Part shown: one piece after another, positions 1-64,000 of the stretch
Layout of the letters: each line of letters starts with the position of its first letter
Position numbering within the stretch: position 1 is the stretch's first letter
Notes under the pieces: generated by a model
Databases searched by the model: none
The model's input: the letters and a program-made list of their open reading frames with translations, nothing else
Told to the model about the DNA's origin: nothing
Position numbers and translations under genes: made by a program
DNA from: Watersipora subatra
Lineage: Eukaryota; Bryozoa; Gymnolaemata; Cheilostomatida; Watersiporidae
Assembly (NCBI RefSeq): GCF_963576615.1
Contig: NC_088708.1
Span: 5,022,001-5,086,000, forward strand
Reading direction: 5' to 3'
DNA length: 64,000 bases

Positions 1-58
1 TGTTCATTCCTGTTGTAGCCTGTCACAGACGAATGACAATATTGTCTCCCTTTTTTAG

Positions 59-318
59 CCTATTATGAAGGCGAATGGCATATGAGATTCATTCGGCAAT
101 GCGCTAAGGAGGGTGAGTTAGACGCGACAAATCCAAGGCAGGACTGGAGTTGCTATGACAAGTTAGGAACATATAGGGTCAAGGTCAAATATTGTCATTG
201 TAGGGTGGATGGGTGTAATAGTGCTCCGACTCTTTCTTCAAAGACAATACTCCTCGGTCTACCATTTCTATTGGCCATCTTTTCGCATATAGATATAAGG
301 GGCCTTTTACCTGTCTGA
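59..318 (+). CDS. Last coding exon of a Ly6/Quiver (Sleepless)-like GPI-anchored protein
   Basis: The exon opens after a pyrimidine-rich acceptor (ttttttag at 51-58), completes a split codon with CC and runs open to TGA at 316-318. The translated part has the end of a three-finger Ly6/uPAR domain of the Quiver type: MRFIRQCAKEGE, then SCYDK, then YCHC and the closing DGCNSA motif, followed by a hydrophobic tail (TILLGLPFLLAIF) typical of a GPI signal. Quiver/Sleepless proteins sit on the outer cell surface; in flies the founder modulates potassium channels and nicotinic receptors. The signal peptide and first finger lie left of the window. The cysteine pattern and tail are seen; the family call is knowledge-based; any neuronal role is inference. 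Confidence 0.72.
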
Positions 319-3300
319 GCAGCATATGCTTTGTTCTCACACGTACACGCATGTCATATTATGACATGCGCTGCGAAATATGCGTTACATTGTGAATTCT
401 TCACATTTCAATGAACATGGTGCATTATTTGTACAGATATATTGGTACTTGGCTCTAGACTGAGAGAAGAGTTTTCGGTGTACAATCCATTTTCATTGGC
501 AAGATGAGATATTTTATAGTTTTATTCTTCCACATTCCATTCTTGTGTATAATTATTTTTATATAATGTTTGCACTGATTGATTTTATCTCTAAAACAAC
601 ATTCCATTTTGTATGTATGCCTCAGAGGACGTTCCATTTGCGAATGCTTAATTAGCACACTTTATCATCAGATGTGGCTTCAATTTTACTTTTGTACTAT
701 TGCTAGTATCTTTGAACAATTCAGGATTTATGTGTATTCTACCAGCCGTTGTATGTGCTATACATTGGCAGAAATATACGGTATACTATTAGCCATCGTT
801 TTAACTTTTCAACTTAAGAGTTTTAACAATTGCTGAGAAGCAGATTAAACTAGAAAGTGATCAAGTAGACCAATATATCAGTAATTCATACATTTGTCAT
901 AGCTGACTTGCTATTTCTCTCTGGTTCTCAAGTTTTAAACTGTTCTGTACTAATAGCTAACTATAAGTCTTCAATATCTGGAGATAGGACCAGTGCTGTA
1001 GCCATGTTGTATTCCATTGAAATAATCATTTTATGGAAAGGCGTATTTAAAATTGTTCGATCTATATAAAGTATGCAAAAAAATTTACTACTAGTAATTC
1101 ACTGAGGAAAGGTGAAAAACCATGACAGCCAATTTTGAAAAAGCATTAACGAAGTTGACCGCAAAAGTAGAATTTAATTACACAAGTCTGCAGATGCAAA
1201 TACTTCAGGTCATGCTACATTTTAATTGTTTTGTCATTAAAAATTTAAATATGATTCTGTTGAGAAATCAAAGGAACTTCGGCCTGCACATTTGTTTTCT
1301 TAAGTAATAAATCCTAATAAATTCCTAAAGTGATAGTTGTCCACTTTTGTTGTTCTGCAAATTGGAAGAGGAAATAACTCCTTGATCACCGTCCCAAATA
1401 GCTCCATGTTATGATTTAATATAAAGAATCGAGCTAGGTCAATGTACACACGATGAGCTAGCGAACTAGAGTTATTTTGCATAGGATGTAAGGAACCATT
1501 ATGCCCGGTGTTAATATACATGTTACTTGTAGTTGTTTATTTTTGGTTGTTACAAACGAAGAGTTTGTATCATATGCTAGTATATCGTTTCAGTTTTAAT
1601 CCAAAGAAATAGAAAGGGTCTCAAAGTGTATATCAAATGTTTGTTGAACATTCACATATTGGCTAAAAGTTTCGTTTCACTTACACATTTTGATAAAATT
1701 TCATGTTTCCGTTTTTATTAAAAAAAAACTAACTTTTGAGGTTGAATTGACAATGCTAAAACAATGTTATAAAATTTTAAAACTATGATTATACAATATT
1801 CGCGTGATAAAATTTTAAAGAAGCTATACATGAGTTAGCTCTGTCTATTACTTATTGTGTAGCTGCGTTTCGTGATTGGTATGCATGGATATTTGTTAGA
1901 AAGTTGTGAGCGAGATCTACTCATGTCTAAATGCTTGAAGTCAAAAGGAAGTTTTGCATAACTGTGAACATAGCAGAGTTTCATTCGTATTTGCTCTATA
2001 TTTCTTAGTTAACTAAAATTGCAATGAAAAAAGTTACAATGTAACAACATATAACAAGTAGCCTACAATTCAGTAAAAATATTCTTCATTTTTTACTGCT
2101 TTGCTGTTTATTTGGTTATATGCTGAGCTGTACATTACAATGTTGTATGACAGATGTTGTTGGGTAGGCGTTTAGCATGTTATTGTATGTTTGTGAACAA
2201 CGGCCCACTTTTTCTATGGTGCTTATTCCACTTGCGTAAATTCACATGATTTGTAGAGTTACATCTTCTGTCTGTAGACGGTTAAAAAAATTCCAAGCTC
2301 ATTTCTGTAGATTGTTAAAATTGGCAAGCTTACTGGTTAATAAAATTGGTCTGTCTTTATATATTCTCTCAATTTTTTTGCCTTTTTTTTAGTTTACGCA
2401 TCTTGGTAAATTCTTGTTGGAAAAACTTACTGCTCATATGCAGACTTCTAGCTTTTCAGGTCTGGTGAATGTTGTAGTTATCACGCTTTTATGATCAGCT
2501 CGGTGCAGTTTTGACTATGAATTACTAATGAAATAAGTACACTGTTCTTTGCATGTTGCTATATCATTTTTGCACCGCTCCACATTAGCACTATTTGAAG
2601 TCATCTTCTCGTTACATCACACTTGTTCAATTTTGTTTGGCTCCCCAATCAGCTTTGTTGCGCTTTTCAACATGTTTGATGGTATTGTGACAGATAAAAT
2701 CTCGTGCTGCTGCTGCTTGCTACTCCCACATTGTTATTGTTGCATTCTTAGGTAGTCTTGGATTAAGACAACACTGATATGTACTCTGAGTATCTTTTGT
2801 GCTTTCCAACAATTAATGCTTCAGGGCAAAAAGATAAAAAAGGGCACATTAGGGCCTTTCTCTGGTCATGCTCCACTCACCTATTTTAATATTATACCGT
2901 TTACTATTTATATGTTTGTGTACTTACATAGACAAAATCTCCCTTCATTTTTAGACAATATATATAATGTTGGTGTAATCAGCAAACTGGATTTCACTCA
3001 TACTAGTTCATGCTCGATAAGGGTCATGGTCATTTTGAATCTCACTCTCACAGCAGCTCATTGGTCTGTTGGAGCCAGCGTTGATAGGATTGTAATGAGT
3101 TGCATCTGGTTTACGGCAAAAGTCTACAAGTTTTCGTTATCTAAGGTGACTTATGCGCTATAGTCAGTAAGCTCTGCAAAAATCAGGGCGTCGAAGAAAT
3201 GAATATGTATTTCACTCAGTAGAAGATTAGTTGCGCTATAAGGGATCACAATACCAGCAGCTGCAGAAAGCGAGCTTAAATAACAGCCAGAGTTCTCTGT

Positions 3301-4320
3301 CCTTACTGCAAATGGTAGAATGCTGCCCAGCTTACACAGTAGTACCATGTTGCTTAACAAGCTATTATAATTTATCCAGTTTGTAAAAAGTTGTAGAGTC
3401 GGAGTTGCTTGCTTTCTGTGAAGCGCCACTAATCCTAATAAGTTACAGAAATTATATCTCTTAGATTCTATCAGAATATCTCATACTAACTCAATGTAAA
3501 CGTTATAACAATATTTTTGCTGTAACGAAATTAAGACTTAAAATTGAGACTTTACAACAAAGAGTTTTTAACAAAATTATTTTTGTTAAAAACAAAATAT
3601 AGTTTTTGCTGTTTTGCTTTAGTTGTATTTTATCAATGAGTGATGTTTTAATCCGAATCTACAAGGATCTGGGGGAAATTCCCATCTCATGAACAAGTGT
3701 GTGTACAACTCAGCTGTTATTGACCTGTTGAGCTAGACTACTACAATGACAGACAGTTCACGCTGTACGTTGCGTTTAACTCTGTTAAAGTTGCGGTGAC
3801 ATGTATGCCATTGAAAAGTTATGATCACATATATGCATACAGTAGCATTGCAGGGCCTTATTGTGACAACTTAATCTTAGCATTAGTCTAAACACTATGT
3901 ATAGTTTGTATAGGTCAAGGTTAACAAAGGTACAATAGTATGGGAAAGTTAGTCGATGCTAAATATTTGTGGTTGTATCACACAACCGCGTATGCCAGTT
4001 TATGCAGTAGTGAGAACTGGTAGATTGAAGATAAATTTGTTGGGCAGCTGCAGTCAACATGTTTTCTTACTTGCTGAAGCCACTTCTATATTCTATATTG
4101 ACAAGAGTCTAGAATACTTGAGAGCAAAATTAAAACTACGTATAATATTCTCCCGCAGAAAGAACTTTTTTACAACGTTTTAGCTTTTAAATATTAACAC
4201 CTGCTGGTGTATGCCTACTTATATAGTGTTACTACTTGCTGGGCGATGCATGTCTTGGTTCTCGTATCTTTTTTTCAAACAAAAAATGTATTGAGTTATA
4301 TATTTTAATGTAACTGTCTA
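319..4320. other. Intergenic, no supported gene
   Basis: AT-rich sequence between the Ly6-like exon and the SLBP gene. It has only short, unconvincing open frames; it may hold the 3' UTR of the Ly6-like gene and the unseen first exon of SLBP, but I could not identify either. One copy of a dispersed repeat lies at about 1560-1686. Confidence 0.5.
1560..1686 (+). repeat. Dispersed repeat, copy 1
   Basis: About 125 bp that recur in direct orientation at 4722-4842. Shared blocks include atatgctagtat, then tatatcaaatgtttgttgaa and a following cacata-tggcta block, with scattered substitutions. Class unknown; probably a fragment of an old mobile element. Confidence 0.6.
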
Positions 4321-4329
4321 CTAAACTGA

Positions 4330-4420
4330 GTTGGAGCTATTGCGGCCTAGTCCGCCTATAGCCCTTGAACAGCAGGTTGGGGTTTGATTCCCGTAAAGCC
4401 CATTGGAATGACAAAAGAGG
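4330..4420 (+). repeat. tRNA-like head of a probable SINE
   Basis: A box-A-like stretch (ggcctagtccg) is followed at tRNA-like spacing by a box-B-like ggtttgattcc. The flanks do not clearly fold as a functional tRNA, so a tRNA-derived SINE head is more likely. The element's 3' end is not resolved. Confidence 0.45.
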
Positions 4421-4721
4421 TATCTACCTTAAATTGCTTCCACTTTGAATTCAATTTCCCTCTGCCAGAAAATGAAGACGTGGCAACATTTGAGACACTC
4501 AAGCTAATCACTGACTTCTCAAGAGTGATATTTCATATGTATTAGTGTTACCAGCCCTCTGATGTAGAGATCATTAAAGCGGGAGAAGCGCTTGGTTAAT
4601 GCAAAGACCTACTAAACATGGTGTCATATTTTGTCAAGTTATAAATTTGTTTCTTCAGCGTTGTCAGTCACAACAGGTGCTTGCATAAACTAGAAAACTC
4701 TGCCAATCAGGTTCTGTAACA

Positions 4722-4842
4722 GAGTCTACTATATGCTAGTATTTCGTTTTAGCTTTAGTCTAAAGAAATAATAATGGTCTCCAAGTGTATATCAAATGTT
4801 TGTTGAACATCCACATAGTGGCTACAAGTTTCTTTTCACTTG
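4722..4842 (+). repeat. Dispersed repeat, copy 2
   Basis: Second copy of the repeat at 1560-1686, same strand, diverged by substitutions and small indels. No terminal repeats or target duplication recognised. Confidence 0.6.
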
Positions 4843-5271
4843 AAATTCTTGACCATTACTGATCTGTGTTATCCTTACATGCATTAACATTTGCTTCTTT
4901 GTTTATAACACTTTTTTGGCAATAATGATTATCACAAAGTAATGCTGACAATCGCTCAATCTGACAATCGCTCAATCTAACTGTTACATGCTGCCATCAT
5001 TAAAAAGCACTATAAAAAGCTGAAAAAATCTTCACGGTATTTATCTGTTTGCAATTGGTAGCCTCACTCTGGGTGTCTGAGAGCAAAATGTATAAACACA
5101 GAAGATACAGCGAATCAAGAAGAGGAAGAGATGTCCCCTTTTTGGTAGGACACATTTTCCTTGTTGGATTACAGTTGTTTTGTCGTACACTTGTGTGTTT
5201 TGCATTGAGAGGATTTTCCTGAATTTTCAATTTTCTTTTCAACTACAAATGTTACATGTCTCTGACTGCAG

Positions 5272-5337
5272 CAAGAAAAGACTCGAAGAACCCGAAGTAG
5301 GTCACCCCTGCTTCGTAACAAAAACGGCTTGTCACAG
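5272..5337 (+). CDS. SLBP: SLBP candidate exon (first one visible)
   Basis: Acceptor ctctgactgcag and consensus donor CACAG|gtaagt bound 66 bp, phase 0 to 0, coding a basic, arginine/serine-rich segment beginning [12 protein letters not shown]. It has no ATG, so at least one upstream exon is missing. Such basic low-complexity sequence suits the disordered SLBP N-terminal half, but assignment to this gene rests on splice sites and phase only. Confidence 0.5.
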
Positions 5338-8300
5338 GTAAGTTTTCACTTGCATATTGTGTAATTGCATATTTATGCAGTTTTCTATTGCGTATTTCAA
5401 TGTATTGCCGTTCTGTATATGTGCTAATGACTGACTTATTGTATATGCAATTTAAGATTTTGATAAAAAGTTCTTCAGCAAAACATCAAATAAGATAGCA
5501 TTCAATCATAGTTGCACTGGCATCTAGTTAATAATTTAGTGGTTGCTTATGCGCTTGTCAGTGAAAGAATGAGAGAAATCAATTGCATAATCAGCCACTA
5601 GAAATCCACTACAAGTCACAATTTGACGTCCCCCTTTATTCTCTTCATATTTATCTAAACCTTTGTGACTGATGATTACTAGTCTATCCTAACCCCACTA
5701 CACTAATATCATTTATTCACATCAGTTCAAGCTTTTTCTAAGGGCTCGATAGTTTGTGAACTGGTGTCTCTGGTAGTTATATCGTAGTTACTACTGTAGA
5801 GGGAATACGGAAGAAGCGAATGTACAGGTGGACTCATGGATATTATGTCTCCAGAGGTGAGCTCTTATAAAAATGATTAAAGAGATCGACATGCCTGTCA
5901 ATTTTCAATTTCGCTTTCACTGCTTTGTCAGTTCTATCATTTGTAATATGGTGATTTCAGCTTTTTCGAATTCTGTTGAGTCATATCTGTACGTGATAGT
6001 CTAGATGGCGTCTTTATACAGCGGTTAGATGCACAGCAGATTTAGCAAACTTACCCATTGTAGGTTCGGGTTCGTAGTCACCGTTTAGACAATCGCCGGT
6101 GTTTGAACCATCTAGGGGATGCAGATGCTAGACACCGTATCAACTTTCGTGAGTCTCAACCCTCACCATCTGTTTACAAGCATGCCTCTATGATTTGCAT
6201 GGACTATGAGTGTAAAAGGATGGATTGTCGAGGTGAGGATGGGGTACAGAGCATAGCGCAGAGGCTAGGCCATACTGCTGAGGCTCAGCTATTTGAGGCT
6301 AGACAAGATGAAACGCAAAGCGCAATCGCTGGTTCGAGCCGAGTCAGCTCCAGCTCTGCTTCTCACTTGGAGTCCTTACAGGCTACTGCTGCAGAGATAA
6401 TGAGGTAAAGCTCATAGTTGATCTCTTCCTTCATTCCATACCCTGTGGCTATTTCTTTTGATTGATGTTATTATGACCTCTGCTCATCTTTGCTGACATG
6501 TTATAATAGCTTCTGGTCATATTTGCTGGTAGATATGATAGTCTCTGGTCACCCCTTCTGATATAGATGTTATATTAACCTCTGGTCATCCCTTCTGATA
6601 TAGGTGTTATGATAGCCTCTGGTCATCTCTTCTGATATAGGTGTTATAATACCCTCTGGTTAGCCTGGGCATGGCTCTGGTGGGGATTGGGAGAGAGAGT
6701 CTGGGACACATAGCGAAAAAAAGATAAGATAACTTCTGCAAAACGAGCGACATATGTTACATATGACGCTCAGACTGATACTAATGAAAGCGTGTCGATA
6801 GATTCAGGTCTCACGATGTATTAAATGTGGCGCGTTTAAATGCCTATCGTCACGGTAAAGTGACTTGATCTAGTGAAAGGCCCTATGTTTTTGATAGACT
6901 GGGCAGTTATGTAATACCCCGTTTGATAACAGAATGATAAGAACCATAGGTTACTATTCTCTTGCGTTTTCACGTTTGCAGTTTCATTTCATATACTGAT
7001 AAAAAATGTAGCGATTCAAAATTCATCTATCAAAGTTAGGCATAGTCACGCTGAGACTAAAACAGTCTCAAGCTTTACAACATATTATCGCAGGTTTTGA
7101 CTAATTTATAGTTCGTCCTACTGGCTTCGGAAAGAGTATTTGCTTTCAGATGGCACCGTTTTGCAGTGGTAGGTCCGAGTTGTTCATAATAATTGTCGCG
7201 AGTAATCACAATACTCGCGAGTAAAATAAAACTGAGATTACTTTTTACTAGGTAAACTTTTTTTATTAGCAGCGTGCGATTCATTTTTGTAGTTCTATTG
7301 CTATTCGTTTGTATTGTTATTGTGAAAATCTTTTATTCAATTGATTTAATTTTAGATTATAATTAAATCAAAACCTAATTAATTAAACATATGAAATAAT
7401 ATAACTCCCGTGATTGATTTATTATGCAACCAACATTTCATACTTCCAACCAGCGTTTGTTTGCTGTCAATTTAGATTAAAAATAATACACAATACTCGC
7501 GAAGATCATAAAAAAGACCGTCACATGATACTCCTTCGGAAATAACGATTTTGATATTAGCGACTGCAAAAGTCGACTTTTAGAGTTGTTTTCCTCGCGT
7601 GTTGCTATGTGTCCCAGGCTCTCTCTCCCAATCCCCCACGAGAGCTATGCCCAGGCTACCCTCTGGTCATCTCTTCTGATATAACTGTTATGTTAGCCTC
7701 TGGTCACTCCTACTGATATAGGTGTTATGATAGCCTCTGGTCATCCCTTCTGATATAGGTGTTATGTTAGCCTCTGGTCATCCCTTCTGATATAGGTATT
7801 ATGTTAGCCTCTGGTCATCCCTTCCGATAGAATTTATGATGATCTTCAGTCATTTATTCTGCTGTTATGCTAGCTTTTGATGCATATATACTGTAAATAT
7901 GTTGATTGCGTACTGTGAAAAACTTGATTGTTCAGGTTACAGCATTCTGCGAGGATGGACCAAATAAGAATTTACAAAGATTCTAAAGACTATAAAGTAT
8001 TTGATGAACATTTTCCAAAGTAAGTTCGTTAAGATTGGCGCTTGGATATCCAGTCAACAGTAGTCCCACGACCAAACACGAGCGAAGCGATTGCTTGGGA
8101 GCTTTTTGATAAATGCATATGCGCACACAACTCCTGAAAAATTAACCATCAACTGCCATTACCAAACCCTTGTACCGAAATCCCACCAAAAAGTTTAACC
8201 ATTTTTGTGTAGAGTCGTTTAAGTATAATAATGATACAAAACACATATAAACATATTTAAATATGTTACCAAGTCTTTAAAAAGTTGACGCAATATCCTA

Positions 8301-11300
8301 AAACTAACCCATCTGACCAGATTATACATAGATAGACAGATTAATTTGGCCAAAAATCGCAATAAAAACTTGAGAAGCCTCTTTTAATCAAAATTAGGAC
8401 CCGCCAACGAAACGCCGATAAGGCCGTGCAACAGAAAGTAGAATCATTAAGTCGTGTGCATTTCACGAGAAAAACGTGCACATTTCACCAGTCTATGGCA
8501 TTGTCCAATTGCTGAAGGTTTCTGTAATTAATGTAGAAGTACTGAAAAGTAATCGTTTCTTTTTTGCCGATTCTACCGGACTCTGACATTTTGGACAACT
8601 ATAATGAGTACTTTGGTATTTCAACTGATGTCCAAAGCAGTGAAAGTAAAGGAAATGACGATGATATTTTTCTAACGATTCTTATAAAATTATTACAATA
8701 TTTAATTGTATGAATAATTATTCGATTTTATAAGATTATTATGAGATTTAGTTATAAGAATAATCATTCGAATTTACAAGATCTTATTTGTACTATATAT
8801 GCAAGTTAGATTAGTTATATCTAAAAAATTATGCTGAATTTAAAAATCTAAACAGATTTTAGCTGGTTGTCATAGAAATAGATGTGTATCTATAAGAAAA
8901 TGTAGGCCTATTACTTAATTTTGCAGATATTAAAAACGGCTTGGCAGTACCGCGATATTGGGCACAGCCGCAGTCTCATCAACGAAATCTTAAAAAAAAT
9001 AATAACAGTAACATATTGCACACCATCGGTCACTATATACTTCGATCTTGTAAATTAATTAATCTGTCTATTTATATATAATCTGATCAGATGGGTTAGT
9101 TTTAGGATCTTGCGTCAGCTTTTCAGAGACTTGGTATCATATTTAAATATGTTTATATGTGTTTTGTATCATTATTATACTTAAACGACTACACAAAAAT
9201 GGTTAAATTTTTTGATGGGATTTTGGTACAAAGGTTTGGTAATCGGCGTTAAGAGATAACTTTTTGGGAGTTGTGTGCTCATATACATTTATCATAAAGC
9301 TCCCAAACAATCGCTTCGCTCGTGTTTGGTCGTGGGAATACAGAAATCTAGATAAATATCACAACTTCTTGATATTGGTTGCTATGACCAACGATATACA
9401 GCCCCCAGCCTGTGTATATTACACAGCAGCTTGCCATTTTACTTCTAATATTGCATTTCTCCAAGTGCAGGGAGAGATATAAGCGTATAATCTTTTCCTT
9501 TCATTATTTCTGTTTGTTGTACATAATAACTCCCAGTACATTACAGCTACCATTGCAGCTACCATTGCAGTTCTCCTATTGCACTGCAGTGCCATTTGAC
9601 TGTTATATTGCATTTCTCAACCGGCAGTACCCTTTCTTTTTCCATTATCACTTTGGTCGTGGGCTGTATGACAGGGGAATTTCTAGTAAAAATATACTGA
9701 ATGATTATTATTCATTTCATGGTCTTACAGTCTTTAGATCTTGTTTTGCAGCAAGCCCTTAAAGGTTGTTAAGCCCATGTAAGGTCTGTCGTATATGAGC
9801 TTTTGATTCTATTTGTATTTATATACAAAAATTGTAAAAGGTTGTAACCACACTACTTCATTTTATGTTCTCCTCCATTTCTGATTTGTTCCATTGAATT
9901 GAAGGAGAGACTACAGTAAATTTAACACTTGGCTATTTCTATTTTAAATGGCTACTTTTTAAACTTATAGAGCTCTTGTTTGATTCACAAAATCACATGT
10001 CATGGTCTTGGATACTATGGATATCATAACTTGTAACACCTCACAAATGTCTCAAATTCTTTGAAAAATAATGTAATCATTCAAATGACCATAATGCCTA
10101 GGGTCATTCACACTTGACATTGACTTACTGAAATACCTGTAAAAGGTAGCTTAAAGTCTTAAATACATAGGCTATCTTTCACAACTACAATTATGTTAAT
10201 CACTAGTTGGTAGCATCTTTGACTGTCAACCATGGGGTTGGTGGTTTGAGCGCTGCTAAATGCCGATCCGACAACAAGCTTTCAATCCTAAATTGCTGGG
10301 TTGTTCGGATCTAGACCATAGCTTGGAGGCCTAGTGTGCCACACTGACAACGTGGGCATGTTAAAGATCCACCTCTGTCCTTTGCACATTGGGCAAGTGA
10401 AATGGCTACCTGGCTCTGTCAGACTGGACATGTTGCAAAATGCATCCCTTCGGGTTAATCTGACAGTTCTAGAAGAAGCTCTTGATAAGTGTTAAGACCA
10501 CCAAGGTAGCTTATAAAAAGCTAGTCTTGGCGGTGTGTTTCTCTACTAGAACATGAGAACACTACCAAGCATTGTCACCACATGACAAAAGCATGCCATT
10601 ATGTATGTTGTCAAGTAGGTATATCTAATTACACTCCTGTTAGTTACTAATGGATGACTATCTTATCAAGTGAGTATATCTATTTACACTCCTGTTAGTT
10701 ACTAGTAGATGACTATCTTATCAAGTAAGTATATCTAATTACACTCCTGTTAGTTACTAGTAGATGACTATCTTATTAAATAAGTGTATCTAATTACACT
10801 CCTGTTAGTTATTAGTAGATGACTATCTTATCAAGTAAGCATATCTATTTACACTCCTGTTGGTTACTAGTAGATGACTATCTTATCAAGTAAGTACATC
10901 TAATTACACTCATGTTAGTTACTAGTAGATGACTATCTTATCAAGTAAGTATATTGATTTGCACTCCTATTAGTTTTTAGTAGATGACTATCTTATCAAA
11001 TAAGTATATTTATTTACACTTCTGTTAGTTATTAGTAGATGACTATCTTAATAAGTAAGTATATTTAATTACACTCCTGTTAGTTACTAGTAGATGACTA
11101 TCTTATCAAGTAAGTATATCTAATTACACTCCTGTTAGTTACTAGTAGATGACTATCTTATCAAGTAAGTATATCTAATTACACACCTGTTAGCTACTAG
11201 TAGATGACTATCTTATCAAGTAAGTATATCAAATTACACTCCTGTTAGTTACTAGTAGATGACTATCTTATCTAGTAAGTATATCTAATTACACTCCTGT

Positions 11301-14300
11301 TAGTTACTAGTAGATGACTATCTTATCAAGTAAGTGTGTCTAATTACACTCCTGTTAGTTATTAGTAGATGACTATCTTATCAAGTAAGTATATCTAATT
11401 ACACTCCTGTTAGTTACTAGTAGATGACTATCTTATCAAGTAAGTATATCTAATTACACACCTGTTAGCTACTAGTAGATGACTATCTTATCAAGTAAGT
11501 ATATCAAATTACACTCCTGTTAGTTACTAGTAGATGACTATCTTATCTAGTAAGTATATCTAATTACACTCCTGTTAGTTATTAGTAGATGACTATCTTA
11601 TCAAGTAAGTATATCTAATTACACTCCTGTTAGTTACTAGTAGATGACTATCTTATCAAGTAAGTATATCTAATTACACTCCTGTTAGTTACTAGTAGAT
11701 GACTATCTTATCAAGTAAGTATATCTAATTACACTCCTGTTAGTTACTAGTAGATGACTATCTTATCAAGTAAGTATATCTAATTACACTCCTGTTAGCT
11801 ACTAGTAGATGACTATCTTATCAAGTAAGTATATCAAATTACACTCCTGTTAGTTACTAGTAGATGACTATCTTATCAAGTAAGTGTGTCTAATTACACT
11901 CCTGTTAGTTATTAGTAGATGATTATCTTATCAAGTAAGTGTATCTAATTACACTCCTGTTAGTTATTAGTAGATGACTATCTTATCAAGTAAGTATATC
12001 TAATTACGCTTATCCCAGTTATTAGGTGTCATCTGGGTGTATATGCACTGTGATTGATGCACTTGCGCACACGCACATTATTAGGTCAATTGAAGCAAAC
12101 AGATTAGTTTCTACTGGTATTTTTGCCATATGTTTCTTTCTGAATTTTGAAGGTTGCCAAAATCAAGTTTTCGACATTACAATTATATGAGTTTTAACGA
12201 TATTTCATCGTTACCTTTTTCAATAAATGTTGCGGCACACTTTCATCAACTTTTATCATATACAAACAGACATTTTTTGCTAAGTACCTGGATGTCACAA
12301 AATTTGAATAGACAGGTTTTGCGTGTTAGCGTTTCATGCTGGTGTACAGTTGGAGCTTGGCTGCTCTTTATCTCCTTGCTCTATTTATTATTCACTGAGG
12401 CAACGATTCCTAAATTCACAAAATGCAACTAAGATGCTTTGAAGCACTACTATGCTATGAATGCTAACTAGTGTTTTCAGTAACTGTGCATAAATTTTAG
12501 ATGACATGCCACAGTCATCAACACACTTTCTATACTTCATGTACATGCTACACTTAGTATACGCTTTCTATGGTGCATGTACATGATACACCCAGTATAC
12601 ACTTTTAGAGTGCAATTACATGCTACACCCAGTATACACTTTCTATAGTGTTTGTACATGCTACACCCAGTATATACTTTCTATGGTGCGTGTACATGCT
12701 ACACCCAGCATGCATGTAGATCGGTCTATGGCTGCATTTAACGAGCTATGCATAATGTTTCAGTGTTCTTTCTTGTCTGAGAGACGGTCCTCACCCTTGA
12801 GAATGTAACCTCAGCTTTCTTACCTGCATTAGCTGCTTCAGAAGCTAGATAATGATAATGACTTTAGCCTGCACTATTTATTCATCTGTCAAGCAATGGC
12901 TCAGCTTATCATAGCTCTATGTAGACATCGCTGGCATTGCATATCACTGGAACAAAAGCAATTACTGTGTTTTGGTGTGGGAGCATTTTTTCACTGACAA
13001 ACCTACAATTTCGCTTTTGAGTTATGTCACCATGACATCTAGCTGATTGCTTGTCAGACAATAAACTAGTCTACCGACTAATGCACTATAATTAAATGAG
13101 AGTATTGTGTGCAAACAATAAAATATTACATACATCATTTAAACAGAGATCCACCCACGCAAAATTCATACACTATCGAAATAGTTGGTGATCCAGAACA
13201 CGAAATACCATTTGAAAGCTATATTGGCCAAATGATCCAAATGCCGAACTGATCGGTTACCCATCACACCAGAATTATTTTAAAAACTTTATAATTATGC
13301 AGTTTGTGCTGTCACAGATGAGCTAGTTGTTTTCAATGATTTCAAGTGAATCTTCATAATTTCACAGGCATAACAAAAGGTATGAGAGACCGCCAACACC
13401 AGATCAGATGAGCATTCCGCCCTCTCAATGGATGGCCAAGTTTAACCAATGGAAAGCTGATGTAGCCGAAATCCTAGAAAAGTAATTATTACTCCACTCT
13501 CCCTTTTTTACACGTTTGTTAGGAGACCTGTTTTGGCTGTGAACATTTTTTTAGAGAATATTGCTGGCATTGTTAGATAACATACATCTCCAGAATTATT
13601 CAATTAGATTCACTGTAAACTTTGCTTCTACCGTGCCACACCTCACTGTAGTTATTCGTTACAGCGCCACACCTCACTGTAATAATTCATTACAGTGCCA
13701 CACCTCACTGTAGTAATTCGTTACAGCGCCACACCTCACTGTAATAATTCATTGCAGCACCACACCTCACTGGAGTAATTCATTACAGCGCCACACCTCA
13801 CTGTAATAATTCATTGCAGCGCCACACCTCACTGCAGTAATTCATTACAGTGCCACACCTCACTGTAATAATTCATTACAGCGCCACACCTCACTGCAGT
13901 AATTCATTACAGCGCCACACCTCACTGTAATAATTCATTACAGCGCCACACCTCACTAGTAATTCATTACAGCGCCACACCTCACTGTAATAATTCATTG
14001 CAGCGCCACACCTCACTGCAGTAATTCATTACAGCGCCACACCTTACTGTAATAATTCATTGCAGCGCCACACCTCACTGCAGTAATTCATTACAGCGCC
14101 ACACCTCGCTGTAATAATTCATTACAGCGACACATCTCACTGTAGTACTTCAATACAGCTCTAACCCTCTCTGTAGTACAGTGCACCCCTCCATGCGGCA
14201 AGAATTTGTTCCGTCGTTAGCATCATAAGGCGAGAATGTCGTATAGAGAGGTGTAGAAACCCATAGCAATATCTAATGCTCACATCCCTGAGTAAAAAAC

Positions 14301-16142
14301 ATCAAAATTTTATATACGTACTGTACATATTAAAAAATGGATAACAAAACACAGCAGATGCTCTTACAACGTAACTAATCCGTTCCAGGAACGTTTGCGC
14401 AGCAGCTGTTTTTTGTTTTGTCGACGCATATAATGATTTACCACGACGAAATAGAATGTCGCGAAAGTTGTATATATAATAGGTATAGCTTTACACGCGC
14501 GTCGTTTTTCTCTCGCGCAAGTGCGGCAAGATTGATTAACATTCAAATCGAATTTGAGAACTCGCCCGACTTGACACTTTACGTTACGTGGAATTTTTTA
14601 CGTAGCAAAAACTTCACATAAGTTCTTTACATTATCTGGAATTTACGTTATAGAATGTATACGTCATAGGAGCGTCTACTGTAGTCTATTAACCTTAGTA
14701 ACATAGTTACCTACAGTAACCTTCGTGTATTTAGTAGTTATGATCTGCAATAAAAGGTAACATTATTATTACAGTACTTACCGTGTGGGGCTATTACCTT
14801 CGAGACAGACACATAACATAAATGTTGAATTTAACTTAAATGAATTTAGCTTACTAAACACACACTTGAAGCTGAGTTTTAGTATGTATTTTACTAAACT
14901 AAACTTTAATTTTGTCATTGTCTTAATCTTTATTACCTGTTTCCTGTTTCGCTTCCACCATAACTTGAGACGGATAATGCTGAACTGAGAGTGAGCGAGC
15001 ATTGTATATCTTTCAGGCGTTGTGGGAGGGAATAATTTCTTTTAGGCATTGTGGGAGGGATTGCCGCGAATAGCATATCGGCATCTTCATTATTTCGACG
15101 TATTCATCACACTGTCTGCCAAATTTGAATTTTGAGAGTCATTTTGGTTAATGTCGTACGGCAAAAAAATGTTTTATGGAAGAGACAAAAAACCGTTGTG
15201 TTCTCACCTCAGCATCTCGCCTCGACACCTCGCCTCGACACCTCGCCTCGGCATCTCGCTTCATTATGCCATCTCAGTTCGCTGCCTCAGTCATTCACTA
15301 CAGCACCTCATGGCAGCTCTTCTTGGTAGTACCTCACATCAATATCTCACCGCAGCACCTCAATAAACTTCATTACAATGCCTCACCGATGCATACGCTG
15401 ATACTCAATAAAAAAGTGTAATATTGCTCATATAATAGCACAAATGCCAATGGATTCTTATGTGGGCCATGATTCTCTAATGCACTCTGAATAGCCTTTT
15501 TCTGGTTACAAATTAGGGTAGCAGAGTTTTACTTTAATTAATAAACATGACTGTCCTGTTTTAAAATGAACTCTTTCCTGCATTGGTCTACTTTGCATGT
15601 TGCTGGCCCATTATGAATAGTAATTACATCTAGACACTGTAAGTAGTTTTGTGGTTAGTGTTTGCATGCAGATGATACACGCAAGCAATCCTCCATGAAT
15701 GTATTCTAAATTGTTTTTTTAACGACTGTCTAGGGCTGTTGACTCGCTAATCGTGACATTCAGAGTAATTCATTGTGTTGCTGTGGTGCTGGCAGCTGTG
15801 CAGCTGATGGTACTAGCTACTCATAGCCTGTGCTCTTTGTTTTGGTCGTAGTTAGAAAGTTAAAGTAACAGCAGTTTATCATCCAGTTACGAGTTATCGT
15901 AAACCACTTTCCATTTTATGCTTATTCTAAAAGATACATCTTCCTCTATCTGATGTAGTCTTAGTATTCTTATTATAAACTCATATCTTACATTATTCCT
16001 ACACATAATTGATTTCTAGCAAGCTTGCATATATGTATCTATTATAGAGGCATATCATGTGGGTAGCATGCATATAAATAATTTACAATTTACATAATAT
16101 GTAAAGTGTCATATTCTCACCCATTTTACCTCGATTTTTCAC

Positions 16143-16180
<38 letters not shown>

Positions 16181-19100
16181 TGTATATAAATATGTATATA
16201 CATATATATACACATATATGTATATAAATATGTAAATACGTATATATATACATGTATATACATTTGTATACATGTATATATATGTATATATATACATTTT
16301 ATCTCCATCCATACCAAGTTCGATAGACACATAGAAAGCTATAGATTTTATAGTTGGATAGATAGATACACATAGATACATGGATGGATAGATACATAGA
16401 TGAACAGATAGATGTATAAGTAGACAGTCAGATGGGTAGATACGTAGATATGTAGATATGGCATATTCCTAGGAAAAGCTAATATCTTCAGGCGGCTGTT
16501 GCTATTCCAAGGTTTTTCTAGAAAACCTGAATTTGAGTGGTTTTGTTGCAACTTGCGGTTAAGAGAGGTAGGAATCCATCATATATGTATACCGTGTACG
16601 TGTATATACATAGGATATAAATAAGACAGCTGCTTCTGATAATAATAGGAAGAAGATCAAGTCGCGTGTCGTAGAGAATGATGAGGAGACTCTGATGAGG
16701 AGACAGAAGAATATCGACTATTGTAAGAGCACCGAAGCTTACCATCAGTATCTCACACTTATTCCCAAGTATGTTCATACCATCAGTATCTCACACTCAT
16801 TCCCAAGTATGTTCATACCATCAGTATCTTACACTCATTCCCAAGTATGTTCACACCATCAGTATCTCACACTCATTTCCAAGTATGATCATACCATCAG
16901 TATCTTACACTCATTCCCAAGTATGTTCATACCATCAGTATCTCACACTCATTCCCAAATATGTTCACACCATCAGTATCTCACACTCATTCCCAAGTAT
17001 GTTCATACCATCAGTATCTCACACTCATTCCCAAGTATGTTCACACCATCAGTATCTTACACTCATTCCCAAGTATTTTCACACCATCAGTATCTCACAC
17101 TCATTCCCAAGTATGTTCTCACCATCAGTATCTCACACTCATTCCCAAGTATGTTCCTACCTTCAGTATCTCACACTCATTCCCAAGTATGTTCACACCA
17201 TCAGTATCTCACACTCATTCCCAAGTATGTTCATACCATCAGTATCTCACACTCATTCCCAAGTATGTTCACACCATCAGTATCTCACACTCATTCCCAA
17301 GTATGTTCATACCATCAGTATCTCACACTCATTCCCAAGTATGTTCTCACCATCAGTATCTCACACTCATTCCCAAGTATGTTCCTACCTTCAGTATCTC
17401 ACACTCATTCCCAAGTATGTTCACACCATCAGTATCTCACACTCATTCCCAAGTATGTTCATACCATCAGTATCTCACACTCATTCCCAAGTATGTTCAC
17501 ACCATCAGTAACTCACACTCGTTCCCAAGTATGTTCATACCATCAGTATCTTACACTCATTCCCAAGTATTTTCACACCATCAGTATCTCACACTTATTC
17601 CCAAGTATGTTCATACCATCAGTATCTCACACTCATTCCCAAGTATGTTCACACCATCAGTATCTTACACTCATTCCCAAGTATTTTCACACCATCAGTA
17701 TCTCACACTCATTCCCAAGTATTTTCACACCATCAGTATCTCACACTCATTCCCAAGTATGTTCACACCATCAGTATCTTACACTCATTCCCAAGTATTT
17801 TCACACCATCAGTATCTCACACTTATTCCCAAGTATGTTCATACCATCAGTATCTCACACTCATTCCCAAGTATGTTCACACCATCAGTATCTTACACTC
17901 ATTCCCAAGTATTTTCACACCATCAGTATCTCAAACTTATTCCCAAGTATGTTCATACCATCAGTATCTCACACTCATTCCCAAGTATGTTCACACCATC
18001 AGTATCTTACACTCATTCCCAAGTATTTTCACACCATCAGTATCTCACACTTATTCCCAAGTATGTTCATACCATCAGTATCTCACACTCATTCCCAAGT
18101 ATGTTCACACCATCAGTATCTCACACTCATTCCCAAGTATGTTCCTACCTTCAGTATCTCACACTCATTCCCAAGTATGTTCACACCATCAGTAACTCAC
18201 ACTCGTTCCCAAGTATGTTCATACCATCAGTATCTCACACTCATTCCCAAGTATGTTCATACCATCAGTATCTCACACTCATTCCCAAATATGTTCACAC
18301 CATCAGTATCTCACACTCATTCCCAAGTATGTTCATACCATCAGTATCTCACACTCATTCCCAAGTATGTTCTCACCATCAGTATCTCACACTCATTCCC
18401 AAGTATGTTCCTACCTTCAGTATCTCACACTCATTCCCAAGTATGTTCACACCATCAGTATCTCACACTCATTCCCAAGTATTTTCACACCATCAGTATC
18501 TCACACTTATTCCCAAGTATGTTCATACCATCAGTATCTCACACTCATTCCCAAGTATGTTCATACCATCAGTATCTCACACTCATTCCCAAGTATGTTC
18601 ATACCATCAGTATCTCACACTCATTCCCAAGTATGTTCATACCATCAGTAACTCACACTCGTTCCCAAGTATGTTCATACCATCAGTATCTCACACTTAT
18701 TCCCAAGTATGTTCATACCATCAGTATCTCACACTCATTCCCAAGTATGTTCACACCATCAGTATCTTACACTCATTCCCAAGTATTTTCACACCATCAG
18801 TATCTCACACTTATTCCCAAGTATGTTCATACCTTCAGTATCTCACACTCATTCCCAAGTATGTTGACACCATCAGTATCTCACACTCATTCCCAAGTAT
18901 GTTCATACCATCAGTAACTCACACTCGTTCCCAAGTATGTTGACACCATCAGTATCTTACACTCATTCCCAAGTATTTTCACACCATCAGTATCTCACAC
19001 TCATTCCCAAGTATGTTCTCACCATCAGTATCTCACACTCATTCCCAAGTATGTTCCTACCTTCAGTATCTCACACTCATTCCCAAGTATGTTCACACCA

Positions 19101-21716
19101 TCAGTATCTCACACTCATTCCCAAGTATGTTCATACCATCAGTATCTCACACTCATTCCCAAGTATGTTCACACCATCAGTATCTCACACTCATTCCCAA
19201 GTATGTTCATACCATCAGTAACTCACACTCGTTCCCAAGTATGTTCATACCATCAGTATCTCCCACTCATTCCCAAGTATGTTCATACCATCAGTATCTC
19301 ACACTCATTCCCAAATATGTTCACACCATCAGTATCTCACACTCATTCCCAAATATGTTCACACCATCAGTATCTCACACTCATTCCCAAGTATGTTCAT
19401 ACCATCAGTATCTCACACTCATTCCCAAGTATGTTCACACCATCAGTATCTCACACTCATTCCCAAGTATGTTCCTACCTTCAGTATCTCAGACTCATTC
19501 CCAAGTATGTTCACACCATCAGTATCTCACACTCATTCCCAAGTATGTTCACACCATCAGTATCTCACACTCATTCCCAAGTATGTTCACACTATCAGTA
19601 TCTTACACTCATTCCCAAGTATTTTCACACCATCAGTATCTCATACTTATTCCCAAGTATGTTCATACCATCAGTATCTCACACTCATTCCCAAGTATGA
19701 TCATACCATCAGTATCTCACACTTCTTCCCAAGTATGTTCTTACCATCAGTATCTCACACTCATTCCCAAGTATGTTCACACCATCAGTATCTCACACTT
19801 ATTCCCAAGTATGTTCATACCTTCAGTATCTCACACTTATTCCCAAGTATGGTCATACCTTCAGTATCTCACACTCATTCCCAAGTATGATCATACCATC
19901 AGTATCTCACACTCATTCCCAAGTATGTTCATACCTTCAGTATCTCAGACTCATTCCCAAGTATGTTTATACCATCAGTATCTCACACTTATTCCCAAGT
20001 ATGTTCATACCATCAGTATCTCACACTCATTCCCAAGTATGATCATACCATCAGTATCTCACACTTATTCCCAAGTATGTTCTTACCATCAGTATCTCAC
20101 ACTCATTCCCAAGTATGTTCACACCATCAGTATCTCACACTCATTCCCAAGTATGTTCATACCATCAGTATCTCACACTCATTCCCAAGTATGTTCACAC
20201 CATCAGTATCTCACACTCATTCCCAAGTATGTTCATACCTTCAGTATCTCACACTCATTCCCAAGTATGTTTATACCTTCAGTGTCTCACACTTATTCCC
20301 AAGTATGTTTATGTTTTTTATTCTGCTTTGATTTAAAGCAACTTAAACAGAATAGTGATTCAGTTCAACCTCACTTGCTATTTGAAGTCTTCATATGCTG
20401 TCGAAATAAATAAGTCTAGATTTGTTATTTCTCTAAGTAGCAAAGTGGGTGCTCAAACTATTCAGCTACATGCTAAGCAGTCATCTTGGCTATAGCTTTG
20501 CTGAAGGCTTCCTAAAGCCTGATTCCCATATATGCAGCAAGTACTGGTGGCAGGATTGCAGGGATACTTGCACTGAAATGGGAACTTACGCGCCGAGTAC
20601 TGTCAGGAGTTGCCGGCGGTCAACACAAGAGCTCAGCGCTGTTTGACTTTTGCCAGGATCCGCAGGCAAAACCTTCTCGAAATGCACTGTAAAGGTGAAG
20701 GTCAGCACTTTCAAAACGGCATGATGAAGAGCCATTTTTATGTGATCGTTAGCTACGCAGTTTTATGTGAACATAAAGTCTGGTTCCCATCTCGCTTGCA
20801 AGACCACGGCGGTAACTTGCGCAGCAAAACGCTTGCGACGCTAGGCTCAGTGGCGTCTGTTCACATATAAAGCTGCATCGCAAAACATAATCGCATATTA
20901 ACTTAAAAGTTCGCTCGCCATGCCGTTTCGATAATGGTGACATTCACCTGTACATTGCATTTCAGGAAGGTTTTTCCTGCGGCTTTTCGCGAAACTTGAA
21001 CAGCGCTAAACTCTTGCGTTGACCACGGGCAACTACTGACGATATTCGGCGGTACATGGCGTATAGGTTCACATTTCACCGCCATAGCCTGCGGTGCTGT
21101 TGCTGGTGCTTTGTGGCGCATATGGGAACCAGGCTTAAGCTGTCGAGCCTAGCACCGCAAGTGCTTTGCTGTGTAAGATTACCGCTGGGGGCTCGTAGCC
21201 GACCTAGAAACCACGCTTTATTCACTGGTGTTGCGCGAACCAGTGACATAAGACTGCTCTGTGTTTGACTGGTCGGTGGAGTCTCATTTGTCTCAATCAA
21301 CGCATGATGAATTGCATGATGAGTTGCTAGTATTGCCATAGCTTACCAAACTGATTATTCATAGTAATGCTGGCTATAGTTTCATAGCTTTTCCGTTTCT
21401 TCACATTTTTCTGTGACAGTCATGAGGACATTTTTTTCCATTGCTAGGCATTCTTGTAGCTTGGCAACAGTTTGAACAGGCTGAAGTACATTAATGAACC
21501 AGCATAAACCAGCTGGTCTGAAGCCTCGTCAAACCACATCAGATGTAGCTACAATGTATTCAAAAAATTTTATGTAGATCTAAAAGACAAAGGAGAGATC
21601 CAAGAACACCTGACAAGTTTGCAATATACAGTCGGAGAGCCTGGGATGGCTGCGTTAAGTCTTGGAAGTTGCGAATTCACAGGCGCTTGGAAGAGTTCAC
21701 AAAAAGTGATAGCTAA
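5272..21716 (+). CDS. SLBP: Histone RNA hairpin-binding protein (stem-loop binding protein), 5'-incomplete gene model
   Basis: Proposed coding exons: 5272-5337, 5800-5856, 6064-6404, 7936-8019, 13368-13481, 16649-16768, 21578-21716; 306 residues from the first visible codon to TAA at 21714-21716. All junction phases agree. SLBP binds the 3' stem-loop of replication-dependent histone mRNAs and directs their processing, export and translation. The RNA-binding domain spans exons 6-7: [20 protein letters not shown], then RTPDKF and YSRRAWDG, matching the family signature (RRQKQI-YGKNT, Y--Y, TPNK, YSRRSWD). YGKNT reads YCKST and SRRSW reads SRRAW here. The protein ends 13 residues after the WK of the domain, shorter than in vertebrates. 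Exon 5 carries a pre-domain RPPTPD segment. The first coding exon was not found. Introns are full of minisatellites; the 38-bp array begins inside exon 6. Confidence 0.85.
5800..5856 (+). CDS. SLBP: SLBP candidate exon
   Basis: 57 bp between acceptor ttactactgtag and donor CCAGAG|gtgagc, phase 0 to 0, starting [11 protein letters not shown]. It joins in frame to the exons on either side. No domain recognised. Confidence 0.45.
6064..6404 (+). CDS. SLBP: SLBP candidate exon, disordered N-terminal region
   Basis: Acceptor acccattgtag, phase 0 entry, 113 codons plus AG, donor ATGAG|gtaaag. It codes an SLBP-compatible disordered segment with a serine-rich stretch ([14 protein letters not shown]) near its end. 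Alternative acceptors at 6091 or 6116 would not keep phase with the previous exon. Confidence 0.5.
6475..7880 (+). repeat. 37-bp minisatellite split by an inserted TIR element
   Basis: Imperfect units of about 37 bp (ctctggtcatcccttctgat, then ataggtgttatgatagc) occur on both sides of the insertion, at about 6475-6660 and 7659-7880, within the SLBP intron after exon 3. Confidence 0.75.
6661..7658. mobile_element. Non-autonomous TIR transposon with 9-bp target duplication
   Basis: A 998-bp insert with about 55-bp terminal inverted repeats: both ends read TAGCCTGGGCAT inward and stay matched through GGGAGAGAGAG to GGGACACATAGC. It is flanked by identical CCCTCTGGT at 6652-6660 and 7659-7667, a 9-bp duplication as made by Mutator-like and some other superfamilies. 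Part of the flanking motif also occurs in each array unit, but the exact repeat at both borders supports insertion. No transposase frame; several ctcgcgag-type palindromes inside. Confidence 0.75.
7936..8019 (+). CDS. SLBP: SLBP candidate exon
   Basis: Acceptor cttgattgttcag, donor CCAAA|gtaagt; 84 bp entering in phase 2 (AG|G) and leaving in phase 2 (AA). Contains [14 protein letters not shown] and DEHFPK. In-frame with its neighbours; no domain recognised on its own. Confidence 0.55.
8064..9686 (+). mobile_element. Helitron-like dispersed element, copy 1
   Basis: Begins TCCCACGACCAAAC and ends TTTCTAG followed by T; a second copy with the same ends lies at 58106-59183. The first about 275 bp reappear inverted at about 9060-9337, so most of the element can fold back; a tail of about 350 bp (9338-9686) follows and repeats the motif TTTGGTCGTGGG. 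The 5'-TC and 3'-CTAG ends fit Helitron-type elements, but the long inverted arms are unusual and no replicase is present. Lies in the SLBP intron after exon 4. Confidence 0.6.
10195..10530 (+). repeat. Probable tRNA-derived SINE
   Basis: A tRNA-like head (ctagttggtagcatct, then ggtggtttgagcgc) is followed by a body containing gggcatgttaaagatcc, a type of block seen in invertebrate SINE bodies. Ends and target duplication not resolved. Confidence 0.4.
10612..12008 (+). repeat. 55-bp minisatellite, about 25 units
   Basis: Units of 55 bp with few substitutions run through the SLBP intron between exons 4 and 5. Most units carry TATCAAGTAAGTATATC, which is close to a perfect 5' splice site (CAA|GTAAGTAT), and TTACTAG, an acceptor-like ending. 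Larger blocks of units recur in the same variant order, indicating multi-unit duplication. Confidence 0.9.
12528..12713 (+). repeat. Short 38-bp tandem array, about 5 units
   Basis: Degenerate units built on gtacatgctacacccagtat followed by acactttctatggtg. Unrelated in sequence to the 38-bp SLBP-exon array despite equal length. Confidence 0.75.
13368..13481 (+). CDS. SLBP: SLBP exon upstream of the RNA-binding domain
   Basis: Acceptor cataatttcacag; donor GAAAA|gtaatt; 114 bp, phase 2 in and out. Codes [11 protein letters not shown] and [13 protein letters not shown]. SLBPs commonly carry a proline/TP motif and a tryptophan-containing conserved patch just before the RNA-binding domain, so position and content suit SLBP. 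The match to that region is by memory of the family, not alignment. Confidence 0.7.
13628..14160 (+). repeat. 31-bp minisatellite with 62-bp higher-order dimer, about 17 units
   Basis: Units begin cagcgccacacctcactg and alternate between gtaataattcattg/a and gcagtaattcatta endings, so the true higher-order period is mostly 62 bp. Located just after SLBP exon 5. Confidence 0.85.
14179..14681. mobile_element. Candidate Tc1/mariner-type MITE
   Basis: About 500 bp with imperfect inverted ends, CAGTGCACCCCTCCATG against CAGTAGACGCTCCTATG, each preceded by TA. It sits at the end of the 31-bp array. TIR identity is moderate, so this is tentative. Confidence 0.45.
15205..15258 (+). repeat. Short 13-bp tandem repeat
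   Basis: Three to four copies of ctcgcctcgacac with one or two changes, in the SLBP intron before exon 6. Confidence 0.6.
16141..16465 (+). repeat. AT-rich and GATA-type microsatellites
   Basis: From about 16141 to 16300 the sequence is (TA)n with tatgtatata/atacatatat variants; from about 16340 to 16465 it becomes gatagata/acatagata repeats. Open frames here are artefacts of the simple repeat. Confidence 0.9.
16649..16768 (+). CDS. SLBP: SLBP exon with first half of RNA-binding domain
   Basis: Codes [18 protein letters not shown], then [12 protein letters not shown], the clear first half of the SLBP RNA-binding domain. The donor is CCCAA|gtatgt at 16768/16769. The chosen acceptor (ctgataataatag, 16648) keeps phase 2 with the previous exon; the tag at 16608-16610 or the aag ending at 16624 would not. 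The last 28 bases of this exon plus the donor are the first unit of the 38-bp array, so the exon's 3' end is repeated 94 times downstream. Confidence 0.88.
16741..20312 (+). repeat. 38-bp minisatellite of 94 units derived from an SLBP exon-intron boundary
   Basis: Unit: accatcagtatctcacact then cattcccaagtatgttca. Start-to-start distance from the first unit (16741) to the last (20275) is exactly 93 x 38 bp, so there is no net indel. Unit 1 is coding SLBP exon 6 sequence and includes its 5' splice site. Variants recur in blocks (gtattt donors, AAATATG units that destroy the donor, cagtaactc units, ccttcag units), showing multi-unit duplication. 38 bp shifts frame each unit, so the period in protein is 114 bp/38 residues. 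The SLBP frame stays open to TAA at 18915-18917. Substitutions fall at the same unit position regardless of frame, so the array is not evolving as protein. Confidence 0.97.
20516..21135. mobile_element. Harbinger-like MITE with TAA target duplication
   Basis: 620 bp with ends AGCCTGATTCCCATAT and (inverted) AGCCTGGTTCCCATAT, flanked by TAA at 20513-20515 and 21136-21138. A 3-bp TAA/TTA duplication is characteristic of PIF/Harbinger. The arms remain related for more than 150 bp inward (gccggcggtcaac against gcccgtggtcaac), so it can form a large foldback. A further end-like ctggttcccatct at about 20780 suggests a nested or rearranged copy. Lies in the last SLBP intron. Confidence 0.65.
21578..21716 (+). 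CDS. SLBP: SLBP terminal coding exon, second half of RNA-binding domain
   Basis: Acceptor aaaaaattttatgtag; the first base A completes the Lys codon split by the exon 6 donor (AA|A). It codes [24 protein letters not shown] and ends EEFTKSDS at TAA 21714-21716. TPDK is the equivalent of the phosphorylated TPNK motif, and YSRRxWD is the hallmark of the family. The intron before this exon is about 4.8 kb, three quarters of it the 38-bp array. Confidence 0.92.
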
Positions 21717-21821
21717 TACGTTTGGTGCTCCACATCATTTCTGTTACTACTGATGAGATGTTATTGTGTGTTATTGTCATTGTAGCTGTTCGTCATTCAC
21801 TTGTTTTATTGTAATTATTTT

Positions 21822-21827
21822 AATAAA
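21822..21827 (+). terminator. Polyadenylation signal for SLBP
   Basis: AATAAA 106 bp after the SLBP stop codon, the first canonical signal downstream. Confidence 0.6.
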
Positions 21828-21864
21828 AATGTATTATTTTCTGTAATCAACAAATAATGGGTTA

Positions 21865-22030
21865 ATGGGTGTACCTGCATAGGTTCATTAGGGGGAGGAT
21901 CACTTACATGTTTTGTAGGAGGACCATTAAAGTACACACCAACATGTTCTTCAGGAGGTTCATTAGAAGACACACCAACATGTTCTTAAAGAGGTCCATC
22001 ATAGAAGACACCAGCTTGTTCTTTAGCACT
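21865..22030 (+). repeat. Degenerate tandem repeat of about 48 bp
   Basis: Three imperfect units around aggttcattag and cacaccaacatgttctt, between the 3' ends of the convergent SLBP and RNF38/44-like genes. Confidence 0.55.
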
Positions 22031-22908
22031 TTTAGTAACTCCTTCCATTGATTATATTTACTGGTAATTATTACTACATAGCGTGCTCAGCTAATCCAAG
22101 TTTATGGCAATTTCGGTATACCACAGTAGCTTAGCGGATTCGTTGGTATTAGCCTAAGCTCTAGCAGATTTAAGCTACAACCTTGACCAAGGCCTTGGAT
22201 TTCACCTTCATGGCAGAGAACTTCTCTTGTCCCTGACTGGGTGCCTACCTCTTTTGTTACTTTAGTGGTTACCGGAGGAAGTCTGGGCCTAGAGATATGA
22301 CAGATTGCAAAATCCATGTTTAGATTTGCAACATACAACATATGATGTGGAATGCTTGTTATATATGTATATTTTAATCATCACAAACTGTAGTTCGATC
22401 ACCCTGGCTGATGAGTTTGAATACCTCTCCAACATGGCCTCTTGCTACCATTGTAGTGTTCTATTGTATAACGGAAAAGCAATGCTTATGGAAGTAACTA
22501 AAGCATCACCTCACAATGATCTGCTGGCGAATAGTCATGCTAGATTGAAATAAAGATTTGTGTCCATTAAATAAAGCCTCAGACTTTTCTTTGTAGTTTC
22601 AACTGCAGACCATTAACTCTTTCTAACTCAGCGATTCATTGGCAGACTGTTCAGTTTAGTACAAACAGGTCAGATAGCGCGGCTGGCTATAACACTCGGA
22701 TATTACTGGTAGCCATTGCCATTGATACTGTTGGCAGTGAATCACATGCTATGCATTAGATCTGACAACGATCACTGTGGATTGATAAATAGCCAGCATT
22801 ATGACATTATAATTCGTTACCACCGCGCTGACAAGTTACCAGTGATTCCATCTAAATGCAAATTTAAAATAGCGTAGTCAGTGGATGCTTTAAACAAGAC
22901 ATGAGCGA
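22031..22908. other. Intergenic between convergent genes
   Basis: No supported gene. Short frames here have no splice-site or domain support. The last part may include downstream sequence of the RNF38/44-like gene. Confidence 0.5.
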
Positions 22909-22914
22909 TTTATT
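22909..22914 (-). terminator. Candidate polyadenylation signal for the RNF38/44-like gene
   Basis: AATAAA on the minus strand, about 850 bp past the stop at 23765. It would give a 3' UTR of ordinary length; nearer weak variants cannot be excluded. Confidence 0.4.
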
Positions 22915-23764
22915 GTAGCAAAATAAAACAAAAATCACTGATTAACAATAACTATGAGGATTCAGTATACAACTCTTGTGCGCTAATAGATTTTCACAGC
23001 ATAAAATTCAAATGCTAATTTAGTTGAACAAAGAATGTGCTAGAATGTTATAAGCAACATAAAAGAAATCTTCAAAGAATTAGACTCAGAATACACTTTC
23101 ATTGCTGTTCCAGCACATATGACAATAGATATAAACACAATGGGGTTTTGTAAAAGGTAATATAGGTAAGCGGGTTATAATGAGGTAGAAAAGCCTACTG
23201 CTAGTATGTTATACAGCCTATTACATCTACATATGAATACATCGAAGAGACACATCGCCGCAGAACTTGTCTCCATCTTCATAACTTTGCAACCTTTTCA
23301 TAAGCAAGGACTAAAGTAACATATTGCAAGACTCCCTGTTAGTATGAATATCGGAAAGGAATTTTGATATAACTCTATATATTCTGGTTTTTCATTACAC
23401 TGATTGTGCTGGGTTACGGGCACAGCTCATGACAAAGGTGAACAACTAGCTATAAGAAAAGCAGCAGTCAGCTGCGCATTATATGAAAATTGAAATAATT
23501 GGATGGGAATGACTGATAAAATCGTCACTCCTCAAAAAACAAATGGCAGCAAATCAAGAGCAACTAGTGACATCATCTAACTGTACATATATCAAGTAAT
23601 TGCGCTAATACAAAGATGTACATTTGGTCTTAACGTAAAGATTAAAAATAAAAATAGAAACACCGCGAGGCATCATTGCTTTCTGATTGTTTTAAAAGTT
23701 AAGAGCAAATAAATTTTAACAAAGGCTAGAGCAGTCTACAGGTAATCAGCCAGTTGAATGCATC

Positions 23765-34201
<10,437 letters not shown>

Positions 34202-34206
34202 GATGT

Positions 34207-36459
34207 CTAAATAAAAAAAAGCTAATAGTTTATCTACACAACAGTAAATACGATGTGATCCGTAATACTATAATAGCTAGTATACCTATGAGTAATAACT
34301 AGAGTCTAAATAGGACAAATTATCTACTCACATGATTCTAGATGACTGCGAAGAGAATATTTTCAACACAAATCTTTTGTCAAAACAAACCTCTGAAAAT
34401 GAGAATTTGTTAAGGAATGAGCCTAAACTTTCTCGACTATCTTAGCTATCTATATTCATTGTTGAGGAGCTGCCATTAATGCAATACTGGAATTGCAGTT
34501 ACTTCAGTATGTATGTACTGGCCTAGCAGCAAACTATTCACTTATGGAATGATTATGTTACATCTGGAAGATATAAACAAACTACCCTCCGCCATATTAC
34601 AAATTTGAAACTCACGAAACTGTTGCAGCATGACGTTACTATTGGGATTCTATTAATCATTACTGTACTTACTGTCATCTAGTGTCAGCCATTACTATTT
34701 ACCACTAGTAAGTGGGCTCTCTACTGGCGCTTACTACCTACTGTAGGAGTAGTAGGGCTATTCCATCAACTGCACCAACCGTTATTTAGTACCATCTATA
34801 ATATTGCTATCAAATATCAGGTGTCGCCTAGTACCACTAGTCATTTACTGCTACCTACTTTCGCTTAGCATCCGCTAACATGAAGTACCATCTACTACCA
34901 CCTAGTACCCCATACAGCTACTTAGAGCCATTTACTACCAGCAACTGTTACCTAGTGCCATTTATGGCAATTTACTGTCACCTCAACCATCTAGCACATT
35001 TCGTGCCAGTTTCACTTACTTAGTGGAATTAACTGCCACCTAGTTACATGGACAGCCGTTAAATATCATGTCATTTGCTACCACTTACAACTACACCATA
35101 TCAAACAATTGAAAATAATTTTCCAATCATTGGTCCAAAGGAAGCTGTTGTGTCTCACACAAACTGTATTGCTATGGCTGGACAAAATCTTTTATTCGTA
35201 TTCATCACATGAATGCATCTATAATCATAACTACTGATTTTAGGTGGCATTCTCTTCTGCTTGTTAAAGTATATGTTAACTACATAACACTTATGAGTGT
35301 CACTAGAGCAAAAAGTATTAAGACATACTTGCAGATTTATGTTATGTAGCGCAAGTAGACAGTTGTGTTAGAGTGGTAGTCAGTGCAGATACATATGAAT
35401 TCTTATGATCGTTATAATGGAGAGACAAAGCCTAACGTCTGGTGAGCCCTGTACGCTCAGTACTGGCAGAAAATTATGAAACAGCTATTGAAAAGACACT
35501 TCTGGTTCATTTAAGCGTGATTATAGATGCAGACGTTGTAAAACAACGGCCATCTATTTAAGCTGTCATCAACTTTTAGAGATATTTTTTTACCGAAATT
35601 AGGTTTAGAAAAATAATCACAACAGCGTTTGTGGATAAAAATGAAATAGGATTGAAGAAGCAGGCTATATATGCACCATGGCTAACAGACAGTATTCATA
35701 AAAAATATAGCGAGCCTATAATTAACATATATTTAGTTCACCATGTTGTTACATAAGGAACAGCCAAAACTCTAGCTGGTTAATCATCATTTCAACAGTT
35801 GGGTGAAGCGGCCGAAGCAATTCTCGGCAATGACCTTCATTTACGTAGCCTTTGACAAACAACAAGCTGATCAAGTAATGCTTGTTTTCCGAACCTAGTT
35901 TTTAATGTAAATGGTCATGGGCAAATAATTTATTTTTATATTGTTGAGTTTGCGTTAACCCCTCCCCGTGTCAAACATTGTAGAAATACGGCTATTGATA
36001 CCTTGGCTATATGAACAGAAAATTGTTTTATGGTAGTTTATAAATTACCTATAATTGGGTAAAATTACCTATAACTGGCAGAGACCATAAAGCAGTTGCA
36101 TACCCTATAGCCCTGGTTGAAAAAATCTGAGGAAGAATCTAGTAAATCGAAAAGCCAAAAAGTAGCACTATATATAAAGATTTTTACGAGGTCAAAGACA
36201 AAACAGAAACTGGCAATCTAAGGATATGTATGTTACAAAGTAGTTTATTCATTACCTATTGTTTACATAACATCAGTATGTTATAAATTTCTGAACATTG
36301 CTGAGCCCTAGACGTGAAAGTAATTTTTAAAAAAGCTTCACTCCTTCAGAGTCTATCAACTTTTGTCAGTGATGTATAGTGTGGTCCGAATGTACAAAGC
36401 ACATCATAGTACAATGAGTCAAAATGCATCAAGCATCTCTGCACTAAATTAATTTAAAA
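34207..36459. other. Upstream flank of the RNF38/44-like gene, no gene seen
   Basis: May contain the unlocated 5' UTR exon and promoter. From about 34672 to 35060 the sequence is a degenerate tracts of ctaccacctagtacc-like words, a decayed minisatellite. The remainder shows nothing recognisable. Confidence 0.45.
34672..35060 (+). repeat. Decayed minisatellite of tactaccacctagt-like words
   Basis: Repeated short words (ttactaccac, ctagtaccac, ttactgccac) at irregular spacing of about 12-20 bp. No clean unit remains. Confidence 0.5.
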
Positions 36460-36651
36460 GTGGCCTAATGTTCCAATGTATAGTACTTTGGAATACAGTG
36501 GCACAAAGTGGCCTAATGTTCCAATGTATAGTACTTTGGAATACAGTGGCACAAAGTGGCCTAATGTTCCAATGTATAGTACTTTGGAATACAGTGGCAC
36601 AAAGTGGCCTAATGTTCCAATGTATAGTACTTTGGAATACAGTGGCACAAA
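36460..36651 (+). repeat. 48-bp tandem repeat, four near-identical units
   Basis: Units start gtggcctaatgttccaatgt. No base differs between units in the sequence read, so the array is recent. 48 is a multiple of three and no stops occur, which makes spurious frames on both strands. Confidence 0.95.
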
Positions 36652-37061
36652 GTTTGATAAGCCAAGTCAGCCAACACGATAATCAACAATCCGACAAAGA
36701 CACTTTCCATTATCTTTAACATAGCAACTGTGTGAACAATAGCCTCAGTGTCAGTTAATTCTAGTAAAACAGACAATAATCAACACTAGCAGCACATCAT
36801 TTACTTCATGATAGGCAGCACAAAATATGCGCCAGGATAAAACTGAGCATATTTATGATGTTCAATCTACCTAGGTAAAACGTTCAGAGGAGATACTCTG
36901 TCTGATTAAAGCGGGCGAGAAAATTATGTAAATTTTGGCATGCGGAACAAAAATACTGAGGCATGTGAGCAGTAACATTAACATCAAAAATTTTTACTCC
37001 ACGAACCGCTATGTCAGGGCATATGCAAAACTATGAAGGCCACGGTGGAAATTGTGGTAAG

Positions 37062-38815
37062 CAAATACATACTATAATAGTATGTATTTACTAAAGTATG
37101 GTCCATACTAAAGTATGGTCCATACTAAAGTATGGTCCATACTTTAGTCCATATGGTCCATGGTCCATACTAAAGTATGGTCCATACTAAAGTATGGTCC
37201 ATACTAAAGTATGGTCCATACTAAAGTATGGTTCATACTAAAGTATGGTCCATACTAAAGCATGGACCATACTAAAGTAAGGACCATACTAAAGTAAGGA
37301 CCATACTAAAGTATGGTCCATACTAAAGTATGGTCCATACTAAAGTAAGGACCATACTAAAGTAAGGACCATACTAAAGTATGGTCCATACTAAAGTATG
37401 GTTCATACTAAAGTATGGTTCATACTAAAGTATGGTTCATACTAAAGTATGGACCATACTAAAGTAAGGACCATACTAAAGTATGGACCATACTAAAGTA
37501 TGGACCATACTAAAGCATGGACCATACTAAAGTAAGGATCATACTAAAGTAAGGACCATACTAAAGTATGGTCCATACTAAAGTATGGTCCATACTAAAG
37601 TAAGGACCATACTAAAGTAAGGACCATACTAAAGTATGGTCCATACTAAAGTATGGTCCATACTAAAGTATGGTTCATACTAAAGTATGGACCATACTAA
37701 AGTATGGACCATACTAAAGTAAGGACCATACTAAAGTATGGTCCATACTAAAGTATGGTCCATACTAAAGTATGGTCCATACTAAAGTATGGTCCATACT
37801 AAAGTAAGGACCATACTAAAGTATGGTCCATACTAAAGTATGGTCCATACTAAAGTATGGTCCATACTAAAGTATGGTCCATACTAAAGTATGGTCCATA
37901 CTAAAGTATGGTCCATACTAAAGTATGGTCCATACTAAAGTATGGTCCATACTAAAGTATGGTCCATACTAAAGTATGGTCCATACTAAAGTATGGTTCA
38001 TACTAAAGTATGGACCATACTAAAGTAAGGACCATACTAAAGTAAGGACCATACTAAAGTAAGGACCATACTAAAGTAAGGACCATACTAAAGTAAGGAC
38101 CATACTAAAGTAAGGACCATACTAAAGTATGGTCCATACTAAAGTATGGTCCATACTAAAGTAAGGACCATACTAAAGTATGGTCCATACTAAAGTATGG
38201 TCCATACTAAAGTATGGTTCATACTAAAGTATGGACCATACTAAAGTATGGACCATACTAAAGTATGGACCATACTAAAGTAAGGACCATACTAAAGTAA
38301 GGACCATACTAAAGTATGGTCCATACTAAAGTATGGTCCATACTAAAGTATGGTCCATACTAAAGTAAGGACCATACTAAAGTATGGTCCATACTAAAGT
38401 ATGGTCCATACTAAAGTATGGTCCATACTAAAGTATGGTCCATACTAAAGTATGGTCCATACTAAAGTATGGTCCATACTAAAGTATGGTCCATACTAAA
38501 GTATGGTCCATACTAAAGTATGGTTCATACTAAAGTATGGACCATACTAAAGTAAGGACCATACTAAAGTAAGGACCATACTAAAGTAAGGACCATACTA
38601 AAGTAAGGACCATACTAAAGTATGGACCATACTAAAGTATGGTCCATACTAAAGTATGGTCCATACTAAAGTATGGTCCTTACTTTAGTATGGTCCATAC
38701 TAAAGTATGGACCATACTAAAGTATGGTCCATACTAATGTATGGTCCATACTTTAGTATGATTCATACTAAAGTATGGTCCATACTAAAGTATGGTCTTG
38801 CTACGTATAGTAGCA
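37062..38815. repeat. 17-bp palindromic minisatellite, about 100 units, bordered by hairpins
   Basis: Unit tccatactaaagtatgg is almost self-complementary (CCATACT-AA-AGTATGG). Variants tatggtcc, tatggttc, tatggacc and taaggacc recur in the same block order. Unit orientation flips near 37137-37150, 38677-38692 and 38748-38760 (ttt in place of aaa). The left edge is a palindrome, atacatactat/atagtatgtat (37064-37088); the right edge is a perfect 11-bp hairpin, ggtcttgctac/gtagcaagacc (38787-38813). Confidence 0.95.
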
Positions 38816-38889
38816 AGACCATACTTTTAATAAACATTAAACACGCAACTTGTTACAAGCAGTAAATAAAAAAGAATTTGTTCAGTCGA

Positions 38890-39060
38890 TGCAACTATAT
38901 AAATAAATCTCAGTCTGTGGTTCAGTGTGTCCAGTTATAGGATTAAAAACTTAGAATGCAAATTTCACTTTTTCCTAGATTTGATCTCTAAAACTCCAGG
39001 TAACCAGGCGAGGTCCTTACCAATTGAACTACGGGAAATGCAGTAATTCTTTTGGCGATA
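38890..39060 (-). repeat. tRNA-derived SINE, copy A
   Basis: On the minus strand a box-A-like TAGTTCAATTGG and box-B-like AGATCAAATCT are followed by a body with aactggacacactgaaccac and an AT-rich end (agatttatttatatag). The body matches the copy at 39558-39735. Confidence 0.55.
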
Positions 39061-39557
39061 TATGAGTTATGTCGGCTAAAATACTCCGTTGGCATAGCAC
39101 TTCGGATTACGCAACGCTCTAAAGGCGTGGTCACACGAGCGCCGAACCGACTTAGGTTTGGAAGTTGTTTTACTTCGGTTCGGCTATACCACATGTCACA
39201 TGGCATCCAAAGTCACTCCGCTTCCTCAATACCATACGTATGGAGACAGGACATTGTTTCATTGGTAGTTTTTATGTATTTGAGCTAAATATTTCTATTG
39301 TAAACAACAAACTTTGAGGAACAATTATTAATTATAATTACGCAGCAGATTTATCAGAAGATCATTCAGCAGCTCAAAATAAATTACTCGACCACCCCTT
39401 AAGCTTGCTTTCACGGCTATTGTTAGTAAGTTTAGCATTACCGATAACAGTGTACTCGAATTAGTCATTGGCGATGTGCCAGGCTAATGGCAAGTGGCAG
39501 GCAACTACACTAACTGCCACCAAACTGTTTTTAATACCTGTGCAACGCCAGGCATTC

Positions 39558-39735
39558 GGCTAGTGTATATATAAATCTGTGTTTGCTGTTTGTCTGTGGT
39601 GTGTCCAGCTATAGCGATAGATTAAGTTTTAGCAACAAAAAACGTGCTTTTTAATGATTTTGGACTCGGCACCTTAAATTGCCGGACTCATCTGAAGGAA
39701 GGCGAGCTAACCCATTAAGCCACACAAGTTACTTG
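39558..39735 (-). repeat. tRNA-derived SINE, copy B
   Basis: Minus-strand box A TGGCTTAATGGG fits the consensus exactly; box B is GTGCCGAGTCC. The body shares gctggacacaccacagac and the AT-rich tail (agatttatatatac) with copy A. The word cgccaggcattcggctagt at its edge recurs near 39970, hinting at a further fragment. Confidence 0.55.
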
Positions 39736-40636
39736 TGATGCAATGGATTAATCGTGTTCATAGTCATTACATCAGTTGAAATTCGCATAGCGACACGTAA
39801 CGTAACAAAAGCTATATTCACAGCTCCTATAGTAGCAAATTTAGCTATACACTAGCTTAAGTTACTCAAACTAGCCTAGCTGCTAATTTTAGAAGATATG
39901 GTGAAACTTAGCTTATGGTAACTAAATTACCTGCCACTGATTATAAATGGTTTTTTATTGCCTGTATAATGCCAGGCATTCTTCTAGTCTTAAATAAAAC
40001 ACAACCGCATTTAAAAGAACAACGGTATGGTGGTTTCAAACTTTGTACACTCATAACATCTATTTCACGCTAACTTACAATTCTAAGCACAGTCAAACCT
40101 CAATTTACGATCATTTCAATGTACGAATTTTCCAACATACAGCCCTAACATTTGAGCAAATTTCTGTCTGGATTTCTGTCTGGATTTCTGTCTGGATATG
40201 CACCACAATTGCAAACATTTAAAGTTTTAAAGACATTGTAAACTAATATATATTATACAGTTATTTTTCAACTAGTTTGGTTCAAGGGTGCTCAAATTAA
40301 ATTAAACAAGGCTCCATACCTTCTTTCTTTAGTTTTAAAATCTCGGATCACAAGAAGACGCGTGCGAGTGCTACTAGTGGTGGAAAGAAGGCAATATAGT
40401 TCCTAGAATAAGATGAGCAAATGAAAGAAAACCATGCACGAACATCTTCAGATCAATATTTAAAAACTCTTAGAAACCATTTAGTTGCCATCATAAGGAA
40501 TAAGATGAAAGTTATGTGAACAATGCCTGAAACCGCTGAAAGTGAAGAGGCTGGCTGTAATAAATATAAACAAAATGTAAAAAAATATTCGATGTAGAAA
40601 AGGTAGTGTGATTTAAAGTTCACGTAACCTAAGCCA
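39736..40636. other. Non-coding, repeat-poor stretch
   Basis: No gene seen. A three-copy ctgtctggattt 14-bp repeat lies near 40165-40196. Confidence 0.5.
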
Positions 40637-42613
40637 AACTAGCTCCATAAATCTATCAACATATTTACCTACGCAGTACGTCTTCTGAAACTAGCTCCAT
40701 AAATCTATCAACACATTTACCTACGCAGTACGTCTTCTGAAACTAGCTCCATAAATCTATCAACATATTTACCTACGCAGTACGTCTTCTGAAACTAGCT
40801 CCATAAATCTATCAACACATTTACCTACGCAGTACGTCTTCTGAAACTAGCTCCATAAATCTATCAACACATTTACCTACGCAGTACGTCTTCTGAAACT
40901 AGCTCCATAAATCTATCAACACATTTACCTACGCAGTACGTCTTCTGAAACTAGCTCCATAAATCTATCCACACATTTACCTACGCAGTACGTCTTCTGA
41001 AACTAGCTCCATAAATCTATCAACACATTTACCTACGCAGTACGTCTTCTGAAACTAGCTCCATAAATCTATCAACACATTTACCTACGCAGTACGTCTT
41101 CTGAAACTAGCTCCATAAATCTATCAACACATTTACCTACGCAGTACGTCTTCTGAAACTAGCTCCATAAATCTATCCACACATTTACCTACGCAGTACG
41201 TCTTCTGAAACTAGTTCCATAAATCTATCAACACATTTACCTACGCAGTACGTCTTCTGAAACTAGCTCCATAAATCTATCAACACATTTACCTACGCAG
41301 TACGTCTTCTGAAACTAGCTCCATAAATCTATCAACACATTTACCTACGCAGTACGTCTTCTGAAACTAGCTCCATAAATCTATCAACACATTTACCTAC
41401 GCAGTACGTCTTCTGAAACTAGCTCCATAAATCTATCCACACATTTACCTACGCAGTACGTCTTCTGAAACTAGCTCCATAAATCTATCAACACATTTAC
41501 CTACGCAGTACGTCTTCTGAAACTAGCTCCATAAATCTATCAACACATTTACCTACGCAGTACGTCTTCTGAAACTAGCTCCATAAATCTATCCACACAT
41601 TTACCTACGCAGTACGTCTTCTGAAACTAGTTCCATAAATCTATCAACACATTTACCTACGCAGTACGTCTTCTGAAACTAGCTCCATAAATCTATCAAC
41701 ACATTTACCTACGCAGTACGTCTTCTGAAACTAGCTCCATAAATCTATCAACACATTTACCTACGCAGTACGTCTTCTGAAACTAGCTCCATAAATCTAT
41801 CCACACATTTACCTACGCAGTACGTCTTCTGAAACTAGCTCCATAAATCTATCCACACATTTACCTACGCAGTACGTCTTCTGAAACTAGCTCCATAAAT
41901 CTATCCACACATTTACCTACGCAGTACGTCTTCTGAAACTAGCTCCATAAATCTATCAACACATTTACCTACGCAGTACGTCTTCTGAAACTAGCTCCAT
42001 AAATCTATCAACACATTTACCTACGCAGTACGTCTTCTGAAACTAGCTCCATAAATCTATCAACACATTTACCTACGCAGTACGTCTTCTGAAACTAGCT
42101 CCATAAATCTATCAACACATTTACCTACGCAGTACGTCTTCTGAAACTAGCTCCATAAATCTATCAACACATTTACCTACGCAGTACGTCTTCTGAAACT
42201 AGCTCCATAAATCTATCAACACATTTACCTACGCAGTACGTCTTCTGAAACTAGCTCCATAAATCTATCAACACATTTACCTACGCAGTACGTCTTCTGA
42301 AACTAGCTCCATAAATCTATCAACACATTTACCTACGCAGTACGTCTTCTGAAACTAGCTCCATAAATCTATCAACACATTTACCTACGCAGTACGTCTT
42401 CTGAAACTAGCTCCATAAATCTATCCACACATTTACCTACGCAGTACGTCTTCTGAAACTAGCTCCATAAATCTATCAACACATTTACCTACGCAGTACG
42501 TCTTCTGAAACTAGCTCCATAAATCTATCCACACATTTACCTACGCAGTACGTCTTCTGAAACTAGCTCCATAAATCTATCAACACATTTACCTACGCAG
42601 TACGTCTTCTGAA
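40637..42613 (+). repeat. 52-bp minisatellite, 38 units, very homogeneous
   Basis: Unit begins aactagctccataaatctat and ends gcagtacgtcttctga. Length divided by 52 gives 38.0. The only common variants are atcCacac for atcAacac, one or two agTtcc, and aTatt in the first units, recurring in blocks. Stops interrupt all frames. Confidence 0.97.
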
Positions 42614-43100
42614 TCTCCAAAGCTACACTTTACTTACCCGCCTTTAAGATAGGAGGACAACAACCAAAAGTTTTTTTTACTTTATTCAATTTCTTGCCTA
42701 CTATTCAGCACTTTAAATTTTAAATAGTTCTATGTGATGTATCCATTTTATTGCAATGACCTGAAGTATTTTAAAAATATTCAGCTGTAGAATAAATTAA
42801 ACGGAATATAATGTATTTTCATAAGAACTTTTGCTCAAACGCAAGAAGCAAATACAGGAGAGATTAACTTCGTGCATCAAGGTTTGACCATTTATTTTAG
42901 TCACAACAGTGAAGGTCAACAGTGAAGGTCAGTAGTAGAACTGGGAGGATGACGTTAACGCTTTACCTGCTACGCAGTACCCAACTAGGGATGCAAAAAT
43001 ATATTGCCATACATTAAACATTTCGAATAGTAACAATCTGTAAAAGAAACTATAAACTATCAAGCATAAGACTAATTATACATGTACACGAAGGCTGTCA

Positions 43101-44486
43101 GTCTTTAAAGAATAGAGAAAGCATAATATTATTATGCTTTATTAGTTATCTTGAGGTGTTGACTGATGTTCTAAAAAAAGAATCAAGGAGATTGACCCAC
43201 TAGAAGCTGAGATATAGCCAACCAAACACAGGTCTACCTAATAACAAATCAGAGGAAAACCCTTTGAAAATCCAGAGAGCTGTGACGTATGAAATCGACT
43301 TATTGGTAATATGCCGGAGTTACGTACAATGATTATTTTAGGCTATGAGATGTGAAACGCTTCTCGCGATAGTAAAGAATTTACGGGCTAGCTCTGGTTT
43401 TTCAGGAAAATTAAGCAAACATTGTGTGGTAAAGGCATTTGCCCACAACCCCTCGCCATGATTTTCCAAAACAGAACAGCAGATTTTGACTATTGTGCTT
43501 CAAATTTTAACTCGATCTCCACGGATATGCTCCGAAGATCCTCTGTTCACAAACGGCGCGTGTATAGTCTATATGTGACATCCGCGATTTGCAGTTTGTT
43601 TAGAATAAGAAATGGGAATGTGAATTTTTGTTCATTCATCATTTTTCTGTGTACCTACTGCAGCATTCAGTTGATTTTCATGATTATCGTCCCTATTAAC
43701 AGACTGTAAGTTCACTACAGCCATAATTTTAAAAAGAATAACTTGACCGTTCTGCTCTTGCTGTAAGAAAAGAAAACGATAACTTTTGATTTGATTTTTC
43801 TATTTATCTATTATCTTATCTATGATTATTTTTTATGATTAATATAATAATCATAATGCATATTATACAAAATAATAATATAACTGCCTCTAGAATAATT
43901 GATGTAACTAATATAATTTGTAGAAAATTCCAAATGATAACCGAGATTGATGATTGATTTAATTGATTCCATTTATTAGCTATAGTTGAAAAAATCTGAA
44001 TAGTGCTAAAGATGAGTCTGAGTAGGGAAGCTAAGTGGGAGAACAACAAAACTGAGCTGAACTAGCAAGATAGTGACCTAACTAACTAAAGATAGCGAAA
44101 TGTTGCGAAATAATAGATGCGTGTAATTATTTTATGCTAAAATTAATCTACACGTCAGAGGGACTGGTTTGGAATTCTCAGAGCAATGATTGTTAGGCCC
44201 AATTTGATTGTTCTATACTTCCAGTGATTAAACCAATTAAAACACCGTGATTGTTATAGGAGAGCGCATTAGTTGGCTTAATTGACCAATGGCACACAAG
44301 TCGATTTCATACGTCATATATTGATGATTACCAAAACAATTATGTTTTTGGTAGGCCTGTGTTTGGCTGGCTATATCTCAGCTTCTGGTTGGTCAATCTC
44401 CTTGATTCTTTTTTTAGAACATCAGTCAACACCTCAAGATAAATAATAAAGCATAATAATATTATGCTTTCTCTATTTTTTAAGAC
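43101..44486. mobile_element. Long-TIR DNA transposon or foldback element
   Basis: Inverted arms of about 200 bp: left GTCTTTAAAGAATAGAGAAAG, right (inverted) GTCTTAAAAAATAGAGAAAG, still matching through gaagctgagatatagcca and tgacgtatgaaatcgactt. Each arm holds a palindrome, agcataatattattatgct. No clear target duplication and no transposase frame. Confidence 0.65.
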
Positions 44487-44532
44487 CTATTTAAATAAAG
44501 AAACTCAAAGTTCAGAATGAATGGATTAATGT

Positions 44533-46431
44533 TAGAGCTGCCCCGACTTTGGTGCCAGTATCGGTGGTGCCAGTATCGGTGGTGCCAGTATCGGTGGTGC
44601 CAGTATCGGTGGTGCCAGTATCGGTAGTGCCAGTATCGGTAGTGCCAGTATCGGTGGTACCAGTATCGGTGGTACCAGTATCGGTGGTACCAGTATCGGT
44701 GGTACCAGTATCGGTGGTACCAGTATCGGTGGTACCAATATCGGTGGTACCAATATCGGTGGTACCAATATCGGTGGTACCAATATCGGTGGTACCAGTA
44801 TCGGTGGTACCAGTATCGGTGGTACCAGTATCGGTGGTACCAGTATCGGTGGTACCAGTATCGGTGGTACCAGTATCGGTGGTACCAGTATCGGTGGTAC
44901 CAGTATCGGTGGTACCAGTATCGGTGGTACCAGTATCGGTGGTACCAGTATCGGTGGTACCAGTATCGGTGGTACCAGCATCGATGGTACCAGCATCGGT
45001 GGTACCAGCATCGGTGGTACCAGTATCGGTGGTACCAATATCGGTGGTACCAATATCGGTGGTACCAATATCGGTGGTACCAGTATCGGTGGTACCAGTA
45101 TCGGTGGTACCAGTATCGGTGGTACCAGTATCGGTGGTACCAGTATCGGTGGTACCAGTATCGGTGGTACCAGTATCGGTGGTACCAGTATCGGTGGTAC
45201 CAGTATCGGTGGTACCAGTATCGGTGGTACCAGTATCGGTGGTACCAGTATCGGTGGTACCAGTATCGGTGGTACCAGTATCGGTGGTACCAGTATCGGT
45301 GCCGATATGGGTGTTTAGTATCTAGATCGGCCAAACTTTTTTTAAAAAATCTAAAACTACAGATACTTTTTACGGATCAACTATTTAGCAGAAAATAGCA
45401 AGTTAGCCTGTAACAGTAATAAAGATCATCATCTGCAAGTTTCTTACTCTTACCTAATGAACTCCGGGCCTGCCACACTATTTATTTCATGTTCATCGCC
45501 TGATCAACATCAACACAGCTGAGAAACCTAGGTACGGAGAAAGCTAGGACGTAATCAAACAGTGTGATATTTCTTAATTACAGCTATGGGATTGAATGCA
45601 ACCAATGACGAACAAGGTAACAAAAATGTACGAATGCAATGTAATATTTCTATTTAATTGCATTATAAAAGAAATTTGAGCAGATGATCCATAAAGTTAT
45701 CCATCTATTTCTTTATCCTGACGATACATTATTTGTTGGTTTGTTCTTTGGTTTGGTTGTGTTGTGAAAGTAATTTGTTTTTCTCTTTTATTATATTTAT
45801 TTACACATTTTACTTTCAAAGTTTATCTAAATGATTGTGGTCCTACAGATCATTTGGCGAGCTAGTTTTTGTGAGTAAAACTAGTAACTATTTCAGTTCT
45901 TACTATAAACTAAAAAAACGCTGTTCTTCTACAGGTGCTGCTAACGTTGTTGTTTTCTTACTACATGAACGGTATGTCAGTATATGAATATATATATATA
46001 TGCCTCTTTTTTCCATAAATAAATACAAATAAATACATTAATATTTATATTTTCTATATAAAATGAACAATTATCTATGCAACACAAGATATCATAATCT
46101 GAATTTACACATTTACTTTTGAAGTTTATCTAAATAAATACGGCTTTAAAGATCAATCAATGAACTAATTGTTTGTGAGTAAACTATTGCAAGGCTTATT
46201 AAAAACCACAGTTCTTATGCGGATGCTGCGGGCATTGTTATCTCAGTTTAGAAGCCAATAAATATAACTGAGTAAGTTCTATTCATTTCTAAAAATCCAG
46301 AACTAAAATGTAATGCTAATACAACACAAAAGATCTGTTTCAGTATCTGGATCAGATTAGTTTTCAATATGAATCGGTAGATCGGATCAGTATCTGAATC
46401 ATCAGTCAAATTTGGAATTGGGGCATCTCTA
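44533..46431. mobile_element. hAT-like non-autonomous element containing an expanded 15-bp array
   Basis: Ends TAGAGCTGCCCCGA and (inverted) TAGAGATGCCCCAA, flanked by attaatgt (44525-44532) and attaatat (46432-46439), an 8-bp duplication with one mismatch, as expected for hAT. The right subterminal region has ggatcagtatctgaatc, related to the cagtatcggt words of the array at its left end. About 150 bp are duplicated internally (from about 45800 and 46100, tttatctaaat then gtgagtaaa). Confidence 0.65.
44551..45300 (+). repeat. 15-bp minisatellite, exactly 50 units
   Basis: Unit ggtaccagtatcggt, with ggtgcc in the first units and caatatc or cagcatc in internal blocks. 15 is a multiple of three, hence long frames on both strands (VPVSV and HRYWY/LVPPI repeats). 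It begins 18 bp inside the hAT-like element. Confidence 0.97.
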
Positions 46432-46439
46432 ATTAATAT

Positions 46440-49400
46440 GCAGTCACATAAAAATTTCAGAACGCGATTAAAACCAAGTCTCAACTAGTAGCAAATTTAT
46501 AGACATTAGAAAAACACAAGTAAAAAAAATAAGGCAACCACATTCTTAGCTACTATTTTCTTCTCATAAACAAAAATATATATATAACCACGCTATGTAT
46601 TACCTGCTAATAAACCACACGATTACAATCATGTAGTATGAAACCTAGCCATAGCTATGGTCACACACTGCAGGTGCAAGTCTTAATTTAATTATCAATT
46701 TTCACCTAAAACTCGGGCAAGTGAAACACTTGTAAAATATCATTAGACAAGTTGTTAGTATGAAGACCTTCGACCACTTGATCAACTCAAACCAGGTTGG
46801 AACCACGCTAGTTTAAAATGAGTAATGTTATATCGGACAACACATTGAATCGGGCATGAAATCAAGTAGACGGCATTTACCACAAACGTCTTACATTAAG
46901 CGAAATTGTAATAAAACAAACAGCAATGAAAATGAATGAACGAATGTCAACACAGCTTAAAATTACAATTAATGCACCTAAAAATATCTACAATTTTACA
47001 CTGATGCAATTGAAATTATGCTTTTATTATATACATAATGGCATTATTTTTGATATCAATTACATTTTTCAAATCTGCTATACATATGAAGTGAATTGCA
47101 AGTAGTTTTAAAATAGACGATGGTCGTAGGAGAGAGGTGAGAGGATGAAATAAAGTGATAGAAATCCTCCATGAAGTTGCTGTGCAATCAGCCTCTGCAT
47201 AGCTATATATGAGAGTTGCCTAACCCCAATTGCCTAACGATATACTGAAGGTTGAAATATGAAGATTATAATTGGACAAAATTGGATGAAAATTGAATTC
47301 GCTTCTAAAACTTGGCTCAGTTGCTGGTCCTGTAGATACTTCAAGCCTTTTGCGCGCGGATTGGGAATCATATGTTTGGTTGTAGGTCATATGGTCAATC
47401 TGATAGGTTAATAAGTAAATGTGTTAGAGATTAGTCATAGACTTCAGAGGCCCTACAACTGGTGGAACCTTAAAATTGTAGTTTGGCCAGTCAATAAAAA
47501 AAGCAAACCCAGGGGAGCACAAATTTGAAATGAGCCTAAGGCCACTACAATTTTGTATGTCAAACTTACTGTGCTATCAAACAGAAAACAAAAACTCCAT
47601 GAGTAAATTATGAACGTTGTTGATATTATCCTCTCAAACAGTACCGTTAATTTTCTCCGGTAAACATACTACATTTACTAGAGTTAATATAGTTTTATTC
47701 ACACAACTTATTGACAAACAAACAAAAAAATTTCAGCTAAAGTAAGCATATTGCGAATCACACATATTATCCGTAATAGACTATATTTGATTTAACCACT
47801 ATAATTTTGATTATTTTTCACAAACCACACTAAAAAGAAACTAGCTATATTTTTATTTACGCACTAACATATATCACTCATTAGTAAGTAAAACTTGTAA
47901 AATGTCTAGTCAAAGTAGCTGGATGAGAAATGTAGGTGCAAGTGAAACTTTGGATCCAAAAACACAGCTTGTCATTGCTGAGTGTCTAAAGCCATATATA
48001 TAAGTAGACGTAAGTATATGTAAGTAGTACCAACACAATATTCCTTTTCCGATTTTGGTTTTTATTCCGAATATACACAATACTGAATTTGTTATACTGT
48101 TGCATTTGAATATATACTCTTTTTTATATTCATGTTTGTGTATTGGATTGTACAGTTACTCAATAGTGAGAGAGAGATGATCGCAAAGTTTTGAATTGTA
48201 AGGAGAGGTTAGCAGAAAGGTTGCAGGGAATTATGGAACGAAGCCTTTTCTCTGAATCTATGTGAACAAAATTATTGTACAAACCACTATCCATAATGAA
48301 CTGGCAATAACTGGTATTCATCATAAAAAAGACCCATCTCCAGGTAATAAAAAGGTGAAGTATGAACTGTATGTAAATTCTGAAATTAACGCCAAACTGA
48401 ATAAAACAAAATCCTGCTAACTACTAGTAGGAAACTGTAGTAAGCACTTGTCAAGAAGTAAGCATGTTGCTGTAAGTGGCTAGCATGTATGTTCAAGTAG
48501 GCCTATATAATGGCTGCTATAAAAATTATAGATAAAAGTTCTATTTGACGAGTTGGTTTTTACGTAAAATGTGGCATAAAAAATAAAAGTTTTCAGTGAT
48601 TGGTCTAAGACAACATTTTAAACTATCAACTCTGAATGATTTTAGGAATAATTTTTATTCTTGAAGGATTATGAATACCTGATACTTAAAAGGAATTATT
48701 ACAAGCATAACATCATGAGAACCATAAAAATCTCATCCAATCATAACATTTTATAATAATTTTATTATATATTAAAGCATGATTACGAGTAACACAACAA
48801 ATATAGTCCTAGCAGCAAACCAATATAAAATTTAAGCAGCTCATTGTATCTGAAGCATAACAGGTATTTGTAGCTATACTTCTATTGTGTATGTTTTTAT
48901 TGTGATTCCTGCTATTGAACAAGTTTTGTTATACGCAGCACACCTAGCCTGTTCAGTTTTTTTTTCAAAATCATAGCTTGTTGAGTTATAGAACTAGTAA
49001 TACGAAAAACAGACGCTCTGAAATCAAAGAAGGGTAAATACGAATATGTAAAGAAAAAGTGCAGTCGCTATAGAAGAAAAAAGAATGTTGTGCCAGATTT
49101 GCCTAATGGATCACCAGGAAGAACGTTCGGCTGTAATACATGTCCTCAATGAGTCTAACCCACTAGATGGTATAAATCACTCGTTCTCAAGTTTTCTTTA
49201 CACATACGATTAGTACAAGCATAGTACCTGTTCTTTTGCAAAAAAACTTGTTATCATACAATATCGAAAACTACGTTGTTATTAATATAATATACAGAAA
49301 GGAAAACTTCCGAGTTTGTAAGCAATCATGTCTGAGCTGACCGACGCTTGGCTGTGGAGCCTATAATTATAGCTACGAAAAATGAGCTTATTGATCGCTC

Positions 49401-50390
49401 GCCGAATACTTACGTTTGTTCTCAGTCTAAGCCATTGTCAGAGCCTCCTCATAGGATACATGTGCGGTTATAGCAACCTTATACTGTAGCTGGTTCGAAA
49501 TTCCGAGAAATAAAAGTTTTAGTTGGGCCACAATGAGGTTTAAAATAATGTAGAATGTTATGTAGATTTATGTTTGTCCATAAGGTCTATGTTGCATCCA
49601 TAATGAATGGACAGGAATTAACATCGACGCGTGCAAACACTGAGCTCACGGAAGTCGACGCTTCCTAGAACCAGTATGGGAATATACGTAACGTATATTC
49701 GCCCTAGATGAGTAGATACTGGTAATCGAAGACAATACGTATATGTGCAAATTCGGCTTTTGTTCATCTCGACGTCAATGAGGTAGTACGTATATGCCCA
49801 GGTACTGCTTAGAAATTAAATGGGCGAGTTTAGCATAGTGGTAAAAATTTGTTGTCATACATACGGTAGGTAGTTTTTGTATGAGTTTATAGGTTTATAT
49901 GCCAATTTACTACTCATATCTGTAACTTCTGAATTTTACTCAACATAGCGCAGATTTTTTGTACCTGTTCGTTGTAATCGAAAGAATTTGCTTAGACGTT
50001 ATAACCTTTAATTGAAGAATGATTTTAATTTTTAATAGATCATCAATTTAAAAAGTTTAAATGACAAAGCTCAAGATTTAGTTAGTCTTAAAACTTACAT
50101 TTGAAACTGTCTCACTTTGAAGTCCCGCATAACCAACCAAGATCAGGAGTCAATGAGGAAGATCAATGAATTTGTGTGAACAGCTCGTATGTAGCCTCAG
50201 AGACACTGTTTGAATATTGGGTACGTTAAAGTTGTGTTAAGGCTCATAGTTTCGCAGTCGTTACTGCTACCTTGCACCTTTGACTTTTATTGAACCACTA
50301 ACGAAACCTTACAAAATTATATAGCTTATTGTATTTTACCGTACAAATGGATACATTACTTGAAATCATTCCTTAATGAGCTTAGTTTAC
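46440..50390. other. AT-rich intergenic region, no gene seen
   Basis: No domain-bearing frames or paired splice sites recognised. A near-perfect palindrome gaatatacgtaacgtatattc lies at 49678-49698 and may be a small transposon relic. Confidence 0.45.
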
Positions 50391-51009
50391 AGTGGCCAGC
50401 TTTTTACCACTAAAAGGATTTCATGATTTAAAGCCTACTATGCTGATAAAATATATCAACTACAAGAATGATAGCTCCAAACATTTTAAAGCGCGCCTGA
50501 AAGCAAATAAAAGCAAAAAGCTTAGTCACGGGGTATTGGTTGAAAACATAGAAAGGTCGCGTGTGTGCAGAGCTTCGCAACTTTTTCTTCATTAATTAAT
50601 TTCGGGCTGGCTTTCTGGCTGATGAATATCAAAGCGGCGCAACAGAATCTACGTAGCGTAATATTACGGCAAACTATGGCTAATGCCATCATAGGTCTGA
50701 CAAATGGAAATTCTTGGGGCTTGGCGGAATCAGTGAACCTGGCATGCTTGTCGACTTGCATGATAGTGCTACATGTTTTCACCCATCCTCAAAGAGATCC
50801 TAAATTGTAAAACAAATTACCAAAATTGTAAACAAATATTATTCCAATGCATGTACACAACTAAGATATAACCGAGTTGTGTACTGATTATAAGCTGATA
50901 CTATTTATATGTATTTCATACAAACTTTTGGAACAAATTGTACTACACTACCACTGTAATAACCCGGACAAAAATCTATACCATAGACAGTATTGTTACT
51001 CTACTTTGG

Positions 51010-51150
51010 ACCACTTACAATGAACTAGCTGCATTTGTCAGCCATGTACACCCTACAAATGTCATAGTCATTGACTTAAACAAAGCATTCGACAAATTGC
51101 TGTATTTCATCCTGGTTCAGGAGCTACAGAGTATCTCTGGCCCTGATAGG
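51010..51150 (+). pseudogene. Possible reverse-transcriptase fragment of a LINE
   Basis: The frame contains VIVIDLNKAFDKLLYFILVQ, which resembles the conserved D-F-SKAFDKV-H--L block of non-LTR reverse transcriptases. No other RT motif (such as the YADD block) is found nearby, so at most this is a small degraded fragment. Confidence 0.3.
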
Positions 51151-51179
51151 TGTGTTTTTAGTTTTAAAGCAGTGGATTC

Positions 51180-51350
51180 TAACAAGACTGGTATGAGTGG
51201 TAATCTTTATAACAACAAGAGCTGTGTTTGTTCATCTGTTCTAACTCAGAGCGTTGGGAAAAAGATTGCCTTGCACAATAATCGAACCAGGGTATTCGAA
51301 TTCCTAGATATCGCACTACCATCTGCACCACTAGACCAAATTGCTGCATC
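51180..51350 (-). repeat. tRNA-derived SINE
   Basis: Minus strand: box A TGGTCTAGTGG fits the consensus exactly and box B GGTTCGATTAT follows at tRNA-like spacing. The body continues with caatctttttcccaacgctc. The 3' end is uncertain. Confidence 0.5.
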
Positions 51351-51644
51351 ACAGCATTATTGTTTACATAATTATTACACATTATTATCTCTCACAGTGT
51401 ACAAGTAGTGATAAAAAAGGGAGAATTAAAGCAAAAATCTAGAAAAAAAACAAGCATTGCATTAATTTAAAAAAAACTAGTTTTCAGCTGAACAAAACAT
51501 GAGAATGATGTAAAAAAAAGCCTGAAATGTGAATGGGGAAAAATGTAACCTAATAACTAAGATCAAATTTAAAAAATAGCAAATTAATCAATAAAAGTGT
51601 AAATTAGCTTTGGTGTTTTAAAGTTAGACTAGCTTTGTATCATC

Positions 51645-51892
51645 ACTCATCTCTACCTGCACACACAAACCACCTCTACCTAAACACCACCTCTACTTAC
51701 TCACCACCTCTACCTACAAACCATCTCTACCTACAAACCACTTTTACCTACACACCTCCTTAACTTACACACCTCTACCTACACACAATCTCTACATACA
51801 CACCATCCACCCACATATCATTTTTACCTATACATCATCTCTACCCACACATCACCTCAGCCTACACATCATATCTAATGCATCACCTGTAT
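51645..51892 (+). repeat. Degenerate cacctctacctacacac repeat, first array
   Basis: Irregular units of about 13-20 bp based on cctctacctacacac. The same repeat forms a second array at 55865-56345. Confidence 0.85.
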
Positions 51893-53102
51893 TATGTTGT
51901 TTTTTAATAATACCGTAAAACCTCTTATTGGACGCCATAGCGCTCTATTTTTCAACCTCTTCTTGATAGTGGCGGTCAGTTGGAGGCGGCGTTCAAATAG
52001 AGGCTGGCGGTCTATTTTTCAACTAGCTCGTCAGAATTTTCCCAAGATAAATTTAGCCCTATTACGGGTGAAGCGAACATCGCCTATATTTTGCCCTTTT
52101 TCCAATGGACCGATATTAAACATTTTGAATGCAATGAATATGCTAACTTACCTCTAACTTGTCAAAGATCTCTTAATAAATATGCATCAAGAAACTGAGA
52201 AATATCTCTACTAGTTGATATCTATTGCTTGCAATAGACCTGCTATGATATTATAGCCTGTGTCCTTCTTTGCAATTTGTTGGTATTTTCAATTTTTATT
52301 TCATTCTAAAGTTGAAGACAATTTTTATTTTATATCTATATTTAACATCGTTGAATGAAAGCTCATTACACTCACTGATATATTTGCTACAGTTTGCAGC
52401 CAAACCTAGTTTTTTATGTGCAATAGAAGTGGAGTTATGGGCATCATTCTTTTGTAAGCCGTGTTAAGATAGCCGCAAAATGCTATTAAATAACATGCTA
52501 TAAATTTGCATATTTATAAGTTATACAGCAATAATCTATCAAATGATACAAATATATTTTCATGAACAAGTGACATAAACGAACCAGACCTATACCCTAC
52601 AGGATGAATTTATTCGTGGAGTTAAATTTCGCGAAAATTGCCATTTCATGCATATTCGCGGATTAAATTATTCGCAGCTGAAAACTGTCACTCTCTATGA
52701 AGAATTAACTGTATTATGTCTAGCAATAGAGTTAACCCTACACATGCGCGCATTGAGTGTTTCGTTTTCTATTTAGCTAACAACTACGGGTCGATCGTGC
52801 TAAGCTATAAATTTTTTGCTGCGTTCAGAGGTTTTCACTCATATTCACAGATTTGGAGGCCTTTGATGAACCAACAATTTGTGGTAAGTAAGGAGTTTTT
52901 TTCAAAACCATTTACTAAATTAGTTGAATTTTACTTTGGTTCTTCGGTAAAACGCAATATTTATTTTTTCCATCCCTACCGCTTCATTATTTGTTTTAGT
53001 GTGAGAGAGAGATTTTTCATCACACACGCAAGCACAATGACTGCAAGGATGGTATATGTCATTCTTATAAGATCACCAATCATTCAGGGAGGTCTGGAAA
53101 TT

Positions 53103-53338
53103 GAGGTAGAAGTGACCGCAGCTACTTACGAGCAGAATATATCTGTTTTAAAAAGGAACATAAACGCCTTTACGAGCACAAATCTTTGGCCAACCGGCAG
53201 AACATTGCAATAGGAAGCCACGAGGAGAGTTCTGATGATAACTTCCTTACCAGCCATGTACATGTAGTAGCGACAGTATCGCCTTTAACATCTACCCAAA
53301 ACAGTGACAGCGATATAGAGCTGCTATTACCAAAATAA
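53103..53338 (+). pseudogene. Open frame in the nested element, C-terminal-like
   Basis: Open for 78 codons to TAA (53336-53338), with FKKEHKRLYEHKSLANRQN then an acidic/serine stretch (HEESSDDNF) and the ending SDSDIELLLPK. Basic then acidic tail, no family recognised. No good start or acceptor; a different overlapping frame (52716-53213) is also open. Confidence 0.3.
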
Positions 53339-53661
53339 CTAGGCAGAGAGCACCATTACACGCTAGTATTCACTTATCAAGAGTATCAGTTTAATTTTAT
53401 TGCTCTGGTCAACCGCCATATAGACTAAACTGGTTATATTTACTCCATTCATCATTTGTAAAATTTTATTTGTATTTGAAATATTTTATTTGTACACTCA
53501 AGTTTGTAATAAATTATAATATATCTATACATGAAATAAAATATATAATTTAATCATGTTTGCTGCAGCGATATCAAGGAGTTGTTGTCGATGAAGGGGT
53601 CTAGGTTGACTGGTTGCTTCTTTGCCAATATTCCTGCCTTGATGAATATTACTACTTGTCT

Positions 53662-53971
53662 CTAGTTTTCGTAATTGGAGTAGGTTGTTTTATTCTCCAT
53701 CTGCAGTAAACACAAAAAAGAAAAAATATTGATAAGTATTAAGGAAGTACAAAAACAATAGCTTAAGTATTTAATGAAAGCGATCAGTTTTTAAGCAAAA
53801 GAATTAACTAATGCAGTTAATTATGGAAAAACGTATCTGCACTGCAAATCAAATACATACCATAATGTTCAGATCAGAATCATGATCGTCCTCAACTTCG
53901 GTATTGGAGATTGATGGAGTTGATTTCAATGTAAAAAGACTAGGAGAGATTTTTTGCGATGACGAAGCCAT
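53662..53971 (-). CDS. Small two-exon gene inside the nested element, possibly frameshifted
   Basis: Exon 53971-53861 starts at ATG (MASSSQKISPSLFTLKS) and ends with an acidic VEDDHDSDLNIM at donor ATG|gtatgt. After a 160-bp intron with a good pyrimidine tract and acceptor tttactgcag, exon 53700-53662 adds 12 codons and stops at TAG. Just past the stop a neighbouring frame is open for about 50 codons (SNIHQGRNIGKEATSQ), so a one-base frameshift may have truncated a longer product. No family recognised. Confidence 0.4.
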
Positions 53972-54245
53972 GCCGAATAACTTGTGAAAACCTTGAATAA
54001 TTTTGTAAAGAAGTTTGATGCAATGGCAATAAAACTCGAAGCCCAGCGATGATTTTAAAGAAGTTTTGGAACTCGGCTACGTTTAGTACTTCTGCCTAGC
54101 GGCTATTTTTGCGATGACGCCATTCTGCATATCTTGTGACAACCTTGAATAATTTTGTAAAGAAATGTGATGCATTGGCAATGGTGTTAGCTCAAAGCCC
54201 AGGCAATGATTTTAAAAATGTTTTGGAACTCAACTACGTTTAGTA
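53958..54245 (-). repeat. Tandem duplication of about 147 bp covering the small gene's start
   Basis: Blocks from 53958 and 54105 share gcgatgacg, ccttgaataattttgtaaag and gttttggaactc. The outer copy keeps an ATG and the first codons (MASSQK) but then stops. Confidence 0.7.
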
Positions 54246-54505
54246 TTTATATTAAAAACTAGCCTAGCAGCTAGTTTTTAATTTGATGCAGTAGTTATTC
54301 TCCCTTGTGATTAAAAATAGAACTAATTATTCACGGAATTTAATAATTCGCGGAATTGACTGTTCGCGAAATCGCGATTTTTTATAACCGACGAAGATTT
54401 TCATCCTGTAGGGTATTACATGCAAAAACAAGAATTAACGTTTTTAAAACAAAAAATATTTCCATCGTTTGCTCAGATAGCTGTGTTCTGATTGTTGCTT
54501 TCGAT

Positions 54506-54661
54506 TCAACGAACATCTTCTAGTTGTCCAATACCTTCCACAATATCGTCTTGCTTCAATTCTTCTGCACTGCTGAATCTGTCGATATTAGCATCCGAAC
54601 AATTTTTTGGCAGAGCAATACTTTCGCGTGCTCCATTTAGCGCGGGTGCTAAGTTTGCTCG
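54506..54661 (-). pseudogene. Transposase C-terminus remnant candidate
   Basis: Open for 52 codons after an acceptor-like ttatacgtttag, ending in an acidic EELKQDDIVEGIGQLEDV and TGA. An acidic C-terminal tail after a CF/NC motif is common in pogo/Tigger-type transposases; here only LPKNCSDANIDRFSS precedes it, so the call is tentative. Confidence 0.3.
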
Positions 54662-55864
54662 CTAAACGTATAACCGTTGGTTCAAAATTTGCGAACCGGT
54701 TTTTATATGCATGTCCTTTGAAGTATTAGGACTGTTTAACAAAGAACTACTATTAGCCTGAGGTAGTTAGTTGTTATTTCTATGGCGTCGCTTTCCAGGT
54801 TCCATCTACCATCGTAAATTTAAGTCATTTTTATAGATGTAGGCTAATTCGAAGTAGAAAGACCGCTTCAAACAGAGAGCTACTACTAACCTGAGACCGA
54901 GATTGATTATTGCTCTGTTGTTGCTTTCAAAGTTTTAACGAAAAAAATGAAAAACTTTGGAATTGAACAATGAGAGAATTAACTGTTATTGATATAAACG
55001 ATTGATTATAATACGATTTTGTGTACACTTTTCTACTGATCAGTTGATAATATGGGCTCTGAAAGATCAAATGATGTCAAAGTGGCGTTCAATTGGAGAG
55101 TGGCGGTCTATTTTTCAACCCTTCTCTCAGGGAGGCAGTCAATTGAAGTTGGCGCTCAAATAGAGGTGGCCTTCAATTAGAGGTTTTAAGGTATTTGCAA
55201 AATTTTATAATGCCGATTCCGGCTAACCTATTTACTATCAGCTAGTTGCAAATCCATCAATGTGATGCGTATAACCAGAAGTGGAAATCAGCCCAATGGT
55301 GCAATGCATTATCGCTGCAAATGTACAACCACAAGCTGCTCAAATTGATTACCTTAGTAAGATTCACCACTCTTCAGCATCTTCCTGCTTTCGAAAATAG
55401 ATGTTTTTAGTATTGCCCTACGAAGTAAAAGAAATAAATGAAATCACTGCTGCGTTTATGTTGCCACCATTTGCAATATGATGATTCTCTTCCAGTTTTA
55501 AATAAATTTTTAGCAACTGTTTTCTCATTAATTTTATACTGTATTCTTAGAGAGTGTAGACTTCTTTGTGACTAGATTGTAACAGAAACCTTATTGTACA
55601 CCTAACGCTTTCCTGGGAAGGGTTGAAAAAGGTATGTCTATCTATATGTATGATTTTAGTTTTTGGATTAATGTTGTTTATTCATGTCTTTAGTTTTTGC
55701 AATTTCAATCAACACTTCACATTATACTTTATTAGCTATATGTCATATGTTAATCAAGCCTTAAAAACTTTTAGCTTCACGGTGTTGAGATGTAAATGTA
55801 CCACAACAAATACATCTATACGTCTGTGCGGAACTTCATTACTAATTCTGGGAGGTCAGTTACA

Positions 55865-56345
55865 TTTGCCTACACTCCTCTGCCTACACACTACCTCTAT
55901 TAAACACCATATCTATCTACATATCACCTCAGCCTACACGACACTTTACCTACACAACACTCCTACATACCTCTACCTACACACCTCTACCTACACACCG
56001 CTACTTACACACCTCTATTAACATATCTACCTAAAAACCATCTGTACCTACATGCCATCGCCACCTAAGCACCACATCTACCCACACAGCACCTTTACCT
56101 AAACACCTCTACTTACACACCTTTATCTACACACTTCTGCCTATACACCTCTGCCTACACACCTCTACTTACACACCTCTACCTACACACCATCTTTACC
56201 TATACACCTCTACTTACAGACTTCTGCTTACACACCTCTGCGTACACGCGACATCTGCCTACACACCTGCACACTTTTACCTACGGACTACCACTGCCTA
56301 CACATTTTTGCCGACCCGCAATCTCTACCTGCACGCCATTTTTTC
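55865..56345 (+). repeat. Degenerate cacctctacctacacac repeat, second array
   Basis: Longer sister of the array at 51645-51892, with units cacacctctacctaca and cacctctgcctacaca. The 132-codon frame that overlaps it is a by-product. Confidence 0.88.
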
Positions 56346-57456
56346 ATGCATCAGCTGGAATATATTTTTGTTCATTTGTATTTAGTGTTAAGGCGAAGTG
56401 ACATTAAAATGTCTCTATTGAATATTATAATGGTGTCTTACATATTTTTAATTTTATGCTTAATTATTTAGCTAGTTTTTATTATAAATTGGTTTTACTG
56501 CGATATGTCATACGTGAAGTATTTATCATTAAGTTTTAGAACTGTGGAACAAATTAAACAATATGTTGTGTGATTTAATTGTAAAATTCAGTCCAACGTA
56601 TCTCTACCTTGACATATGAAGAAAGTCTTGAATTAATTCGATTTTGTATGCCAGCGTTTAACTGTTAACACTTAGTGAATACACAAGTATATCCATGTGT
56701 GCATGCGTTATACACTCAAATCTATGAGATCAGTGTGCTACTTTCGAAAATTTGGTGCTCACTACTGGCAAATTAAATATTGTGAACCAAGTTAGTGACC
56801 TTAGTAATCTGAATTATGTATGTTGTGTTTTATTTTTGTAAGAGTACATATTGTAGACTTATGTTTTGATAAAGGTCCAAAATTAGTCCGAGCGCACTAA
56901 AAATCGCACACAAAGCATGTATAACATAAGCACACTAACCGTTAGGTCGGTAGTCACTCGCGTTTCAAGTTTGTAAGTCAGAAAAGGTTTTGCTAAATGT
57001 CTCTAAAATAGAGCCATCTGTAAGTCAAAATGGGCAGTTTAAAAGTAGTGTCACAACTCATTGGCTAAACAAACCGAGTTGCTTAAGAATACATTTGCTT
57101 GTATAGGCTGAAGAATCTGGCGTTTGCATAGAGCTAAAATGATACAAATTTACCTTCACTGATACTAGCTATTTGTTAACATGCCAGCTGTTCATGAGTA
57201 ACCTTTTTGAAACACAAAGGTAAGTTGGTGTTGTCCATACACAGCTTGGTTGCGTTTGAACTGGTCAAGCAACTCCAGTTTTAAAAATCACTGTTTATCT
57301 GTTGTGTTTTTTTCTAAGTTTTGCAGAAGTGCACTTGACGTTGTGTGCACTTGGCGTTGTATGTTCTATAATATGTAGGCCTAACATAATAATATAAACA
57401 TGCTGTCTTAGCAACAAGACTGCGTGTGTTGGCCAAGTAAAGAGAAAATGTATATA
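56346..57456. other. Intergenic, nothing recognised
   Basis: AT-rich, no convincing coding or repeat structure. Confidence 0.45.
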
Positions 57457-57458
57457 TA

Positions 57459-59282
57459 CAGTCAAACATGGATAACTCGAACTTCACGGGACCGAGCAAA
57501 AGTGTTCAAGTTATCAGAGTGTTCAAGTTATCAGATCACTGTCACAAGTCCATGTATTTATTTATTTATTAGTAGATACAGATAATAGAAATCAAAAGCA
57601 TAAATGGCTTGTTTCAAATTAAATGCTTCTAATGTAAAGTTTAAAACTTTTTTTATCAAAAAGTATAGGAGATTTTTCTATCACTTGAGATTGTTTTGTT
57701 GTTTGAGGTGATGTTATTGCCAGAACGTTTTTTAGATTGAAATTGGCAAAACTTGATTGTTGTTGAAATGCTCAGAAGAAAAGACATCTTTTTCTTTTGA
57801 GTGTTTTAACCGAGATCAATTTTGCTGATTTTTCTTGAAGTTTATGCGAAGGTCACCTCACTTTTCCATGTTTCCGAAGGCAATCGCTAAGCGGATATTT
57901 GGTAAAAATCAAAATTCACCAAACCTTTAGAAAAGTCGTTGACAAAAATATTTTGCCGACGGTGGTAATAATGACGCCTATGATTTACGAAAAGTTGAGG
58001 TTTACCTTTATGACTTGGTATAAAGTGATTTTCTAAAGCGATAGCAACCGTCTCGGTAGCCGTTGGGAAAAAACTGTTCGAGTTAACAGAGTTGAGGTCG
58101 AGTTATCCCACGACCAAACAAGAGTGAAACGATTGATTGGGAGAATTATGATAAATGCACATGTGCACACAACTCCCGAAAAATTATCCGTTAACGGCCG
58201 TCACCAAACCCTTGCAACGAAATCCTATCAACAGATTTAACTATTTTTCAGTAAAGTCGTTTAAGTATAATAACGATACAGAACGCATATAAACCTATTT
58301 AAATATGTTACCAAGCCTTTGAAAGGTTACCGCAAATTCCTAAAACTAACCCATCGGATCGGATTATACATAAATAGACAGATTTATTAGGACGAAAATC
58401 GTCACAAAACGCTTGAAAAGCTTGGTTTAATAAAATTTAAGACCGGAAATTGAAACGCCGAGGAACAGAGAATAGAACGATAAAGTCTTGCGCATTTCAC
58501 TAAAAAATATTGCACTTTTCACCAGTCTATAGCATTGTTCCCAAGGTTTCGGCAATTAACATAGGAGTACAGAAATCGTTTCATTCTTGTCGATTTCAAT
58601 TTTTTCATTTTCAATTTCATTTGCTGACACATTTGAGTACTTTCGTATTCTAACTGATGTCCAACGAAGTATAAGTAAAGGAAATGACGATGATATTTTT
58701 TAACAGTTCTTATGAGATAATTACAATAGTTTATTATAAGTTTGGATGACTACAGAACAATGACTACGTAGTAAAGATTTTCTAAAAATCTAACGCAGTG
58801 TAAGTAGCCTAAAGGGAAAGACGATGATATTTTTTTCTAACGGTTCTAATGAGATTATTACAATAATTAATTATAGGTTTGGATGACTACAGAACAATGG
58901 CTACGTAGTACAAATTTTCTAAAAATCTATATCAGTGCATTTTACTTCTAATATTGGCCGATATTGCATTTCTCTTTTTGCAGGAGGAGAGATATAAACA
59001 TATAATCTTTTCCTTTCATTATTGCTATTTGTTGTATATATAATAACACCCACACCTAGTACATTACAGCTACCATTGCAGTTATCCTATTTGACTGCTA
59101 ATATTGCATTTCTCAACCATCCGTACCCTTTCTTTTTTCCAATATCACTTTGGACGTGGGCTGTATGACAGTGGAATTTCTAGTTTATAGCAATTTATCA
59201 TTACATGGGAACGGACCAAAGAAACCGTTCGAGTTAACCATGTGTTCGAGCTATCCGTGGGCAAGTTATCCATGTTTGACTC
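57459..59282. mobile_element. TIR DNA transposon (TA target), interrupted by a Helitron-like copy
   Basis: Ends CAGTCAAACATGGATAACT and (inverted) GAGTCAAACATGGATAACT, each next to TA. Subterminal repeats gttcaagttatc, gttcgagttaac recur at both ends. This end type and TA duplication are typical of pogo/Tc1-mariner-like elements. Interrupted at 58106-59183. Confidence 0.7.
58106..59183 (+). mobile_element. Helitron-like dispersed element, copy 2, nested
   Basis: Same start (TCCCACGACCAAAC) and end (TTTCTAG) as 8064-9686, here inserted between host A and T. The inverted right arm of copy 1 is absent; instead the left arm, a middle part with an about 120-bp tandem duplication (ggaaatgacgatgatatttt and gacgatgatatttttt) and the shared tail (tataatcttttcctttcatt) remain. 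Confidence 0.65.
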
Positions 59283-59283
59283 T

Positions 59284-59949
59284 ATGTACGTGTAGCATAT
59301 ACATGAAGCTTTTTGGTTGCGCCTAACTTTGTACCAATTGTACAAAAGACCAGCTTGTACATTTGATCGTGTTTTGAGGAGCTTCGTTACGCTTGGTTGT
59401 ATTGTTATTTCTGGTGTTGATAGTGATTTACTTTGACTAGCAGAAATCACATTGTTAAAATGAATTCATTGTGTCACACCACCCTGATCAACGTTAGTCG
59501 TAGATTATTCATAATGTGATCTAAGTTGTGCCTAGCTGCAGCTGTGCCATTTTTCTGTTTCGCAGGAGGAAGCAATGGCCAGTTCGGTTGAATCCTACAC
59601 AGCTGTGCGCTTTAGTTTAATCATGGGAGCAACTAGCAGAGCGATGTGTGCAGTGATTGAATTAGAATAGACTTAAAGGTCTTTTAAAGGTCATTAGAGT
59701 AAAGCCTAAAGATGCCATTCTCATTCACAGCAGAAATTGGTTAGTTCTGTTTTGCATTTTGGTACTCTTTTCCCTCTATTATCTACAACTGATTACAAAA
59801 AGCCAAAAAGTTTGTTTCTATTTAACTTTTGAAGACACAGAATTACGTCAGCAGTTCATTTGGTTAGTTTCGCAAATTTTAACTCGTTACAGATTTGATC
59901 AGGTCTAAAAAACAAACTAGTCTTGAATAACTTAGTGTTTTCCGTTCAG
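59284..59949. other. Intergenic with one weak exon candidate
   Basis: An acceptor-like tttttctgtttcgcag at 59550-59566 precedes 34 open codons (EEAMASSVESYTAVR) ending in TAG. No partner exon found. Confidence 0.3.
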
Positions 59950-60381
59950 ATTGCCCATATAGATAGCTTGTACCACAACATGATTGCCCATATAGATAGC
60001 TTGTTGCACTACATGATTGCCCATATAGATAGCTTGTACCACAGCGTGATTACCCATATAGATAGCTTGTACCACAACACGATTGCCCATATAGATAGCT
60101 TGTACCACAACATGATTGCCCATATAGATAGCTTGTACCACAACATGATTGCCCATATAGATAGTTTGTACCGCAACATGATTGCCCATATAGATAGCTT
60201 GTACCACAACATGATTGCCCATATAGATAGCTTGTACCACAACATGATTGCCCATATAGATAGCTTGTACCACAACATGGTTGCCCATATAGATAGCTTG
60301 TACCACAACATGGTTGCCCATATAGATAGCTTGTACCACAACACGATTGCCCATATAGATAGCTTGTAACACAACACGATT
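59950..60381 (+). repeat. 33-bp minisatellite, 13 units
   Basis: Unit gattgcccatatagatagct followed by tgtaccacaacat. 33 is a multiple of three, so NMIAHIDSLYH-type frames are open on both strands. It ends about 620 bp upstream of the NPH3-like gene. Confidence 0.96.
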
Positions 60382-60999
60382 TTCATACCGGTCAGAGACA
60401 ATAAGCCTTGCATAGATGTAGGAATTAAATGTCTGGCTGCAACTTTATAACTTAGTCATTTGTGTTGTCAATTTCTTATGATTAGCTATTTAAACTATTT
60501 GTAGTACTGATTCGCTTTTCAATCAGTCATAATTGCCCACTCCGCTCTCTCGCTCCTGCTCCGAAAACATTGATGTGTGATTCACATAGCCTCAGATTTG
60601 TTATTGGCATGTTTTGAGATCTGACATACCACTTGTATTTGCAAATATTCTCAGTAAATCTCTGAGCATTTCCGTGAGTAAAAGCTTACGGTAAAAACAG
60701 TAATGCCATATTGTTTTGATCAATGCAAGCAAACAAAAAGCAATCTCACATAATTAGCTTCTTGACCTGTTTATACAGTTTTAGCTGAGCTAAGCATTTG
60801 AAAGCCTGTGTGAGAAGCCAAACAATTTATTGAGTTTGTCCAGTTAGTGATAAGGTATTAAATTGTTGGGTGCCGCAACTTGATAAACAAAGCGCAATGT
60901 TCTAATAAACCATTGTACCGCAACACCTGATGCTGTTCAAGCATAAGCGGAGCAGATAATCAACCTGCGCATAATAGAATCACTGCACTGCTTTTCTAG
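60382..60999. other. Upstream region of the NPH3-like gene
   Basis: Contains the acceptor gcactgcttttctag (to 60999) that implies an upstream non-coding exon. No promoter motif recognised. Confidence 0.4.
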
Positions 61000-61002
61000 C
61001 GC

Positions 61003-63849
61003 ATGATGGATGTTGGAAAGTTTCGTCTTGGAGGTGAACTCTCAGATATTGAAGTAGTTGTCAATGGCAAGAAACTGCAGCTTCATAGATTTCCTCTCTA
61101 CACAAGATCAAACTTCTTTCTAAAAGAATTTGCGAAATTAACTTTGACTAATTCTATAGCGCTGGAGAGCTTCCCAGGAGGGATAGACATGTTCACCATC
61201 ATTGCTGATTACTGCTACAATATCTCTGTAGATATAACGGTTGACAATGTCGTAGGACTTCGATGCGGGGCAAAGTATCTTGAGATGTATGGCTCTGGAA
61301 ACCTTTACGAAAAAACTGGAGTGCTTATTGAGGAAATATTGAGCAACGCGCGCAAGGGTAAAGATCTTCCGCTGTTGGTTAAATTGATAGCCAGCATTCC
61401 TAAATATAAGACCAATGAGACTACTAAACACGCTCTTGATCAGTGCTGCTCAGCTTTAGTGCATTATTGGAACAAGACTCAATTCAGTACTACAGCAATT
61501 GAACAAATCAAAAGAAAAGATATTCTCGCAATTTTTATGCATATGGAGTTTGAGTTTTTCATTTCATTGCTTAAGATACTTAAGCGGAAATCTACCAACT
61601 CCGATGCTTTAGATGCGCTCGTATCCGAATACATACTTCAAGATTTGGATGGTGACGCTGTTAATAGCTGCAATGGAAAAGAACTTGAGGTTTCTGATAA
61701 AGAAACGGAGACTCGTGTTTTAGAGTCTGGTCAAGCCGGGTCTACTGAGCTTCCAGTTGCCTTTAGTTCAGAGAAGCTCGAAAGAGTTCAGAAACTGCTA
61801 GATGATATTCAGCCTAACATCTCTCAAGGCGCTGCTTCCAAGTGGTTAAAGCCACTCTTAGAAGCTTACTCACAAGTAGATGGCAGTGACATAGTTCTTG
61901 GAAGCATTGCAGCTGCAATGGTGAATCAAGTAGATGGGGACAGCATTCTAAAAATGTCGGAGGATGCATTAATCTCGTTTGCTGAAAAAGTGAACCCTGC
62001 CAATTTAAGTGAACTAACTAAAGATCTTATCGCAGAAAATCTTGTAAAGCGTGTAGATGCTGATCATCTAACAGCCGCCGGTTTCATGAAAATCATTCGA
62101 AGACTGGAATTACACCAGGCTTCATGCCAAGACAACTTACTATACGTGTTGAGTTTGCTAAACAGCAAATGTAAGTAAATATTCAAAATCGATACTCTGT
62201 CACTTTATCATCTGTAGACCATGAAGGGCGGTGGAGCGGGCAAGTAGTCAATTACATCATTATAAAAAACAGACAAAACTTTCCATGCCTTCTTTGCAAG
62301 AATCGGCTTGCTTGCTTCTTTCTCAAACATACTATTGACCTAGTATCACCGCAGCTTTTGATCTATTTTTACATACTGTGTAAACAGTTGGCTAGCAATG
62401 CGTATGTATTTTAGCATACCAAACAGCGTCTAAAAAGGCGTAATAATTTCTACAGGCTGTAGTGCCAGTATTACTTTGAGCAGTTTACAAATGGCTATCT
62501 GGAAATTTAATCAATCTGAGCCTATAAGCCAACTACAGTAAACTATTGGAATATATTAGATGCTAATCAGCCTAGAGAGTGTCAGTTTATGAGGAATAGC
62601 GTGATGTTCAATACCCTTAGTGAGCCTACATAGTCTCAACTACATATAGATAAGATATGATCATAGACTATACAGTATACCCATGATAGCGAACACAAAT
62701 TGGACACCTTCTGGATTGTGCTTCAAGCTTAGTAATTATTCATCACGGAACAAGTATGTCATAGAGTTCATGATCTGCTTCGTTCAATAGCTCTGCTCAG
62801 TGTATATTGAGGCAATCTGCAATTGCTCACTCATTATTTAGTAGTTATAGCATGGTCCAAGTAGCTGTATCTGATCAAGCATTAAGTGTGTGCCCCAAGG
62901 AATTTCATTTGAAGTCATTGTAAAAAGCAACCTTTGTAATTGTATTATTTTGGTATTAAGTTTACGTAGCTGTAAATTGTAATCAAAGTCATTCTTCGTA
63001 AGATGTTGTTTGTCAGTATAGTTAATCTGATTGATTTTGTTTGCATATAGTACTTTTATTGATGATGCGTGTAATACTAGAAGTTTATAACTTTCAGTTG
63101 CGTGATATTTACTCATGTTTCCCTTGGAATCTCTTGTTATTATAACAACTGCTTAACTAGATACCATGAGTAATGGTATGCTTTTTACAAAGTGAAAGAT
63201 ACGACCTTGTCTAGCAACTCTTTTTGATTCACAATTTAACATTAATATAAAACGCTCGGTGGCCTTGAGCACTTCTGCAGAGTGTATGCAAGTTAAAACT
63301 GTAAATAAAATCGACTGTTTCTAGTTGCCACAAAAATGCAATGTATAAAGTTGCTGAGAATTTGTTTAGAGTCTGAGAACTATTGCGACATAAAATATTG
63401 CAATGATTACAATCAATACCCTCCTCATCAGGGGCTGTGAGAACTGCTGCTCCTTGGGAATAAAATTATTCACCATGCGGTCTGTTAGTATGTATACCAA
63501 AGCTGTATGCATGGGATTATACTAAGTACCTATCAATCACGCAAATCAAATACTTCTTGTTCCACTAGCTGACGGCTTGGGAGAAGCGGATTTAAAGGAA
63601 TGCTTGGCTATGATCAATATGAAGAATTGCTCTGTAAAAGCCCTACGTCACGCTCAGCAGACGAACAGCATTCCTGCAGACTTAGTGCTCATCGCTGCCT
63701 TGGATCTTTGCGAGAAACTTCAGGAGAAGTATGATGCCTCAGCACAAATCATCCAGGTTGGCCAAGCTCTCTGTGTTTGCCTGAGTAAACTCCTACTTGA
63801 CTTGAGCAATGCTCATGAGCATGCTGTAATAATTCCCTATAAACTCTGA
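61003..63849 (+). CDS. BTB protein with plant-NPH3-like architecture, two-exon model
   Basis: Exon 61000-62170 (ATG 61003, in-frame TAG just upstream) ends AAAT|gtaagt; exon 63569-63849 starts after tgttccactag and completes the split Ser codon. Product 482 residues if the TGA at 63847 is the end. Residues 14-32 (SDIEVVV, LHRFPL), 58-60 (PGG) and 86-105 (LRCGAKYLEM, GNLYEKT) form a BTB domain much closer to the NPH3/RPT2 family of plants (LHKFPL, PGG, YC-G, LRCAAEYLEM, GNL--KTE) than to animal Kelch-type BTBs. Residues 393-428 (DLKECLAMINMKNCS, HAQQTNSIPADL) match the C-terminal NPH3 motif (HAAQNERLP). The middle is helical with no sure domain. Plant members act as Cullin-3 adaptors in auxin and light signalling; role here unknown. 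Confidence 0.75.
62171..63568 (+). other. Intron of the NPH3-like gene
   Basis: 1.4 kb, AT-rich, GT-AG borders (gtaagt to ccactag). No repeat array or further exon seen. Confidence 0.65.
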
Positions 63850-64000
63850 AAGGTCTTCTGTTAGAAAATGCCATTAGAAAAAGATTAGTTGCAGACAGAT
63901 GTAATTAAAAAACCACATGATGTGTTATACACACTGCAACTAAAATTATAATGACTGTTTCTTGAACTTGAGGTTATGATGAAATGAGGTTTCCATTCAT
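63850..64000. other. Downstream of the NPH3-like stop codon
   Basis: No AATAAA before the window ends. A weak donor CAG|gttggc at 63755 leaves open that the gene continues with further exons beyond the window. Confidence 0.4.

Follow-up and report, generated by a model that had tools for sequence, protein, structure and literature searches.

The SLBP Locus and Its Array

The window, as the whole 64-kb stretch of DNA that was analysed is called here, comes from the bryozoan Watersipora subatra, whose assembly tzWatSuba1.1 (GCA_963576615.1) is given as 783.70 Mb in 11 chromosomes in the accessible part of the genome report (PMC12902671). An RNA-seq run (ERR11641139), HiFi read sets (ERR11458812 and ERR11458813), an alternate haplotype (GCA_963576605.1) and an Ensembl annotation of 16,835 genes are available for the species. 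The SLBP stretch corresponds to about 5,038,600-5,043,720 on chromosome 1, the longest scaffold, which is designated C1. Two coding exons of an SLBP gene were recognised on its plus strand, and the intron between them opens with a long minisatellite. The exon preceding the array, the putative exon 6 of the preliminary description, lies at 16649..16768 (+) by the match of the joined exons to PF15247, the alignment with PDB chains and the translation, and it includes two nucleotides of its last codon; its 5′ edge is either 16630 or 16649, as the frame is kept by an AG before either position. The 3′ coding exon, placed at 21578..21716 (+) by translation, Pfam and PDB alignment, ends in TKSDS with the stop TAA at 21714-21716. 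It is probably the terminal exon, and an AATAAA was spotted by eye at 21822-21827. The intron of 16769..21577 (+), which is defined by the exon joins and whose position is shared by a paralogue on C4 (see below), consists of minisatellite over about three quarters of its length.

The minisatellite occupies 16740..20311 (+) and comprises 94 head-to-tail units of 38 bp with zero indels, and the mean identity to the consensus is 96.1% when the units are cut in register. The call by TRF was 16740-20309 with a period of 38, 93.9 copies, 93% matches, 0% indels and a score of 6181. The preliminary description had placed 94 units without net indel at 16741..20312, which is the same array offset by one base, and the TRF call and the register cut agree with it. 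The first unit (16740..16777, +) is composed of the last 29 nt of the coding exon and 9 nt of the intron, and departs from the consensus at only one of 38 positions, a synonymous one in the coding part. The units fall into 32 distinct sequences among the 94, and units 93 and 94 at the 3′ edge, which carry TTTA, are similar to the flank GTATGTTTATG. A search of the own genome with a 360-bp probe from the array gave at least 16 matches, every one within the SLBP array; the count is a lower bound because the search passes over very common words.

A GT stands at the donor position in 90 of the 94 units. The donor word is GTATGT in 74 units, GTATTT in 11, GTATGA in four and GTATGG in one, while the remaining four read ATATGT (that is, AAATATG) and have no GT. 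The counts of 74, 11 and four thus bear out the earlier statement that the hexamer is mostly kept, that some units have GTATTT and that a few have AAATATG.

Further repeats were seen in the window. Within the SLBP intron, the stretch 20512-21139 is element-like, with inverted arms of 29 nt (outer, 79%) and 133 nt (inner, 80%), and could be a non-autonomous DNA transposon. At 10604-12007 there is an array of 25.5 copies of 55 bp whose unit contains a good donor word, CAAGTAAGT, and no exon was recognised beside it. Five more long minisatellites were called by TRF within the 64 kb (13635-14178, 37089-38797, 40636-42613, 44550-45301 and 59949-60381), and in the ones starting at 44550 and 59949 both strands carry long open frames.

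The Donor of the First Unit

When unit 1 is spliced in silico from its donor AA|GTATGT to 21578, the product is the SLBP RNA-binding domain PF15247 with an E value of 2.8e-23. The joined exons score 82.2 bits, compared with a cut-off of 27, and cover profile positions 2-67 of 70. Chains of solved SLBP–RNA structures also match the joined peptide, 4tux being the best PDB chain (E 2e-19) and 4l8r following with E 7.4e-17, and the alignment is ungapped across the junction. Since the joined product is the SLBP RNA-binding domain, the GTATGT of unit 1 (16769..16774, +) is the donor that yields the normal protein, and we take it as the working 5′ splice site. The proposals that the array is an amplified exon–intron boundary of an SLBP gene and that its first donor restores the RNA-binding domain are therefore upheld by the Pfam match and by the gapless alignment with 4tux. 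In the same alignments, the part of the domain that unit 1 codes for is conserved.

The stretches 1-9002 and 8995-16796 were scanned with Pfam in their three plus frames; besides the SLBP exon, the sole match was to a DEAD-box helicase at about 7063-7161 (+), a weak one whose score of 17.7 bits (E 0.0031) is under the cut-off of 26. No RNA structure signal was obtained for the exon end with the first units (z −0.70), and the search of the window against Rfam at gathering scores returned 0 matches.

A Second SLBP Gene

The joined SLBP peptide was found at six places in the own genome, namely the two exons of the window, two exons on C4 and two places at chance level. The latter are weak matches at 28.53 Mb of C1 and were set aside as chance (E about 0.8). 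The C4 exons belong to a second SLBP gene at 7381357-7383881 on the minus strand, and they are 50% and 58% identical to the window peptide. Its intron lies at the same residue and in the same phase as that of the window gene, with an exon end of CCTAG|GTCTGTG. TRF over 20 kb of the C4 locus detected other arrays but none at this donor. Because the paralogue shares the intron without the array, either the intron is the older of the two or the C4 gene has lost its array. A minisatellite of 23 copies of 17 bp was noticed shortly after the next C4 SLBP exon (TRF 6910-7300 in L015).

The C4 domain scores higher than the window copy both with PF15247 (98.5 versus 82.2 bits) and with human SLBP 4l8r (92.1 versus 64.1 bits). 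As this second gene is closer to human SLBP, the window copy is possibly not the essential SLBP, and its earlier designation as an essential histone-mRNA gene is put in question.

What the Later Donors Could Do

The 89 other units that bear a GT are, from their sequence, equivalent or weaker candidate donors that could compete with unit 1. The earlier expectation that every third donor keeps the frame and adds 38 residues per three units agrees with our count of 19 in-frame GT donors that reach the native stop (units 1, 4 ... 55). The observation that the SLBP frame stays open to 18917 was likewise reproduced (16614-18917), but it is uninformative: the consensus unit contains no TAA, TAG or TGA in any frame, as do 12.4% of 20,000 shuffled units, and because such a unit is stop-free in any frame the long open frame is no evidence.

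The strength of the unit donor is moderate. Duplex energies with the 5′ end of U1 were −4.0 kcal/mol for the unit donor, −3.4 for GTATTT, +0.7 for the form without GT and −14.0 for the full consensus. The donor of unit 1 agrees with the consensus at seven of nine positions, a level reached by 3.2% of 3029 other plus-strand GTs in the window, and 19.4% of these background GTs pair with U1 as well as the unit donor does. Where 5′ splice sites are strong and equal, splicing can favour the intron-proximal one; at the SLBP array such a preference would be disastrous.

In three comparisons among the 94 units, neither the donors nor the codons nor the frame showed any sign of being preserved, although the tests are small and the units non-independent. 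Four variant types fall in the nine donor columns versus 18 in the other 29, and 19 of the 38 equally sized circular windows vary just as little. Of the 14 codon variants in the exon-derived part, two are synonymous and 12 are not; the possible changes divide 18:63 in the same way (P 0.72). Seven of 15 weak or broken donors belong to the in-frame class, which makes up 32 of the 94 units, so there is no frame bias (P 0.37). The retention of GT in 90 of 94 units would also suit selection or simple homogenisation.

Tandem Donors Elsewhere in the Genome

Minisatellites, counted from a period of 9 or more and three copies or more, are common in the Watersipora subatra genome and make up 4.9% of the 203 kb sampled around 60 matched exons (30 kinase, 30 DEAD-box). 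A donor inside an array was found at one of 80 exon 3′ ends (95% interval 0.03-6.8%), where the 80 comprise these 60 exons and 20 further kinase exons, one stretch being only 266 bases long, some ends having no intron and two strand assignments being unconfirmed by stop counts. Because arrays cover about 5% of such DNA, one in 80 is no excess over chance placement.

The single case, L027 (L027:2015-2327; region of C4:13425722-13426204), is a kinase exon (PF00069, E 2.7e-39) that ends in RHTFVG and is followed by seven units of 45 bp with donor-like starts, GTGAGT in five, GTGAGA in one and GTGGGT in one. As at SLBP, the intron opens with tandem units each bearing a donor; unlike the SLBP array, it starts at the intron GT and its unit has no obvious exon sequence. 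At L087, a 21-bp array lies immediately past the donor, and its unit has no donor. As a flag for exon-edge arrays, long open frames surrounding a short exon match were also tried; the two flagged places that were read, L098 and L099, had no such array.

Genome-wide counts of tandem words were made as well. Three AGGTRAGT in tandem (gaps 8-38) gave 5923 matches versus 585 for the reversed word, but this apparent enrichment is too uncertain to be claimed, as the shuffled word GATRGAGT gave 5049 and its reverse 1713. The word of the array, CAAGTATGT, gave 513 matches in tandem versus 538 reversed. Among the matches listed for the initial 3.5 Mb of C1, there were nine clusters of AGGTRAGT, three of GATRGAGT and 0 of TGARTGGA. 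No excess of donor score was found among 65 arrays sampled from 314 kb, of which the window was part: 11 units reached a score of 6 or more compared with nine when reversed and 9.4 ± 2.9 in shuffles.

We consider it doubtful that introns opening with tandem 5′ splice sites (94 at SLBP, seven at the kinase and others) form a recurring class in this minisatellite-rich bryozoan genome. If they did, the genome would offer a ready-made collection of identical donors in competition, and one could read from it directly how a 5′ splice site is chosen and how minisatellites arise at the edges of exons.

Origin of the Array and Alternative Readings

The array is probably a minisatellite that was born by duplication across the exon–intron junction and is largely neutral, with unit 1 as the working donor and the later units as potential decoys. 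As its anatomy suggests, a 38-bp segment made up of the SLBP exon end and 9 nt from the start of the intron would have been tandemly duplicated, and the duplicate would have expanded by ordinary minisatellite processes to 94 copies inside the intron. Because the exon edge sits in unit 1, the coding sequence and the donor of the gene are kept, and splicing from unit 1 to 21578 should give normal SLBP, as judged by protein homology. Exon definition would be expected to favour the first donor, and the few that follow would be used rarely, in line with what is reported for IFI6. The mechanism appears plausible and is partly borne out by the identity of the units and by the intron common to the paralogue, while the direction from exon to array is suggested by the conservation of the domain.

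A different reading is that SLBP is regulated by its donor array: several units would be spliced appreciably, and the resulting 38-residue insertions or frameshifts would reduce the amount of active SLBP. Such a device would be in keeping with 90 GT donors, of which 19 hold the frame as far as the native stop and bring no new one, early frameshifted units would have their stop in the last exon, where mRNA decay would not be expected, and two downstream units are used in IFI6 isoforms in the accessible part of that work (PMC4526556). We nevertheless regard regulation as unlikely, as the insertions would land inside the conserved domain, the donor is moderate (−4.0 compared with −14.0 kcal/mol) and equalled by a fifth of background GTs (19.4% of 3029), and donors, codons and frame are without sign of selection. 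The array looks neutral rather than a device.

Less likely still is that the many weak donors jointly recruit U1 and so strengthen the first donor or block premature polyadenylation of the long intron. U1-complementary words are indeed dense in the array and the L027 kinase intron likewise opens with seven donors, but tandem consensus donor words show no clear enrichment in the genome or in the 65 sampled arrays. That the length of the array is an assembly artefact is hardly credible. Near-identical long arrays are hard to assemble; this one, however, has units that have diverged into 32 distinct sequences, and the accessible part of the genome report describes a HiFi assembly of QV 63.2, with a mean read length, computed from its figures, of about 6 kb, which exceeds the 3.6-kb array (PMC12902671). 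Birth across the junction followed by largely neutral expansion is thus the reading that we prefer.

Comparison with Known Systems

A minisatellite that supplies several splice donors was reportedly described by Turri, Cuin and Porter in 1995 (NAR 23:1854) in human IFI6 (6-16, G1P3), and that array is said to consist of 26 units of 12 nt. Besides IFI6, we know of no other splice-donor minisatellite. Searches of the open-licence literature by title and the start of the abstract found no further ones, and those of the bryozoan minisatellite literature, made in the same way, found nothing on splice-donor arrays. The impression in the preliminary description that such a minisatellite had not been described must accordingly give way to the human example of 1995, as far as the accessible parts of the IFI6 literature go.

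In IFI6 transcripts, downstream units of the minisatellite serve as alternative donors according to the accessible part of the report (PMC4526556). Such use is thus demonstrated in IFI6, whereas at the SLBP array the later units are candidate donors. Both minisatellites, within the same limits of the IFI6 source, start at an exon end and have a unit that carries a 5′ splice site; at SLBP, the unit has the GT in 90 of 94 copies, and the array sets in where a coding exon ends, unit 1 holding the last 29 nt of that exon. Unlike IFI6, the SLBP array has 94 units of 38 nt, includes 29 nt of conserved coding exon per unit and lies in a bryozoan SLBP gene. Tandem duplication of DNA with splice signals, as at SLBP, is also found as a source of intron gain or altered exons in the accessible parts of studies on potato RdRp (PMC4974935) and Drosophila (PMC2891723); in those cases one duplication creates a new intron, whereas at SLBP an existing intron has received 94 copies.

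Because the IFI6 case is already published, the SLBP array is best regarded as a much larger new example of a known oddity. It provides an instance of a minisatellite that probably arose across a splice junction, here in a histone-mRNA machinery gene, and its ninety near-identical donors before one acceptor amount to a natural experiment on 5′ splice-site choice at a scale beyond that of IFI6.
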